DNA from: Cupriavidus taiwanensis
GTDB taxonomy: Bacteria > Pseudomonadota > Gammaproteobacteria > Burkholderiales > Burkholderiaceae
Assembly: GCF_900250115.1 (NCBI RefSeq)
Contig: NZ_LT984804.1
Span: 1,441,301 to 1,505,300 of the forward strand
DNA: 64,000 bases
Reading direction: 5' to 3'
Shown: positions 1 to 64,000 of the stretch, piece after piece
How the letters are laid out: each line of letters starts with the position of its first letter
Numbering within the stretch: the stretch's first letter is position 1
Notes under the pieces: model-generated
Databases searched by the model: none
Seen by the model: only the letters and a program-made list of their open reading frames with translations
What the model was told of the DNA's origin: nothing
Position numbers and translations under genes: made by a program

Positions 1-806
1 TCGGCGTCGCCGGCCCGATCCTGACGCGGATCGCGCCGGAGCTGGCCAAGGCCGGCGCGGCCGAGCGCGCGCACCGCAACTTCATCGCGCCGAAGAACGC
101 AGCGGGGCTGACGCGGCTGACCGGCTCGCCGACGCACCACATCTTCGGCATGACCGAGGGCGTGATCATGTTTGCGCGCCGCGACGACCCGCAGGAAATC
201 CGCGATACCTCGGTCGGCAGCCCGGTGTCCGAGTATGACGAAGTGAAGATCGTCCATCCCGGCACCGAAGAGCCGGTCGCCGACGGCGAGGCCGGCGAGG
301 CGCTGTTCCGCGGCCCGTACACGATCCGCGGCTACTACAAGTCCGAGAAGGAAGACATAACGCGCTTTACTGCCGATGGCTTCTACCGCTCCGGCGACCT
401 GATGTCGTCGCGCGTGGTCGGCGGGCGCCGCTACTACTTCTTCTGCGGCCGCATCAAGGATGTGGTCGACCGCGGTGGCGAGAAAATCAATGCGGAAGAG
501 CTGGAGAACGTGATTAACCAGCATCCGGCGGTATTGGCTTCGGCCGTTGTCGGCATGCCCGATCGCATCTACGGCGAGCGCGTGTGCGCGTTCATCGTAC
601 CCAAGCCGCCTGCCACCAGCCTGTCCCTTCCGCAGCTGACCGAATACCTGCAGCAGGCTGGCCTGGCCAAGTTCAAGTGGCCGGAGCGTGTCGAAGTGAT
701 TAGCGAATTTCCGCTGACCGCATCGGGCAAGCTCAGCAAGGCTCTACTGCGCCAGCAGATCACGCAGACCCTCGAGGCCGAGGCGGCCCGTGGCAACACC
801 AACTAA
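1..806 (+). CDS. Aryl-AMP ligase / acyl-CoA synthetase, 3' end only
   Basis: The gene enters from the left edge; frame 3 is open from base 3, so only the C-terminal ~267 residues are present. They carry ANL-superfamily signatures: a THHIFGMTEG core motif (A5 type), a YRSGDL motif, a GRIKDVVDRGGEKINAEE hinge (A8) and a PLTASGKLSK segment whose lysine is the usual adenylation lysine (A10). These fit 2,3-dihydroxybenzoate- or salicylate-AMP ligases. It probably activates an aromatic acid with ATP for transfer to CoA. The stop is 10 bases before the next gene's start, and the following monooxygenase and thioesterase suggest a CoA-ester ring-hydroxylation route. The exact substrate cannot be read from this fragment. 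Confidence 0.9.
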   Translation, partial: GVAGPILTRIAPELAKAGAAERAHRNFIAPKNAAGLTRLTGSPTHHIFGMTEGVIMFARRDDPQEIRDTSVGSPVSEYDEVKIVHPGTEEPVADGEAGEALFRGPYTIRGYYKSEKEDITRFTADGFYRSGDLMSSRVVGGRRYYFFCGRIKDVVDRGGEKINAEELENVINQHPAVLASAVVGMPDRIYGERVCAFIVPKPPATSLSLPQLTEYLQQAGLAKFKWPERVEVISEFPLTASGKLSKALLRQQITQTLEAEAARGNTN

Positions 807-816
807 GGGAAGTGAG

Positions 817-1698
817 ATGACCCAAGCGACGACCCAAGTGACGACCATTGCCGCAGCGCCTTCCGTGCAGCTGCATGGCGTGCACCATACCGCGCGCCCG
901 ACCTGGAAGCTGGCCGAGACCGTGCACTTCTACCGCGATCTGCTCGGCCTGCCGCTGGTGCATGCGATCTCCGCCAAGGGCTGGGGTCCGGACAACCATG
1001 CGGACTTCCTGCACTTCTTCTTCGACAGCGGCAACGGCAGCACCATCGCCTTCTTCTACTACATCGGTACCGAACGCCCCGACTGGCTGACCGTGCGCGA
1101 GCACTACCAGGACCGCGCCACGCACACCGCCTGGCGCGTGCGCGATGAGGCCGAACTGCTGATGTGGCGCCAGCGCGTCGAAGCGGTTGGCATCCCGCTG
1201 CGCTACCAGATCCGGCACGAGGTGATCGAATCGATCTACTTTAACGACCCCAACGGGTATCCGATCGAGATCACCTGGCAGGTGCGTCCGTTCAGCGGGT
1301 CCGATGCCGACGATGCCCGGCTGACCATTGAGGCCGCCATCGAGCTGGAGAACGCCGGCAAGGATGGCGCGCCGTTCAGCTCGATCGAACCGGTGTGGCA
1401 GCGCAAGGCCGCGCTGATCGACAAGACCGCGCCGGCGGGCAAGGCTTCAGTGTTCGTGCTCGACGTTCCCGAGTTTTCTGCGCTGCTCGACGTGGCCGGC
1501 AAGATCGAAGGGTACGCCACCACGCCGCTCGGCAACGGCTACGTGCGCATCGACGGCAACCCCGGCATCCGCTTCGGCCGCAAGGCGCTCGGCTTCAAAC
1601 CGGCGGTCTGGTACGGCGCGCTGACGGGAGGGCTGGCAGGGCGCATCGAACAGTTCGACATGGATGCATTGGTCATCGCCCCGGGAGAAGCCAAATGA
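817..1698 (+). CDS. VOC-superfamily (glyoxalase/extradiol dioxygenase fold) protein
   Basis: This is a 293-residue protein with two glyoxalase/bleomycin-resistance-type halves. The N-terminal half has GVHHTARPTWKL near residue 21, THTAWRV near 102 and YFNDPNGYPIEITW near 140, the places where His, His and Glu metal ligands normally sit. The ATG at 817 is preferred over an in-frame GTG at 790 because AAGGGA lies just ahead of it and 790 would overlap the ligase. Its stop overlaps the next start as ATGA, implying translational coupling. It may be a ring-cleaving dioxygenase or an isomerase/lyase acting on the hydroxylated product; family membership is clear but the reaction is not. Confidence 0.85.
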   Translation: MTQATTQVTTIAAAPSVQLHGVHHTARPTWKLAETVHFYRDLLGLPLVHAISAKGWGPDNHADFLHFFFDSGNGSTIAFFYYIGTERPDWLTVREHYQDRATHTAWRVRDEAELLMWRQRVEAVGIPLRYQIRHEVIESIYFNDPNGYPIEITWQVRPFSGSDADDARLTIEAAIELENAGKDGAPFSSIEPVWQRKAALIDKTAPAGKASVFVLDVPEFSALLDVAGKIEGYATTPLGNGYVRIDGNPGIRFGRKALGFKPAVWYGALTGGLAGRIEQFDMDALVIAPGEAK

Positions 1699-2852
1699 AG
1701 ATCGCCATTATCGGGGGCGGCCCGTCCGGGCTGTTCCTGTCGATCCTGCTGAAGGAACGGCTTGCCGATGTCGACATCGATATCTACGAGCAGAATCCGG
1801 AAGACGCCACCTTCGGTTTCGGCGTGGTGCTGGCAGATACCGGACTGTCCAACTTGCGCGCGGCTTCGCCGGCAGTGGTCGATGAACTGGCGCGTGCGAT
1901 GCGTTTCAGCGATCGCCACTCCATCGTCAGCCACGAGCATCTGATCACGATGAAGCGTCCCGGCGCGGGCGGCGGCGCGATCCCGCGCATCCGGCTGCTG
2001 CAGATCCTGCAGGCGCGCGCGCGCGAGTTGCGGGTGCGGATCACGTACAACCAGCGCATCAGCGATTTCTCGGCCATCGATGCCGACCTGGTGGTCGGTG
2101 CGGACGGCGTCAATTCACAGCTGCGCGCCGCCAACGAGGCCGGCTTCGGCACGCGCCGCCACAGCCTGACCAACCATTTCGCGTGGTATGGCGTGGAGAA
2201 GCCGTTCCCGAACCCGGCACTGGTGTTCCGAAAGTACGAAGGCGGGTATTTCGTCGCGCACTACTATCCATACTCGGACTCGATGAGCACCTTTGTGGCC
2301 GAGTGCGACCACCAGACGTGGCTCGACTTCGGCATGGAGTCGATGACGCAGGAAGAGCGTCAGGCGTTGTTCGAGAAGATCTTTGCCGCCGAACTGGGCG
2401 GTTACCGGCTGGTGTCAAACAACTCAGTGTGGCGCCAGTTCCCGGTGATCGTCAACGACACCTGGCATGTCGGCAACCAGGTGCTGATCGGCGATGCGCT
2501 GACCAGCGCGCATTTCTCGATCGGCTCGGGCACGCGCATCGCCATGGAAGACGCGATCGCGCTGGCCGAGGCCATCGTCGCCTCGCCGGACGATGTGCAG
2601 GCCGCACTGCGACGCTACGATGAAAAGCGCCGTCCCGAGAAGGCCAAGCTGATCAGCGCGTCTGAGGCCTCGTACAACTGGTACGAGCGCATCCGCGAAT
2701 GGATGGATCTGCCCACGGCGCACGAATTCGTGTTCCGCTTCATGACCCGCACCGGCCGCGTCGACCTGAACCGGCTGCGCGAGCAATACCCGAACCTGCT
2801 CGCCGAGCTGACGGCGGCGGGCGTGTCGGTGCCGGCCGGGCAGCACCCATGA
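1695..2852 (+). CDS. FAD-dependent aromatic (aryl-CoA type) monooxygenase
   Basis: The protein is 385 residues long. It starts with a Rossmann dinucleotide motif IIGGGPSGLF (residues 5-14) and has a GADGVNSQLR motif and the FAD-contacting GDALTSAHFSIGSG near residue 265, typical of group A flavoprotein hydroxylases. It most resembles the salicylyl-CoA 5-hydroxylase / anthraniloyl-CoA monooxygenase branch, an assignment supported by the neighbouring AMP ligase and hotdog thioesterase. The start ATG overlaps the VOC gene stop and its own stop overlaps the next ATG, so three genes are chained by ATGA overlaps. It likely hydroxylates a CoA-activated aromatic ring with NAD(P)H and oxygen in the cytoplasm. 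Confidence 0.87.
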   Translation: MKIAIIGGGPSGLFLSILLKERLADVDIDIYEQNPEDATFGFGVVLADTGLSNLRAASPAVVDELARAMRFSDRHSIVSHEHLITMKRPGAGGGAIPRIRLLQILQARARELRVRITYNQRISDFSAIDADLVVGADGVNSQLRAANEAGFGTRRHSLTNHFAWYGVEKPFPNPALVFRKYEGGYFVAHYYPYSDSMSTFVAECDHQTWLDFGMESMTQEERQALFEKIFAAELGGYRLVSNNSVWRQFPVIVNDTWHVGNQVLIGDALTSAHFSIGSGTRIAMEDAIALAEAIVASPDDVQAALRRYDEKRRPEKAKLISASEASYNWYERIREWMDLPTAHEFVFRFMTRTGRVDLNRLREQYPNLLAELTAAGVSVPAGQHP

Positions 2853-3304
2853 TCCGCGCTACCGAGTATGTGCTCAGGGAGCGGCCGTTCGTGGTGCGCC
2901 GCACCGTGCGTTGGGGCGACTGCGACCCGGCCGGGGTGGTCTACACCGGCCGCTTCACAGACTACCTGCTCGGTGCGGTGGGGCTGTTTTCCGAACATAT
3001 CGCCGGCGGCGCGGGGCGGTTAGGCACACAGCATGGCGTCGGAACGCCGTGCAAGGCCATGCGCTTCGAGTTCATCGGTACCTTGTGGCCGGACGATGTG
3101 ATCGACATCGAGTGCTGGATCGAAGCAATCCGCACGCGCTCCTATGACATCCGCTGCATGGCCCGGCGACCCGACGGAAGCGCGGTGTTCGACGCAACCT
3201 TCTCGCCTATCTGCGTGCGGCTGGACGAGCGCGTCGGCACGCCCATTCCCGACTCGCTGCGCGCCGCGCTGTCGGCCTTCCAGCGGCCCCCCGCCGCGCG
3301 CTGA
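2849..3304 (+). CDS. Hotdog-fold acyl-CoA thioesterase (4-hydroxybenzoyl-CoA thioesterase type)
   Basis: A 151-residue single hotdog domain. Residues 20-35 read RWGDCDPAGVVYTGRF, matching the catalytic Asp segment of 4-hydroxybenzoyl-CoA thioesterases, followed by the expected FEFIGTLWPDDVIDIE strand. The ATG is inside the monooxygenase stop (ATGA). In this context it would release the hydroxylated acid, for example gentisate, from its CoA ester. An upstream in-frame extension exists but reads over the monooxygenase and has no support. Confidence 0.87.
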   Translation: MIRATEYVLRERPFVVRRTVRWGDCDPAGVVYTGRFTDYLLGAVGLFSEHIAGGAGRLGTQHGVGTPCKAMRFEFIGTLWPDDVIDIECWIEAIRTRSYDIRCMARRPDGSAVFDATFSPICVRLDERVGTPIPDSLRAALSAFQRPPAAR

Positions 3305-3341
3305 GGCGCGGCGCTGCCGCTGACATTCTCAAACTTTCATT

Positions 3342-4097
3342 ATGCAATACAGAATCGGACAGATCGTCCCAAGCTCCAACATCACCATGGAGCGCGAAGT
3401 CCCCGCCATTTTCGCCGGCCGCATGCAGGTGCTGCCGGAGCGCTTTTCCTTCCATTCCAGCCGCGTGCGCATGCACCGCGTGGTGGCCGAGGAACTGGCG
3501 CAGATGAACCGCGACATGGGCCGCTGCGCGCAGGAACTGGCCGACGCGCGCGTCGACATCATGAGCACCGCGTGCCTGGTCGCTACCATGTGCATGGGGC
3601 AGGGCTACCACCGGCAGATCATCGAAGACCTCACCGCGGCGATCGGCGACATAGCCCATTTGCCTCAAGTGATGACCTCGGCCGGCGCGCTGGTAGAAGA
3701 ACTGAAGGACTTCGGCGCGCGCCGCATTGCGCTGCTGGCGCCATACAGCGATGCGCTCACGCGCACGGTGGTCGACTACATCGAGAGCGAAGGCATCGCG
3801 GTGCAGGATGCGATCAACTTTTCCATCCTCGACAACCTGGAAGTCGGCGCGCGCGACCCGCTGCAACTGCTGCAGGACGTGCAGCGGCTGGATACCGCCG
3901 GCGTCGACGTGGTGGTGCTGTCTGCCTGCGTGCAGATGCCTTCGCTCGCGGCGCTGGAGCCGGCGCAGCAGGCGCTCGGCATTCCGGTGACGTCGACGGC
4001 GGCATGCACCGCGCGCCAGATGCTGCGCCGGCTCGGCCTGCGCGCCGAGGCGCCCGGCGCCGGCGCCTTGCTCGGCAGCCGCACCGGACTGGCATGA
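3342..4097 (+). CDS. Asp/Glu-racemase superfamily, maleate isomerase-like
   Basis: The 251-residue protein begins RIGQIVPSSNITME, the hallmark N-terminus of maleate cis-trans isomerases and arylmalonate decarboxylases. The two nucleophile regions of this fold are present as STACLVAT (Cys near residue 77) and SACVQMPS (Cys near 195). Maleate isomerase converts maleate to fumarate; maleate arises when maleylpyruvate from gentisate is hydrolysed, which fits the upstream genes. No strong Shine-Dalgarno is visible ahead of the ATG and there is a 37-base gap after the thioesterase. A related racemase or decarboxylase activity cannot be excluded. Confidence 0.8.
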   Translation: MQYRIGQIVPSSNITMEREVPAIFAGRMQVLPERFSFHSSRVRMHRVVAEELAQMNRDMGRCAQELADARVDIMSTACLVATMCMGQGYHRQIIEDLTAAIGDIAHLPQVMTSAGALVEELKDFGARRIALLAPYSDALTRTVVDYIESEGIAVQDAINFSILDNLEVGARDPLQLLQDVQRLDTAGVDVVVLSACVQMPSLAALEPAQQALGIPVTSTAACTARQMLRRLGLRAEAPGAGALLGSRTGLA

Positions 4098-4151
4098 CAA
4101 CAAGACGGCCGCCCGCAAAGGCTGCCACCATCCGCAACGGAGACAACCCCC

Positions 4152-5411
4152 ATGCAGCAAGCCCCCCAACCGGCGCCGGCCGCCGGCCGCTGGACCTATG
4201 TCGCCGTCATCCTGGGCGCGGCGCTCGGGATGCTCGCGGGCTACGCCCCGCTGTTCAACGCCACCGCCGGCGTCTTCGTGCAGCCGCTGGCGCAGGAGTT
4301 TGGCTGGGGCCGCTCGGAAGCCTCGCTGTCGTACGCGGCCTCGATGTTCGGGCTGGCAGTGGTCAGCCCGCTGGTTGGCACGATGATGGACCGGTTCGGC
4401 ATCCGGCGCGTGATCGCGGCATCCGCGCTGGTGTTCGGCGTTGCCACGGCATGCATGGCGTTGCAGGATGGCAGCAAGGCGATGTGGGTGAGCTTGTCGG
4501 TGGTGGTCGGCGTCTTCGGCGCTGCGACTTCGGTGCTGGGCTATCTCGCGGTGCTGCCGCAGTGGTTCAACCAGCGCCTGGGGCTGGCGCTCGGCATTGC
4601 GATGTGCGGACTCGGCGCCGGCACGGTGCTGATGCCCGCCACGGCGCAGTACCTGGTCACGGGCTACGGCTGGCGCGCGGCGTATGTCGCCCTGGGGATT
4701 GGCTCGATCGTGCTGTCACTGCTGGCCTGTGCGCTGCTGCGCGAGCGCCGCGTGCCCGGCGTGGCGCGTGCCACGTCAACCGCCGCAGCGCCCGGGGTGC
4801 CGCTGCGCGAGGCGCTGCGCAGCTACCGGCTGTGGGCGATCTGGGGCGTGTTTATCCTGGCGTCGTCGGCAACGCTGTCGCTGGGGCCGCACCTGCCGGC
4901 GATGTTTGCCGACAAGGGCTTCAGCCCGGCGGAAGCGGCGCGCAGCGCGTCGATGGTCGGCGTGGGGCTGCTGGTGGGCCGCATTTTGACCGGGGTGCTG
5001 ATCGATCGCATCCACGCGCCGTTCGTCGCTTGCGTGTTCTTCGTCGGCGGCGCCGCGGGCATCTACCTGCTCGGAGTTACGCGCGACTACCAGATGCTGC
5101 TGGTGGCTGCCACGCTGATCGGGCTGACCATCGGCGCCGAGGGTGACCTGATCTCCTACCTGGTGCGCTCGTATTTCGGGCTGCGCGCGTTCGGGGCGCT
5201 GTTCGGCATTGCGTTCTCCGGCTACGGCTTTGGCGCGGTGATCGGACCGATCGGGCTGGGGGGCTGGTTCGACCGGCATGGCAATTACGACACGGCGCTG
5301 CTGGTGCTGCCCTGCATGCTGCTGGCGGCCGGTGCGCTGACGTTATCGCTGGGGCGGTATCCGCGTCCCAGGCCGCATGGTGCCGGCCTCCCCGAGCCTG
5401 CCGGCGCCTGA
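4152..5411 (+). CDS. MFS transporter, probable aromatic/carboxylate uptake
   Basis: This 419-residue protein is almost entirely hydrophobic, with about 12 membrane segments. The loop after segment 2 reads GTMMDRFGIRR, the MFS motif A, and a GVLIDRIHAP version recurs in the second half. The overall pattern resembles monocarboxylate/OFA-type porters. It has GGAGA about 8-12 bases before the ATG and follows the isomerase gene by 54 bases in the same direction, so it is likely the uptake carrier for the substrate of this operon. Substrate is inferred from context only. Confidence 0.85.
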   Translation: MQQAPQPAPAAGRWTYVAVILGAALGMLAGYAPLFNATAGVFVQPLAQEFGWGRSEASLSYAASMFGLAVVSPLVGTMMDRFGIRRVIAASALVFGVATACMALQDGSKAMWVSLSVVVGVFGAATSVLGYLAVLPQWFNQRLGLALGIAMCGLGAGTVLMPATAQYLVTGYGWRAAYVALGIGSIVLSLLACALLRERRVPGVARATSTAAAPGVPLREALRSYRLWAIWGVFILASSATLSLGPHLPAMFADKGFSPAEAARSASMVGVGLLVGRILTGVLIDRIHAPFVACVFFVGGAAGIYLLGVTRDYQMLLVAATLIGLTIGAEGDLISYLVRSYFGLRAFGALFGIAFSGYGFGAVIGPIGLGGWFDRHGNYDTALLVLPCMLLAAGALTLSLGRYPRPRPHGAGLPEPAGA

Positions 5412-5445
5412 GTTCGCCATGGCTGGCGAGGCGGGGTAAAATTCT

Positions 5446-5470
5446 CAGGGCCGCAATTTTTGCGGCCCTG
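5446..5470. promoter_or_regulatory. Perfect 11-bp inverted repeat ahead of the tetR-type gene
   Basis: Arms CAGGGCCGCAA and TTGCGGCCCTG flank a TTT loop. A TAAAAT-like -10 hexamer lies just upstream (5437-5442), so the repeat would fall in the leader of the regulator gene, where it could be an autoregulatory operator. It could instead be a hairpin terminator for the MFS gene, but no U-tract follows. Confidence 0.5.
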
Positions 5471-5475
5471 TGTCC

Positions 5476-6312
5476 ATGACCGGTAAGACCAACATGCCAG
5501 CCGCACGCCGCAATACCACTGCCGCCGCCGCAACCGGCGGCAAAGCGCCCGTCGCCCCCTCTGCACCGCGCCGCCGTGGCCGGCCGCCCAAAACGGACTC
5601 GCCTATCGGTGCCGAACCGATGCTGAGCCGGGTCGCCATCCTGCAGCATGCGATCAAGCTGACGAAGTCCATGCCCCTGGACCAGATTTCGATGGTGCAG
5701 CTGGCCAAGGACTTCGGCGTGGCGCCGGGGTTGATTCACTATTACCTTGGGGGGCGTGACCAGCTGGTGTCCGGGGTGCTCAACGACTACTACCGGCAGC
5801 GTGTTGGCGTGCTGCCGTCGCTGACCGGCGACTGGCGCGCGGACGTGGAGGGCATTGCCCGGCTGAGTTTCGAAGTCGCCGTGGAAAACCCGGGCGTCAG
5901 TATCTATGTTGCGTCGCATAATCGGTATCGCTTGTTTCAGGACGTGGAGCCGGGAGAGACCGATTATGGGCTGGAGTTCTTCAATCGCATGACGTCGGCC
6001 ATCATGCAGGGTGGCTTTACAGCCGAACAGGTGGCGCTTGGCTATCACCTGATTGCGCAGTACCTGGTGTCGGCCAGTATGGCCGAGGCTTCGCGGCAGT
6101 TGCCGGCTTATCACCAGGCATTTATTGAGAAGAAGCTCGAGTCGGCTTCTGGACTGCAGTATCCCGGGGCGCGGTTCGTCAGCAAGGCGTTCTCGCGGCT
6201 GTCTTCCGATATTGCGTTTGAGGAAGGCCTGCGCATCACGCTTGACGGCATTGAAGCGTGGAAGCAGCAGAACCGCCAGCCGGCGCGAAAATCTCGGTCC
6301 AGGGCCGCCTGA
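5476..6312 (+). CDS. TetR/AcrR-family transcriptional regulator
   Basis: About 278 residues. A basic, low-complexity N-terminal tail with an AT-hook-like RRRGRPPK is followed by a TetR-type helix-turn-helix (AKDFGVAPGLIHYYLGGRDQ, roughly residues 77-97) and a helical ligand domain. The Ala/Arg-rich tail makes it longer than usual (~200). Start choice is uncertain: GTG 5470, ATG 5476 and ATG 5494 are all in frame and none has a strong ribosome site. It probably controls the upstream aromatic operon and/or the Bug gene downstream. Confidence 0.82.
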   Translation: MTGKTNMPAARRNTTAAAATGGKAPVAPSAPRRRGRPPKTDSPIGAEPMLSRVAILQHAIKLTKSMPLDQISMVQLAKDFGVAPGLIHYYLGGRDQLVSGVLNDYYRQRVGVLPSLTGDWRADVEGIARLSFEVAVENPGVSIYVASHNRYRLFQDVEPGETDYGLEFFNRMTSAIMQGGFTAEQVALGYHLIAQYLVSASMAEASRQLPAYHQAFIEKKLESASGLQYPGARFVSKAFSRLSSDIAFEEGLRITLDGIEAWKQQNRQPARKSRSRAA

Positions 6313-6320
6313 GCTCTTGT

Positions 6321-6347
6321 GGGGGCATGCATTGGTGCGCCCCTTTT
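6321..6347 (+). terminator. Rho-independent terminator candidate
   Basis: GGGGGCA pairs with TGCGCCCC (one bulged G) around an 8-base loop and is followed by TTTT, just downstream of the TetR gene stop. Confidence 0.5.
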
Positions 6348-6398
6348 CGTGACAACTTCTTACCTCGCCCGTCGGCGGCTCCCTTAGTGGTAAGTCCT

Positions 6399-6449
6399 TA
6401 TTTGATACTGCGACAATTAAATTAGAATTAATTGTCGACATATCAAATA
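6399..6449. promoter_or_regulatory. 51-bp nested double inverted repeat (operator candidate)
   Basis: Outer arms TATTTGATA (6399-6407) and TATCAAATA (6441-6449) and inner arms GACAATTAA (6412-6420) and TTAATTGTC (6428-6436) are perfect and share one centre, with 4-base spacers on both sides. It sits 54 bases ahead of the Bug gene in an AT-rich pocket. This is the form expected for two cooperative dimer sites of a regulator. Confidence 0.65.
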
Positions 6450-6502
6450 CGCGTGGTCATGCCGCCCCCCCGGCTAGCCATGCGCCATACACGGGAGACA
6501 AC

Positions 6503-7471
6503 ATGAAACGTCGCGCCTGCCTCGGGCTGCTCCTTATGGCTGGGCTCACCGCTGCAGCTTCCGCCCACGCTGCCGCATATCCAGAAAAGATGGTTCGCAT
6601 CGTGGTGCCATCGATCGCGGGCAGCGCTCCCGATATCATCGCGCGGCAAGTTGCCGAGCGCCTGACCGCAGCCTGGAAGCAGCAGGTCATCGTCGAAAAC
6701 AAGCCAGGCGGCAACGGCATTGTTGCGATGACCGCGCTGCGTCAGTCGGCACCGGACGGCTACACGCTCGGCTTGTTCCATGCCGCAGCGGCCGTGATCA
6801 CGCCCATGATGTACAAGGAGGCAAAATTCGACATTCAGCGGGACACGGAGGTGGCGTCGACGCTAGCCTACACGCCCATGATGTTCGTTGCCGATCCAAA
6901 ATCGGGCTACCAGAGCCTTGTGGATGTCCTCAAGGCTGGCAAGGCTAAACCCGACGATATTGCCATCGGCAGTCCGACTCGTGGTTCGGTGCCTCACCTG
7001 ACCGCCGAGATGTTGGGACAGTTGCAGAAGGCCAAATTCCGCCAGATCAGCTTCAGCGGCACTACGCAGGCGATCCAGGCTGTGGTGAAGGGCGATGTGC
7101 CGGTCTATGTCGACGGCATTGCGCCTCTGGTGCCGCTGGTACGCAGCGGCCGGCTCAAAGCGCTGGCGGTCACCTCGGACACCGCGCTTCCGGGGCTGGA
7201 CGGCATCCCGCTGGCAAGGGATGTTGCGCCGGGGCTGGTCGTCAAGGGCTGGTTTGCGATATTTGCGCCCAAGGGCACACCCGCCGCGGTGCTCGACGAG
7301 GTCAACGTCGCCATCAGCCGCACCTTGGCGCAGCCCGCTTTCGTCGAACGGCTGAAGGATCTTGGCACCTATCCGATGGCACTTGGCCGAGAGCCGAGCG
7401 CACTCTTTGTGCAGGCCGAAAAAGTGCGATGGGAGCGTGTGATTCAGGACGCGGGCGTCAAGCCTGAGTAG
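6503..7471 (+). CDS. Bug/TctC-family periplasmic solute receptor
   Basis: A 322-residue protein with a classical signal peptide (MKRRACLGLLLMAGLTAAAS, cleavage near AHA-AAYPEK). The mature part starts YPEKMVRIVVPSIAGSAPDI, the usual Bug opening, and keeps the VENKPGGNG and APDGYTL motifs. GGGAGA precedes the ATG. It has no TctA/TctB partner beside it and instead pairs with a secreted hydrolase 25 bases downstream. Bug receptors bind small carboxylates; the ligand here is unknown. Confidence 0.9.
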   Translation: MKRRACLGLLLMAGLTAAASAHAAAYPEKMVRIVVPSIAGSAPDIIARQVAERLTAAWKQQVIVENKPGGNGIVAMTALRQSAPDGYTLGLFHAAAAVITPMMYKEAKFDIQRDTEVASTLAYTPMMFVADPKSGYQSLVDVLKAGKAKPDDIAIGSPTRGSVPHLTAEMLGQLQKAKFRQISFSGTTQAIQAVVKGDVPVYVDGIAPLVPLVRSGRLKALAVTSDTALPGLDGIPLARDVAPGLVVKGWFAIFAPKGTPAAVLDEVNVAISRTLAQPAFVERLKDLGTYPMALGREPSALFVQAEKVRWERVIQDAGVKPE

Positions 7472-7496
7472 CTGGCCAACAAGGATATGCAGAATA

Positions 7497-8690
7497 ATGA
7501 ACAGATCTGGACTGGGAGTCTCCTGGCGCCGAAAGTCGTCCGTTGCGCTGCTCACCGCATGCATGGCAATTGCTGTCCATTCCTCCAGGGCAGACGCGCA
7601 GCAAGCCAACACACCGGGCGCAAAAGAGAGTGCCCATCTGGTCCTTCTTGGTACGTCTGGGGGACGAACTTCATGGCGCGGTGTACAGGCCGCGGGCATC
7701 TCGTCGGCCGTGGTAGTGAATGGCCATGTCTATTTGGTTGATTTAGGCGACGGTTGGCTCCGGCGATATTTCCAGGCTGGGTTGGGTGCAGCTGCGCCAG
7801 CGCGCGGCCTCGAATCGCTACGGGCTGCATTCATTACCCATTTGCATGCGGACCATGTGGTGGATTATCCGTCATTGGTTCTGTTCGGTGCGTCCGACGG
7901 ACTAAGCGAGCGTAAGAGCCCCGTACGGGTGTTTGGGCCGGGCGCAAGAGGAAAGCTTCCGCCCGTCAGCGGCAGCACCGTTGGTGTGTCGGGCATCGTC
8001 GCACCAGAAAGCCCGACGCCGGGTACCGTCGCAATGACCGAGGCGATATACCGGGCGTTTGCTACCGACATCAACGACAATATTCTTGATAGTCGCAAAC
8101 CGAACCCGCGTACACGTGTCGAAGTGCAGGACATCGTGATTCCTTCTCAAGACAGTATCGACCCGAATACCGATCCGGCACCAGAGATGGCACCGTTTCC
8201 GGTCTATCAGGATGAGAACGTCAAAGTCACCGCGACACTGGTCAGTCATCCGCCGGTCTATCCGTCATTTGCTTTCCGCTTCGATACCCCAGACGGATCT
8301 GTCGTCTTCTCTGGCGACACCAGCCCCAGTCGTAACCTGATCCGGCTCGCGCAAGGTGCGGACGTGCTCGTCCATGAAGTGATCGATACCGCGTGGGTCA
8401 ACGCCTTGTATCCGCAGCCACGAAATGCAGCCCAGGAAGCTAAGGCGCACCATCTCGTGCATTCCCACACCGCGGTGGAAGACGTTGGCACGGTGGCGCA
8501 AGCGGCGAATGTGAAGGTACTGGTACTGTCGCACCTTGCGCCGGCCGACAATTCCGCAGGGCGTTGGACGAGGGCGAAGGAGGGGTTCAGTGGCGACGTT
8601 GTTGTCGGGAGCGATCTGCAGTGGATTCCGTTGCGGGCGAAATCGCGAACCGATTCGCGCCAGATGACAGTGCCACGGGCTGGAAACTGA
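7497..8690 (+). CDS. Secreted metallo-beta-lactamase-fold hydrolase
   Basis: The protein has 397 residues. An N-terminal signal peptide (hydrophobic SVALLTACMAIAVHS, cleavage after ADA) indicates export. The metal site motif THLHADHV lies near residue 116 and the later ligands appear as SGDTSPS and LVLSHLAP, the RNase Z/arylsulfatase-like subgroup of the fold. It follows the Bug gene by 25 bases, so a periplasmic hydrolase releasing a ligand for that receptor is plausible. The substrate is not readable. Confidence 0.85.
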   Translation: MNRSGLGVSWRRKSSVALLTACMAIAVHSSRADAQQANTPGAKESAHLVLLGTSGGRTSWRGVQAAGISSAVVVNGHVYLVDLGDGWLRRYFQAGLGAAAPARGLESLRAAFITHLHADHVVDYPSLVLFGASDGLSERKSPVRVFGPGARGKLPPVSGSTVGVSGIVAPESPTPGTVAMTEAIYRAFATDINDNILDSRKPNPRTRVEVQDIVIPSQDSIDPNTDPAPEMAPFPVYQDENVKVTATLVSHPPVYPSFAFRFDTPDGSVVFSGDTSPSRNLIRLAQGADVLVHEVIDTAWVNALYPQPRNAAQEAKAHHLVHSHTAVEDVGTVAQAANVKVLVLSHLAPADNSAGRWTRAKEGFSGDVVVGSDLQWIPLRAKSRTDSRQMTVPRAGN

Positions 8691-9005
8691 AAGGGCCAGC
8701 GCCCGCAGGAACCTCATTTTCAATCGACTTTGCAGTGCCCATCGAGGGGCTGCGCATCCTCGGTTCAACGTGCGAGCCAGAGCGTCTCGACGGGTACTTA
8801 TTCGCCCCCGCGCGACAGCACGGCCAGCGTAGAACCTGCATGAACCGTTCATGCGCCATGCGCTTGGTAGCGGCACAGAGGTCGCGCCTCGGCCGAATTG
8901 CTTGCGCAAGCTGCTCGCCGGCCGCGCCTGAGTGTGTGAAACAGCCTACCAAGCGTAGTGAACGACAACGTGTGCACAAGCACACGCTGTCATAGCCTGA
9001 CGACC
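8691..9005. other. Intergenic region between convergent genes
   Basis: No convincing gene is present in these 315 bases. A perfect 7-bp inverted repeat, CGTGTGC-ACAA-GCACACG, lies at 8968-8985 and may form a hairpin between the converging hydrolase and Bug genes, but it lacks a T-run. Confidence 0.5.
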
Positions 9006-9992
9006 TCAGCTATCAGGGGTAATCTTGGCGTCGCTAACGATGCGACCGAACTTGACCGACTCTTGTTGGATAAACGTCTTGAACTGGTCCGGCGAAGTCG
9101 GACTGGGATTGCCACCAAGTTCCCGCAGCTTGTTATCGAGCTTCGGATCCTTCAGCGCTTCCGCTACCGCGGCGTTCAGGCGCGCCACCACCGGCGCGGG
9201 TGTCCCCTTGGGCGCGAACAGCCCGAACCAGTTTTCCAGCGTGTAACCCTTGAGACTCGCGGAGTCGGAGATTGCGGGAATCTCCGGTGCAAGCGGGCTC
9301 TTGCCTTGTGAAGTAATGCCAAGTACCCGAACCTTGCCATCCTTGATGAACTGGCGTGCGCCAGCCAGACTGACGAAGGTCATCTCGATATTTCCGCCGA
9401 TCACATCCAGCAACTGGTTCGAAGCGCCGCGGTAGGGGACGTGCGTCAATTGCACACCTGCCTGCCGCGCCATCAGTTCGCCTGACAAGTGTTGCGGGTT
9501 GCCGACGCCGCTGGTGCCGTAGCGAACCTTGCCGGGGTTGGCCCGGGCATAAGCAATCAGTTCGTCGATAGTCTTGTACGGCAGCTTCGGGTTCACCACC
9601 ACCACGTTGGGTACCTTGACGATCAGGCTGACTGGCAGTAGGTCTGTCTGGGGCGCGTACTGCATGCGGCTCTTGTAGACATAAGGATTGATTGCCGTTT
9701 CGCCAGCGGAACCCATCAGCAGTGTGTAGCCGTCAGCAGGCGCCTTGACCACAGCCTGCGCGCCAATCATGCCGCTGCCACCGCCCTTGTTTTCAACTAC
9801 CACCGGCTGGCCCAGCACGGTGCGAAGCTTCTCGGCCAGTACGCGTGCCATGGCGTCGACGCCGCCGCCGGCGGAGAAGGGCACGACGATGGTGACGGGC
9901 TTGCTAGGGTAGGGAGCCTGGGCCATTGCGGCTCCGGAGGTCAAAGCGAGCAACAGAGCTGCCAGGTGTTTGGTGATGAATCGTACTTTCAT
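9006..9992 (-). CDS. Bug/TctC-family periplasmic solute receptor
   Basis: 328 residues with a signal peptide (hydrophobic LAALLLALTSGAAMAQA) and a mature start YPSKPVTIVVPFSAGGGVDA, then VENKGGGSGMIGAQ and APADGYTL, all diagnostic for Bug receptors. GAGGAAG precedes the ATG. It is the last gene of the minus-strand run and lies 78 bases beyond tctA, so it may supply a second receptor to the TctAB membrane pair or act independently. Confidence 0.9.
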   Translation of the reverse strand: MKVRFITKHLAALLLALTSGAAMAQAPYPSKPVTIVVPFSAGGGVDAMARVLAEKLRTVLGQPVVVENKGGGSGMIGAQAVVKAPADGYTLLMGSAGETAINPYVYKSRMQYAPQTDLLPVSLIVKVPNVVVVNPKLPYKTIDELIAYARANPGKVRYGTSGVGNPQHLSGELMARQAGVQLTHVPYRGASNQLLDVIGGNIEMTFVSLAGARQFIKDGKVRVLGITSQGKSPLAPEIPAISDSASLKGYTLENWFGLFAPKGTPAPVVARLNAAVAEALKDPKLDNKLRELGGNPSPTSPDQFKTFIQQESVKFGRIVSDAKITPDS

Positions 9993-10070
9993 GGTGTCTT
10001 CCTCTTGCTTGCTCTGCGAGGCGGCCTGCTGCGGCCGCCTTCGCCTGTGGTGTTGGTGTGCTGACTTCCC

Positions 10071-11570
10071 TTATTCATCCGAGCCGCCCATCTTGCGCAG
10101 GCCCTTGAACACGAACGGTGCAACCAGTGCCGCGGCTGCTATCGCCAGCAGCGCCGCCGAGCCGGGGTGGGAGACGAACACCCACGGATCGCCCAGGCTC
10201 ATCTGCATCGCGCGGCGGAACTGGCTCTCGGCCATCGGACCCAGGATCAGGCCGACGATCATCGGCGCCACCGGGTAATCGAGGCAGCGCATGCCGAACC
10301 CCACCAGCCCGAACACCACCAGCATGGCCAGTTCCACGATGGACGGGTTGGCCGCCAGCGTGCCCATCGCGGCGAACACCAGGATGCCGGCGTAGAGCCA
10401 CGGCTGCGGCAGCTTGAGCAGGCGCACCCAGATGCCGATCAGCGGCAGGTTCAGTACCAGCAGCATCACGTTGCCGATGAACAGGCTTGCCACCAGGCCC
10501 CACACCAGGTCGGGCTTGTCGGCGAACAGCAGCGGGCCGGGGACCAGCCCGTATTGCTGGAAGCCGGCCAGCATCATCGCCGCGGTGGCGGAGGTGGGCA
10601 GGCCCAGCGTCAGCAGCGGCACCAGCGTGCCTGTGGCGGCGGCGTTGTTGGCCGCTTCAGGGCCCGCGACGCCTTCGATCGCGCCGCGACCGAACTCGTC
10701 CTGGTGATCGGTCAGCTTGCGTTCGATGGTGTACGACAGCAGCGTCGGCACCTCGGCGCCGCCAGCCGGCAGCGCACCGATCGGAAAGCCCAGCGCGGTG
10801 CCGCGCAGCCACGCCTTCCACGAGCGCTTCCAGTCCGTGGCGGTCATGCGCAGCCCGCCCTTGACGGCTTCGATGGTGTCGTGCACGCCGGTGAACTTCG
10901 CGGCGGAGAAGAACGTTTCGCCCATCGCGAACAGGCCCACCGCCAGCGTGGTGACTTGGATGCCGTCGAGCATCTCCGGTACGCCGAAGGTCAGCCGCGC
11001 CTGCCCGGTAAGCTTGTCGATGCCGACCAGTCCCAGACCGATGCCGAGTGCCAGGCTGGTCAGTCCACGCAGCGTCGAATCGCCGAAGGTCGCCGACACC
11101 GTGACAAAGGCCAGCACCATCAGCGCAAAATAATCCCAGGGCCCGAACTGCACCGCCAGATCGACCAGCACCGGGGCCAGCAGCGCCAGGCCCACGGTGG
11201 CCAGCGTGCCGGCCACGAAGGAACCGATCGCCGCAGTCGCCAGTGCCTGCCCGGCGCGGCCGGCGCGGGCCATGCGGTGGCCCTCGATTGCCGTGGCGAT
11301 CGAGGCCGCTTCGCCCGGCGTGTTGATCAGGATCGCGGTGGTCGAACTGCCGTACATGCCGCCGAAGTAAATTCCGGCGAACATGATCAGCGAGCCGGTC
11401 GGATCGAGCTTGAACGTGACCGGCAGCAGCAGCGCCACGGTCAGCGACGGGCTGATGCCCGGCAGGATCCCGACCAGCGTGCCGAGCAGCACGCCGATGC
11501 CGGCGAAAAGCAGGTTGCCCGGCTGGGCCGCGACGGCGAGGCCCTGAGCGAGGTAGGTAAAGACATCCAT
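10071..11570 (-). CDS. tctA: Tripartite tricarboxylate transporter, large membrane subunit TctA
   Basis: At 499 residues this is the usual TctA size. It contains the family's [20 protein letters not shown] segment, an [23 protein letters not shown] motif near residue 67, and a matching [11 protein letters not shown] repeat in the second half. About 12 membrane segments are evident. A GGGAG ribosome site precedes the ATG. It forms the channel for sodium-driven uptake of citrate-like acids with TctB and the periplasmic receptor. Confidence 0.95.
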
Positions 11571-11582
11571 GGCGGCTCCCGC

Positions 11583-12098
11583 TTAACCGAAGATGAGGCG
11601 TTCCAGCGGCCCCGCCGGCAACGCCAGCGACAACGCCTTGGCGAAGAAAGCGAACACGAGCAGATTCAGCACCACGCCGATTGCCGCCGACCTGAGCACG
11701 CGGCGCTCACCGAACCCCAGCGCCGTAGCGATGAACAGCACCGTGGCGCCCGCGATAAAGCCAAGCTGCAGCTGCAGCCCCGCCATCAGCGCCAGCAGCC
11801 CGGCGAGCACCCAGCCGACCGCCTTCCAGTTCATCGGCCCGAGCGCGGGCGCTTCGGCCGCGCTGCCGCGGCGCACGGCGGCGATCAGGTGGACGACGCC
11901 CAGCAAGGCGAGCAGTGCGGCCACGAAGCGCAGGCCGATGGAAGGACCGATGCCGGCCGCGGGTGGCGGCGGTAACTGGCTGGCGTCGGCGAACAACACC
12001 AGCGCCAGCAGCAATAGCCCGGCGCCCACGATGGCCTTGGGCTTGTCAAAGCGTGCCGCGGTGGCGCGGTGTTCTGCGTGGGTAGTCATCGCTTTCAT
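11583..12098 (-). CDS. tctB: Tripartite tricarboxylate transporter, small membrane subunit TctB
   Basis: A 171-residue protein with four hydrophobic segments, as expected for TctB. It follows the receptor gene with a 4-base ATGA overlap and precedes tctA by 12 bases. An alternative ATG a few codons downstream (at 12089) is possible. Sequence conservation in TctB is low, so the call leans on size, topology and gene order. Confidence 0.9.
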   Translation of the reverse strand: MKAMTTHAEHRATAARFDKPKAIVGAGLLLLALVLFADASQLPPPPAAGIGPSIGLRFVAALLALLGVVHLIAAVRRGSAAEAPALGPMNWKAVGWVLAGLLALMAGLQLQLGFIAGATVLFIATALGFGERRVLRSAAIGVVLNLLVFAFFAKALSLALPAGPLERLIFG

Positions 12099-13075
12099 TT
12101 CGCCAGGCCGATCGATGCCAGGATGTCGCGCACGCGCGCCTGCTCAGACTTCAGGTACGCGCCGAACTGATCGGCGGGCAGGTAGGCATCGTCCCAGCCG
12201 CGGGCCTTCAAGATCTTCTGCCACTCCGGCGACTTGACCGCCTTTTCGACGGCAGCGGCCAGCGCGGCGGTCTGTTGCGGCGACAGGTTGGGCGGCGCCA
12301 CAATGCCGCGCCAGTTCAGCAGCTCAACCTCCAGCCCTTGCTCCTTCAGCGTCGGCACGGCGATGCCGGGCAGGCGTTGTGCCGACGAAACCGCCAGCGC
12401 GCGCAGCTTGCCGGTCTTGATCTGGCTTTCGAACTCGTTGTAGCCCGAGACGCCCGCGGTGACCCGGCCGCCAAGCATTTCCGCCAGCGCCTCGCCGCCG
12501 CCGGAGAACGGTACGTAGTTCGTCTTCGCGGTATTGCCGCCGGCGGCCTTGACCACCAGCGCCGCCAGCATGTGGTCGGCGCCGCCGGCCGAGCCGCCGG
12601 CCCACACTACCTTGCCGGCATCGGCCTTGATCGCCACGGCGAGGTCCTGCATGGTCTTGTGCGGCGAGTTGGCCGGTACTACCACCACCAGCGCGTCGGC
12701 GGTCAGGCGCGCGATCGGCGTGACCTTGTCGGTGCTGACCGGCGCCTTGTTGGTGACGACCGCGCCGAGCATGGTGATGCCCATGGTCATCAGCTGGTTG
12801 CCGTCGCCCTTGGCGTTGTTGACGAACTGCGCCAGGCCCACCGTGCCGCCGGCGCCGGGGATGTTGTTGACCTGGACGCTCTTGGCCGCGCCGCTGGCGA
12901 CCATGGCCTGCTGCAGCGAGCGCGAAGCGCCGTCCCAGCCGCCGCCGGGCGCGGCGGGAGCAGTGATCTTCAGTTCCAGGGGGGCGGTCTGCGCGTGGAC
13001 GTGGTGCAGAGGAAGCGTTGCGCCGAGCAAGGCCAGCGCAGTGGTAGCGGCGAACCGGTGAAGGATGGCAAACAT
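12095..13075 (-). CDS. tctC: TctC, periplasmic receptor of the tripartite tricarboxylate transporter
   Basis: 326 residues with a signal peptide ending near VHAQTA. The mature domain contains ITAPAAPGGGWDGASR and NIPGAGGTVGLAQF, the glycine-rich ligand-contact loops seen in citrate/tricarballylate-type TctC proteins. It is the first gene of tctCBA on the minus strand. Aconitase encoded upstream in the same direction points to citrate, aconitate or a related tricarboxylate as cargo; this is inference. Confidence 0.92.
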   Translation of the reverse strand: MFAILHRFAATTALALLGATLPLHHVHAQTAPLELKITAPAAPGGGWDGASRSLQQAMVASGAAKSVQVNNIPGAGGTVGLAQFVNNAKGDGNQLMTMGITMLGAVVTNKAPVSTDKVTPIARLTADALVVVVPANSPHKTMQDLAVAIKADAGKVVWAGGSAGGADHMLAALVVKAAGGNTAKTNYVPFSGGGEALAEMLGGRVTAGVSGYNEFESQIKTGKLRALAVSSAQRLPGIAVPTLKEQGLEVELLNWRGIVAPPNLSPQQTAALAAAVEKAVKSPEWQKILKARGWDDAYLPADQFGAYLKSEQARVRDILASIGLAK

Positions 13076-13269
13076 GGGGTGGTCTCCCGTTTATCGATGT
13101 TTATGAAAATGGCCGCTAGAGGGCCGAGTGGAACTTGAACCGCCAGTTTCAGGACGAACGATGCCAACCGCGCGCATTGAGCGGCGGCACCACCAGGCCA
13201 GCATTACTGTTTCGGAGGCAACGGCGGGAAGCGCTTCTGGTTTTCTGCCGCGCCGTTATTCAATTGAAT

Positions 13270-14010
13270 TCAGCCAGCGTCTTCCGCGGGTGCGACCGAA
13301 GCCCCCGCGATCCGGTGTCGGGCCAGTGCCTCTGCAACGAAGCCGCAGGCCTTAATCTCTTCAACGAACGCGTGCAGGTAAGCAGAAGCACGCTGGCCCC
13401 GGCCTTGTGGCAACCCCATGGCCTGGCGGATCACCATGAAACGCTCGTCCAGCAGGCGCAGGCCAGGATGCTTCGCCGCGTCGGCTTCCAGTTGCTGGCG
13501 CACGCCGGCCGCCACTTCCAGTCCTTGCGCCAGGAAGGTCTGCACTACCGTCGGCGACGTCGGTGCGTGCACAATCTGCGCCGCCTGCAGTTCGCGCGTC
13601 AGAAACAGGTCATAGGCACTGCCCTTGCCGACCGCGACGCGGTTGCCGGCGACATCGACCTGCGTGTTGGAGCGGACCGGCGAATCGTCGCGCACCAGGT
13701 ACCAGCCTTCGATCAGCACATAGGGAGCGGTGAAATGGATCGTCGCGGCCCGCTTTGGATCGACCGCGAAGAAGCCCACATCGGCGTCTTCGCTTGAGAC
13801 AACTTCCACCGACTTGCCGGCGGTGTCGACTACGACCAGCTTCAGTTCCAGCCCCAGCCGCTCGGCCAGCGCCCCCGCCAGGTCAACGGAGACGCCGAAC
13901 GGCCGCCCGTCCTCGCCGCGGTTAGCCAGGATGGGATTGCCGAGGTTGATGGAGGCACGCAGGATGCCAGTGGGGGCAAAGGCGTCAATCAGGTCGGAGT
14001 CAGTCTGCAT
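13270..14010 (-). CDS. Family 3 solute-binding protein fold without signal peptide
   Basis: 246 residues with the amino-acid-binding-protein pattern GILRASINLGNPI, FGVSVDLAGALAERLG, VGFFAVDPKRAATIHFTAPY and VAVGKGSAYDLFL. The N-terminus, MQTDSDLIDAFAPTG, is polar and no hydrophobic leader is encoded upstream, so the protein should stay in the cytoplasm. It starts 11 bases after the GntR gene stop. A role as a small-molecule sensor or enzyme (cyclohexadienyl-dehydratase-like folds exist) is more likely than transport; function unknown. Confidence 0.8.
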   Translation of the reverse strand: MQTDSDLIDAFAPTGILRASINLGNPILANRGEDGRPFGVSVDLAGALAERLGLELKLVVVDTAGKSVEVVSSEDADVGFFAVDPKRAATIHFTAPYVLIEGWYLVRDDSPVRSNTQVDVAGNRVAVGKGSAYDLFLTRELQAAQIVHAPTSPTVVQTFLAQGLEVAAGVRQQLEADAAKHPGLRLLDERFMVIRQAMGLPQGRGQRASAYLHAFVEEIKACGFVAEALARHRIAGASVAPAEDAG

Positions 14011-14021
14011 GGAGAGGCCGG

Positions 14022-14918
14022 TCAGGGTTCGAGGAGGTTAGAGATGCTGGCCAGCGCGTCAAGCGTGTGGCGCAGGTGCTCGCGCATGAAGGCCGCGGCG
14101 TCTTCGTTCCTGTCGCGCTCCAGCAAGGCAAGGATGTGCAGATGCTGGCGCGCGTGCTCGGGATAGCGCTCGCGGTTGCGCATGGAGCGGTAGGACAGCA
14201 GGCGCCGCACGCGGTTGACGCGGCGGATTGCATCGGTGAAGAATGCGTTCCCCGAGGCTTCCACCAGCGATTCATGGAAGCGCACGCCACGGTCATGCAA
14301 CTGGGCTGCGGTGTCGCTCTGAATGCCGCCGTCGAGCAGGTGCAGTTCCGCGGCGCGCAAGCGCTCCAGCACCTTGGTGTCCAGACGGTAGCCAGGTTCC
14401 AGCAGCGCGGCCGGCTCTAGCGCCAGGCGCATCCGGTATGACTGCAGCAGGCTGTCCGGCGTGGTCAGCATGGTAGAGAACTCCCAGCCGTAGCCCGGTT
14501 TGCGCTCTGCCCAGCCTTCCTGCGCGATCCGTTTGAGCACGGCGCTCAGCTGCGTTGCAGTCAGGCCGTAGCGGTTGCGCAGCGTCTGCTCGGGAATCTG
14601 CTGGGGCAGGTGGCCCTTGAGCAGGTCCTCGGCAATCTGGAAGTAAGCCTGCGAGACCATGTCCACTTCTGTCAGGCCAAGCTGCGCCGCCATTTGCACG
14701 GCGGGCAAGTCCAGCGGCCGCGCCAGGAAGAAACCGCGATTGCGCTCGCGAGCCAGCACGCCTTTTTCATGCAACTGCGCCAGCGCCTCGTTGACCGGCG
14801 TGCGCGAGACGCGCAGACGGTCGGCCAGCATTTGGGCAGGCAGGTGCGCGCCCACGGGCATGCCTTCGGTCTGGATCAGCTCGACGATGCGCGTGGCGAT
14901 GGACTTGTCGTATTGCAT
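14022..14918 (-). CDS. GntR-family regulator with two winged-helix modules and FCD-like domain
   Basis: The 298-residue protein opens with a GntR winged helix (LADRLRVSRTPVNEALAQLH, residues 31-50), then carries a second one (LRNRYGLTATQLSAVLKRIA, around 110-130) before an all-helical effector domain with FCD-like histidine/aspartate segments. Ordinary FCD regulators are ~220-240 residues with one winged helix. It lies between aconitase and the solute-binding-protein gene in one direction and probably controls the tricarboxylate set. A paralogue lies at 21329-22249. Confidence 0.85.
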   Translation of the reverse strand: MQYDKSIATRIVELIQTEGMPVGAHLPAQMLADRLRVSRTPVNEALAQLHEKGVLARERNRGFFLARPLDLPAVQMAAQLGLTEVDMVSQAYFQIAEDLLKGHLPQQIPEQTLRNRYGLTATQLSAVLKRIAQEGWAERKPGYGWEFSTMLTTPDSLLQSYRMRLALEPAALLEPGYRLDTKVLERLRAAELHLLDGGIQSDTAAQLHDRGVRFHESLVEASGNAFFTDAIRRVNRVRRLLSYRSMRNRERYPEHARQHLHILALLERDRNEDAAAFMREHLRHTLDALASISNLLEP

Positions 14919-14950
14919 GGATTGAGGTTCGTTAAGCTGTCGGACGCCGC

Positions 14951-17575
<2,625 letters not shown>

Positions 17576-17637
17576 GACTGTAGTTTTGCATGTCTATGCT
17601 TCAAAATGCAATCAAGTGAAAACCCGAAGACGCCCAA

Positions 17638-18888
17638 ATGAAATCCCAGCAAGCGCCGAATTCTTCTCCTGACGGCTCCGCAACTGCCATGGATTCCACA
17701 CGACGCGGCCGCCGGCAATGGCTGAAAGACGTCGCTGCCGCAGCGCTCGCTGGTCTCGGCGCGACGGTTGATCCCGCGCACGCTAAGCGCAACGTCAGGC
17801 CTCACACCCCCAGATCGAAAGGAAAGTTCATGTACGCCTATGTCGGCTCCCGCACCACCCGTGAGCGCAATGCCCGCGGTGACGGCATCAGTGTGTTTCG
17901 CGTGGAGGCAGCTAGCGGCGCGCTGGAGCCGGTGCAGGTCGTGGGCGACCTGGTCAACCCGTCGTTCCTGGCCCTGAACCGCCGGGGCGACCGCCTCTAC
18001 AGCGTGCATGGCGACATGAGCGACGTCAGCGCCTTTGCCGTCGACCATGCCAGCGGGCAACTGGAATTCATCAACCGCCAGAGCACCCACGGCAAGAACC
18101 CCGTTCACCTCGCGCTGGACCCCAGTGAGCGCTTTATCGTCGTGTCCAACCATATCGGCGCCAGCCTCGCGGTATTGCCGCTGGACGGGGAGGGCGCGCT
18201 TGGCGAGATGACGCAGCTGGTCAAGCTGGACGGCCCCATCGGTCCGCACCGTACCGAGCAGAAGCAGGCCAAGCCGCACTTCAACCCATTCGATCCGTCC
18301 GGCAACTTTGTCATCGTGCCGGACAAGGGCCTGGACCGCACGTTCGCGTTCCACTTCGCCGACGGCAGGCTGGCACCGGCATCGCCCAGCTTTGTGGAGT
18401 CGCGCGAGGCGTCAGGACCGCGCCATGTGGCCTTCCATCCCAACGGCCGCTACGCGTATGTCGTCAACGAACTGGACTCGACGGTGACGACGTACGCTTA
18501 CAAGCGCGACTCCGCGCAACTGACACCGCTGCAGATCCTGTCGACGCTGCCGCAAACCTTCACCGGCAACAGCCGTGCTGCCGAGATCGAGGTGGACCGC
18601 GCAGGGCGCTTTGTCTATGCGTCGAACCGTGGTCACGACAGCATCGCTGTGTTTGCCGTGGACTCGCGCACCAGCTTGTTGCGTTTTGCCGGCGCCGACC
18701 TGTCGCTCGGGCGCACGCCGCGCTTTTTCACCACCGATCCGAGCGGGCGCTTCCTGTACGCGCTCAACGAAGACAGCGACACCATCGTCGCCTTCCACAT
18801 CAAGCCCGACTCGGGCCGGCTCTATCCCACCGGCTTTAGCGCGCGCACCGGCAGTCCGGTGTGCATGGTCTTCTCGCCGCAGAGTTGA
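17638..18888 (+). CDS. Exported lactonase-family (6-phosphogluconolactonase-like) beta-propeller protein
   Basis: 416 residues as drawn. A twin-arginine-like signal, GRRQWLKDVAAAALAGL, appears near residue 27; starting at the internal ATG 17689 would place it at the usual distance from the N-terminus. The mature part is a seven-bladed propeller with repeats such as NPSFLALNRRGDRLYSV, NPVHLALDPSERFIVV and GPRHVAFHPNGRYAYV, as in YbhE/Pgl and carboxy-muconate cyclases. It is divergent from aconitase across 62 bases. It may open a sugar-acid lactone in the periplasm. Confidence 0.85.
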   Translation: MKSQQAPNSSPDGSATAMDSTRRGRRQWLKDVAAAALAGLGATVDPAHAKRNVRPHTPRSKGKFMYAYVGSRTTRERNARGDGISVFRVEAASGALEPVQVVGDLVNPSFLALNRRGDRLYSVHGDMSDVSAFAVDHASGQLEFINRQSTHGKNPVHLALDPSERFIVVSNHIGASLAVLPLDGEGALGEMTQLVKLDGPIGPHRTEQKQAKPHFNPFDPSGNFVIVPDKGLDRTFAFHFADGRLAPASPSFVESREASGPRHVAFHPNGRYAYVVNELDSTVTTYAYKRDSAQLTPLQILSTLPQTFTGNSRAAEIEVDRAGRFVYASNRGHDSIAVFAVDSRTSLLRFAGADLSLGRTPRFFTTDPSGRFLYALNEDSDTIVAFHIKPDSGRLYPTGFSARTGSPVCMVFSPQS

Positions 18889-18956
18889 CCTGTTTTTCCA
18901 CAAACCACTAAGGACCCGGCGTCGCCAACGCCGGGCAGACTGCATGCAATCCAGCG

Positions 18957-19991
18957 GTGGCGGTGATGTCGGCCTTCGTGCAGAACGCCACACAGCTCTA
19001 TGTGCTGCGCTTCCTGCTAGGCGTGGCCGAAGCGGGCTTCTTCCCGGGCATCATCGTCTACCTGACAGCGTGGTTTCGCGCGAAGGAGCTGGCCACCACG
19101 GTGGCGCTGTTCACCGCGGCGATCCCGGTGTCCTACATCATCGGCGCGCCGCTCAGCACCTGGATCATGGACAACATCCACTGGCTGCAATGGAGCGGCT
19201 GGCGCTGGATGCTGTTGCTCGAAGGTGCGCCCGCCATTGTCGGCGGCGTGCTGTGCTACTTCTGCCTGACCGACCGGCCCGCGGACGCGAACTGGCTGAG
19301 CCCGGCCGAGAAGCAGTGGATCACGGACGAACTGGAGCGCGACCGGCGCGCCCGCCCAGCGGCCGCGCACCTGGGCACATGGAAGGTGATGCGAAATCCC
19401 AAGGTGCTGTACCTTGCCTTTATCTACTTCGTCTACCAGTGCGGCAGCCTGGGCGTAGGGTACTGGATGCCGCAGATCATCCAGGGGTTTTCGTCCAGCC
19501 TGACGCACACACAGGTCGGGCTGATCGCTATGTTCCCCTACGCCTTCGCCACCGCCGCGATGATCCTGTGGTCGCGCAGTTCGGACCGCAATAACGAGCG
19601 CCGCATCCATTCCGCGGTGCCGCTGGCGATCGCCGGACTGGCGCTGCTAGGCGCCGGTGTGTTCACCGGGCCCTATGTCGCGATCGCGCTGATCAGCCTG
19701 AGCATGGCCGGCCTGTACGCGTTCAAGTCGCCGTTCTGGGCGCTGCCGACGCTGTTCCTGACGCGCTCGACCGCGGCCGTGTCGATTGCCGTAATCAATG
19801 CAATCGGCAACCTCGGCGGCTTTGTCGGCCCGTATGCGATCGGCTATATCAAGGCCCGCACGCACCAGCCGACCACTGGACTGCTGTTCCTGGCGGGGCT
19901 GCTGGTGATTGCCTTCCTGATGACGTTGGTCATTCGCATCGATGAAGGCGGGCAGGGCGCCGAAGGCAAACTGGCGGCGCGCAATATGTAG
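18957..19991 (+). pseudogene. MFS transporter (anion:cation symporter family), 5'-truncated
   Basis: The 344-residue frame starts at a GTG inside what is normally the third membrane helix: it opens AVMSAFVQNATQLYVLRFLL and continues GVAEAGFFPGIIVYLT, which in this family sits near residue 100 of ~430. About 90 residues, including the first helices and the motif-A loop, are missing, and the 68 bases upstream encode nothing matching them. The rest is intact to a normal C-terminus. An internal deletion between the lactonase and this gene is the simplest explanation; transport activity is unlikely. Confidence 0.75.
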
Positions 19992-20112
19992 ACCTGTCCT
20001 GGCTGTTTCACCGCGCGGTGGCTCCTCTGCCGCCGCGATATCCACAGGCACTCCCGCCAAGCCAACCGGGCCGCGGATTCCGAAAGTGCCATTCCAAAAC
20101 CGAGGAGTAAAA

Positions 20113-21192
20113 ATGAACCGTACGCAATGCGCCGTACTGATGTGGCTCGCCTGTACCGGTGCCGCGCACGCCCAATCCAGCGTGACGCTCTACGGCGTGG
20201 CCGATATCGGCATCGAGTTTGTCAACAACAGACCAACGGCACAGGGCGGGAGCGCCAGTCAGTTCCGCATGCAGCCCGGTAACCAGTCCGGATCGCGCTT
20301 CGGGCTGCGCGGCATCGAGGATCTTGGCGGCGGTCTGAAGGCGTTGTTCTTGCTCGAGAACGGCACAAACCTAGATACCGGTACACTGGCCAATGGTACG
20401 GGGGCAACTTCTCGATTGTTCGGCCGGAGCGCATATGTCGGCGTGCAGCACGCCTGGGGCACGTTGACGCTGGGTCGCCAGGACGCCCCCATCTATGACT
20501 TTGCCAAGGTTTACGATCCCAGCGGGGTCAGCGCGCGCTATTCCATCACGTCGATGGATCCGGTGTTCTCGCAACGTATCGACAACTCGGCCAAGTATCT
20601 CGGTAAGTTCGGCGGGCTGCTGGTCGAGGCCACCTACAGCACGGGGTGGGACGTGGGGCTTGGCGGGGAAATCCCCGGCGCCGCGAGCGCCGGTCGCCAG
20701 ATGGGAGGACAACTGGGGTACTCTTTCGGCAGCACCAGCGTGGCGGTAGCTTATGACCAGACCCAGGGTTCGTCAGCCGCTGCGCAAGGGTTGGCGAACA
20801 AGAATCTCGCCGTCGGTGCGGTGTCGACATTCGGGCCCATCAAGGCGTATGCCGGCTACCGTTGGAACCGGCTGCAATATGCCAACGGCAGCACGGCGCT
20901 GCCAGAGTCCACGCGTTCGGACATGTACTGGCTGGGTGCGTCCTACAGCCTTACAAAGTCGCTGCAGCTGACTGGTTCGGCTTACTACACGAACAACCAC
21001 GACAACAATCAGGACCCCTGGCTGTTCATTGCGACGTTAGACTACGCGCTGTCAAAGCGTACCGACGTGTATCTGACGTCCGCCTATGCGATGAATCGCA
21101 ATGGTTCGGACCTGGCAGTCGGATCCGGGAATACGGTTGTAGCGGGGCGTAGCCAAGTCGGGGCTCTGGTGGGCATGAGACACAAGTTCTAA
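20113..21192 (+). CDS. General porin, Burkholderiales type
   Basis: 359 residues. A signal peptide (cleavage after GAAHA) is followed by QSSVTLYGVADIGIEFVNN, the standard opening of 16-strand betaproteobacterial porins. PEFR-like loop elements SGSRFGLRGIEDLGGGLKA and a C-terminal phenylalanine (GMRHKF) for outer-membrane assembly are present. GAGGAG lies 5 bases before the ATG at 20113, so upstream in-frame sequence is not used. Position after the transporter genes suggests it lets the same substrates cross the outer membrane. Confidence 0.93.
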   Translation: MNRTQCAVLMWLACTGAAHAQSSVTLYGVADIGIEFVNNRPTAQGGSASQFRMQPGNQSGSRFGLRGIEDLGGGLKALFLLENGTNLDTGTLANGTGATSRLFGRSAYVGVQHAWGTLTLGRQDAPIYDFAKVYDPSGVSARYSITSMDPVFSQRIDNSAKYLGKFGGLLVEATYSTGWDVGLGGEIPGAASAGRQMGGQLGYSFGSTSVAVAYDQTQGSSAAAQGLANKNLAVGAVSTFGPIKAYAGYRWNRLQYANGSTALPESTRSDMYWLGASYSLTKSLQLTGSAYYTNNHDNNQDPWLFIATLDYALSKRTDVYLTSAYAMNRNGSDLAVGSGNTVVAGRSQVGALVGMRHKF

Positions 21193-21198
21193 CCGTTA

Positions 21199-21233
21199 TC
21201 GGCCAGCCTCATCGTGAACGTTGTGCTGGCCGA
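21199..21233 (+). terminator. Hairpin downstream of the porin gene
   Basis: Perfect 9-bp arms TCGGCCAGC and GCTGGCCGA surround a 17-base loop, 7 bases after the porin stop. No T-run follows, so termination is only likely. Confidence 0.35.
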
Positions 21234-21328
21234 GTCCCGAGAGCTTGAATCCGGAGCAAAGAAGCAGCCTGTGAGCTCATGCGGTTGCAATCAAGATGCT
21301 GCTGGGTTCCGCCGAACCGCTAATGTCA

Positions 21329-22249
21329 CTAGCTATCGGATTTCTCGCGTACTGCGTTGCGCAGATGCAGGCGCATGAAATCCGCTGCTGCCTCCTGCTG
21401 TCCTGCGAGCAGCATGTCGATCAGCGTCAGGTGCTCGCGACAGCGTCGTTCGGCCTGGTCCCGGTCCACGGCCTTGCGGTATTCCATGAGCCGGCGCAAG
21501 CGGTCGAGCCGTCGCAGACCTTCGAGAATGAACGCATTGCCCGAACAAGCCGCAATGGTTTCGTGCAAGCGGCTGTTTGCGTCAAACAGCGCAGCCGCTG
21601 ACGCGGTGCGGGCGCCGCCGTTCGCCAGCGCTTCCTGCTCGGCGCGGCACCGCAGCAGCGCTTCGCGGTCGAGTTCGAAGGTCGGTTCCAGTATGCCGGC
21701 CGCTTCGATCAGCAGGCGATAGCGGTAGCCCTGCTTGTAAGTCTCGGCGGACGTGAGTACGGGCAAGAACATCCAACCGTGGCCGGGCAGTCGTTCAACC
21801 CATCCTTCCTGCGCCATACGGCGCAGGACCGCGCCAAGCTGCGCACGCGTGATGCCATATCTGCGCATCATTTCGTTTTCGGTGAAGCGGTCGGGCAGTA
21901 CCCCATTGAGCCGTTCCTCAGCAATCCTGAAGTACACCGCCTCTGCGTTGTTGCCTTCGCTGCCATCTGGCTCCTGTCCATTGACCGGTACCGCGCGGCT
22001 GCCTTCGGCCACCGCATAGCCGCCCTCGGGATGTGCTGCGACCACTGACTGCGACGCCAGGCGCCGCAGGGCCTCGCGCACGGGCGAGCGCGACACCCGG
22101 AACTGCTCGGCCAATGCACGCTCGGGCAGGCGCGTGCCCGGCGCCATGCCGGTAGCAGAGATGTACTGATGAATGTTTGCCGCAAGGACATCGGCGAGCT
22201 GGCGGGCCATGAGGGGGCGGGTTCCAAACCGGTTGTCAGATGCTATCAC
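21329..22249 (-). CDS. GntR-family regulator with two winged-helix modules
   Basis: 306 residues, the same unusual layout as the regulator at 14022-14918: a first winged helix (LAEQFRVSRSPVREALRRLA, residues 49-68), a second one (RRYGITRAQLGAVLRRMAQ, near 130), then an all-helical FCD-like domain. It is divergent from the amidohydrolase operon across 272 bases that hold two palindromes and a promoter, so it is probably its regulator. Whether it represses or activates is not visible. Confidence 0.86.
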   Translation of the reverse strand: MIASDNRFGTRPLMARQLADVLAANIHQYISATGMAPGTRLPERALAEQFRVSRSPVREALRRLASQSVVAAHPEGGYAVAEGSRAVPVNGQEPDGSEGNNAEAVYFRIAEERLNGVLPDRFTENEMMRRYGITRAQLGAVLRRMAQEGWVERLPGHGWMFLPVLTSAETYKQGYRYRLLIEAAGILEPTFELDREALLRCRAEQEALANGGARTASAAALFDANSRLHETIAACSGNAFILEGLRRLDRLRRLMEYRKAVDRDQAERRCREHLTLIDMLLAGQQEAAADFMRLHLRNAVREKSDS

Positions 22250-22265
22250 ATCTCTGAATGGTCTT

Positions 22266-22285
22266 TTGGGTTATTAAAAGCCCAA
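22266..22285. promoter_or_regulatory. Imperfect palindrome near the gntR start
   Basis: TTGGGTTATT/AAAAGCCCAA is a 20-bp palindrome with 8 of 10 paired positions, 16 bases upstream of the divergent regulator's start codon. Candidate autoregulatory operator. Confidence 0.4.
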
Positions 22286-22340
22286 TGATGGTCAGTTGCG
22301 CCAAGGCACCGGGATCGCGTCATGTTCGGCACGCAAGCAA

Positions 22341-22366
22341 AATGGCATCGGGTAAACGATACCATT
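22341..22366. promoter_or_regulatory. Inverted repeat, candidate GntR operator
   Basis: AATGGCATCG and CGATACCATT (9 of 10 complementary) flank GGTAAA. The TGGNATCG...CGATACCA form resembles operators of FCD-type GntR proteins. It lies upstream of the operon promoter at 22444. Confidence 0.5.
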
Positions 22367-22443
22367 TCCCCGCTCCGCCTTTTCCTGCAAGGGCTGGTGG
22401 TCTCCGTCGGTCGATTGCGGTTCTTTGTAAAAACAAAAAACCC

Positions 22444-22471
22444 TTTACATGGTTCTTTGAGCCTATAAAAT
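22444..22471 (+). promoter_or_regulatory. Sigma-70-type promoter of the amidohydrolase operon
   Basis: TTTACA (22444-22449), 16-base spacer, TAAAAT (22466-22471). It stands 50 bases before the GTG start of the first operon gene. Confidence 0.5.
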
Positions 22472-22521
22472 TCCATCCATCGCGCCCTCCCGGCGGCGCA
22501 CCGACCACAACAGGAGACGTA

Positions 22522-23547
22522 GTGCATCGCAGACAAGTGCTTCAGGCAGGCCTTGCGGCCATTGGCGGAATTTCACTCGTTGAAGCCATGGCAGCTAATG
22601 CAACTGGCATGTCCCTACAAGGAACTTCCGTGAACCAGGATCTCGTTGCCCACGTCAGCGCGCCATCTTTCCGGCCGCCGCCCGGCAGTTGTGATTGTCA
22701 CGTCCACGTCTTCGACGGCGCGCGTTTCCCATTCGCGGCCAGGCGCTCGTACACGCCCGGTGATGCCCGTGTGGTCGACCTGGTCGCGTTTGAGCAGCGC
22801 ATCGGTATCGATCGCGTCGTGCTGGTACAGCCGAGCGTCTACGGCTTTGACAACGCGGCACTGCTCGACGCGTTGGGCCGGCTTGGCGAAAGGGCACGCG
22901 GTGTGGCCGTGATCGACCTGGAGACGGTCGCGCCCGCGGTGCTGCAGGCCATGCATGCTCAAGGCGTGCGAGGCATCCGCCTGAACCTGGAGGTGAGCGG
23001 CCAGCGCAACCATGGCTTTGCGCTGAAGCAGCTGAAGCGCGCGGAGGGATTGGTTGGACCCCTCGGCTGGGCGGTACAGGTCTATGCAGATGTCGATGTG
23101 ATTGCCGAACTGGCTGTCGATATCGCGGCGCTGAAAGTGCCCGTGGTGCTCGACCACTTCGCCGGCATCAAGTCCCACAAGAAGGACGAACAGAAGACGG
23201 CATTCGCCAGCGTGGTCGAGCTGGTGAAGCGCGGCAACGCGTACGTAAAGCTGTCGGCGCCGTATCGCGCATCGCATAGCGCTCCCGATTTTGACGACGT
23301 TGCCGAATTTGCCATGGCGCTGATCCAGGCCAGGCCAGACCGCCTGGTGTGGGCGTCGGACTGGCCGCATACCGGCAGCTCGGCCAGCCGCACCGGCAAT
23401 CTCGATCAGGTCGAGCCCTTCCGCAAGACGGATGCAGGGCGCGCACTGAACCAGTTGGCGAGCTGGGCCAGCACGCCCGTGCTGCTGCAACGCATTCTCG
23501 TTGACAACCCGGCCCGGCTCTACGGCTTTGACCCTGTAGCGGCCTGA
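22522..23547 (+). CDS. Amidohydrolase-2 family protein, 2-pyrone-4,6-dicarboxylate hydrolase-like
   Basis: 341 residues from a GTG start with AGGAGA 5 bases upstream. The N-terminus HRRQVLQAGLAAIGGISLVE looks like a twin-arginine signal, so the enzyme may be exported. The TIM-barrel motifs CHVHVFDG (near residue 60), VVLDHFAGIK (near 206) and WASDWPHTG (near 278) match LigI-like lactone hydrolases, which open a dicarboxylate pyrone or sugar-acid lactone. Together with the cupin, dehydrogenase and aldehyde dehydrogenase it probably starts a short acid-degrading pathway. Confidence 0.85.
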   Translation: MHRRQVLQAGLAAIGGISLVEAMAANATGMSLQGTSVNQDLVAHVSAPSFRPPPGSCDCHVHVFDGARFPFAARRSYTPGDARVVDLVAFEQRIGIDRVVLVQPSVYGFDNAALLDALGRLGERARGVAVIDLETVAPAVLQAMHAQGVRGIRLNLEVSGQRNHGFALKQLKRAEGLVGPLGWAVQVYADVDVIAELAVDIAALKVPVVLDHFAGIKSHKKDEQKTAFASVVELVKRGNAYVKLSAPYRASHSAPDFDDVAEFAMALIQARPDRLVWASDWPHTGSSASRTGNLDQVEPFRKTDAGRALNQLASWASTPVLLQRILVDNPARLYGFDPVAA

Positions 23548-23578
23548 CCACGCACCAGTGAATCCGCAGGAGCTATCC

Positions 23579-24004
23579 ATGACGATCAAGACCCCTTCAG
23601 GCGCCGTGCTGCTCAAGCCCGATCAATTGCCTGCCTATGACCGTGGCGGCGGCGCCAGCACGACTCCGCTGGTCGGCAAGTTCGTCGGGTCTGACAGCTT
23701 TATCACCGGCTACACGTCTTTTGCCGGTGGCGTGGAAATTCCGTTCCACAGCCATAACTGCCAGGAGAGCGTTGTGCTGGTTGAAGGCGAGGCCATGCTC
23801 GATATCGACGGGCTCGAATACCGTCTGAAGCCGCTGGATACCACGTTCATACCGCCCAACGTGCCGCACCGCTTCCGCAACCTGTCGAAGACGGCGCCGA
23901 TGAAGATCCTCTGGATCTACGCCGCCACCGACGCCACCCGTACCTTGGTCGATAGCGGCGAAACGCGGCCTGTATCGGCCGAGCACCAGACCCCCAAGGC
24001 CTAA
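23579..24004 (+). CDS. Single-domain cupin protein
   Basis: 141 residues from an ATG preceded by CAGGAG. The cupin metal motifs are visible: PFHSHNCQESVVLVEGEA (two His and a Glu) and FIPPNVPHRF (second His). Located 31 bases after the amidohydrolase and 14 before the dehydrogenase, it belongs to the operon. It could be an isomerase/decarboxylase or a metabolite-binding accessory; the reaction is unknown. Confidence 0.85.
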   Translation: MTIKTPSGAVLLKPDQLPAYDRGGGASTTPLVGKFVGSDSFITGYTSFAGGVEIPFHSHNCQESVVLVEGEAMLDIDGLEYRLKPLDTTFIPPNVPHRFRNLSKTAPMKILWIYAATDATRTLVDSGETRPVSAEHQTPKA

Positions 24005-24018
24005 CTGAGACTTCCACC

Positions 24019-25083
24019 ATGCGTATTCTTGTTCTCCCGGGCGACGGCATCGGCCCCGAAATCGTTGCTGCCTCCATCGATGTCCTGAAGCAGGCCGATC
24101 AGGCCTTTGATCTGGGCCTGCAGTTCGACTATGAAGATGTCGGCTTTGCCAGCCTGGAAAAGCATGGCACGACGCTGCGGCAGGAAGTGCTGGACAAGGC
24201 CACATCGTATGACGGCGTGATCCTTGGCACCCAGTCGCACGCAGACTATCCTGCGCCGGAAAAGGGCGGGCGCAATATCTCCGCAGCCTTCCGTTGCGAC
24301 CTGGACCTGTACGCCAATGTGCGGCCCTCCCGTTCGCGCGAGTTCCTGTGCAAGGGCGCCAGGAACATGGATCTCGTCATCATGCGCGAGGCGACCGAAG
24401 GTTTCTATCCCGATCGCAATATGTACGAAGGTTGGGGCGAGATGATGCCGTCGAAGGACATGGCGATCTCGGTCCGCAAGATCACCGCGCACTGCTCGGA
24501 GCGCATCGCTCGCCGTTCGTTCGAACTGGCGATGAAGCGCAAGAAGCATGTGACCGCGATCCACAAGGCCAACAGCTTCCACATGACCGACGGCCTGTTC
24601 CTGCGCGAAGTGCGCAAGGTGGCGGCCGAGTTCCCCGAGGTAAAGTTCGACGACCTGCTGGTGGACGCATCGACCGCATATCTGGTACGCGATCCGTCGC
24701 GCTTCGACGTGATCGTAGCGACGAATTTCTATGGCGACATCCTGTCGGACCTGGCGAGCGAACTCTCGGGCAGCCTAGGACTCGGTGGGTCGGTCATGGC
24801 GGGCGATTCGCTGTGTTGCGCGCAGGCCCAGCATGGTTCGGCACCGGATATCCAGGGGCAGGACAAAGCCAACCCGACATCGATGATCCTGTCCGTCGCC
24901 ATGCTCATGCAATGGCTTGGCGAACGTCGTGCAATGCCGAACTTTGTCGCTGCCTCTCAGGCCATCGACGCCGCCGTAGACAGGGTGCTGGCGAACCCCG
25001 CCACGCGCACGGCAGACCTGGGCGGCACCATGGGCTGCGCCGCTTTTGGCAAGGCCGTCGCAGTGAGCATTGTCAAGGCCTGA
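24019..25083 (+). CDS. Isocitrate/isopropylmalate/tartrate dehydrogenase family protein
   Basis: 354 residues, the usual length for the beta-hydroxyacid oxidative decarboxylase family. It begins MRILVLPGDGIGPEIVAAS. Further motifs are NVRPSRSREF (substrate arginines), the IMREATEGFYPD loop, HKANSFHMTDGLF (catalytic Lys region), and VATNFYGDILSDLASELSGS (metal aspartates). The loop sequence departs from leucine-pathway IPMDH, suggesting a catabolic hydroxyacid such as tartrate or a homoisocitrate-like substrate. NAD(P) and a divalent metal are expected. Confidence 0.88.
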   Translation: MRILVLPGDGIGPEIVAASIDVLKQADQAFDLGLQFDYEDVGFASLEKHGTTLRQEVLDKATSYDGVILGTQSHADYPAPEKGGRNISAAFRCDLDLYANVRPSRSREFLCKGARNMDLVIMREATEGFYPDRNMYEGWGEMMPSKDMAISVRKITAHCSERIARRSFELAMKRKKHVTAIHKANSFHMTDGLFLREVRKVAAEFPEVKFDDLLVDASTAYLVRDPSRFDVIVATNFYGDILSDLASELSGSLGLGGSVMAGDSLCCAQAQHGSAPDIQGQDKANPTSMILSVAMLMQWLGERRAMPNFVAASQAIDAAVDRVLANPATRTADLGGTMGCAAFGKAVAVSIVKA

Positions 25084-25150
25084 TACCCGCCTCGCGATGG
25101 GCGCGGTGAGACATCGCGCCTAAGCACCACAAGAACTATCCGGAGACAAC

Positions 25151-26122
25151 ATGCATCCACTTAAGTCATTGCTGGCGTTGACCCTCGCTAGTGTGTCGTT
25201 CATCGGCAGCGCCGGCGCCAACGGCAGCTACCCCTCGAAGCCGGTCAGCATCATCGTGCCGTTCGCGCCGGGCGGCGGTAGCGACAACGTGTCGCGCTAT
25301 ATCGCCACACGTTTGTCGGAGAAAACAAAGGCGCAGTTCATTATCGACAACCGTCCCGGTGCCGGCACCAACATCGGCAATGAGGCTGCGGCTCGTGCGG
25401 TGCCGGATGGCCAGACATTACTGTTCGGGCAGGTCGCGTTGTCGATCAATCCGTTCGTCTACAAGAAGCTGCGCTACGACACGGAGAAAGATTTCGTGCC
25501 GGTGGTGCAGATTGCAACGTCCCCGACCGTGCTGGTCGTGACGAAGGACTTTCCGGAGAAGGACCTCAAGGGCGTCATCCGGTATATCAAGGCCAATCCG
25601 GGCAAGGTCAATTTCGCGTCGGGCGGGAAGGGCACGTCGGTCCATTTGGCCGGGGAACTGTTCCGCAGCATGATCCACGCGGACATGATCCACGTTCCAT
25701 ACAAGGGCAGCGGCCCGGCCGTGACCGATCTGATCGGCGGGCAGGTGCAAATGATGTTCGATACCGCCGCTTCGGCGCTGCCTCAGCTCAAGGGCGGCAA
25801 GCTGCGTGCCATCGCCGTCACGGGTACGCATCGCCTGCCCGAACTGCCCGACGTGCCCACCTTCACCGAGGCTGGCCTGAACGGCTTTGACGCTCCGGCA
25901 TGGTACGGGCTGCTGGCGCCGGCCGGCACGCCGAAGCAGGCCATTCAGTTCCTCAACACACAGGTCAATGACATCCTCAGGGAACCTGCGACGAAACAGC
26001 GGCTGGCCCAGCTTGGCGCCGAGGCTGCAGGTGGTTCACCAGAGGATTTCTCGCGCTTCATGCGCACCGAATCGGCACGATGGTCGGGCGTTGTGAAGAC
26101 GGCAAACGTGGCTGCCGACTAA
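25151..26122 (+). CDS. Bug/TctC-family periplasmic solute receptor
   Basis: 323 residues with a signal peptide (hydrophobic LLALTLASVSFIGSAGA) and the mature Bug opening YPSKPVSIIVPFAPGGGSDN, then NRPGAGTNIGNEAA. GGAGA precedes the ATG. It is embedded in the amidohydrolase operon, so it presumably delivers that pathway's acid; no TctAB pair is encoded nearby and it may share the set at 10-12 kb. Confidence 0.9.
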   Translation: MHPLKSLLALTLASVSFIGSAGANGSYPSKPVSIIVPFAPGGGSDNVSRYIATRLSEKTKAQFIIDNRPGAGTNIGNEAAARAVPDGQTLLFGQVALSINPFVYKKLRYDTEKDFVPVVQIATSPTVLVVTKDFPEKDLKGVIRYIKANPGKVNFASGGKGTSVHLAGELFRSMIHADMIHVPYKGSGPAVTDLIGGQVQMMFDTAASALPQLKGGKLRAIAVTGTHRLPELPDVPTFTEAGLNGFDAPAWYGLLAPAGTPKQAIQFLNTQVNDILREPATKQRLAQLGAEAAGGSPEDFSRFMRTESARWSGVVKTANVAAD

Positions 26123-26222
26123 CCCATCGCCAATCCCTCGCCGCGCCGGAGCCATCGCCCGGTACGCGGCGCCACTCCGCACTTCCAAACCTCCTCTAGA
26201 CCGGTCTCCTCGAAAGTTAGCC

Positions 26223-27614
26223 ATGACCCAAACCATAACGACGTACAACCCGAGTACCGGCGCAGCGCTGCAGACCTACCAAGGCTGGACCGCAGAACAG
26301 ATCGAGACGGCCGTCACCGCTGGCCACGCCGCCGCGAAGGCATGGGGTACCCGGCCACTAAAGGATCGTGTGGCGGCAGTGCGTCGCCTGGCCGACGAAC
26401 TGCGCCGCCAGGCCAAGCCATTCGCCGAATTGATTACCGCGGAAATGGGCAAGGTGCTGGCCGAGGCCGCGGGCGAAATGGAGAAATCCGCGGTTACCGC
26501 GACCTACTACGCCGACAACGCCGCCCGGATCCTGGCAGACGAGAAGATTGACATCGAGGGTGCAGACACCTGGGTAAGCTACGTGCCGATTGGCCTGGTA
26601 CTCGCCGTGATGCCGTGGAACTTTCCTGTGTGGCAGGTCATGCGCTTTGCCATTCCGGCGATCACGGCTGGCAACGGCGTGCTGCTCAAGCATTCGCCCA
26701 ATGTCACGGGCTGCGCGTTGGCACTCGAGAAGCTGTTCGTCGACGCCGGACTGCCGAAGCATCTCGTTACGACGCTGGTCGTTGCCGAGCCGGAAGTCCC
26801 ACAGGTGATCGATGGCCTGATCCAGGATGACCGCATCGCGGCCGTGACGCTGACCGGGTCCAATCGCGCGGGTGCCGCAGTCGGCGCCGCGGCCGGTCGC
26901 GCATCGAAGAAGTCAGTGCTGGAACTGGGCGGTTCCGATGCATTCATCGTGCTCGATGATGCCAACCTTGACAAAGCCGTAGCCGCAGCCGTCAAGGCGC
27001 GTTTCCACAATGCCGGACAGAGCTGCGTCTGCGCCAAGCGCTTTATCGTGCTGGAGAGCATTGCCGGGGCATTCACCGAGCGCTTCGTGCAAGCCGCGCA
27101 CGCGCTCGTCGTCGGCAACCCGAATGAATCCGCTACGCAGATGGGGCCGCTGGCTCGCCCCGACCTGCGCGATGCGCTGGATCAGCAAATCCGTCGGTCG
27201 GTACAAGCGGGCGCAGTGCTGCTAGCTGGCGGAAAGGCCGTGGAGGGGCCGGGCAATTTCTACACGCCGACGGTGCTCGGCAACATGCAGCCAGGCATGG
27301 CCGCTTTTGATGAAGAGACCTTTGGCCCGTTGGCGGCGATCGCCATCGCCAAAGATGATGCCGATGCGGTGCGCCTGGCCAACGCCACGCCGTTCGGTCT
27401 GTCGGTAAGTGTCTGGGCCGGGTCTACCCCGCGTGCGCTGGCCGTGGCCAAGGGCATCACCAGCGGCGCAGCCTTCATCAATGCCATTACGGCATCCGAT
27501 GCGCGCGTGCCGTTCGGCGGCACCAAGAAGTCCGGCTACGGCCGAGAGCTTGCCGCCGCCGGCATCCGCGAATTCACCAACGTGCGCACTTACTGGACCA
27601 TCGCGTCGGCTTGA
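26223..27614 (+). CDS. NAD(P)-dependent aldehyde dehydrogenase, succinate-semialdehyde type
   Basis: 463 residues. PWNFPVWQVMRF (oxyanion Asn, near residue 133), LELGGSDAFIV (catalytic Glu region, near 233), GQSCVCAKRF (catalytic Cys, near 268) and the C-terminal FGGTKKSGYGRELA are conserved as in SSADH-like enzymes. It ends the operon and would oxidise a semialdehyde product to an acid entering central metabolism. The 100-base gap before it contains no obvious terminator. Confidence 0.92.
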   Translation: MTQTITTYNPSTGAALQTYQGWTAEQIETAVTAGHAAAKAWGTRPLKDRVAAVRRLADELRRQAKPFAELITAEMGKVLAEAAGEMEKSAVTATYYADNAARILADEKIDIEGADTWVSYVPIGLVLAVMPWNFPVWQVMRFAIPAITAGNGVLLKHSPNVTGCALALEKLFVDAGLPKHLVTTLVVAEPEVPQVIDGLIQDDRIAAVTLTGSNRAGAAVGAAAGRASKKSVLELGGSDAFIVLDDANLDKAVAAAVKARFHNAGQSCVCAKRFIVLESIAGAFTERFVQAAHALVVGNPNESATQMGPLARPDLRDALDQQIRRSVQAGAVLLAGGKAVEGPGNFYTPTVLGNMQPGMAAFDEETFGPLAAIAIAKDDADAVRLANATPFGLSVSVWAGSTPRALAVAKGITSGAAFINAITASDARVPFGGTKKSGYGRELAAAGIREFTNVRTYWTIASA

Positions 27615-27998
27615 ACGTCGCGACGAGTGCCTCAGCTTGTCCACGGCAGTTTCCTCGGCAATTGCCGAGTTTCATGGATCTAAAGGGTGGCACGTTGGAA
27701 GGCGTGTCCATGTTCGGCACAGCTTCTGATAGTGCAGCGCGCGCCAACGCACGCGAATGCTTCTACCGGGTCGCGGCAGATAGCCGCCGACTACGACGAC
27801 CGGGGAATGAGGTGCCAGTTAGCACTTCCTGGCCGACTCGGAGCGAACAGATAGGAAGCGATGCAGGGCACTCAGGGAAAGTGAGCGCCCCCCCTTGTAG
27901 GGTAAGAGCTTTCGATGAGTTGCCACGACTGGCGGGTGGCGGTGCAAAGTCCAATGCTGTTTGCCTTGGGGACTCTTCGCAAAGCGCAACATTGCGTC
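27615..27998. other. Intergenic stretch at the left edge of the mobile island
   Basis: No supported gene in these 384 bases. Short frames on both strands lack family features. Composition shifts here from the catabolic block to the integrase block, so an island boundary probably lies inside it. Confidence 0.45.
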
Positions 27999-28028
27999 TA
28001 TTACGATAAGTATCCTTATCGTAATAGC
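27999..28028. repeat. Perfect 13-bp inverted repeat just upstream of the integrase
   Basis: CTATTACGATAAG and CTTATCGTAATAG flank TATC. Read as 11-bp arms it leaves an 8-bp centre, the layout of a tyrosine-recombinase core site. It ends 26 bases before the integrase ATG, so it may equally be an operator of that gene. Confidence 0.6.
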
Positions 28029-28054
28029 CGAATCAATACGCTAAACTGGCGTGC

Positions 28055-29758
28055 ATGAAAACCCGCCTCACGCTGACCGCCCCGGAACCGACCCCGCCAT
28101 CCGGCTTCCCCAACGCGCCATCGCTTGCCGCGCTGCGCGCCTGGCACGCCGGCCTGACGACTCGGGAGGCCGTCGCCAGGTACCTGGGCGAGGAGCGGGC
28201 GCAAGGGCAGTCGTCGCGCAGCATTCTCGGACGCATCCGCCGTCAGCTTGCGGCCCATGCCCGCAGCCGCCAGCGCGAGGACCTGGCCCGGCTGTTCGAG
28301 ATTTCCGCCGCAGAGCGGGCGGAGCAGGGCAGGGCAGCGGACCAGGCCATCGAGGCACTGCGCACGCTGCCGCCGCCGGCGCCGGCGCCGGCCATCAGCG
28401 ACGACCTCGGCATGTGGCTGGCGCCGCGCACGGTCGCCGCGCTGCGGGCGCAGGGCATCGACACGCTGGCGGCACTGACTGTTCGGGTGCCGCGCCGGCG
28501 CCGCTGGTGGGCCGCGATCCCGGGCCTGGGAGCGGCCAGGGCCCGGCAGGTCGAAGCCTTCTTTGTCCGGCACCCGCAACTGACCGAACGCGCCCAAGCG
28601 CTGGTCGCGCAGGCGCCGCAGGGCATGGTCGTGCCATGGGAGCAACTGCGGCTGCCGCATGAAGTGAATGGGTCGCAGGGAAAGTTCCGCGCGCCGCGCG
28701 CGACCTGCACCCTCAATGCGGACAACGATTACGCGGCGATCCAGGCGTGGCTGGCCTTGCATGAGTCGCCAGCCACCCAGCGCACCTATCGCAAAGAGGC
28801 CGAGCGGCTGATCCTGTGGGCGATTGTCGAGCGCGAACGGCCGTTGTCGTCGCTCACCACGGAGGATGCGACGGCCTATCGCAGCTTCCTGCTGCGACCG
28901 GTGCCCCGGGAGCGCTGGGTAGGGCCAGCGAGACCGCGTACCTCGCCCGACTGGCGTCCGTTCACCGGCGGTCTGTCGGCGCGCTCCACTGCCCATGCCT
29001 TGTCCATATTGGGGGCGATGTTCCGCTGGCTGATCCAGCAGCGCTATGTGCTGGCCAACCCGTTCGCCGGCATCAAGGTGCGCGGAGGCGCGCGGACCGC
29101 GGCGCTGGACAGCTCGCACGCGTTCACCGAAGGCGAATGGCTGCTGATCCGCACCCTTGCCGACGGCCTAGAGTGGTCCTATGGCTGGGGCGGCCCGGCG
29201 GCCCAGCGGCTGCGCTTTGTGTTGGACTTCGGCTACGCCACCGGGCTCCGCGCCAGCGAACTGGTCGGCGCAACGCTGGGCGATATCGAGACCGACGGGC
29301 AGGGCGACCACTGGCTCGGGCTGGTGGGCAAAGGCAGCCGCGCCGGACGGGTCGCGCTGCCTCCGCTGGCCCGAACGGCGCTCAATCGTTATCTGGTCGA
29401 GCGCGGCCTACCGGTGACACCGGCTCGATGGGATCCCCGGACGCCGCTTATCGGCGGGCTGGGCAAAGAAACAGGCAGCGGCATAACCAGCACGCGCCTG
29501 TGGCACGTGGTGAGGCGATTCTTCGCCCAGGCGGCCGACATGATCGGCATAGACCATCCGGCCGCCGCGGAGAAGTTGCGGCGGGCCAGCCCGCACTGGA
29601 TGCGGCATACCCACGCGACCCATGCGCTGGCACGCGGAGCCGAGCTGACGACCGTCAGGGACAACCTCCGGCATGCCTCTATCTCCACCACATCCATTTA
29701 CTTGCATGCCGATGACGTGAAGCGGGCGCGGCAGCTCAATTCTGCTTTTGCGACCTGA
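28055..29758 (+). CDS. Tyrosine recombinase/integrase with long N-terminal (DUF3701-like) region
   Basis: 567 residues, longer than phage integrases. The first ~210 resemble the DUF3701-type extension found on Burkholderiales and plasmid integrases, including a helix-hairpin-helix-like IPGLGAARARQVEAFF. A SAM-like core-binding segment follows, then the catalytic domain: TGLRASEL (Arg, near 396), HWMRHTHAT (His-x-x-Arg, near 514), LRHASIS (His, near 538) and nucleophile Tyr 548 in SIYLH. All catalytic residues are present, so it should be active in excision or multimer resolution. Confidence 0.9.
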   Translation: MKTRLTLTAPEPTPPSGFPNAPSLAALRAWHAGLTTREAVARYLGEERAQGQSSRSILGRIRRQLAAHARSRQREDLARLFEISAAERAEQGRAADQAIEALRTLPPPAPAPAISDDLGMWLAPRTVAALRAQGIDTLAALTVRVPRRRRWWAAIPGLGAARARQVEAFFVRHPQLTERAQALVAQAPQGMVVPWEQLRLPHEVNGSQGKFRAPRATCTLNADNDYAAIQAWLALHESPATQRTYRKEAERLILWAIVERERPLSSLTTEDATAYRSFLLRPVPRERWVGPARPRTSPDWRPFTGGLSARSTAHALSILGAMFRWLIQQRYVLANPFAGIKVRGGARTAALDSSHAFTEGEWLLIRTLADGLEWSYGWGGPAAQRLRFVLDFGYATGLRASELVGATLGDIETDGQGDHWLGLVGKGSRAGRVALPPLARTALNRYLVERGLPVTPARWDPRTPLIGGLGKETGSGITSTRLWHVVRRFFAQAADMIGIDHPAAAEKLRRASPHWMRHTHATHALARGAELTTVRDNLRHASISTTSIYLHADDVKRARQLNSAFAT

Positions 29759-29995
29759 ATCACACCCAACAAGCGTTGATCATATGCACTTCTTTTTTCC
29801 GAAGAAAATGTAATGTTGGTATTCGCCCCCCCCTTCAGGCGATTCACACCTCCAGCCATTCCTGCTAGGGTTCTCACGGGACTGTTCCCCCCTCGGAACC
29901 GCTCTGCGACATCGGCTATACAGGGATTGGGTGTGGCCTTTTTGGGAGACATTGGCAAGCTCAGATCTACGCAGTCCGCGGATGTCCAGTCCTAG

Positions 29996-31186
29996 GGATA
30001 CTCTGCACAAACGCGAATCGAGTGTGCTTGGCCGTTTAACAGGAAGCTGAATGCGCCACGACGCCAACCTATCAGCTCGGAGCGAAGCTATCTCGCACGC
30101 GCGAAGCAGCATTCGCGGGCTGCGCGCGAGGCATCGGCGTGAGCCAGAAACGCGCTCATGCCCCGGCAGCCAGCAGTTTGCCGCGCGCCATCCACAAGTT
30201 GGACAGTGCGAACAAGGTCATGAGTTGCGCGGTGTTCTTCCTCAGCCCTCGATAGCGGACCTTGGTGTAGCCGAACTGCCGCTTGATGACCCGGAACGGA
30301 TGCTCGACCTTGGCCCGGATGCCCGCCTTGATTCGCTCGACCTGATCGACGAGCGCGCCAAGTGGTTTGCTTTGGTCCAGGACGCGACGTTTGCCTGGCT
30401 TCATCGCTACGTGCCAGTTCACGCCCGCCCGCGCGTCCGGACGCTTCTCCACGCCCTGATAGCCCGCATCGCCGAACGCGTCGGTTTCCTCTCCATGCAG
30501 CAGGCTGTTGCCCTCAACCACGTCGTTGACCTTGCCCGCCGTGCCCCGCACCGTGTGCACCAGCCCGCTTTCGGCGTCCACGCCAATGTGCGCTTTCATG
30601 CCGAAATACCACTGGTTTCCTTTCTTGCTCTGGTGCATCTCTGGGTCGCGTTCGCCCGACCCATTCTTGGTCGAACTCGGTGCGCTGATCAGTGTCGCGT
30701 CCACCACCGTGCCCGCGCGCAGCATCAATCCCTTGTCGCGAAGGATGTCGTTGACCAGCGCGAGGATCTGAGCGGCCAGCTTGTGCTTCTCCAGCAGGTG
30801 ACGGAACCGCAGGATGGTGCTCTCGTCGGGCAGCCTCACCGTCCAGTTGTCCAGCCCGGCGAACTCCCGATACAGCGGCACGTCGTGCAGCGCTTCTTCC
30901 ATCGCCGGGTCCGACAGGCCGAACCATTGCTGAAGGAAGTGGATGCGCAGCATTGCCTCGACCGCGAACGGGGGACGGCCGCGCTTGCCTTCCGGGGCGT
31001 ACGGAGCGATCAGCATCACCAGATCGGCCCATGGCACCACACGGTTCATCTCGTCCAGGAATTCGCGCTTGCGGGTGCGCTTGGTCGACAAGTTCAGTCC
31101 AAGGTCAGTTTGTTTCATGCGCCACATGCTCGCTGGCTCGACGATTCATTGCAAGCACATCCGCCGGCTAATTGTGCAGAGCATCC
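29996..31186 (-). mobile_element. IS5-family insertion sequence, complete, 1191 bp
   Basis: Terminal inverted repeats GGATRCTCTGCACAA (29996-30010 and 31172-31186, one mismatch) bound one transposase gene. Both ends are flanked by CTAG (29992-29995, 31187-31190), the 4-bp target duplication expected for this family. Intact ends, duplications and reading frame indicate a recent insertion between the integrase and the defence genes. Confidence 0.88.
30156..31127 (-). CDS. IS5-family DDE transposase
   Basis: 323 residues. An N-terminal DUF772-like domain (RGRPPFAVEAMLRIHFLQQW) precedes the DDE core: first Asp in VVDATLISAPS, second Asp in DAFGDAGYQG, and the Glu in the Y/R/E segment RAKVEHPFRVIKRQFG. 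No frameshift is present, so it is likely functional. Confidence 0.95.
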   Translation of the reverse strand: MWRMKQTDLGLNLSTKRTRKREFLDEMNRVVPWADLVMLIAPYAPEGKRGRPPFAVEAMLRIHFLQQWFGLSDPAMEEALHDVPLYREFAGLDNWTVRLPDESTILRFRHLLEKHKLAAQILALVNDILRDKGLMLRAGTVVDATLISAPSSTKNGSGERDPEMHQSKKGNQWYFGMKAHIGVDAESGLVHTVRGTAGKVNDVVEGNSLLHGEETDAFGDAGYQGVEKRPDARAGVNWHVAMKPGKRRVLDQSKPLGALVDQVERIKAGIRAKVEHPFRVIKRQFGYTKVRYRGLRKNTAQLMTLFALSNLWMARGKLLAAGA

Positions 31187-31364
31187 CTAGGGGCTGGGAA
31201 CGAAATTTTGAAAAAAATGGGGGAAAAATTATGCAAATCAACGATTCTCACCCCCAAGCATAGCTGTTCACATCTCGAGCAACTGCGGCTCCTGGAGGTG
31301 TGAGAATATGTAAATTGACATGGCGGCCGACAAGTTTCCAGGTGTCGCCATAACAAGGGGATAC

Positions 31365-33434
31365 ATGCGCATCCATCAAGTTGAGATCAAGAACTTCCGT
31401 CTTTTGGCCGGCGTTGAGCTTGTCCTTGAGGACCAGACGACTGTCATCGTAGGCCGGAACAATAGCGGGAAAACATCTCTATCGGAAGTCATGCGTCGGC
31501 TCCTGGCTGATGGAAGCGCAGCGTTCCAGCTGGAGGACTTTTCCAGTGCTTGCTACGATCACTTCTGCGAAGCCCTTGAAGCGCTGAACCAGGGCGCCGA
31601 AGAAGATGCCATTCGCGCGCTCGTCCCGGCCATCGAACTTCGACTGAAGTTCCAGTACGACCCCGCCCAACCGCAGTTGGGGCCCTTGAGCCCCTTCGTG
31701 ATCGACTTGGATCCTGCGTGTACTGAAGCGCTGATAGTGGTTCGCTATGAGGTGAAAGACGGTCAGCTGGCACGATTTCTCGAAGGCCAGCCCAAGGAGG
31801 CGCTAACACCAGAAACGCGCATCGCGTTCTTCCGTGCGTTGCGGGAGCGTATCCCAAATGAGTTCAGCGTGAAGATCTGGGCCGAGGATCCCAATGATCC
31901 GGTCAATCGTCGTCAGTTGCAGCCAGGCGCACTGCGCGGTTTGGTCAAGACCGGGTTCATTAATGCGCAGCGGGGCTTGGACGATGTGACATCGCGAGAA
32001 TCCGATGTGCTGGCTAAGACCGTGGAAGGGCTTTTCGCGACAGCATCCTCGCCGTCGGCCGATACGGCGGACAAGCAGATTGCCGAGGCTCTGAAAGGCG
32101 CCGTCCAGGACATCCAGACCCAGATCGACACGAACTTTGGTGGTCAGCTCAAAAGCCTGATCCCTGCGCTGCAGACCTTTGGTTACCCCGGACTGGGGGG
32201 GCAGGAGTTGCACACTGAAACCCTTCTGGACGTCCGAAAGCTACTGTCGAATTTCACCAAGGTTCGCTACGCGGGCTACAGCGGCATCACGCTGCCCGAG
32301 TCATACAACGGCCTCGGCGCACGCAACCTGATCTTCATCCTGCTGCAACTGGCTGGCTTCTACAAAGCGTTTCGCGCCGAGACCATCGAACCGGGCGTGC
32401 ATCTGATCTTCATCGAGGAGCCTGAGGCGCATCTACATCCACAGATGCAGGAGGTCTTCATCCGCCAGTTGGCCAAGATTGCGCAGAAATTGGTTGACGG
32501 CACGGAGGACAAGAGGCCTTGGCCGGTGCAGTTTGTTGTGTCTACGCACTCATCGCACATCGCCAATGCAGCCGGTTTCGAAAGCATCCGCTATTTCCTT
32601 GGCGCTCCAGTGCTAGGGGCGCAGGAAGGCATTCGGACGACCAGGATCAAGGACTTGCGCAAAGGGCTTAAGGACATAGCGCCAGAAGACAAGAGGTTTC
32701 TTCACCAGTACATGACGTTGACGCGCTGCGACTTGTTCTTCGCTGACAAGGCAGTCCTCGTCGAGGGGCTGAGCGAGCGGCTGCTGCTTCCGGTCATCAT
32801 GGCGAAACTGGAAGCGGCTGAACCCGCGAGTCCAAAGCTGTCGAGCCAATACGTGACAGTGATGGAGGTTGGTGGCGCCTATGCGCATTTGTTTTTTGAT
32901 CTGCTGCAGTTTCTCGAACTGCGCAGCCTGATCATCACGGACCTCGACGCTGTCGAGAAACCCGGCGGCAAGGCGTGTGCGGTTCACCTTGGTCAGCATT
33001 CCAGCAACGCTTGTCTGAAAGCGTGGTTCTCTGAGGACGATCCCTTCACATTGGCGGCCTTGCTTGCCAAGAAAGACACTGACAAGGTGCTTAAGGGAAA
33101 CCGCATAGCTTATCAATGTGCCGAGGAAAAGGATGGGCCCTGTGGGCGAACATTCGAAGACGCGTTCATCCTCGCGAATCCGAAGTTGTTCGGCCTAGTT
33201 GAGAAGAACCCTCAGGCACTAGAACTGGAAGCCCGCAACAAAGCGGAGGAATGGAAAAAATCTGAGTTCGCATTGAAGCATGCGATCGGCGAGACTGGGT
33301 GGGCCGCACCGGCGTACATTGTGGACGGCGTTCGCTGGCTGGCTCGCGGCGATGTTGTCGCGCCAGATCCGGCATTGGCATTGGCTGTGGAGGCGGCTGC
33401 CGCCCCCGTTGACGGAGGCGGTGTCAATGCCTAA
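31365..33434 (+). CDS. OLD-family ATPase/Toprim nuclease, GajA-like (Gabija)
   Basis: 689 residues from an ATG with AAGGGG 4 bases upstream. The ABC-type ATPase shows Walker A GRNNSGKTSL (near residue 30), Walker B LIFIEEPEAHLHPQ (near 347) and the STHSSH switch (near 392). The C-terminal Toprim nuclease shows VLVEGLSERLL (catalytic Glu, near 466) and ITDLDAVE (paired Asp, near 525). This is the class 2 OLD layout. It overlaps the UvrD-type helicase gene by 8 bases, the gene pair that defines Gabija phage defence, in which GajA nicks DNA. It is longer than the ~580-residue type protein. Confidence 0.88.
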   Translation: MRIHQVEIKNFRLLAGVELVLEDQTTVIVGRNNSGKTSLSEVMRRLLADGSAAFQLEDFSSACYDHFCEALEALNQGAEEDAIRALVPAIELRLKFQYDPAQPQLGPLSPFVIDLDPACTEALIVVRYEVKDGQLARFLEGQPKEALTPETRIAFFRALRERIPNEFSVKIWAEDPNDPVNRRQLQPGALRGLVKTGFINAQRGLDDVTSRESDVLAKTVEGLFATASSPSADTADKQIAEALKGAVQDIQTQIDTNFGGQLKSLIPALQTFGYPGLGGQELHTETLLDVRKLLSNFTKVRYAGYSGITLPESYNGLGARNLIFILLQLAGFYKAFRAETIEPGVHLIFIEEPEAHLHPQMQEVFIRQLAKIAQKLVDGTEDKRPWPVQFVVSTHSSHIANAAGFESIRYFLGAPVLGAQEGIRTTRIKDLRKGLKDIAPEDKRFLHQYMTLTRCDLFFADKAVLVEGLSERLLLPVIMAKLEAAEPASPKLSSQYVTVMEVGGAYAHLFFDLLQFLELRSLIITDLDAVEKPGGKACAVHLGQHSSNACLKAWFSEDDPFTLAALLAKKDTDKVLKGNRIAYQCAEEKDGPCGRTFEDAFILANPKLFGLVEKNPQALELEARNKAEEWKKSEFALKHAIGETGWAAPAYIVDGVRWLARGDVVAPDPALALAVEAAAAPVDGGGVNA

Positions 33435-35160
33435 GGTCGAATCACCTGCAGAAGCAGCAAGCATGCGCGCGCTCGAAACCATGTATGCCTGCCTTGGAGC
33501 GGGACAGAGCTTTCGTCTGGAGGCCGGTGCAGGTGCCGGTAAGACGTACTCGCTGATCAAGGCGCTCCGATTCCTGATTGAACGCAACAATGGCATATTT
33601 CCAAAACGCAATCAGCAGATCGCTTGCATCACCTTCACGAACGTTGCGAAGGACGAGATTGTAGCGCGGACAGACCGGAGCCCGTTGGTCTTCTGCGAGA
33701 CCAACCATGCGTTCTGTTGGTCGCTGATCAGCGGCTTCCAGAAGCCGCTCAGGGCGCTGGTCGAGGCGATGCCAGCATGGAAGGAAAAGATGGAAGAGGT
33801 TGGCGGAAGCTTGGGCAAACGCGCCATCGAGTACAACCTCGGGCATCGTTATATCCGCGACGATCGCGTGTCCATCCACCATGACGACGTCCTGCCGCTC
33901 ACTATCTCGCTCATGGTGCATGAGAAGTTCCGTCGCATGATCGCGGACCGCTTTCCGATCATTCTGGTCGACGAGTACCAGGACACGGACAACGATTGGG
34001 TCGAAGCGATCAAGTCCCATTTCTTGGGGCAGCCTGGCGCGCCGCTGTTTGGCTTCTTCGGCGACCATTGGCAGAAGATTTACGGCGGCGGATGCGGAAA
34101 GCTGGAGCATCCAAGCGTGACAGAGATCGGCAAGGAGGCCAACTTCCGGTCGGTCAAAGTTATTGTCGACTCCCTCAATCGAATGCGGCCTAAACTGCAG
34201 CAGTTCGTTGAAGACCCCGAGGCCGAAGGCCAGGTGCGCGTCTTCCATACGAACAATTGGCAAGGCGAGCGTCAAAAGGGCGCGCATTGGGGAGGGGATC
34301 TGCCTTCGGCAGACGGGCAGGCCACCCTGGAGCGCGTTAAGGTGGCGTTGCAACAGGATGGGTGGGATTTGGCACCCAGCCACACTAAGGTCCTTATGCT
34401 GACGCATAGGCTCTTGGCGAACCAGCAAGGCTATTCAAATCTGGCAGCTGCATTTCGTTACAACGAATCGTTCACGAAGAAGGAGCATGAGCACATTGCC
34501 TTCTTTGTGGATCAGTTGGAGCCTGCATGCGACGCCTTCACCGACCGCAGGTACGGCGCAATGTTCGAAGCGCTTGGTGGCACTACGCCGCAGATGCGCA
34601 GTCATTCGGACAAGGCGCGGTGGCACGATGCCATGACGCAGTCGGTCGCTCTTCGTGAAAATGGGACTGTGGGGCAGGTTGTTGAACACCTGCTTGCTCA
34701 GCGAAGGCCAAGACTTCCGGACGCCGTCGAGAAGCGCGAGCGAGAACTGCGCGACTTCGACAAGGGTGCGGGCATCGAGATGCCACGAGTGCTAGAAGAA
34801 CTGCAGAAACTTCGAGGTGTAGCCTATTCTGAGGTCAAGGCGCTTCGTCGCTATCTCGATGGTCACTCGCCGTTCGAGACGAAGCACGGTGTCAAGGGGG
34901 CTGAGTTCGAGAGCGTCCTGGTTGTGGTCGGGCGCGGTTGGAACCAGTACAACTTTGGTGAAATGCTGGAGCTTGCCGGCTCCCAAGCGGTTCCAACAGC
35001 GAAGGAAGTGGCATTCGAGCGCAATCGCAATTTGTTCTACGTCGCCTGTTCCAGGCCCCAGAAGCGGCTCGCCATCCTGTTCACCCAATTCCTGTCACCC
35101 GGAGCCATGGGAACCCTTGAGAACTGGTTCGGGGCGGATGCCGTTACGCCGGCCCCTTAG
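33427..35160 (+). CDS. UvrD/PcrA-like SF1 helicase, GajB-like (Gabija)
   Basis: 577 residues from the ATG at 33427; a long in-frame extension upstream overlaps the OLD gene and is not needed. Helicase motifs appear in order: Walker A EAGAGAGKTYSL (near residue 38), Ia ITFTNVAKDEI, Walker B ILVDEYQDTD (near 182), III FGDHWQKIYGG, V HGVKGAEFESVLVV and VI LFYVACSRPQKRL. Compact UvrD-type helicases next to an OLD nuclease are GajB, which senses nucleotide or DNA-end status and joins the GajA complex. The 8-base overlap implies coupled translation. Confidence 0.87.
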   Translation: MPKVESPAEAASMRALETMYACLGAGQSFRLEAGAGAGKTYSLIKALRFLIERNNGIFPKRNQQIACITFTNVAKDEIVARTDRSPLVFCETNHAFCWSLISGFQKPLRALVEAMPAWKEKMEEVGGSLGKRAIEYNLGHRYIRDDRVSIHHDDVLPLTISLMVHEKFRRMIADRFPIILVDEYQDTDNDWVEAIKSHFLGQPGAPLFGFFGDHWQKIYGGGCGKLEHPSVTEIGKEANFRSVKVIVDSLNRMRPKLQQFVEDPEAEGQVRVFHTNNWQGERQKGAHWGGDLPSADGQATLERVKVALQQDGWDLAPSHTKVLMLTHRLLANQQGYSNLAAAFRYNESFTKKEHEHIAFFVDQLEPACDAFTDRRYGAMFEALGGTTPQMRSHSDKARWHDAMTQSVALRENGTVGQVVEHLLAQRRPRLPDAVEKRERELRDFDKGAGIEMPRVLEELQKLRGVAYSEVKALRRYLDGHSPFETKHGVKGAEFESVLVVVGRGWNQYNFGEMLELAGSQAVPTAKEVAFERNRNLFYVACSRPQKRLAILFTQFLSPGAMGTLENWFGADAVTPAP

Positions 35161-35465
35161 TTGGTCGTCAAGGAAGTGCTCATATCGTTCAAATTGACCC
35201 TTATCTGCTTTACGCCAGCGACGCATAGCAGCGCATTGGCCGACGAGCTAGGGCTGGTAAGCTATGCCGCCGTGATGCCGCATCTTCTATCCACCAAAGG
35301 ACTGGTTCACGAAGTCCCTGGAATCAATGCTTGACCTTGGGGGTTAGGGCATGCAGCCTTCCAGCGATTCGAACGCCGGGGAGAGCCGCAATGAACACGT
35401 CGTCAACCCTTTTGTAGGCGCTGCTCTTTTTGCAGATCACTAAACGTGTTCGCGGAGGCGAGAAA
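35161..35465. other. Region between the Gabija-like pair and the helicase-nuclease operon
   Basis: About 305 bases with no confident gene. The GajB frame is followed immediately by an open 57-codon stretch (35161-35334, no ATG start) reading like a winged-helix fragment (SALADELGLVSYAAVMPHLL); it may be a relic. The strong ribosome site GGAGG at 35454-35458 belongs to the next gene. Confidence 0.4.
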
Positions 35466-38400
35466 TTGGCCAAAAGGCAATCCCGGACTGCGACGGCGAT
35501 TTTTCTCAAGGGTTTCAAAGAGCCCTATTTGCGCTCGAATGACCGCCCGTTCATCAAACTTCTGAACTGGTACACGGGCATCGGAAAGACTTACAACGCT
35601 GCAGCCTTCAGTATCGAGCTGTTTCTCAACTGTGACGTCATCCCGGTCTTCATCGCACCGCTGCAATCGCTCGTTTCTCAATTCAACGGCGAAGTGCGCA
35701 AGCACCAGGAGGACCGCAGCTACGCCGACGAGCTCGAACGAGAGGTGGTCGAGCGTGGTGCTGACATCCCCGTCTACCGGCTGTACTCGATTGACTACCA
35801 CGTCAACGACCGCACCTTCTTCAACGCCTGTCTCTCCCTGGTGCACTGGTTCGAGCGCCATCCGCAAGTTGTCGCGAAGATGGAACGCTCGCCCAAGCAC
35901 GCGGACACAGAGAAGAGCATTCGCAGCCGCATTCAGGAGCTGCGCGTCAAAGCGGCCTCATGCGAGCAGTCCAACTTCCTCGGCATGTCTCCGGCGGACG
36001 ACATTTACGAGGACACGAGAGCCGCATACCTGAGGTCAGCACGGCAAGCCCGCGGCCTGGCCGACAGGCTCGTCTGGAAGCTCATTCAACTGGACGTAGA
36101 AAGCCGGTCTGCCAATCGTGACGAAGAGCGGTACATGCAAGCTCGAGAGGTCGCGGAGCTGGTAGGGCGCCTCCATCCGCTGCAGGCCTTCCTTGATGCG
36201 CCGGGCATCATCGTGAGCACAGCTTCCAAGGCGCAGGTGGCACACAAGGTCTTTGCGGCTGACGGGAAGGGTGGCTTCAGGCAGCATGACTGGGAAAATC
36301 TGCCGCTATTTCTAGCGGAGCTCAATCGAGAGGAGAGCGAGCTTGGCCGTTTGGTGTCCCGTCGGCCGGATGCCGCACGCGTCGTCACATTCGTCGACGA
36401 GGAGGAGGATTCCTACTGGTACCTGTTCGACCAGCGCAAGTCGGCGGTGAACTCCGGGGGGCGGAATGATCTGAACTTGGTCATAACGGAGTTCTTCCAG
36501 TACTTCGACCTGAAGTGGCCGATGGCATTCGAGCGCCTGGAGCTGTCGGGACCCCGGCGAGGCCTGGCGAACAAGGTGTACGACCACCTCGAAGACTTCG
36601 CCCGTATCAGCAAGGGTCTAGAAGACGAGTTCAAGCTGGAAGCCGAACGCACGAAGGCGTCGTTCATTCTGTCGCAGCGCAAGGTGGAGCTTCTGCGCGC
36701 GAAGCTGTCCGAGCAGTGTTCGACCACGGCGGAGCGTTTCACCGACGAGGAGTTGCTGGAGGTCCTCACACAGCTCCATGAGCGCAATGACGCCCATGCG
36801 GACTTCAAGCGGTTCCGGCAAAAGGCACGAGTCCTTCAACGGATTCGCTCATACGTGCGGGAAATCTGGCAGCCAGGCCTGGGCTCCGACTACGACATTT
36901 TCGTGAACTTGCACGACCTCGTGGTGAACAAGAAGTTTTTCACCATGAGCCGCTCGACATACGGGGAAGTGCTGGACCAGCCAGGGCAGACCTTCTTCAC
37001 GGAGTCCGCTAGCGTGATGGACACGGAGTTCCTGCGGCAGGTTCAGCTTACGAAAGACACCGCGCACCAGACAATACGCCTGCAGTACCACGACGGAAAG
37101 ATCCCCGAGGGGTCGTACAGCCTGTTCGATTATCTTCGGCTGGTGGTCTTCATGGCTCGCGTCTTGGCGGCGACCAGCGGGGATGACGTCATCGAAATGT
37201 CCAAGGTGGACCAGGAGCGGTACCCCAGCCTGGACAAGTTCCGTTCAGACGTGCGCCGGCTGTTTGACGGCAAGATTGCCTCTGAGGGACTGGAGACCGA
37301 CGTGAGCGACAAGGAGCTGCTCACGGACTCATTCCTCTTCGAACACACCAAATCCGTGGTGACGCTGGAAGAGAGCCGCAACCAAGCCGAAGAGTACAAC
37401 AAGGAAGCGGACATCTGCCTCACGCTGACCATTACCTCTCTCCGCGCGACGCCCGAGGAAGACATTGTTCGAGCCCTCGGACGCACGAACGGCGTATACC
37501 TGATGAGCGCCACTGGTGGCCTGGATTCCGCCTCTTCGGGAGCCTTTAATACCAAGCACCTGCGCCGGTACTTGGAAGAACGCGGCGGCCATTTCTCGCA
37601 GATGGGGGACGACGAACTGGAGGTGGTTGGCGCCCGCGCACTGGAGTTGCTGAACAAGCGCGAGCGGAAGGTCGTAATCCTCGACGACGAGAACCCGGCG
37701 CCCACGTTCGACGCCTCGACTGCCTTCAAGGGGCTGTACCAACTGTTTGACGAGGCTCGCCCAAAGAAGGGCGAATCCGGTTACTCACAGTTGAACAGAC
37801 ACAAACGGAACGAACTGCAGGGCCTAGTCGCCAGCCTAGACAAGCTGATGGCGACTAGCATCCGCTCGGGCCTGGTTTTGTGCCAGACCCCTCAGCACGT
37901 GAAGAAGTGCCTAATTCGTCTAGCCAACTCCTCGCTAGGGCTGGTTATGCAGAAAGACACGACGGGCGACTACTTCGTGGTAAAGCCCCGGGTGCTCCCG
38001 ACCTATCGCGAGTTTGGACAGGCTGAAGAAATCCATATCATCCTGTACACGGCGGAACGCTTCCGCAAGAAGGACCGCAGCAAGACCGGCGCCGCCGACG
38101 AGGACGACGATAAGGGGCAGTTCAACAAGGAGCTGGAGGATGCTCTGGACATTAGCCGCAAGAAGGTGCTGCTCTGGACAGCATACGCGTCGGCGTCTCG
38201 CGGCATCAACTTTTTGACCAAGCAGCATGGCACTGAACGCGACTTCGAGCTGTTCTGCCTGCTTAATGACCCGTACTACACACGGCATACCCGTCCTGGC
38301 TCTAGCGGCTTCTCGATGGAGATGTTCCAGAGCTTCGCGCAGGTGCTGCGGGACGACGTTCCGGAGTGGGCGGCCATGTCCAAGGGCGACCTGCTGTTTG

Positions 38401-39587
38401 AATACTCGCGTATTCGCTGGAAACGCCTGCGTAAGGAACACGTCATTGACATCACTCGGACGGTCTTTCAAGCCCTCGGCCGCGGCGAGCGGCGACCCTA
38501 CGAGAAAATGCCGTGCCAACATCTGTATATCAGCTCCGAGGCTGCTCGGATGGTGCACCTCGGCCTGCGGCATGCGCCCGAGCTGCGCAAACGGGCTTCT
38601 CCAGCGCAACGCGCCGTCCTTGACACGCTGGTCTTGCATCACCGCAGGACAGGCATTTTTGCGTCCGCTGCTGAACGGGAGCGCCACCACGCTGAAAGCT
38701 TGCAAAAGGCGGTGGCGTTCAGGGAGTTCACCAGCTCAAGGCCCGCGCGCTTCCGATCTGACCCGGCAGCCCGCACGACGTGGGATCTGCTGTTCCGGTC
38801 CACCATGTTCACCGACCCGGTCAAGTACCTGGAGGACCTGCGGACCAGCGGAGTACCGGAGGCTTACTTAGACGGGTGCTTCGTTGAAATGCCAGCTGGT
38901 GCTGACGTCTACACCAGGCAGTTTTCCATGGCCGGCATGTCCGACTTAGTGATTACCGATGCCGACGACGGCACGGAAGCGTTCGACTGGACAGGCATGG
39001 TGGCGCCAGACAGCTTGATGTCGCGCCTCTCAGAAAGCACGCACCGCCTTCTGAAGGAATGGCGCGGCTTCCGTCTGGCAGACAAGACCAAGCGCCTCCT
39101 GCCGCAGCCCTGGTTCGTGACTGAAATCATGAAGGGCTACATCGCAGAGCTCGAGTTCGAGCAGTACGTTGGCGAACAGTTCAACGTTTGGGCGAAGGAT
39201 CTGCAGTTGGGCTGCGGCCCTGTCGAATATGTCCGGCCGGAACTGCACCCGCTCTATGCCGAACTCTACCAGCTCTTTGACTACTACCTGCGGCCCGCTC
39301 CGGATGTGTGGGTTGCAGTGGATTTGAAGAACTGGACCCGGAACACCGACAGCCTCAAGAAACAGCAGTTGCAGGAGACCGCGGAGAAGAAGCACGCCAA
39401 GCTTCGTGAGCTGCTACCAAACGCCACAGTTCACACGCTGTACGTCAACTTGCAGGGCGCCCACAAGTTTGCAGTGACGCGCCCGCCGCTGGGCACCATT
39501 CGCTTCATGGCCATGTACGTTCAGAACACCGGAGACGCCGGGTGGATGCCCAATGCGAACCTACGTGACGCCATTCTGGGGAAGTAA
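35466..39587 (+). CDS. Giant SF2-type helicase fused to a C-terminal PD-(D/E)XK nuclease
   Basis: 1373 residues from a TTG at 35466, chosen because a full GGAGG lies 7 bases upstream; a TTG at 35430 is in frame but has no ribosome site. Helicase elements seen: Walker A TGIGKT (37-42), a DEEE Walker B-like motif in VTFVDEEED (311-314), the SAT of motif III in YLMSATGG (681-683) and a motif VI-like SASRGINF (909-916). Long insertions separate them, recalling DinG/XPD-like spacing. Near the C-terminus P1279-D1280 and D1286-L-K1288 (APDVWVAVDLKNW) form a PD-(D/E)XK nuclease signature. The stop overlaps the next start (TAATG). I recognise no named system; a defence role is inferred from domains and neighbours. 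Confidence 0.82.
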   Translation: MAKRQSRTATAIFLKGFKEPYLRSNDRPFIKLLNWYTGIGKTYNAAAFSIELFLNCDVIPVFIAPLQSLVSQFNGEVRKHQEDRSYADELEREVVERGADIPVYRLYSIDYHVNDRTFFNACLSLVHWFERHPQVVAKMERSPKHADTEKSIRSRIQELRVKAASCEQSNFLGMSPADDIYEDTRAAYLRSARQARGLADRLVWKLIQLDVESRSANRDEERYMQAREVAELVGRLHPLQAFLDAPGIIVSTASKAQVAHKVFAADGKGGFRQHDWENLPLFLAELNREESELGRLVSRRPDAARVVTFVDEEEDSYWYLFDQRKSAVNSGGRNDLNLVITEFFQYFDLKWPMAFERLELSGPRRGLANKVYDHLEDFARISKGLEDEFKLEAERTKASFILSQRKVELLRAKLSEQCSTTAERFTDEELLEVLTQLHERNDAHADFKRFRQKARVLQRIRSYVREIWQPGLGSDYDIFVNLHDLVVNKKFFTMSRSTYGEVLDQPGQTFFTESASVMDTEFLRQVQLTKDTAHQTIRLQYHDGKIPEGSYSLFDYLRLVVFMARVLAATSGDDVIEMSKVDQERYPSLDKFRSDVRRLFDGKIASEGLETDVSDKELLTDSFLFEHTKSVVTLEESRNQAEEYNKEADICLTLTITSLRATPEEDIVRALGRTNGVYLMSATGGLDSASSGAFNTKHLRRYLEERGGHFSQMGDDELEVVGARALELLNKRERKVVILDDENPAPTFDASTAFKGLYQLFDEARPKKGESGYSQLNRHKRNELQGLVASLDKLMATSIRSGLVLCQTPQHVKKCLIRLANSSLGLVMQKDTTGDYFVVKPRVLPTYREFGQAEEIHIILYTAERFRKKDRSKTGAADEDDDKGQFNKELEDALDISRKKVLLWTAYASASRGINFLTKQHGTERDFELFCLLNDPYYTRHTRPGSSGFSMEMFQSFAQVLRDDVPEWAAMSKGDLLFEYSRIRWKRLRKEHVIDITRTVFQALGRGERRPYEKMPCQHLYISSEAARMVHLGLRHAPELRKRASPAQRAVLDTLVLHHRRTGIFASAAERERHHAESLQKAVAFREFTSSRPARFRSDPAARTTWDLLFRSTMFTDPVKYLEDLRTSGVPEAYLDGCFVEMPAGADVYTRQFSMAGMSDLVITDADDGTEAFDWTGMVAPDSLMSRLSESTHRLLKEWRGFRLADKTKRLLPQPWFVTEIMKGYIAELEFEQYVGEQFNVWAKDLQLGCGPVEYVRPELHPLYAELYQLFDYYLRPAPDVWVAVDLKNWTRNTDSLKKQQLQETAEKKHAKLRELLPNATVHTLYVNLQGAHKFAVTRPPLGTIRFMAMYVQNTGDAGWMPNANLRDAILGK

Positions 39588-41770
39588 TGCCTATTCAAAC
39601 ACTCGACCCGCAGGTTACCGCACGTGCGCGGCTGAACGCGCTCCGATTCAATTGCTCAGTGGCAGAAGCAGCGCAGCTCCTGGCCAAGTGGCAGGTCAGC
39701 CAAGGTAGTCTGCTTGTGCCCATCCCCGTGGCAATGCCCAAGGCCGAAGAAGAGGCTTCTCGCGGCGCGGGGTTTTTCCGGGAAAGGGCAAAGCTTGTGC
39801 GAGCCGAAATCGCGAAGGCGCTTGGACTGGAAGGGGAGGCCGCTTCGAAGCTGTCGTTCACGATGACGGGCAAAGACGCCTGGTACCTGGGCCCTCGCCC
39901 GAAGCTTGACGCTCCGTCGATGCTGGCCGCCGTGGCCGCGCAGCCGGCCAAGTTCATTGAACTCATGCTGCTGAAGGAGCTGATTGAATCCGCGGCCTTC
40001 GAGGAGGACACGTTCGTTCGAGGCGGCTTTGGGCCCAGTGTGTACCTGGGCAGCGTCAGCCAAGCATCGAAGAAGTACCTTCAGTTGGCCGAAGCTGAGT
40101 TCGAGGTCAACATGAAGCACGGCCTCTTGCTGTGTGATGTCAAGTCAAAACGGTTTGCTAGGAAGGCTTCTGCGGACGCAGAGACTGCTGCTGTAACGCG
40201 CCTCGCCACGGCAGGCGAAGGCTACCTCGTAGCAGTGACCCGTACCGTCCCAGGCGACTTTTTCGAGGTCGATGCGCGCAAGAACCCGATGGAGGGACTG
40301 AGCCTGGACCGCGAGAAAATCAGGCGAACCCGAATGTACTACCTCAACGTGCTCACGGAATTCGCGGCTCGCTTGTTCACCAGGGCTGGCATTCCTTTCG
40401 CATGCGAAACCTTCGTTGCGACCCACTACGTAGACGACGCGTACATTCCGCTCGAGCCGCTGGCCAACCTGCAGCGTCCCTTGGCCGTGGTGAACACCAC
40501 AATGGAAGCAATGGACCATGACGCCATTGCTCCTCTGGCGAGGTTCCCCGAGTACCTACCTGACTATCACGTTGCGGGCAACAAGAAAACGCATTTCCCG
40601 GCCCCGGATGTGCGAGTCGCAGATGGTGTACCCGTGCAGCTCGATGGCAGCCTAAATTACCTTTTCTTGAACGGCGAGGGCGATGAGGAGTCGGGGAGCA
40701 TCCGCCTCGCTAAGGGTGGTCCGGGCAGCGACAAGCAGCCGGTACGGCCTGAGGTTGCGTACACGGCACTGGCCAAGGGCGAGGGGAGGGCGGACCCGTA
40801 CACGGAAGCGAAGTTTCACAACCTGCTTGCGCGAGCGACACTCCAAGTATCCACGCAGGGTCTCGACTGCGGTCCCAGGGCGCTTGCGGCGCTCCGACCG
40901 GGCAAGGCGACGGACTCTGACGCACGTCAACTCCAGGAGGCTCTCAAGCGATGCCTCGTGGAACTATCGCTCAAGGAGGTACTGCTGGGTAAAAAGCCCA
41001 TTCTGGTTCCGTCGTTGCCTGACGCTGTCCCGCGGCAGCTGACACTTCTCGCAACCAGGCGAATCAAGAAGCCAGGCCGCCAGGCACCCGAACAGATGGT
41101 AGCGGCTGTCGACGTGACGGTCGACGGCAGTGCGGTGTTGGTGACACGGACTCGCCGCACCCCGTGGGGTAAGCCCAGCGCGTTGTTGGAGTTCGTAGCA
41201 GAGTTTCCCTTCCTGCAAGAGAGCGGCAAAAGCTGGATTCGGGACGGGCAGTTCTGGGTTATTGATGTCAGGACGGGCGACAGGTTGACCGTCTGGGCCG
41301 GCACGTTCGTGCCCAAAATCATCCTCAATGAAACCTATCCAGGCATCGAGGCAGCCATCGCCGCGCAAGACGACCACCAGGCTGCGCTGAAAAAGGAAGG
41401 CGGCAAGGGCCGACTCCTTTCCAAGAGCCGCGATTTCAACTTGCTACCGTACTACATCTCGATGTTCAGACCTGAGCACTCGAAGCACGGCGAGCGAATC
41501 GGGCTGAAGATGCCGGTGCAGGACTGTGGTTCGTGGGTGCGGCTCTTTGTGCCGCCGGAAGGCGGTATCAACGGCTCCGGGGACGCGCTTTCTGGCATGC
41601 GCGACGTGATGCACTACGGCGCCGACGGTGCTGTCAGCAAGGCCGGCTTGCTGGACCTGCCCCTCGTGCAGTTGTATCTGCACACCATGACCAACGGTGT
41701 GCTTGTCGGAGGAGACAATTCGAAGATGAGCGTGCTCGAGAAGCTTGTGCGTTTGGCCTTGGAGAACTGA
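39587..41770 (+). CDS. Large partner protein of the helicase-nuclease, family not recognised
   Basis: 727 residues, soluble, no signal peptide or membrane segment. It overlaps the helicase gene by one base (TAATG), so the two are co-translated. No catalytic motif is certain. The order Y405-x3-K409...STQ (422-424), then LKEVLLGKKP and VAAVDVT (505-511) is weakly like the MID-PIWI order of prokaryotic Argonautes (Y/K-binding pocket, sTQ, first strand of the RNase H fold), but a full DEDX tetrad is not evident. A divergent PIWI-RE-type protein is therefore possible, not shown. Function unknown. Confidence 0.75.
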   Translation: MPIQTLDPQVTARARLNALRFNCSVAEAAQLLAKWQVSQGSLLVPIPVAMPKAEEEASRGAGFFRERAKLVRAEIAKALGLEGEAASKLSFTMTGKDAWYLGPRPKLDAPSMLAAVAAQPAKFIELMLLKELIESAAFEEDTFVRGGFGPSVYLGSVSQASKKYLQLAEAEFEVNMKHGLLLCDVKSKRFARKASADAETAAVTRLATAGEGYLVAVTRTVPGDFFEVDARKNPMEGLSLDREKIRRTRMYYLNVLTEFAARLFTRAGIPFACETFVATHYVDDAYIPLEPLANLQRPLAVVNTTMEAMDHDAIAPLARFPEYLPDYHVAGNKKTHFPAPDVRVADGVPVQLDGSLNYLFLNGEGDEESGSIRLAKGGPGSDKQPVRPEVAYTALAKGEGRADPYTEAKFHNLLARATLQVSTQGLDCGPRALAALRPGKATDSDARQLQEALKRCLVELSLKEVLLGKKPILVPSLPDAVPRQLTLLATRRIKKPGRQAPEQMVAAVDVTVDGSAVLVTRTRRTPWGKPSALLEFVAEFPFLQESGKSWIRDGQFWVIDVRTGDRLTVWAGTFVPKIILNETYPGIEAAIAAQDDHQAALKKEGGKGRLLSKSRDFNLLPYYISMFRPEHSKHGERIGLKMPVQDCGSWVRLFVPPEGGINGSGDALSGMRDVMHYGADGAVSKAGLLDLPLVQLYLHTMTNGVLVGGDNSKMSVLEKLVRLALEN

Positions 41771-41986
41771 TAGCCGCTGCGCTGCGCGCAGATATCGAAG
41801 CGGACTGAACCGCAGCGAGAATCCAGAAAAAGCGGTGGCGCTGGTCTCGAGCAGGAAGCAAGTACAGAGAGGCGGCGGCCGCACGGGCCATTAAACATAA
41901 CGGTTCTTATGCGAATTTTGCATAACCTATGGCAACGCGCATGGGGCAAAAAGAAGCCGTAGCGATTCGCGCTATTCGTCAAGGAT

Positions 41987-42304
41987 CTATTCTGGCCCCC
42001 TGACGATTTCTCCCCACGAAAGTAGCGATGTGGCAGTTGTTCGCTTTATCGGTGCGAGCGCTTGCAGTGCGATGCTGACCAGCTGAACAGGCCTGATAAT
42101 CTCGCGGTCGACATCGTGAATTTTGGCTACCGTGGTATAGATTTCTTGCTGGTCTCCCGCACCTCGCCAAGCTTCTTTCAAGACGGCGCTGTAGTGACCG
42201 GTAGCTTGGGTACCGCTACCGTCATTGCTGATGTCGACGGCAGCAAGCAGCTTAACTGCCTGCTCATCGCCATCCGGCACCAGTTCTATGCGTACCCGCA
42301 ACAT
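41987..42304 (-). CDS. Small hypothetical protein (105 aa)
   Basis: The frame opens MLRVRIELVPDGDEQAVKLL and has the regular alternation of a small beta-sandwich-like protein (VDISNDGSGTQATGHYSAVL). Codon use looks like a real gene. It follows the 107-codon frame at 42329 by 24 bases and runs convergent with the helicase-nuclease operon. I do not recognise the family; similar short proteins occur in phage-like and mobile regions. Confidence 0.6.
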   Translation of the reverse strand: MLRVRIELVPDGDEQAVKLLAAVDISNDGSGTQATGHYSAVLKEAWRGAGDQQEIYTTVAKIHDVDREIIRPVQLVSIALQALAPIKRTTATSLLSWGEIVRGPE

Positions 42305-42328
42305 AGGTGAATTCCTTGTTTAGTCGGT

Positions 42329-42634
42329 TCATTGGGTGGGGTGGGCTTGCTCCATATCGTCAAGCTTGGCTCGAAGTGTTTCCACGAGCCAGCAGACAAA
42401 GCTTTCCCATCCTTCTTGGCTGATGGCTAGGCCTTTATCACTCTCGATCAGAACGCAGGTGGGTAGCTCTCTGTCAGTGAGCTCAGGATGGAGCAGCAGC
42501 CAGCGAGCCAGGATGCTTTCCAACTCGTACGGGACATCCTGGAGATGCAGGTAGGTACCGACCTCAGCTTCGAAGTCAGGAAGCCCGGCCGGCAACCAGG
42601 CCGATAAGAGGCGCATTTTCTGTTGCAGTGACAT
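42329..42634 (-). CDS. Small hypothetical protein (101 aa)
   Basis: The sequence from ATG 42634 starts MSLQQKMRLLSAWLPAGLPD and is mostly helical with a conserved-looking aromatic core (GWESFVCWLVETLRAKL). A TTG at 42652 would add six residues. It is first in a two-gene minus-strand unit with the protein at 41987. No domain recognised; it may be an accessory or immunity-type component of the island. Confidence 0.55.
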   Translation of the reverse strand: MSLQQKMRLLSAWLPAGLPDFEAEVGTYLHLQDVPYELESILARWLLLHPELTDRELPTCVLIESDKGLAISQEGWESFVCWLVETLRAKLDDMEQAHPTQ

Positions 42635-42814
42635 TGCAGATGGCCAAGACAACCCGTTTAGGTCCCATCTGTGATGGTAAAGCGGATTTCAGTGGCCGAG
42701 TCAAATGTTGGCCGAAGTGACCTCAGGGGGAACTGCGCACGGTCGCCAGAGCGCTGCCACTGAAAGTGAGATGGCCAAGGCGGAGCCGTCCAGGGCCGCC
42801 AAGCCATGGTTTTT

Positions 42815-42881
42815 CTTCCCGAGCGGGAAGTTTTGCCCGGTTGACCCAGACTTTTTCACCCAAATCTTCCCGCTCGGGAAG
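42815..42881. repeat. Pair of 16-bp palindromes, inverted relative to each other
   Basis: CTTCCCGAGCGGGAAG at 42815-42830 and CTTCCCGCTCGGGAAG at 42866-42881. Each has perfect 7-bp arms around a 2-base centre, the second is the exact reverse complement of the first, and their centres are 51 bp apart. They could be paired protein-binding sites or hairpins. Confidence 0.65.
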
Positions 42882-42918
42882 GATGAAGGCCGCGCCTCGA
42901 GCGCGAGTCGGTGAACTC

Positions 42919-42947
42919 TTGACGTAAAGCCGTGCGGAAAAGATAAA
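42919..42947 (+). promoter_or_regulatory. Sigma-70-like promoter
   Basis: TTGACG (42919-42924), 17-base spacer, GATAAA (42942-42947). No clear gene follows within 300 bases on the plus strand, so it may be a relic or drive a short transcript. Confidence 0.45.
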
Positions 42948-43008
42948 AAGTGTCCCATCAATCATTGCACGACACTTTTACGTAGAGTTACCGGACAGCT
43001 TTACGTTA
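42920..43008. repeat. Nearly concentric nested inverted repeats with ACGTAAA motifs
   Basis: Outer 18-bp arms (42920-42937, 42991-43008) match at 15 of 18 positions; inner perfect arms AAAAGTGTC (42946-42954) and GACACTTTT (42971-42979) share almost the same centre. The motif ACGTAAA occurs three times in both orientations. Confidence 0.5.
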
Positions 43009-43075
43009 GAGGACTATGCCTGGCGTCTCCATTGCATTCAACCGGGCAGGCTGAATACCATGGGCAGCGCCTCGG

Positions 43076-43119
43076 GCGGACATTTCTACTTAGCCAGAAG
43101 CGGACATTACAACTTAGCC
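43076..43119 (+). repeat. Two 20-bp direct repeats, possible IS21-type end
   Basis: GCGGACATT-NNN-ACTTAGCC occurs at 43076-43095 and 43100-43119, a 24-bp period, 17 of 20 bases identical. Repeated transposase-binding boxes of this type are typical of IS21-family termini; no IS21 gene is present, so this would be a solo end. Confidence 0.5.
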
Positions 43120-43326
43120 GCTACATGTGTGTTTCGCATAATAATCATTATGTTAAATCATGGTTTGTCTGGCGCAACCGATGCGCTCCGACTCACCCTC
43201 CGACCCAGACCCACCCCTAATCTTCCCAGAAGACAAATATCGATACGCGAACTTCTACCTTTGCGGCATACGTATCCCTCCTTACGATCACGTTTCTGCA
43301 ACCGCCCGGGTAACGCTCGCATGGCG

Positions 43327-44193
43327 TCAAGCGCCGGCCAGCCCGCGCTGCAAGGCCGTCTTGAGCATCGAGAAGACATGTCGCGTGACAGGATTGACCG
43401 CGTTGGGACGCGCCCACAGGTAGTACGTCACATCAGGCAGTCGCGGCAAGCCGTCGCTTTCGCCAAGTATGCGCATATCCGCCTGCAGCAGGTCGATGCT
43501 GCGCGCGGTGATGCCCAGCCCGCCGCGCAGCGCTGCTTTGATGCCGATCAGGCTCGGGGCCAGGTAGGCGATGCGCCAAGGCACGCCTGCCTGGCTCAGT
43601 GCCTCGAGCGAGAGTTTGCGGAACAGGCTCGGTTCGTCGGCCAGGATCAGCGGCACGGCCGTGCCGCGCTCGTAGGCGAAGTCGGCGGCGCAGACCCAGA
43701 TCGTCGGCGTGGTGCGCAGCGCAATCCCGTCAAGCTTACTGTCCTCGCGCGTGGACACCGTCAGGTCGATCTCGCCGCGCCGCAGCGACTCCATCAGGAA
43801 TGGGCTTCTGCCGACATGGATTTCCAGCCGCAAGGCCGGCGACGACCGCGCGATATGCGACAGCAGTACCGGCAGGATGGTATCGGCGACGTCGTGCGGC
43901 GCGCCGATCCGCAGCGATCCGGTCAGGTCACCTTCGCGCAGCACGCGCAGCGCCTCGTCGTTGGTGCTGAGCATCTGGCGCGCGTATTCGAGCAGCTTCT
44001 TGCCATGCCGCGTGAGCCGCTTGCCGCGGCCGTGCCGCTCGAACAGGGCCAGGCCCAGTTGCTCTTCGAGCCGTTGCATCTGCTGGGTGACCGCCGATTG
44101 CGTGCGCTGCACTGCCGCCGCGGCCGCGCCAAACGTCTCGTGGTCGGCAATGGCTACCAGGGTGCGGAGCAGGTCGAGATCCAGATTACGCAT
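43327..44193 (-). CDS. LysR-family transcriptional regulator
   Basis: 288 residues with the N-terminal LysR helix-turn-helix ([20 protein letters not shown], residues 9-28, then [17 protein letters not shown]) and a two-lobed effector domain starting [15 protein letters not shown]. It is divergent from the cysteine-dioxygenase-like operon across 125 bases and very likely activates it in response to a sulfur-containing inducer. Confidence 0.9.
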
Positions 44194-44318
44194 TCATTAG
44201 TTCCGCTGATGGGTTTTTGTCACGCATTAAGTGGTTTTCCAACCAGGGGTTCATTACAGTGAAACACGAAGCATCGTTGTATCCCCGAAAAACCGAGATT
44301 GCAAGGATTGATCGCACC

Positions 44319-44906
44319 ATGTCCCTCGCAGCACAGCGCCAGTCAGCCGTTGGCGAAACCATCGCATCCATTAGGAATATCGTAGCCAAAGGCGGTGTCA
44401 CCCGTGAGAGCCTCGCCCAGGTACTGCCGCTGGTGGAGGACCTGGCCGCCCGCACCGAGTTCTGGGGCGAAGCCGACTACCCGCCCCCCGAAGCTAACGA
44501 ACGCCAGGCGCGCTATCTGATTGCCGAGGACCCGGACCAGACCTACGCGCTGTACCTGAACGTGATGCGGCCGGGCAAGCGCATTCCGCCGCACAACCAC
44601 ACCACGTGGGCCTGTGTGGCCGGCGTGAGCGGCATTGAGTTCAATGATGTCTATATCCGCACGGACGACGGCAGCCAGCCGGGTGTCGGCACGCTCGAAC
44701 ACGACCGTACCGTGGAGGTCGGCCCGCGCCACGGCATCGCGCTGCTGCCCGACGACATTCATGCGGTGGAAATCCGCGGCGACGCTGTCATCCGCCATCT
44801 GCACATGTACGGCCGCTCGCTGGAAACGCTGACCGAGCGGCGGACGTTCGACCTGGAAACGGGGCGCTGCCAGGTCATGAACATGGGCGTACAGACCCGC
44901 CGCTAG
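44319..44906 (+). CDS. Cysteine dioxygenase-like cupin
   Basis: 195 residues from the ATG at 44319 (AAGGA 11 bases upstream); an in-frame ATG at 44217 would add 34 poorly structured residues. The iron ligands of the family are visible as [13 protein letters not shown] (two His) and the later IRHLHMYG (third His), in a cupin barrel with [17 protein letters not shown]. Such enzymes oxidise cysteine, 3-mercaptopropionate or similar thiols to sulfinates. It leads a sulfur-themed operon. Confidence 0.83.
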
Positions 44907-45005
44907 ACCGCTGCCCGACGGGGCAGCGCCCCCGCCCCCTTTTTCCGAGAACACCTCCGGATCCTCCGCGTGGCGCGAGGACACCCCCCTTTTCGCCCAA
45001 ATTTC

Positions 45006-46628
45006 ATGAACCAAGCTTCCCAAGCCGCCTGTTCCGTCGTGGATGCCACCACCCTCAAGGGCTGGCTGCACGATGCCGACGAAATCGCGCTGTTCGACGT
45101 GCGCGAGCATGGCCAGTATGGCGAGGGCCATCCCTTCTATGCCGTTCCCCTGCCCTACAGCCGGCTCGAACTCGATGTGGGACGCCTGGCACCCCGCCCC
45201 GGCACGCGTATCGTGGTGGCAGACGATGGCGACGGCGTGGCGCAGGCCGCCGCCAGGGCCCTGGCGCGCCTTGGTTACACGAACGTCTTCGTGCTGGACG
45301 GGGGCATGGCGGCATGGGTGGCTGCCGGCTATACGCTGTTCGCCGGCGTCAACGTGCCGTCCAAGACCTTCGGGGAACTGGCCGAGCATCACTACCACAC
45401 GCCGCGCGTCAGCGCCAGGGAACTGGCGGCCATGCAGGCGGACCCCGGGGCGCCGCTGGTGCTCGACGGGCGTCCGGCCAGCGAATTCCGCAAGATGAGC
45501 ATTCCGGACGCGATCTGCTGCCCTAACGGTGAGCTTGCCTATCGCCTGCGCGACCTTGTGCCCGATGCCACCACGCCCATCGTGATCAACTGCGCTGGCC
45601 GCACGCGCAGCATCATCGGTGCGCAGACGCTGATCAATTTCGGCGTCGCCAATCCGGTTTATGCGCTGGAGAACGGGACCCAGGGTTGGTACCTGAACGA
45701 TTTCGCGCTCGAACACGGCAGCACGGCACGCTATCCGGACAACGGCAGCCCACACGGCCTCGATGCCGCGCGCGATGCGGCCGGGGCGCTGGCACGGCGT
45801 TTCGAGGTGCCGCACATCGAGGCGGCGCAGGCGGCGGCCTGGTTGGCCGAAGCCCACCGATCGACGTTCCTGTGCGATGTGCGTACCGCCGAGGAGTTCG
45901 CCACGCAGACCCTGCCGGGCGCGCAGCACACGCCCGGGGGCCAGCTGATCCAGGCCACGGACCAGTTTGTCGGCGTACGCCGCGCCAGGCTCGTGCTGTT
46001 CGACGCCGACGGCGTACGAGCGCCGGTGGTAGCCAGTTGGCTGCGTCAGATGGGGCACGACGCCGTGGTGCTCGCGGGCGGCCTCGAAGCGGGGCTGGCC
46101 ACTGGCGTGCGCGCCGCGCATGGCCCAATGCAAGACCTCACCGCGCTGCCCGCCGTCAACGCCGCGCAACTGGCAGCTGGCATCGCGAACCAGTCGATGC
46201 TCGCGCTCGACCTGCGCGGCAGCATGGCCTATCGCGCCGGCCACATTGCAGGCTCCCGCTGGTCTACTCGCGCGCGGCTGGCGCAAGACCTGAGCGGCGT
46301 GCCGCAAGACACCACGCTGGTGCTGGTCGGCGACGCGGATGCCGCCGATCCCGCCGAGCTGGCCGCGGCCGACCTCAATGCGCTCGGCTATCGCGACCTG
46401 CGCAGGCTGCAGGGCGGATTTACGGCGTGGCGCGATGCAGGCCATGCCGTGCGCGAAGGCGCCGATACGCTGCCCGATGCACGGTGTATCGACTACCTCT
46501 TTTTCGTGCATGACCGCCACGACGGCAACAAGGCCGCCGCGCGGCAATACCTGGCCTGGGAAACAGGCCTGATTGCGCAACTCGATGCCCAGGAGCTGGC
46601 CACGTTCCGTTTCCCCTCGCTGGGCTGA
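45006..46628 (+). CDS. Four-domain rhodanese-like sulfurtransferase
   Basis: 540 residues made of about four rhodanese modules of ~120. The first has FDVREHGQYGEGHPF and the second INCAGRTRSIIGAQ with an active-site cysteine in a C-A-G-R-T-R loop. The third (LCDVRTAEEFATQTLPGA) and fourth (LALDLRGSMAYRAGHIAG) look structural, their active cysteine loops being replaced. No signal peptide. It likely moves or oxidises sulfane sulfur released by the neighbouring dioxygenase and lyase. Confidence 0.88.
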   Translation: MNQASQAACSVVDATTLKGWLHDADEIALFDVREHGQYGEGHPFYAVPLPYSRLELDVGRLAPRPGTRIVVADDGDGVAQAAARALARLGYTNVFVLDGGMAAWVAAGYTLFAGVNVPSKTFGELAEHHYHTPRVSARELAAMQADPGAPLVLDGRPASEFRKMSIPDAICCPNGELAYRLRDLVPDATTPIVINCAGRTRSIIGAQTLINFGVANPVYALENGTQGWYLNDFALEHGSTARYPDNGSPHGLDAARDAAGALARRFEVPHIEAAQAAAWLAEAHRSTFLCDVRTAEEFATQTLPGAQHTPGGQLIQATDQFVGVRRARLVLFDADGVRAPVVASWLRQMGHDAVVLAGGLEAGLATGVRAAHGPMQDLTALPAVNAAQLAAGIANQSMLALDLRGSMAYRAGHIAGSRWSTRARLAQDLSGVPQDTTLVLVGDADAADPAELAAADLNALGYRDLRRLQGGFTAWRDAGHAVREGADTLPDARCIDYLFFVHDRHDGNKAAARQYLAWETGLIAQLDAQELATFRFPSLG

Positions 46629-46694
46629 ATCCGAAGCGCCTGCAGTCCACGAGCCAGGCCCCACCATCCGCCACAGAAATTTCGAGGTCGCCCC

Positions 46695-47696
46695 ATGTTC
46701 CGTCCGATGTCATCCCGCCTGTCGCGGCGAGTGTTCGCCGCATGCACGCTCGCGCTTTCCGCCGCCGCCCTGGCGCAGCCGCTGGCGCCTGTCAACGGCT
46801 TTCCGTCGCAGCCACTGCGGATCGTGTCGCCGTTCCCCGCCGGCGGCGGCAACGATGCCGTGTCACGCATCGTAAGCACGCGCCTGTCGCAGGTCTTGGG
46901 CCAGAGCGCGGTCACCGACAACCGTGGTGGCGCGGGCGGCAACATCGGCGCGCGCTACGTGGCCGAATCGAAGCCCGACGGCTATACGGTGCTGACCTCG
47001 CAGGTGTCGATCATGGCGGTCAATCCGACGCTGTATCGCACGCCCGGATTCGACCCGGTCAAGCACTTCGTCCCAGTCACGCAGATCAACGCCGCGCCGC
47101 TGGCGATCGTGGTCTCGGAAAATGCGCCGTGGCGGACGTTCGAGGAACTGGCCAGGCAGGCCAGGGCACAGCCGCAGAAGATCACTTATGCCACGCCAGG
47201 CAACGGCACACTGTCGCACCTGGTAGGCGTGGTCCTCGACAAAAACAGCAGCGTGGGGCTGCAGCACGTGCCCTATAAGGGCGCCGGGCCGGCTATCAAC
47301 GATCTGCTGGGTGGGCAGGTCGATGTGCTGATCACCTCGACGTCGTCTGTGGCCGGCTTCATCCAGGCCGGCCGCATGCGGGCGCTGGCCGTGACCAGCC
47401 CGCGCCGGCTGGGGATTTTCGCCAACGTGCCGACGCTTGAGGAACTGGGCTATCGCAACGCACGCTTTGAGGACTGGTATGGCTTCTTCGTGCCGGCCGG
47501 CACCTCGCCGGAACGTGTCGCGCTGCTGAACCGCGCCATCGTCCAGGTGCTGAAGATGCCTGACGTGGTGAAGACCATCAACGATGGGGGCAGCGCCGTG
47601 GTCGCCAACAGCCCGGATGCGTTCGCCGCGCAATTGAAGGATGACATTGCGAGGTGGTCGCAGATCGTGAAACTCTCCGGCGCCCACGTCGACTGA
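46695..47696 (+). CDS. Bug/TctC-family periplasmic solute receptor
   Basis: 333 residues, signal peptide (RRVFAACTLALSAAALAQP), mature FPSQPLRIVSPFPAGGGNDA and DNRGGAGGNIGARYV. GAGG precedes the ATG. It lies 66 bases after the rhodanese gene and 59 before the C-S lyase, so its ligand is probably an organosulfur acid, unlike the carboxylates assumed for most Bug proteins. Confidence 0.9.
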   Translation: MFRPMSSRLSRRVFAACTLALSAAALAQPLAPVNGFPSQPLRIVSPFPAGGGNDAVSRIVSTRLSQVLGQSAVTDNRGGAGGNIGARYVAESKPDGYTVLTSQVSIMAVNPTLYRTPGFDPVKHFVPVTQINAAPLAIVVSENAPWRTFEELARQARAQPQKITYATPGNGTLSHLVGVVLDKNSSVGLQHVPYKGAGPAINDLLGGQVDVLITSTSSVAGFIQAGRMRALAVTSPRRLGIFANVPTLEELGYRNARFEDWYGFFVPAGTSPERVALLNRAIVQVLKMPDVVKTINDGGSAVVANSPDAFAAQLKDDIARWSQIVKLSGAHVD

Positions 47697-47755
47697 GCCC
47701 GGCACGCGACTTGCGGCGACCCCTTGTGCACCTTGCGCCAACCTGCAGCCAAGCC

Positions 47756-48970
47756 ATGACGAAAGCGCTCTCCACACGTATCGCCCACGCCGGACGCACC
47801 GCCAGCGTGCCCGGCGGCCAGCCCGTGAACCCGCCTGTGGTGCGCGCCAGCACCGTGCTGTTCGAGTCCGTCGCGCAGCAGCGCGAGATGCGCGCGCGGC
47901 GCGACACCGAACGGTTGTTCACGTATGGCGCGCGAGGCAATCCCACCAACTTCGCGCTCGAGGACATGGTCACGACGCTGGAAGGAGGTCACCGGACACG
48001 GCTGTTTCCGTCGGGCCTGGCTGCGGCGGCGATGACGATCCTAGCCTTTGTCCGCCCTGGCCAGCACGTCCTGCTGCCCGACTGCGTGTACGAGCCAGTA
48101 CGCAATCTGGCCAGTGGCTTCCTGCGGCAACACGGCATTGCGGCCGACTTCTATGCGGCCAATGGCTCGGATCTCGCTGGCAAGCTGCGTCCGGAGACGC
48201 GGCTCGTCTATGTGGAAGCGCCCGGCTCGCTCGCGTATGAAATGTGCGACCTGCCGGCGCTGGCGGCCTGCGCGCATGCGCATGGCGCCCTGGTTGCGGC
48301 GGACAACACGTGGGGCTCCGGCATGCTCTACCGTCCGCTGGAGCTGGGCGCCGATATCTCCCTAATGGCAGCCACCAAATACCTCGGCGGTCATTCCGAC
48401 GTGATGATGGGCACGGTGTGCACCACCGAGGCCGCGTGGCAGCCGCTGGCCACGATGGCCGATGCCTTCGGCATGACCGTGAGCCCGGACGATGCCTACC
48501 TGGTGCAGCGGGGCATCCGTTCGCTTGGCGCGCGGCTTGCTCAGCATCAGGCGGCCGCGCTTGCCATTGCCCGGTGGCTGCTCGACCGGTCCGAGGTGGC
48601 CGAGGTCTTCTGCCCCGCCCTGCCCCATGATCCCAATCACGCGCTGTGGCGGCGCGATTGCCACGGCACCAATGGCCTGCTCTCGTTCTCGCTACGGTCG
48701 CAGGCCCCGGTAGCCCCGGAGCTCTTTATCGACAACCTGAGATTGTTCGGCATCGGCGCCTCTTGGGGCGGCTTCGAAAGCCTAGCCGTGCTGGCCGACA
48801 TGCGCCGCGCCCGCAGCGTTGACAGCTGGTCCGCGCACGGTACCGTGATCCGCCTGCATATTGGACTCGAAGCGGTGCCGGACCTGCTGGCCGACCTCGA
48901 CCAGGCGTTCGCCGCCATCGCCCACATCGACGCTACGGAAAAGGAAAGTGGCCATGCCTGCCATCGGTGA
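47756..48970 (+). CDS. PLP-dependent Cys/Met-metabolism enzyme, cystathionine beta-lyase type
   Basis: 404 residues from ATG 47756. The fold-type I pattern includes NPTNFALEDMVTTLEGG (near residue 60), ADNTWGSGMLYRP (near 180) and the PLP lysine in SLMAATKYLGGHSD (near 204); GIGASWGGFESLAV near the C-terminus is typical of MetC. It cleaves C-S bonds in cystathionine or cysteine conjugates, giving a thiol, pyruvate and ammonia. It closes the LysR-controlled sulfur operon. Confidence 0.9.
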   Translation: MTKALSTRIAHAGRTASVPGGQPVNPPVVRASTVLFESVAQQREMRARRDTERLFTYGARGNPTNFALEDMVTTLEGGHRTRLFPSGLAAAAMTILAFVRPGQHVLLPDCVYEPVRNLASGFLRQHGIAADFYAANGSDLAGKLRPETRLVYVEAPGSLAYEMCDLPALAACAHAHGALVAADNTWGSGMLYRPLELGADISLMAATKYLGGHSDVMMGTVCTTEAAWQPLATMADAFGMTVSPDDAYLVQRGIRSLGARLAQHQAAALAIARWLLDRSEVAEVFCPALPHDPNHALWRRDCHGTNGLLSFSLRSQAPVAPELFIDNLRLFGIGASWGGFESLAVLADMRRARSVDSWSAHGTVIRLHIGLEAVPDLLADLDQAFAAIAHIDATEKESGHACHR

Positions 48971-49093
48971 CTGGCTGCGCCAGCAATCCGGCCCCGCCCG
49001 AAGCAGCAACCACTTGACCGGCTCCCAGTCCGCCACATCAATGCGACATGAACACTGCAATGCCTTGCTGCCGCAACAAGGCGCGGGTCAGCA

Positions 49094-49408
49094 TCATTTC
49101 CGCAGCCTTGAGCGGAATTGCTGCAGGACGAGGTCAGGGTTGCCCGCGCCGGCTCGCACACTGGCACCGACGCCGTGGCTGGCCAGCCAGGTTACCAGTC
49201 GGTCCGCGCTATCGCGGTAGGCTTGATTCTCCATGGCAGGACCACGCTTTCCAGCGCTGACGGTCAGGACGGAAACCGCGCTGGCTTTTGCCAGCCACGG
49301 CAATGCGTCCGCTACCGCCCGCGCGGCCTCGCGGCTGCCGTTCCCGGCGATGGCCGCGTGGCCACGGAGGCCTGGTCCGGAACGGCCTGGTATCAGCAGA
49401 AAAAGCAC
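49094..49408 (-). pseudogene. Universal stress protein remnant
   Basis: The central part, NGSREAARAVADALPWLAKA then VSVLTV and LVTWLASHGVGASV, matches the middle of a UspA-type protein, but the N-terminal half is replaced by unrelated sequence and the C-terminus ends early. The upstream 130 bases (49410-49545, minus) hold fragments in other frames. It looks like a decayed, recombined gene. Confidence 0.6.
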
Positions 49409-49689
49409 AAATAGCCCAGTGCCGCGAAGCGATCGGCGCCCAGCGCGATGATGCCCGGGCCTTCCGGCGTGAGAGGTTCTTGGCGATCACGCCCAGCTGT
49501 GCCACGGCCATCATGCCGCCGGTGACGAAGCTTATGTTAAATTGCATCGCCGACTCTGGATGTGGCTACAGCAGACGATTGGTGCAGTCCAGACACGCTC
49601 GGAACCGCGCACCGGGCTGACCTGCAGCACACCAGCAATTCCGGCATGCCCACGGCGTGGTCCAAAACATACGCAGTCTATGCTGGGCG

Positions 49690-50079
49690 TCAAAATCGAT
49701 TCAGCGGAATACGCAAATAGGCCGTGCCGTTCGCGTCGGGCGGCGGCAAGCGCCCGGCGCGGATATTGACCTGAAGAGACGGCAGCATCAGCGCCGGTAT
49801 CGCGAGGGTCTTGTCGCGCGCCCGCCGCATCGCCACAAAAGCGCCCTCTTCGACCCCGTCCCGCACATGAATGTTGCCGGAGCGCTGCGCGGCCACGGAG
49901 GTCCGGCATGCCGGCTCCCGTCCATCGGGCGGGTAATCGTGGCACACGTACAGCATGGTGTCGCCGGACAGGTAACGTGCGAGCACGCTGGCCTTTTTCG
50001 TTGGCACGGTGACCTTCTTTTCGGCAGGCTTGTTCTTCGAGACTGCCCTGACCTTCGTTGCTTTCGTTGCAGCGACCAT
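49690..50079 (-). pseudogene. Metallo-beta-lactamase-fold hydrolase, C-terminal fragment with lysine-rich new N-terminus
   Basis: Residues ~43-129 match the C-terminal third of ETHE1/Blh-like hydrolases (LYVCHDYPPDGR with the last metal His, then ALMLPSLQVNIRAGRLPPP). The HxHxDH half is absent. The first ~32 residues are a Lys/Ala/Val-rich tail (MVAATKATKVRAVSKNKPAE) with no counterpart in that family. The product would lack the metal site; either a pseudogene or an accidental fusion. Upstream (50080-50280) no N-terminal half is seen. Confidence 0.6.
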
Positions 50080-50280
50080 TGTCGATTACCCGCTAGGGAG
50101 GTCCGGCAGAAATGCGGGATCGTTGCCATGGAAGGCCTTCGGCTACCCGGCGGCCACCTCCCGCCGCGGCCGGCCACGTGCACCCGGGACGACTTCCGAT
50201 GCCCCGAACCGGTAAAACCGTTTCGCTATAGTTCTGCACATGGACAATGCGAGACGAACCACCGACATCCCGGAACCGGC

Positions 50281-51894
50281 ATGCAAAGAAGAACCTTCCT
50301 GACGCTGGCGGCGGCCTCCGCCCTCGCCACCCAGCTGCCCCGCTGGGCCATCTCCGCCACGCTGCGCGAGCGCGACCTGTTCCAGCTGGGCGTGGCCAGC
50401 GGCGCGCCGACGCCCGATGGATTCGTGCTGTGGACGCGCCTGTTCGCCGGCGCCATCCCCGGCACGCCGCAGGCCGATGCCCTCGGCACCACGCCGCTGC
50501 AGGGGCCGCTGACCGTCCGGTGGGAGGTCGCAGAGGACGACGCATTCCGGCGCATCGTGCGCTGCGGCCAGGCGCAGGCGCTGCCGGAACTCGGCCATTC
50601 CGTGCATGTGGAAGTCGAAGGGCTGCGCCCCGACCGCTGGTACTTCTACCGCTTCATGCACGGCGACGCAGTCACCGCCCCGGCCCGCACCCGCACCGCG
50701 CCGGCGGCCGACACGCTGGCCCCGCGCGTGCGCTTTGCCTTTGCCTCCTGCCAGCGCTGGGAGCAAGGCCACTACGCCGCGTACCGGCAGATGCAGCAGG
50801 AAGACCTGGACCTGGTGGTGTTCCTGGGCGACTACATCTACGAGGGCGCGGTGCCGGCCAGCGCGCGGACGCAGCTGCCGCGCACGCACAGCCTGCCCAC
50901 CGCGACCAGCCTGCAGGACTTCCGCGACCGCTACGCGCTGTACAAGAGCGACCCGCTGCTGCAGGCCATGCATGCTGCGTGCCCGTGGCTGGTCACCTGG
51001 GACGACCATGAGGTGCAGAACGACTATGCGGGACGCGCGGGCAGCGAGCCGGCGGCCGCGTTTCTTGCAAGACGCACGGCCGGCTACCTGGCGTTCTATG
51101 AAAACATGCCGATCCGCGCGAGCACGCTGGTGCACGGGACGGCGGGCCTTGGCAGGCCCGATGCGCTGAGCATCCACGCGCGCCATCGCTGGGGCCGGCT
51201 GGTCGATTTCCATGTGCTGGACGACCGCCAGTACCGCGATATCCAGCCCTGCCGCGAACCGGGACGGCCTCGCAAGAGCGCAGTGTCGCCCGGCGAATGC
51301 AGCGCGCTCTACCACCCGCGCCGCACCATGCTGGGCAGCGCACAGGAGCAATGGCTGGCACAGGGGCTGGCGCAGGACCAGCGCGACCAGACGCGCTGGA
51401 GCGCGATCGCGCAGCAGACCATCTTCTCGCGGCGCAACTACAAGGCGCCGCCGGAAGAAGCCTTCCACAGCGATACCTGGGACGGCTATCCCGCCGCACG
51501 CCAGCGCCTGCTCGACAGCATCGCCGCGGCGGCGCCGCGCAATGCCGTGTTCATCGGCGGCGATATCCACCAGCACTACGCCTGCAATGTGCTGGCGGAC
51601 TTCGGCGACCCGTCATCCCGCGTGATCGCCAGCGAGTTCTGCACGACCTCCATCGCCTCGGCCTCGGGCAGCAGCGAGCAGAGTGTGGCTAAGATCGTGG
51701 CCCGCAATCCGCATATCGTGCATGCGCGGCCGGACCAGCGCGGCTACACCGTGGTCGAGGCCACGCCCGTGCGCTGGGCCGCCACGCTGCGCGCCGTGGA
51801 AGACGTGGCGCGCGCCGACAGCGCGGTCGGCACGCAGGCGGCGTTCGTGGTCGAGGACAGGCGGCCGGGTGTGCAGCGCGCCGGCGCGGGCTAG
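50281..51894 (+). CDS. phoD: PhoD-like alkaline phosphatase, Tat-exported
   Basis: 537 residues. The N-terminus MQRRTFLTLAAASALA is a textbook twin-arginine signal. A PhoD N-terminal domain (FQLGVASGAPTPDGFVLWTR) precedes the phosphoesterase core: FASCQRWEQGHY, DLVVFLGDYIYEG (metal Asp), WLVTWDDHEVQNDY and IGGDIHQHYA. PhoD enzymes are calcium/iron phosphodiesterase-phosphatases secreted folded. It stands alone between remnants and a repeat-rich intergenic region. Confidence 0.92.
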   Translation: MQRRTFLTLAAASALATQLPRWAISATLRERDLFQLGVASGAPTPDGFVLWTRLFAGAIPGTPQADALGTTPLQGPLTVRWEVAEDDAFRRIVRCGQAQALPELGHSVHVEVEGLRPDRWYFYRFMHGDAVTAPARTRTAPAADTLAPRVRFAFASCQRWEQGHYAAYRQMQQEDLDLVVFLGDYIYEGAVPASARTQLPRTHSLPTATSLQDFRDRYALYKSDPLLQAMHAACPWLVTWDDHEVQNDYAGRAGSEPAAAFLARRTAGYLAFYENMPIRASTLVHGTAGLGRPDALSIHARHRWGRLVDFHVLDDRQYRDIQPCREPGRPRKSAVSPGECSALYHPRRTMLGSAQEQWLAQGLAQDQRDQTRWSAIAQQTIFSRRNYKAPPEEAFHSDTWDGYPAARQRLLDSIAAAAPRNAVFIGGDIHQHYACNVLADFGDPSSRVIASEFCTTSIASASGSSEQSVAKIVARNPHIVHARPDQRGYTVVEATPVRWAATLRAVEDVARADSAVGTQAAFVVEDRRPGVQRAGAG

Positions 51895-51941
51895 GTCGCG
51901 CCTTTAACACTGCGGTGGCACGAACCCGCTGATTGTCTGCT

Positions 51942-51965
51942 CCCTCTCCCGCTTGCGGGAGAGGG
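51942..51965. repeat. REP-like palindrome
   Basis: CCCTCTCCCGC-TT-GCGGGAGAGGG, perfect 11-bp arms. Stems of this CCCTCTCC type recur between genes in many Burkholderiales and can also act as bidirectional terminators here between phoD and the biotin-carboxylase gene. Confidence 0.6.
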
Positions 51966-52032
51966 TTGGGGAGGGCCAGCATGTCCACGGAGTGGAGCGC
52001 TGCGCTTCGTTGATGCTCCGGCCCTCACCCCG

Positions 52033-52058
52033 CCCCTCACCCGCGCGCGGGAGAGGGG
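52033..52058. repeat. Second REP-like palindrome
   Basis: CCCCTCACCCGCG/CGCGGGAGAGGGG, 12 of 13 pairs, sharing the core of the hairpin 68 bases upstream. Confidence 0.55.
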
Positions 52059-52340
52059 AGCAAACAAGCAGGGAAAATGTGGCCAACAGGCACACCAGCG
52101 ATAGTATGTGCGAGCGCGCGACGCGCTCCGCTTGGGGTTGAGCATGGCCACTTGGCGTGAGCAGGCTCGAACCACCACCCGCATCGAACGGAAATCAACA
52201 CTGCGAGGACGACCCACGCCGCGAACTTGATAGCCAGCCGCTCAGGCGACGCGCTTCTTGCCTGCTTCTTGTCGCTCGGAAGAAGTAGGTCGCCGGCTAC
52301 CAACGAATCGGCCAACGAATAGGCCGGCGCCCGTCCGCAC

Positions 52341-54071
52341 TCACTCCACGCTGGCCAGCCGCGCCCCCGCGGCCAGGAACACGCCCGTTTCAGCCTGCCA
52401 CGTGACGCGGCCGCTGCGATGGGCGTGGACCTGCATCTCCATCTTCATCGCTTCCATCACTGCGATCAGGTCGCCTTCCCTGACCTCGTCGCCCGCGTTG
52501 ACTTTCCAGGCCTGCACGGTGCCGGCGATCGGCGAAGGCAGGTCGGCGGCGTTGGTGGTCGCGGCCGGCGCCGGAGCAGCGGCACCGCCCTGCCCCGGCG
52601 CTTCGGCCAGGCCGCGCAGCAGTTGCGCCGGCAGGCCCAGCACCATGCGGCGGCCGTCGATCTCGATCGCGGTGCGCAGCAGGCTGCCATCCGGCTGCGG
52701 CTCGGCGCGCACGGCGGCGGCCAGCGGCTCGGTGAAGTCGGACTCGATCCAACGCGTATGGACCTTGAAGCCGTCGGCGCCCAGGAAATCGGCGTGGTCG
52801 ATCACGGCGCGGTGGAACGGCAGCACCGAGGCCACGCCCTCGATCCGGAACTCGCGCAGCGCGCGGCGCGCGCGCGCCAGTGCCTGCTCGCGCGTGGCGC
52901 CGGTCACGATCAGCTTGGCCATCAGCGAGTCGAAGGTGCCGGGCACCACCGAGCCGGTCTGCACGCCGGAATCGACGCGCACGCCCGGGCCGGACGGTGC
53001 CTCGAAGCGCTGCACCGGGCCCGGCGTCGGCAGGAAGCCGCGGCCGACGTCCTCGGCGTTGATGCGGAACTCGATCGAATGGCCCAGCGGCGCCGGCGTT
53101 TCGGTGATCGACAGCGGCAGGCCGTCGGCCACGCGCAGCTGCTCGACCACCAGGTCGACGCCGGTGGTCTGCTCGGTCACGGGGTGCTCGACCTGCAGGC
53201 GGGTGTTGACCTCCAGGAACGAGATCGCACCGCCGGCGCTGAGCAGGAACTCGACGGTGCCGGCACTGGTGTAGCCGGCGGCGGCGCAGATGTCGCGCGC
53301 GGCGGCGTGGATGCGGGCGCGCTGTTCGTCGCTCAGGAACGGCGCCGGGGCCTCTTCCACCAGCTTCTGGTTGCGCCGCTGCAGCGAGCAGTCGCGCGTG
53401 CCGAGCACCACCACGTTGCCGTGCCGGTCGGCCAGCACCTGCGCTTCGATATGGCGCGGCTTGTCGAGGAACTGCTCGACGAAGCATTCGCCGCGGCCGA
53501 AGGCCGTGACCGCCTCGCGCACGGCCGACGCGTACAGCTCTTCGACCTCATCCATGCGCCAGGCGATCTTCATGCCGCGGCCGCCGCCGCCGAACGCCGC
53601 CTTGATGATGATGGGCAGGCCGTGGCGCTCGGCAAAGGCCAGCACTTCGTTGGCATCGCTCACCGGGTCGGGCGTGCCGGCCACCAGCGGCGCGCCCACC
53701 TGCAGCGCGATCTTGCGGGCTTCCACCTTGTCGCCCAGCCGGGCAATCGTTTCCGGCGACGGGCCGATCCAGGTCAGGCCGGCATCGATCACCGCGCGGG
53801 CGAAGGCTTCGCTTTCCGACAGGAAGCCATAGCCCGGGTGCACCGCGTCGGCGCCGCTGCGGCGCGCGATCTCCAGCAGCTTGGGGATGTTCAGGTACGT
53901 GTCCGCCGGGCGGTCGCCGTCGAGGCCGTAGGCTTCGTCGGCCAGGCGCGCGTGGATCGCGTCGATATCGGCGTTGGCATAGATGGCGACGGAGGCCACG
54001 CCATAGTCGGCGCAGGCGCGGATGATGCGAACGGCGATCTCGCCACGGTTGGCAATCAGGACTTTCTTCAT
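52341..54071 (-). CDS. Biotin carboxylase with C-terminal biotin carboxyl-carrier domain
   Basis: 576 residues. The biotin carboxylase starts [20 protein letters not shown] and holds the ATP-grasp glycine loop [36 protein letters not shown] and [19 protein letters not shown] domain ends the protein with the biotinylation site [10 protein letters not shown] (Lys near residue 543). It is the alpha-subunit layout of acyl-CoA carboxylases, but no carboxyltransferase gene is adjacent; instead it is 5 bases downstream of fused PxpB-PxpC. In such clusters a carboxylation step acting with 5-oxoprolinase/allophanate-hydrolase-like proteins is suspected. Confidence 0.9.
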
Positions 54072-54076
54072 GGCAG

Positions 54077-55687
54077 TTACGGTTGCAGTTCTTCGAAGGC
54101 GCCGACGGGATGGAAGCGCAGCCAGGCACCGACCGGGATTTGTCCGGCGCGGTCGAGGTGATGCGGCGCCACGGCACCGATCACGGGATAGCCGCCGGTC
54201 AGCGGATGGTCGGCCAGGAACAATACGGGCTGGCCGCTCGGCGGGACCTGCAGCGCGCCGAGCGCGGTGCCTTCGCTGGGCAGCTCGCCGGCAATGGCGC
54301 GCTCCAGCGGCGCTTCGCCGGCCAGGCGCAGGCCCACGCGGTTGGATTGCGGCGTGACCTGCCAGCGCTGCGTGGCCAGCCGTTGTACGGATTCGGCGGT
54401 GAACCAGTCGGTGCGGGGGCCGAGCACCACGTCGAGCACGACTTCCTGCTCCACCGTGGGCAGGTTCTCGGCGGGCGTTTCGGGGGCGCCGACGATGGCA
54501 CCCGCCGGAGCCTGCCGCAGGTCGATCACATCCCCAACTGCCAGCGGCGCCGGGCCGACCTTGGCCAGCGTGTCGGTGGCACAGCTACCCAACACCGGCG
54601 TGACCGCAAAACCGCCGCGCGCGGCGACGTAGCAGCGCGCGCCGGCGAGCGGCTGGCCGATGGACAGCGTGTCGCCATCGGCAAGCGCCACGGCCTGGTG
54701 GTTCGGGACGTCCCATTGACGGCCATCGGCGGTGCGCACCGTCAGCGGCGCATCGGCGCCGGTGACGGCCACCACGCTCTCGCCCACGCTCTGCAGCTGC
54801 AGGCCGGCGCCGATGGTCTCGAGCGCCGCGGCATCGCTGCGATTGCCCACCAGCCGGTTGGCCGCCTTGAGCGCCGCCTGGTCCATCGCGCCCGATGCCG
54901 AGACGCCCTGCCCCGCCTGGCCGTGCCGGCCCAGGTCCTGGAACAGGGTCTGCAGGCCGGTGCCCTTCACCTTCAGCGCCGCGGCTGCGGGCGCGCCATC
55001 GGACTGCACGGACTGCACTGGCTGGCGCGCCGGCGCCGCGGCAACGCTGCCGACCGGGTGCGCCACGCCATTGAGCGTTGCGATATCGACAAAGCGCACG
55101 CGATAGCCGGGCTGCAGCAGCGCGGGCTGATAGCGTTCCAGGTCCCACATCGCCACCGGCGTCACGCCGATGATCTGCCAGCCGCCGGGGCTGGCCTGCG
55201 GATACACGCCGCTGAAGGTGCCCGCCAAGCCGACGGCGCCGGCGGGAATGCGCGTGCGCGGCGTACTGCGGCGCGGCACGTCAAAGCTGGGATGGCCGCC
55301 GCTGAGGTAGGCAAAGCCCGGGGCAAACCCGGTAAAGGCCACGGTGTATTCACTGCCGGTGTGGCGGCGCACCACTTCCTTCGGCGTGATGCCGAGCAGT
55401 TGCGCGACCTCGGCCAGGTCTTCGCCGTCATAGCGCACCGGGATCTCGACCAGGATATCGCTGCGCTCGACGCGCTGCGACAGGTCGCGCGCGGCGATGG
55501 CGCGCACCAGCGCGGCGGCGCTGGTCGCCGACGGGCGGAAGTGAACGAGGATGGTGCGCGCGGCGGGCACCAGCTCGGCCACGCCAGGCAGCGGATCGCG
55601 CTGCAGCGAGGCCAGCAGGGCCAGGGTCTGGTCGAGGTCGGCCAGCTCTACCAGCAGGGCATTCGAGGTGACGGGCAGGAAACGCAA
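54077..55687 (-). CDS. Fused 5-oxoprolinase subunits B and C (PxpB-PxpC; KipI-KipA type)
   Basis: 536 residues. The first ~215 are an allophanate-hydrolase subunit 1/PxpB domain ([20 protein letters not shown], then [18 protein letters not shown]), and from ~230 an allophanate-hydrolase subunit 2/PxpC domain ([20 protein letters not shown], then [15 protein letters not shown]). The two are usually separate genes; here they are one chain. With PxpA (56572) they form the ATP-dependent prokaryotic 5-oxoprolinase converting pyroglutamate to glutamate, or a related cyclic-amide hydrolase. Confidence 0.9.
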
Positions 55688-55725
55688 GACTAGCTCCGCA
55701 AAAGACCCGGCGAGACCCGGCGGTC

Positions 55726-56538
55726 TCAGACGTGGTACGTGCTGTCCGGCACGTCGGTGATGAACATATGGCCCGGCGCGTGGGTCACGGCGAATGGCAC
55801 GCCGGAGGCCATCACGGCCGCCTGTGGCGTCACGCCGCAGGCCCAGAACACGGGGATCTCGCCTGGCTCGATGCGCACGGCGTCGCCGAAGTCAGGCTTG
55901 CCCATATCGGCGATGCCCAGCGCGGCCGGGTCGCCCACGTGCACCGGCGCACCGTGAACCGAGGGAAAACGCCCGCTGATGGAAACCGCATCGGCAACGC
56001 GGTGCGCGGGGATGGGCCGCATCGACACCACCAGCTCGCCATGCAGGCGGCCGGCGGGACGGCACTGGCGGCTGGTGCGATACATCGGCACGTTGGAGCC
56101 GTCGGCGATATGGCGCACCTCGATGCCGGCCTCTTGCAGCGGCGTCTCGAAGGTGAAGCTGCAGCCGATCAGGAAGGTGACCAGGTCCGGATGCTCGGCC
56201 CACAGCGGCGTGGCGTCGGCCACCTCTTCCGCCAGCTTGCCGTCGCGCCAGACGCGGTACAGCGGGATGTCGGTGCGCACGTCGGCGCCTTCGGCCAGCA
56301 GGGTCTGGTGCGCGCCCGCCTCGATCACGTCGAGCACCGGACAGGCCTTGGGATTGCGCTGCGCGTACAGCAGGAAATCCCAGGCCCAGTCGCGCGGCAA
56401 GGCGATCATGTTGGCCTGCGTCATGCCCGGCGCGACGCCGGCGGTGGGCTGCACGGTGCCGGCGCGATAGCTTGCGCGCGCTTCGCGGGCGGCGTTCACC
56501 GCGGCGATCCGGGCGCGTTCCAGTGCGGATGCTTGCAT
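55726..56538 (-). CDS. DUF1445 putative hydro-lyase (D-glutamate cyclase family)
   Basis: 270 residues. [20 protein letters not shown] near the N-terminus, [20 protein letters not shown] in the middle and [17 protein letters not shown] followed by [11 protein letters not shown] at the end are characteristic of DUF1445/YcsI proteins. These are commonly found beside PxpABC genes, and a mammalian relative cyclises D-glutamate to 5-oxoproline. It is the third gene of this operon; an exact substrate is not known. Confidence 0.9.
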
Positions 56539-56571
56539 GGGTATTTTTCCAGTGTGTTCAGGGCGGCCGGC

Positions 56572-57327
56572 TCACGCAAAGGTGCGGATCGCGATGCCGT
56601 CGCGCTCCAGTGCGGCGCGCACGGCGCGCGCCATCCCCAGCGCGCCGTCGCTGTCGCCATGCACGCAGATCGATTGCGCTTCCACGCGCGCCACGCTGCC
56701 GTCAATGGCCTGCACCGTGCCTTCGCGCACCAGGCGCAGCATGCGCTGCGCCACGTCGGTGGCGTCGTGCAGCACCGAGCCCTTCTCGCGGCGGGACACC
56801 AGCGTGCCCTGCGGCGTGTAGGCGCGGTCGGCGAACGCTTCGGCGATCACGCGCAGGCCGGCCTCGCGCGCCCAGCCCACCAGCGGCGAGCCCGCCAGCG
56901 CCACCAGCGCCAGTTCCGGGTTCACCGCGCGGATGGCGGCGATCACGTCGCGCGCCTGGCGTTCGTCGCTGGCAATGGTGTTGTAGAGCGCGCCGTGCGG
57001 CTTGACGTAGCGTACCGTGGTGCCGACGGTCGCGGCCATGCCCGACAGCGCGCTGATCTGGTAGATCACGTCGGCCACCAGGTCGGCGCTGGCCACGTCC
57101 ATGTTGCGGCGGCCGAAGCCCTGCAGGTCGGGATACGAAACGTGCGCGCCCACGGCCACGCCGCGCTCCGCCGCGGCCTTCAGCGTCTGCAGGATGCCGG
57201 CCGGATCGCCGGCATGGAAGCCGCAGGCCACGTTGGCGCTGCTGACGATATCCAGCATGGCGGCATCGTTGCCCATGCTCCAGGCGCCGAAGCTCTCGCC
57301 GAGGTCGCTGTTCAGATCGATATGCAT
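56572..57327 (-). CDS. pxpA: LamB/YcsF-family 5-oxoprolinase subunit A
   Basis: 251 residues starting [16 protein letters not shown], the family's invariant opening; the longer in-frame region overlaps the MFS gene and is rejected. [31 protein letters not shown] and VKPHGALYN supply the conserved His/Asp residues of the TIM-like barrel. It hydrolyses the lactam after phosphorylation by PxpB-PxpC. It lies 4 bases after the MFS stop. Confidence 0.92.
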
Positions 57328-57331
57328 GGCG

Positions 57332-58618
57332 TCAGGCTGCCGTCCGCGAAGTTGCTGCGCCAGCCGGTCCTTCCGTGCCAGCCTCGGTCTCGCCGAGTAG
57401 TTCGCGTCCCTGAGTTTCCGGCAACAGCAGGCAAGCGATAACGACCAACCCATAGGCGCCCGCGGCAAGATAGCCGATGGCCACGCCCAGCGACATCGAT
57501 GCGCTCATGTGCCCGATCATGGCCGGGAACACCGAGCCGACCGCGCGCCCGAAGTTGTAGGAAAAGCCTTGTCCGGAGCCACGGATATGGCTCGGATATA
57601 GTTCCGTCAGGTAAGCCCCCATGCCCGAAAAGATGCCAGACAGGAAGAATCCCAAGGGGAAGCCAAGCAGCAGCATCGCCGCGTCGGTGATCGGCAGTTG
57701 CGTATAGCAGATCACCAGGATGGCTGCGCTCACTGCGAACAGCATGAAGCAGCGCCGGCGTCCCAGGCGATCGGACAGCCAGGCGCTGGTCAGATAGCCG
57801 GCGAATGAGCCTGCGATCAGCACCATCAGATAGCCGCTGGTATTGAGCACGGACAGGTTGCGCTCCATCTTGAGATAGGTCGGCAGCCAGGTCGTCACCG
57901 AATAGTAGGCACCTTGCATGCCAGTCGCGAGCAGGCTGGCCAGCACCGTGGTGCGCAGCACGCCGGGCTTGAAGATCAGCATGAAGTTATTGCTTTGCCC
58001 GGTGCGGGCCAGCTTGGCCTTGGTTTCCTGATACACCTCGGGTTCCGAGATATTGCGGCGGATGTAGAGGATAAAGACCGCCGGCAGCACGCCGATCCAG
58101 AACAGCACTCGCCATGCGTATTGCTGCTCGAACGCGGCATAGACTGCCCAGAACGCGATCGCCGAAAGTCCCCAGCCAACCGCCCAGCTGCTTTGCACCA
58201 GTCCAACGGCCTTGCCGCGGTGGCGGGCGCGGATCATCTCGGCGATCAGCACCGAGCCGACCGACCATTCGCCGCCGAAGCCCAGGCCTTGCAGCATGCG
58301 GGTGACGAACAATTGCTCGGGCGAGTTGGTGAACCCGCTCAGGAAGGTGAAGAAGCTGAACCAGAGCACGGTCAGCTGCAGGACCCGCACGCGGCCGTAC
58401 TTGTCCGCGAGGATCCCGGCCAGCCAGCCGCCGACGGCCGAGCTGATCAGCGCGCCGGTCGCGATATAGCCCGCTTCGGCCTTGGTCATGCCCCACACGA
58501 GGATGAACGTGGGGATCATGAAGGTGTAGATCATGTAGTCGAAGGCATCGACGCCATAGCCGACGAAGGCGGCAAAGAGCGTCTTGCGCTCTGCTCCGGT
58601 AGTTTCTTTAAGCCACAT
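57332..58618 (-). CDS. MFS transporter, AAHS/SHS-like
   Basis: 428 residues from ATG 58618; a GTG at 58630 would add four. Twelve hydrophobic segments, motif A as [13 protein letters not shown] after helix 2 and again SDRLGRRRC in the second half, and the acidic [13 protein letters not shown] in helix 1 are typical of aromatic-acid/sialate-type proton symporters. As first gene ahead of pxpA it is probably the importer for the 5-oxoproline-like substrate. Confidence 0.88.
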
Positions 58619-58699
58619 GGCTGCGCTCACTAGGACAAGGACAAAGCGTGGGAAAAAGCTCGCCGCACTGACTTGCCGACGATTCCGTTTTCATTCGCG

Positions 58700-58859
58700 T
58701 TGTTCAGCAAATCGCATGCCATGTTGACCTATCGGCACGTATCACTCAACCACCGCACTATCATTGTTGAACAATCCTCGGTATTGATCGATCATGGTAT
58801 ACACCTAAGGCACCGTAGGGGCTATCGCCCGCACCAATTCCGTGCAAATTGTTGAACAA
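58700..58859. promoter_or_regulatory. Three TTGTTsAACAA-type operator sites
   Basis: TTGTTCAGCAA (58700-58710), ATTGTTGAACAAT (58763-58775) and TTGTTGAACAA (58849-58859) match the TNGTnnnACNA consensus of FCD-type GntR proteins. They lie in the 301-base divergent region between the MFS gene and the GntR gene, so they probably serve both promoters. A further palindrome, TGATCGATCA, is at 58785-58794. Confidence 0.65.
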
Positions 58860-58884
58860 AGTGCGTTAACATCCGGTCACTTGC

Positions 58885-58904
58885 GCACCGGAATGAGCCG
58901 GTGC
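58885..58904. promoter_or_regulatory. Inverted repeat in the gntR leader
   Basis: GCACCGG-AATGAG-CCGGTGC, perfect 7-bp arms, 15 bases before the GntR start codon. It may be a leader hairpin that limits translation or another protein site. Confidence 0.4.
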
Positions 58905-58919
58905 CCGATCCCAGCCACC

Positions 58920-59588
58920 ATGTCCTCAACACCTGACGTCAAGAATCTGACCGAACGGGTCACAGAACAGATCCGCCAGCGCATCGTGCATGGCGAGTTC
59001 GAGCCGGGGCAGCGCCTGTCGGAAGCGGCGCTGAGCGAAAGCCTGCAGATATCCCGCAACACGCTGCGCGAGACCTTCCGCGTGCTGACCAAGGAAGGCC
59101 TGCTCAAGCACGAGCCCAACCGCGGTGTGTCGGTGGCGATTCCGAGCATTGCGTCGATCATCGACATCTATCGCGTGCGCCGTCTGATCGAATGCCAGGC
59201 CATCGCCCAGGCCTACCCCAGCCATCCGGCCCGCAAGCACCTGCGCCAGGCGGTGGAGGCCGGCCTGCGCTGCCGCGACAACGGCGACTGGCAGGGCGCC
59301 GGCACCGCCAACATGGAATTCCACATGGCGATCGTGGAGCTGGCCGACAGCGAGCGCCTGAACGTGATGTTCTCCCACCTGCTCGCGGAGCTGCGCCTGG
59401 CGTTCGGCATGCTGCACGACCCGGAATTCCTGCACGGCCCTTACGTCGAGATGAACCAGCACATCCTGGAGATGTTCGAGGCGGGCAAGCTGGCCGAATG
59501 CGCGGTCGCGCTGAACGACTACCTGACGCAGTCCGAGCGCATCGTGCTGTCGGTGTGCGCGCGGCATCCGGTGTTCAAGGGGCGCTGA
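58920..59588 (+). CDS. GntR-family (FCD) transcriptional regulator
   Basis: 222 residues from ATG 58920; in-frame starts further up would read through the inverted repeat and lack support. Winged helix LSESLQISRNTLRETFRVLT (residues 36-55), then the FCD domain with the metal-ligand segments MEFHMAIVELA and EMNQHILEMFEAG. It is divergent from the 5-oxoproline-type operon and presumably its repressor. Its last 14 bases overlap the convergent EAL gene. Confidence 0.9.
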   Translation: MSSTPDVKNLTERVTEQIRQRIVHGEFEPGQRLSEAALSESLQISRNTLRETFRVLTKEGLLKHEPNRGVSVAIPSIASIIDIYRVRRLIECQAIAQAYPSHPARKHLRQAVEAGLRCRDNGDWQGAGTANMEFHMAIVELADSERLNVMFSHLLAELRLAFGMLHDPEFLHGPYVEMNQHILEMFEAGKLAECAVALNDYLTQSERIVLSVCARHPVFKGR

Positions 59589-60336
59589 AACCATCGCCAG
59601 CAGATCCGCGCAGCCTTCCCCGGTATTCATCGATGAAGCCAAAAAAGTGCCCTTGCCCGTAATCGCAGCCGGCAGCCACCAGGATGTCGCGCTGCAATCC
59701 GGTCTCGACGCCCTCGGCAATCACGCGGATGCGTAGTGCATGCGCCATGCTGATGATGGCGCTGCACAGGGCCACGTCGTCCGGTCCGCGCGTCAGCGAC
59801 CGGATGAAAGACTGGTCGATTTTGATGTAGTCAATGTCCAGTCGCCGCAGGTACGACAAGGATGAGTAGCCGGTGCCGAAGTCGTCGAGCGCGACTTCGA
59901 TGCCGGCTGCCTGAAAGCGTGAGAGCTGATCCATAACATCGGCGTTCTGCTCCATCAACGAGCCTTCGGTAATCTCGATGATGAGGCTGCCCACCGGCAC
60001 GTTCCTGCGCTCTATCACGCTCGAACAAGATTCGGGTCCGTTCGACGGCGCGCAGAACTCCACTGGTGACTTGTTGACCGAAATCTGGAAGTCTTTGCCT
60101 ATCAGCATCTGCCAGCGCGAAAGCTGGTCCAGCGCTTGCGTCAACACCCAGCGGCCGATGTCGATGATGAGGCCGGACTCCTCTGCTACGGCAATAAAAT
60201 CCGCAGGCTGGATTGGCCCGCGCACCGGATGGTCCCAGCGAATCAGGGCTTCGGCCTTGCAGACCTTGCCCGTGTGCAAATTAACAATGCAGCAGATGCT
60301 CGGCAGAATGCCTATAATAGGACGGCATTCTGCCAA
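59575..60336 (-). CDS. EAL-domain c-di-GMP phosphodiesterase, 5'-truncated
   Basis: 253 residues covering almost only an EAL domain. Catalytic motifs are all visible: AEALIRW, SVNKSP, IEITEGS, LDDFGTGYSS, YIKIDQSFI, IAEGVET and YGQGHFFG. The normal N-terminal approach (a YQPIV strand) is replaced by MAECRPIIGILPSICC, which is encoded by the operator and leader of the toxin-antitoxin module. The original gene was therefore cut just before the EAL motif. Whether the remnant is expressed is doubtful. Confidence 0.75.
   Translation of the reverse strand: MAECRPIIGILPSICCIVNLHTGKVCKAEALIRWDHPVRGPIQPADFIAVAEESGLIIDIGRWVLTQALDQLSRWQMLIGKDFQISVNKSPVEFCAPSNGPESCSSVIERRNVPVGSLIIEITEGSLMEQNADVMDQLSRFQAAGIEVALDDFGTGYSSLSYLRRLDIDYIKIDQSFIRSLTRGPDDVALCSAIISMAHALRIRVIAEGVETGLQRDILVAAGCDYGQGHFFGFIDEYRGRLRGSAGDGFSAP
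60302..60334 (+). promoter_or_regulatory. Toxin-antitoxin operator overlapping the -10 box
   Basis: Perfect 11-bp arms GGCAGAATGCC (60302-60312) and GGCATTCTGCC (60324-60334) flank TATAATAGGAC, which contains a consensus TATAAT at 60313-60318. AAGGAG follows 13 bases before the antitoxin ATG. Antitoxin binding here would block transcription, the usual autoregulation of such modules. Confidence 0.75.
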
Positions 60337-60347
60337 GGAGCTTCACT

Positions 60348-60806
60348 ATGCAGACAATCGTTTTCCAACCTTCGGGAACCAGTCGGCTCCCTAGTGGCCG
60401 CTATCTGGACCTCTTGAGTGATGCGTTGGGCACTAAAATCCTCTCCGAGGCCGATTTGGTCTACCTCGCTGTCGATCGTTTGCCGACTGAGATCCTAGCG
60501 AGCCTGCACAATGCAGGGCTTGCCTGGGACGAGCTAAGCTTTATCATTCCGCGCCGCACGCTGACGCACCGTCGCGAACGAGCCGAGTCCCTCACGGTCG
60601 ACGAATCGGATAAAGCGATCCGTCTTGCCCGGATCCTTGCCCATGCAATCAGTACGTTTGGCGAGGCCGAGCGTGCGTTGCGGTGGCTGCGCGCGCCCCA
60701 ACAACGATTGGGTGCCAAGTCGCCACTGGAACTGACCAGCACTGAACAAGGCGCACGTGTGGTCGAGGAAGCGATTATCCAGATTGACGAAGGATACTTC
60801 GCCTGA
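60348..60806 (+). CDS. Antitoxin, Xre/MbcA/ParS family (DUF2384)
   Basis: 152 residues. The N-terminal half is Xre-like helical; the C-terminal half holds the DUF2384 toxin-binding pattern (RLARILAHAISTFGEAERAL then WLRAPQQRLGAKSPLELTST). It overlaps the RES toxin gene by one base (TGATG). It should neutralise the toxin by capping its active site and repress the promoter via the inverted repeat upstream. Confidence 0.92.
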   Translation: MQTIVFQPSGTSRLPSGRYLDLLSDALGTKILSEADLVYLAVDRLPTEILASLHNAGLAWDELSFIIPRRTLTHRRERAESLTVDESDKAIRLARILAHAISTFGEAERALRWLRAPQQRLGAKSPLELTSTEQGARVVEEAIIQIDEGYFA

Positions 60807-61279
60807 TGGTCCTCTGGCGTATTAGCAATTTTGCGGATCTCAAAGGAATTGGGGGACTGCGTGCCGGCGGACGCTGGCATTACGCTGGACAACCTGTCGT
60901 GTACTTGGCCGAGCATCCTGCCTTAGCCTTTCTCGAGGTGCTCGTGCATCAAGATATCAGGCAGATGGAAGATCTGCCCAAGCACTACCAACTCCTCCAG
61001 ATCGAGGTGGAGGACTCTCTCGCCGTCGCGGAAATTGGTGACTTGCCCGAGGACTGGAAAAGCAATCCCGGTTGGTCCAAGAGCGCCGGCACAGAATGGC
61101 TAGCATCGCGCTCGAGCTTGCTCCTGAAAGTGCCCAGCGTGCTTGTGCCGTATGCATCCAACTACCTTTTCAATCCCGCGCATCCCGATTCGGAGACGGT
61201 ACGTATCGTTGAAGCTCGACAGGTCGATCACGATCCGCGCATCTTGTCACTGCTCGGCGAACAAAGGCCGCGCACTTAA
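60806..61279 (+). CDS. RES-domain toxin
   Basis: 157 residues, the usual size. The three residues naming the family are seen in order: Arg in GGLRAGGRWHYAG, Glu in LAFLEVLVHQD, and Ser in WLASRSSLLLKVPSVLVP. YASNYLFNPAHPD is the typical ending. RES toxins degrade NAD+ and arrest growth. It is co-translated with the antitoxin. No frame damage is visible, so the module should be active. Confidence 0.92.
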   Translation: MVLWRISNFADLKGIGGLRAGGRWHYAGQPVVYLAEHPALAFLEVLVHQDIRQMEDLPKHYQLLQIEVEDSLAVAEIGDLPEDWKSNPGWSKSAGTEWLASRSSLLLKVPSVLVPYASNYLFNPAHPDSETVRIVEARQVDHDPRILSLLGEQRPRT

Positions 61280-61282
61280 GAT

Positions 61283-62050
61283 AGCTGCGGCCATCAGCGT
61301 ATTGCCTATAACTCATGTTGTAATCGGCACTGTCCGAAGTGCCAGTCGCTCGCCCGCGCGCAGTGGCTTGACGACCGCCAGGCGGACCTACTGCCTGTGC
61401 CGTACTTCCATGTCGTCTTTACCGTGCCCGAGCCAATCGCCTTCCAGAACAAGCGCGTGGTCTATGACATCCTGTTTCATACCCTGCGGACCGTCGCCGC
61501 GGATTCCCGCCCCACCTGGGTGACACGCTCGGCTTCATCGCGATCCTACACACCTGGGGGCAGACGCTGGTACATCATCCACACCTACACTGCCTCGTCC
61601 CCGGCGGTGGTCTCTCGGACGGTAAGCACTGGGTCGCCCTTCCTGCCCGTGCGGGGTTCTCGCGCCTATTCCGGCGATTGTTTCTCGCGCGCCGGCACCA
61701 TGCCTTCGACGCCGGAAGGCCGCGATTCTTCTCAACGCTAGCGCAATAGGCCAAGCGGGACTCCTTCCTCGGCCATCTTGTCGGCCCGCGCCACACAGAG
61801 TGGGTCGTCTATGCTAAGGAGCCGTTCGGCGGCCCCCGGCAGGTCCTGGACTATCTGGGCCGCTACACGCATCGCGTAGCGATCTCCAACAACCGGCTAC
61901 TTGCGAGAGGTTCGCCTTCTCCCGCACCGCTACGAGAAGCTGACCGGCCGGTCGTTGTATGACTGTCCCGTCTGCGCGCGGGGGCGCATGTTTTGTATCG
62001 AGCGCCTGTTGCCAACCGCTTTGCCACGCGCACACCGCCGAGGAGGATTG
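61283..62050 (+). pseudogene. IS91-family transposase remnant
   Basis: Pieces of an IS91-type Y2 transposase occur in order but in different frames: zinc-finger CRNRHCPKCQSLARAQWL-like sequence near 61320, PYFHVVFTVPEPIAFQNKR near 61397, the tyrosine region VLDYLGRYTHRVAISNNRL near 61845 and a CPVCARGRMFCIERLLP end near 61970. The 5' end is missing and at least two frameshifts separate the parts. Inactive. Confidence 0.75.
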
Positions 62051-63135
62051 CATGGCCCCACGCGCGTGCCGTCAATCACTGTGTTCGCTCCCTTTGGGGC
62101 GACACAGGAGATATGTTCGTGCCTCAGGCCAAGCGTCGCCGGCTCCGCCTAGCGTCAGCCGCCGATCCCGCGCAATGGCATCCATTGCCCACTAAAGTGC
62201 GAAGCGAAACTCCCAATCCGCACCGTCGCTGGCATCCGACCCGCAAGCCCAACGCGATTCAAGGCCCATAGCTCCCACGGCCGTGGAGCGGTTTAGCTCA
62301 AGTATTTTTTTACAGCGAAGACGGGACGCGCAACTGTGCCCCTGCTGACCATTGCGCCGTCTCCGCCGCGCAAAAAACTCTTGACTTATGCTGCATCCGC
62401 AGGTCAGCCTGCCCGCGAAAGCCTCGTACGCGCCATCGTTACGGCGGACCGTGGTTCGCTCGCGGACGGCGCTTGCCGTCCAGAGGGTAGCCGCCTCGCA
62501 TCCCGACAGCCGTCGGCCCAGCGGGCTGCACACCGCCAAGCCGCCAATCCGCATCACGTGGGTGCAGATCGCCGTGTGGATGTCGCTTTCAGTGCATGGA
62601 TGCCGGCAAACCTTGGGTGTACGTTATCCTGACTATCAGGGCATTTTTGAATATACGTATCACATTACGAAAACGGCAAGTGCCCATCCAACTAGTGCCG
62701 TTCCCGCAAGGCAAGCGGCAACCGCCACAGGATCCAAAGTCGGATGGTAGTGCATGTAAATGTGCCTCTTTTATTGATCTGGCATTCATCAGCAAGGGGG
62801 CAGGCATTTCTATGCCATGCCTGCCGCGCGTGCCCTATGTCGATTTTTGTTCGGATTAATCTCGCGAACTCATCATTAAGGTAGGCCACCGAAGGCGTAG
62901 ACGCTTTGCTTAGTCCGCCGACTGCTTTGCAATTCATGCCTTGTATGATTGGAGTCCGTGCGGAATGTCACCTCCGCCCCCAACCATCAGACCTTTATCG
63001 GCGCCCATCAGAGTCGCTCACGTCGGCCCGCGCGTGAGCGCTGGCGTCACATTGGTAGCTGGCGCCGTATAGTGCTAACCGGAAGCCCCGCTTGCGCTAG
63101 GCTATCCTCAGGCGTGCCATGAATTACCTTGCAAT
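62051..63135. other. Long stretch without a recognisable gene
   Basis: About 1.1 kb. Short frames exist on both strands but none has a ribosome site, family motif or coding-like composition. The first ~220 bases may be the degraded 3' flank of the IS91 remnant. I see no terminal repeats or RNA gene. Confidence 0.5.
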
Positions 63136-63378
63136 ATGCGTCTCAGATCCGTGCAAGTACTCGCCACCCTGACCCTGTTGGGCGCCTGCTTCTCGACGAA
63201 CGACGGCAGCCAGCCCGGCAAGGCGGCCGCGGGCGAGCGGCCTGGCCTGCCAGTCGGTGCCACGCACCACTGCCAGGCAGAGGCCGACGCGCTTCTCGGG
63301 GCCGCGCCTCTGTCCGTTGTGCGGGCCGTATTTAATTCCTGCACGGCGCAGAACCAGGGCAGCGAGCCACGCAAGTGA
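63136..63378 (+). CDS. Small putative lipoprotein
   Basis: 80 residues: MRLRSVQVLATLTLLGACFS is a lipoprotein signal with lipobox LGAC (Cys 18). The mature part of ~62 residues has two further cysteines (HHCQAEAD, FNSCTAQ) that could form a disulfide. No ribosome site is obvious. Function unknown; similar short lipoproteins are common and poorly conserved. Confidence 0.55.
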   Translation: MRLRSVQVLATLTLLGACFSTNDGSQPGKAAAGERPGLPVGATHHCQAEADALLGAAPLSVVRAVFNSCTAQNQGSEPRK

Positions 63379-63452
63379 GGTCTTTGCAGTAGTCGTTCCG
63401 AAACAGGCGCTTGATCCAAGCAAGGACGGGCGAAATTGGGGAGGTGACTCAA

Positions 63453-63830
63453 ATGACGATCGAGCATTTTGCAGAGAGCAATCCGGGCACCCGAACCTTG
63501 CCGCGCTCGCTGGCGGTGAAGGCCGGCGACTTTGTGTTTGTGTCCGGCCAGGTAGCCAGAGATGACGACGGCAGCATCGTCGTTGGTGGGATAGAAGTTC
63601 ACACACGTCAGACTCTGAAGAACGTCGCCAATGTACTCGCCCTCGCGGGTTGCACGCTCGAGGATGTCGTGAAGACAACAGTTTGGCTTGAAAACGCTAG
63701 CGACTTTGATGCATTCAATCGCGTGTATGGAGAGTTCTTCCGTGAAAACAAGCCATCACGGTCGTCGCTGCATGGGAAGAACATGGCAGGCACCAAAGTA
63801 GAAATCGAGGCGATTGCTTATAAGCCTTGA
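63453..63830 (+). CDS. RidA/YjgF-family enamine/imine deaminase
   Basis: 125 residues from ATG 63453 with a GGGGAGG ribosome site about 9 bases upstream. The family motifs are present: FVFVSGQVARDDDGSIV, VHTRQTLKNVANVLALAGC, VVKTTVWLENASDF and a C-terminal GTKVEIEAIAY. RidA proteins hydrolyse reactive 2-aminoacrylate-type intermediates. The SRSSLHGKNMAG segment deviates from the canonical P-R-S...P pattern, so it may belong to a catabolic subgroup. Confidence 0.88.
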   Translation: MTIEHFAESNPGTRTLPRSLAVKAGDFVFVSGQVARDDDGSIVVGGIEVHTRQTLKNVANVLALAGCTLEDVVKTTVWLENASDFDAFNRVYGEFFRENKPSRSSLHGKNMAGTKVEIEAIAYKP

Positions 63831-64000
63831 CACTGGACTGACTGCTTCGGGTCGCCAAGAGACGACAGAGCGCGGGGATCCGTGACTTGACGCACCACTC
63901 TGCCCCTCCGATGATGAAGACTTCTCGCCGGCGAACAGGTCGGTTACCACGGAGAAAAGCCCGGCATAATGTCTAAAGACGTGACAGCGTTCCGGTTCGC

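Follow-up and report, generated by a model that had tools for sequence, protein, structure and literature searches.

A helicase-nuclease and Argonaute-like gene pair in Cupriavidus taiwanensis as a probable divergent member of the ApsAB antiplasmid systems

The antiplasmid system AB (ApsAB) of Escherichia coli ST38 was published in 2024 (PMC11096173). In the passages of that paper covered here, its activity is antiplasmid and phages are not seen; the helicase substitutions K221A and E533A and the MID substitution K413A abolish plasmid loss, and the nuclease substitution K1435A impairs it in part. We compared ApsAB, with the E. coli sequences taken from a public genome, and DdmDE, known from Vibrio cholerae and Lactobacillus casei, with a gene pair in a stretch of 64,000 nucleotides of Cupriavidus taiwanensis (contig NZ_LT984804.1, positions 1,441,301 to 1,505,300; hereafter the window). 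The pair is very probably a divergent betaproteobacterial member of ApsAB, structurally allied to DdmDE, and its predicted activity is antiplasmid.

Layout and recurrence of the gene pair

The two genes are as follows:
35466..39587, + strand, ApsA-like SF2 helicase with a C-terminal PD-(D/E)XK nuclease, 1373 aa, TTG start
39587..41770, + strand, ApsB-like Argonaute-like protein, 727 aa, ATG start

Both frames, first proposed in a first-pass annotation of the sequence, were confirmed, as was their one-base overlap at a TAATG junction. The genes are adjacent, with the helicase-nuclease upstream and the Argonaute-like protein downstream as in ApsAB, and form one two-gene operon. The first-pass readings of a helicase plus nuclease and of a single operon hold.

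Homologues were found for the 1373-aa protein (71) and the 727-aa protein (145, with that of the window counted). We also calculated dN/dS for the pair against six of the intact related loci (n = 12 comparisons); the ratio was 0.065-0.245 in the 10 comparisons with unsaturated dS, and 0.065-0.124 against the two nearest loci. Because homologues recur and dN/dS is in this range, the pair does not consist of chance open reading frames. The two genes also recur as neighbours: the helicase gene lies immediately upstream of its partner in 11 of 13 loci, and in two loci (L015 and L018) the partner is reduced to pieces.

The betaproteobacterial family of the pair is a separate clade. A class-wide genome search with A1 was positive in 1 of 369 genomes, the window's own, and when proteins were searched with a distant alignment, only the L005 clade was recovered (5 proteins). 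Viral contigs gave 22 pattern stretches and no relatives of the pair, and phage records searched for the pair gave no match. Neither gene was matched by the Pfam, NCBIfam, PADLOC or PHROGs profile libraries. That the pair could not earlier be matched to Hachiman, Zorya, Druantia, DISARM or Mokosh from its layout agrees with PADLOC, which assigned it to no system; in PADLOC-DB 2.0.0, which includes all five, no family matched either protein at E up to 0.1.

Conserved motifs and homology to ApsAB

Motif conservation in the helicase-nuclease was assessed in 41 sequences (the window protein plus 40 homologues with 43-91% identity) and in a second helicase alignment (A7) that takes in three ApsA-type proteins from another order. 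The features are:
35574..35591, + strand, Walker A TGIGKT, residues 37-42; T37, G38, G40 and K41 invariant in A7
36396..36407, + strand, helicase motif II DEEE, residues 311-314; D311 and E312 invariant in A7
37506..37514, + strand, helicase motif III SAT, residues 681-683
38190..38213, + strand, SASRGINF, residues 909-916; S909, A910, R912, G913 and F916 invariant, N915 nearly so
38469..38492, + strand, helicase motif VI at residues 1002-1009, QALGRGER (E. coli ApsA has QAVGRVER)
39279..39281, + strand, nuclease acid D1272, invariant
39321..39329, + strand, nuclease D1286-L-K1288; D1286 and K1288 invariant

TGIGKT, DEEE, SAT and SASRGINF lie at the residues first reported for them, and across the 41 sequences the key positions of these motifs show no or almost no variation. 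Motif VI was absent from the first-pass annotation. Thus, the SF2 motifs GxGK[ST], DExx, SAT and QxxGRxER are all found in the 1373-aa protein, together with the D...D-x-K of a C-terminal PD-(D/E)XK nuclease. The nuclease signature had been read as PD...DLK. Its D1286 and K1288 stand as invariant residues; the aspartate in 'PD' (1279-1280) lacks conservation, and the invariant upstream acid is D1272.

The 727-aa protein had been described as a partner of no recognised family. This no longer holds, since the protein is Argonaute-like by model and by homology to E. coli ApsB, and it contains the ApsB MID motif Y[X]3K[X]nQG[X]nK:
40799..40813, + strand, MID guide-pocket motif Y405-x3-K409, invariant
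40856..40861, + strand, MID motif Q424-G425, invariant
40973..40975, + strand, MID motif K463, invariant
41765..41767, + strand, C-terminal Asn727 (the last residue of E. coli ApsB is Asn743)

Y405, K409, Q424, G425 and K463 are invariant in 55 aligned sequences, and also in an 11-row alignment with three ApsB-type proteins from another order. In the L005 clade, the partners end in Thr and not in Asn. Within residues 484-727, D560 is the only acid invariant across A8. The PIWI-like part may be catalytically inactive.

Homology to the E. coli proteins was found for both genes. In blastp searches against two sequences, the window partner matched ApsB at 24% identity over 543 aa (E 1.4e-17) and the helicase-nuclease matched ApsA at 21% over 842 columns (E 2.4e-11). 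Family profiles found ApsB at 4.7e-23 and ApsA at 5.6e-24 (Z set to 5000), and profile-profile comparison aligned 669 columns of ApsB (E 1.5e-25) and 837 columns of ApsA (E 8.4e-24). This homology spans nearly the whole length of ApsB and the last two thirds only of ApsA; the first helicase half of ApsA lies outside the profile match, its Walker A and DExx being aligned only in the multiple alignment. Identity to three pairs of another order was 17-19% (ApsA) and 20-24% (ApsB). In the E. coli sequences that we used, GFGKS of ApsA (at 218) and Y409, K413, Q431, K489 and N743 of ApsB are positioned as published, and DELH, SAT and QAVGRVER of ApsA lie two residues later than published.

Taken together, both genes have a confident match to a named system, ApsAB, which the first-pass annotation had set as a refuting outcome; the guide-pocket motif is kept, and the models best match DdmD and DdmE. 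The earlier proposal of an undescribed system must therefore be withdrawn: judged on its sequence, the pair is a distant ApsAB relative and, as such, a genuine candidate for defence, though of an already known kind.

Genomic neighbourhood, third gene and proposed mechanism

The pair lies in an island with the following neighbours and remnant:
28055..29758, + strand, tyrosine integrase with DUF3701, the island's left edge
31320..33434, + strand, Gabija GajA, separate neighbouring system (PADLOC E 1.2e-289)
33280..35160, + strand, Gabija GajB, separate neighbouring system (PADLOC E 1.7e-263)
35242..35382, + strand, degenerate third-gene remnant covering roughly its final 45 residues (score 15.7 bits, against at most -0.3 bits among 600 shuffled frames)

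The defence context first suggested for the pair is borne out by the adjacent Gabija and by a relative (G019) that carries Shedu and another Gabija as cargo at this integrase site; in this cargo swap, the right edge shared with the window is only 1.1 kb. No empty site was found, the best matches of the left and right flanks in G006, G010, G011 and G019 being on different contigs, and no convincing direct repeats at the island ends were present among those listed. For the relatives' neighbours, all called genes of 15 sources were compared by all-against-all blastp, and selected genes by profile. Shango genes adjoin the pair in 4 of the 15 sources, and Shango is reported in islands with apsAB in the passages of PMC11096173 covered. 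Within the window, the frames at 43060-44262 and 44343-46667 are probably not genes.

This neighbourhood bears on the target. An ApsAB-type machine might have phage or conjugative DNA, not small plasmids, as its natural target, which would be compatible with ApsAB membership but would depart from the usual target of these systems. Gabija adjoins the pair and accompanies Shedu at the relative's site, and both are listed as antiphage systems in the passages of PMC12904381 covered. However, island company indicates defence, not target, and the characterised relatives, E. coli ApsAB and DdmDE, target plasmids; we regard such a target as possible but rather doubtful.

In 5 of 14 loci a full-length third gene precedes the helicase gene; Variovorax sp. 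N23 has one such three-gene locus. The gene is translationally coupled, its product has ~540-580 residues and begins with a Glyoxalase_8-like segment, and three loci have it as two tandem copies. The remnant in the window occupies its place, as might be expected if the window copy were decaying and inactive. This is very unlikely, given that neither main gene is truncated, that every motif is present and that dN/dS against the two nearest loci is low, as given above. Moreover, no third gene was found upstream of E. coli ApsA or of three further ApsA genes of that type, and in the near-intact relatives L006 and L007 it is likewise missing, save for traces close to noise. The betaproteobacterial clade could also be a distinct third type, next to ApsAB and DdmDE, that once had three parts. 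Its third protein would supply or license guides or gate the Argonaute; it would be dispensable, and in the window only the remnant would be left of it. We consider this unlikely.

For an ApsAB-like pair, the following mechanism is proposed. The 727-aa protein would bind the 5' end of a short guide, either DNA, as in DdmE, or RNA, and pair this guide with invading (plasmid) DNA. Not itself cutting, it would recruit the 1373-aa protein, which would load on the opened DNA, translocate by ATP hydrolysis and cut through its PD-(D/E)XK domain, so that the plasmid is lost. The partner had been assigned the recognition step, and this is probably right.

The young family of plasmid-removing Argonaute systems would thereby gain a branch that is invisible to the four profile libraries used, and adding the branch's profiles could allow annotation tools to detect such pairs. 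Large plasmids are often carried by Cupriavidus and its kin, so a plasmid-clearing pair there would matter for the ecology of plasmids. Through the recurring third gene, it could be examined directly how such Argonautes obtain guides or are restrained; the passages of PMC12904381 covered describe the acquisition of guides as poorly understood.

Comparison with known systems

Gabija is likewise helicase-bearing and lies directly upstream of the pair, but is a separate known system. A pPIWI-RE triad was considered from the helicase, the nuclease and RNase-H-like strands and was rejected, as DdmE/ApsB fit better and neither window protein matches the pPIWI-RE Pfam families at E up to 1. As described in the passages of PMC3702460 covered, these systems also combine a helicase, a nuclease of the restriction fold and a protein of the PIWI type, but each is encoded by its own gene, three in all, and the helicase is a DinG helicase, whereas helicase and nuclease are one protein in the window.

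Among the matches listed, the closest solved structures to both models are those of DdmDE. The partner model matches Argonautes, with DdmE as best match, and the best 16 chains listed for the helicase model, which omits the first 173 residues, are all DdmD; these DdmD matches have low TM-scores (0.23-0.27) and a whole-chain rmsd of 24-28 A, with some alignments extending to the C-terminus. The pair therefore shares with DdmDE the two-part layout and both folds. This fold ranking cannot choose between ApsAB and DdmDE, because no ApsAB structure is among the matches listed. Sequence separates them: neither single sequences nor family profiles matched any PDB chain of DdmD or DdmE at E up to 10, whereas the family profiles did match E. 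coli ApsA and ApsB. In addition, the Y-x3-K...QG...K motif, present in the window partner and invariant in its family, is said to be missing from DdmE in the passages of PMC11096173 covered. That the pair is DdmDE proper, with a DNA-guided Argonaute of the DdmE type, is most improbable.

The pair differs from ApsAB in its 17-24% identity, in motif II (DEEE versus DELH in E. coli ApsA) and in the third gene carried by several betaproteobacterial loci. A divergent WYL gene is present in two of the three ApsAB loci of another order (L026 and L027), and none was seen among the 19 window frames scanned. E. coli ApsA also has ~180 more residues before Walker A (218 versus 38), so regulation or target may differ. 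With ApsAB the pair shares gene order, the combination of a helicase-nuclease and an Argonaute-like protein, the motif set, the guide-pocket motif, the C-terminal Asn and sequence homology.

Anatomy and conservation of the pair

The first-pass annotation had placed a helicase-nuclease gene beside a partner gene in one operon, and its frames, protein lengths and one-base overlap (TAATG at the junction) were borne out:

35466-39587, + strand, helicase-nuclease gene, 1373 aa
39587-41770, + strand, partner gene, 727 aa

The helicase motifs lie at the residues it named, and their key positions vary little or not at all across 41 aligned sequences, namely 40 homologues plus that of the window. The nuclease signature was revised in part: D1286-x-K1288 stands, whereas the D of its 'PD' is not conserved, and the motif reads D1272...D1286-x-K1288 with all three residues invariant. 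E1228, a further invariant residue, may belong to it as well. Homologues numbered 71 for the first protein and 145 for the second (own entry counted; 120 of the 145 listed). Six related loci gave 12 dN/dS comparisons, 10 of them unsaturated; values of 0.065-0.245 in these indicate purifying selection on both genes.

Pfam gave a single sub-threshold ResIII match to the first protein (17.3 bits vs a cut-off of 22.5) and none to the second, and PADLOC, NCBIfam and PHROGs matched neither. The earlier description of the partner as having no recognised family thus agrees with these tools, but gives way to homology with ApsB, detected by blastp and profile-profile comparison.

An island with apparently exchangeable defence cargo

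G+C content around the pair is 55-60%, vs 61-71% in the flanks. The region upstream of the pair carries the following features:

28055-29758, tyrosine integrase
29991-31191, insertion sequence between integrase and Gabija
29991-30010 and 31172-31191, its 20-bp terminal inverted repeats
30156-31127, - strand, its DDE transposase
31320-35160, complete Gabija system directly upstream of the pair (PADLOC: GajA E 1.2e-289, GajB E 1.7e-263)

The GajA and GajB open frames overlap. The close relative G019 matches the window at both ends of the island: on the left across the flank and most of the integrase, as far as 29676 (96.5% identity), and on the right along a 1.1-kb edge, 41891-43016 (93.8%). Between these edges, 8.2 kb of cargo (9417-17649 of its locus, L031) replaces window 29677-41890 and encodes Shedu and a Gabija differing from the window's. 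Given this swap, the integrase site resembles a hotspot for defence systems, the pair being one of its interchangeable cargoes. At the right edge common to G019 lies an element of ~145 bp (about 43016-43161), with further copies in the same genome and several relatives. A 21-bp inverted repeat (42815-42881; 95% complementary, 25-base loop) lies between the partner gene and a downstream LysR-type gene.

The two genes also recur as neighbours, a check that the first-pass annotation had proposed: both were intact and adjacent in 11 of the 13 loci compared, and four of the 15 sources compared (L006, L007, L010, L012) have Shango genes next to the pair. The second gene is reduced to pieces in L015, L018 and plasmid L030. 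The TAATG overlap was found in 5 of the 13 junctions listed, the distant L005 among them, the others being ATGA or short gaps. In L037, a locus of E. coli, the genes ahead of ApsA code for an ATP-binding protein and for a DEAD/DEAH helicase, which fit a candidate Shango; PMC11096173 notes Shango in islands of the apsAB kind. An Orf5/HEC-06-type gene lies just downstream of the pair in L011; in L017 that place is taken by a gene (8771-12964) whose 1397-aa product has a PIN-TPR-GreABC domain. Two ApsAB loci of the E. coli kind have divergent WYL-domain genes next to the pair (L026, 13089-13961; L027, 12826-13776), and a WYL/WCX gene lies between Shango and the pair in L010 (4056-5093); PMC12409362 reports a divergent WYL gene beside ddmDE.

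A third gene and the spread of the system

Five of the 14 loci whose helicase gene is intact (L008, L009, L014, L017 and plasmid L029) carry one or two copies of a third gene upstream of it, the upstream sequence of L005 and L011 being too short for a whole copy. It overlaps the helicase start by 4 bases in four of the five, and its product of about 540-580 residues has in Pfam only a short Glyoxalase_8 stretch near the N-terminus (three of four scanned). Remnants were found in L016 (last 88 model positions, 70.5 bits) and in the window:

35242-35382, third-gene remnant, model positions 497-541 of 544, 15.7 bits

The best of 600 mononucleotide-shuffle frames reached -0.3 bits. The closely related loci L006 and L007 have traces at the same place that scored 2.8 and 5.1 bits, near noise (stray hits elsewhere: 0.1 and 1.1). 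Matches in the 349 genomes of the order were all short, spanning 41-49 model positions: one was the window's remnant and the three others, located elsewhere, were N-terminal; among plasmids, queried with one paralogue, the L029 record was the sole match. No third gene was found upstream of E. coli ApsA or three others of its kind. From this patchy presence, the remnants and the absence upstream of those four ApsA genes, we conclude that the third gene is an accessory part of the betaproteobacterial branch, probably lost more than once. A part for its product in supplying guides or in control is conjectural.

L029 (NZ_AP029020.1) is a 365-kb mobilizable plasmid of Acidovorax sp. DW039, on which the three-gene form adjoins a TIR-domain gene. 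Since a mobilizable plasmid here carries an antiplasmid-type system, it may turn that system against rivals.

A maximum-likelihood tree of 14 helicases (long branches, midpoint root, built without DdmD) separated four ApsA proteins of the E. coli kind from ten betaproteobacterial ones by a fully supported branch; judged by sequence, the latter are a clade of their own. The window's nearest row, from Azonexus of another family, is 90% identical, whereas the partner of another Cupriavidus (D384) has 53% identity to the window's, which fits horizontal transfer of the pair. The system is rare: of 349 genomes sampled from the order, only the window's own yielded either gene, and among 40 relatives the partner turned up in 3, once as a fragment.

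Relation to ApsAB and DdmDE

When the phylum was searched with the helicase's profile, 4 genomes out of 398 matched: besides that of the window, three from the same class and another order, taken as gammaproteobacteria proper. These three (L026-L028) carry ApsAB, all with GFGKS and DELH, two with QAVGRVER and L026 with QAIGRIER. The L028 ApsB gene has matches in 146 of 5426 complete E. coli genomes (80-90% DNA identity), all chromosomal, 142 of them covering at least 80% of its length. In one of these, L037, ApsB residues 409/413/431/489/743 and GFGKS at 218 are as published; DELH, SAT and QAVGRVER of ApsA sit two residues later than the published positions.

According to PMC11096173, E. coli ApsA is an SF2 helicase with a C-terminal PD-(D/E)XK nuclease, and ApsB is loosely Argonaute-like, carries Y[X]3K[X]nQG[X]nK as its MID motif and ends in Asn743. 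The window partner likewise has Y405-x3-K409, Q424-G425 and K463, all invariant in 55 aligned sequences, and ends in Asn727. In blastp against a database of two sequences, it matched ApsB at E 1.4e-17 and the helicase matched ApsA at E 2.4e-11. Profile-profile comparison, with other-order rows kept apart from window-family rows, gave E 1.5e-25 for ApsB over 669 columns, nearly the whole length, and E 8.4e-24 for ApsA over 837 columns from about residue 435 onward. Furthermore, the ApsB-type protein of the L005 clade (Cupriavidus lacunae) links to both sides. Neither DdmD nor DdmE chains in the PDB were reached by sequence searches with the window proteins or with their family profiles.

According to PMC12409362, the DNA-guided Argonaute DdmE lacks catalytic activity and recruits DdmD, which travels 5' to 3' along single-stranded DNA by its helicase and cuts with its nuclease. 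For ApsAB, plasmid loss needs both proteins; it requires the helicase and MID residues and depends in part on the nuclease residue (PMC11096173). By analogy with these relatives, the DdmE-like partner would recruit the helicase-nuclease, which would then move along and cut target DNA, and the pair would act against plasmids or other mobile DNA.

Taken together, anatomy, motifs, folds, homology, co-inheritance and defence context mark the two genes as a defence pair that is real, intact and probably functional. The single machine proposed by the first-pass annotation was retained, but its novelty was not: by sequence homology to ApsA and ApsB, the pair is probably of a known kind, ApsAB.
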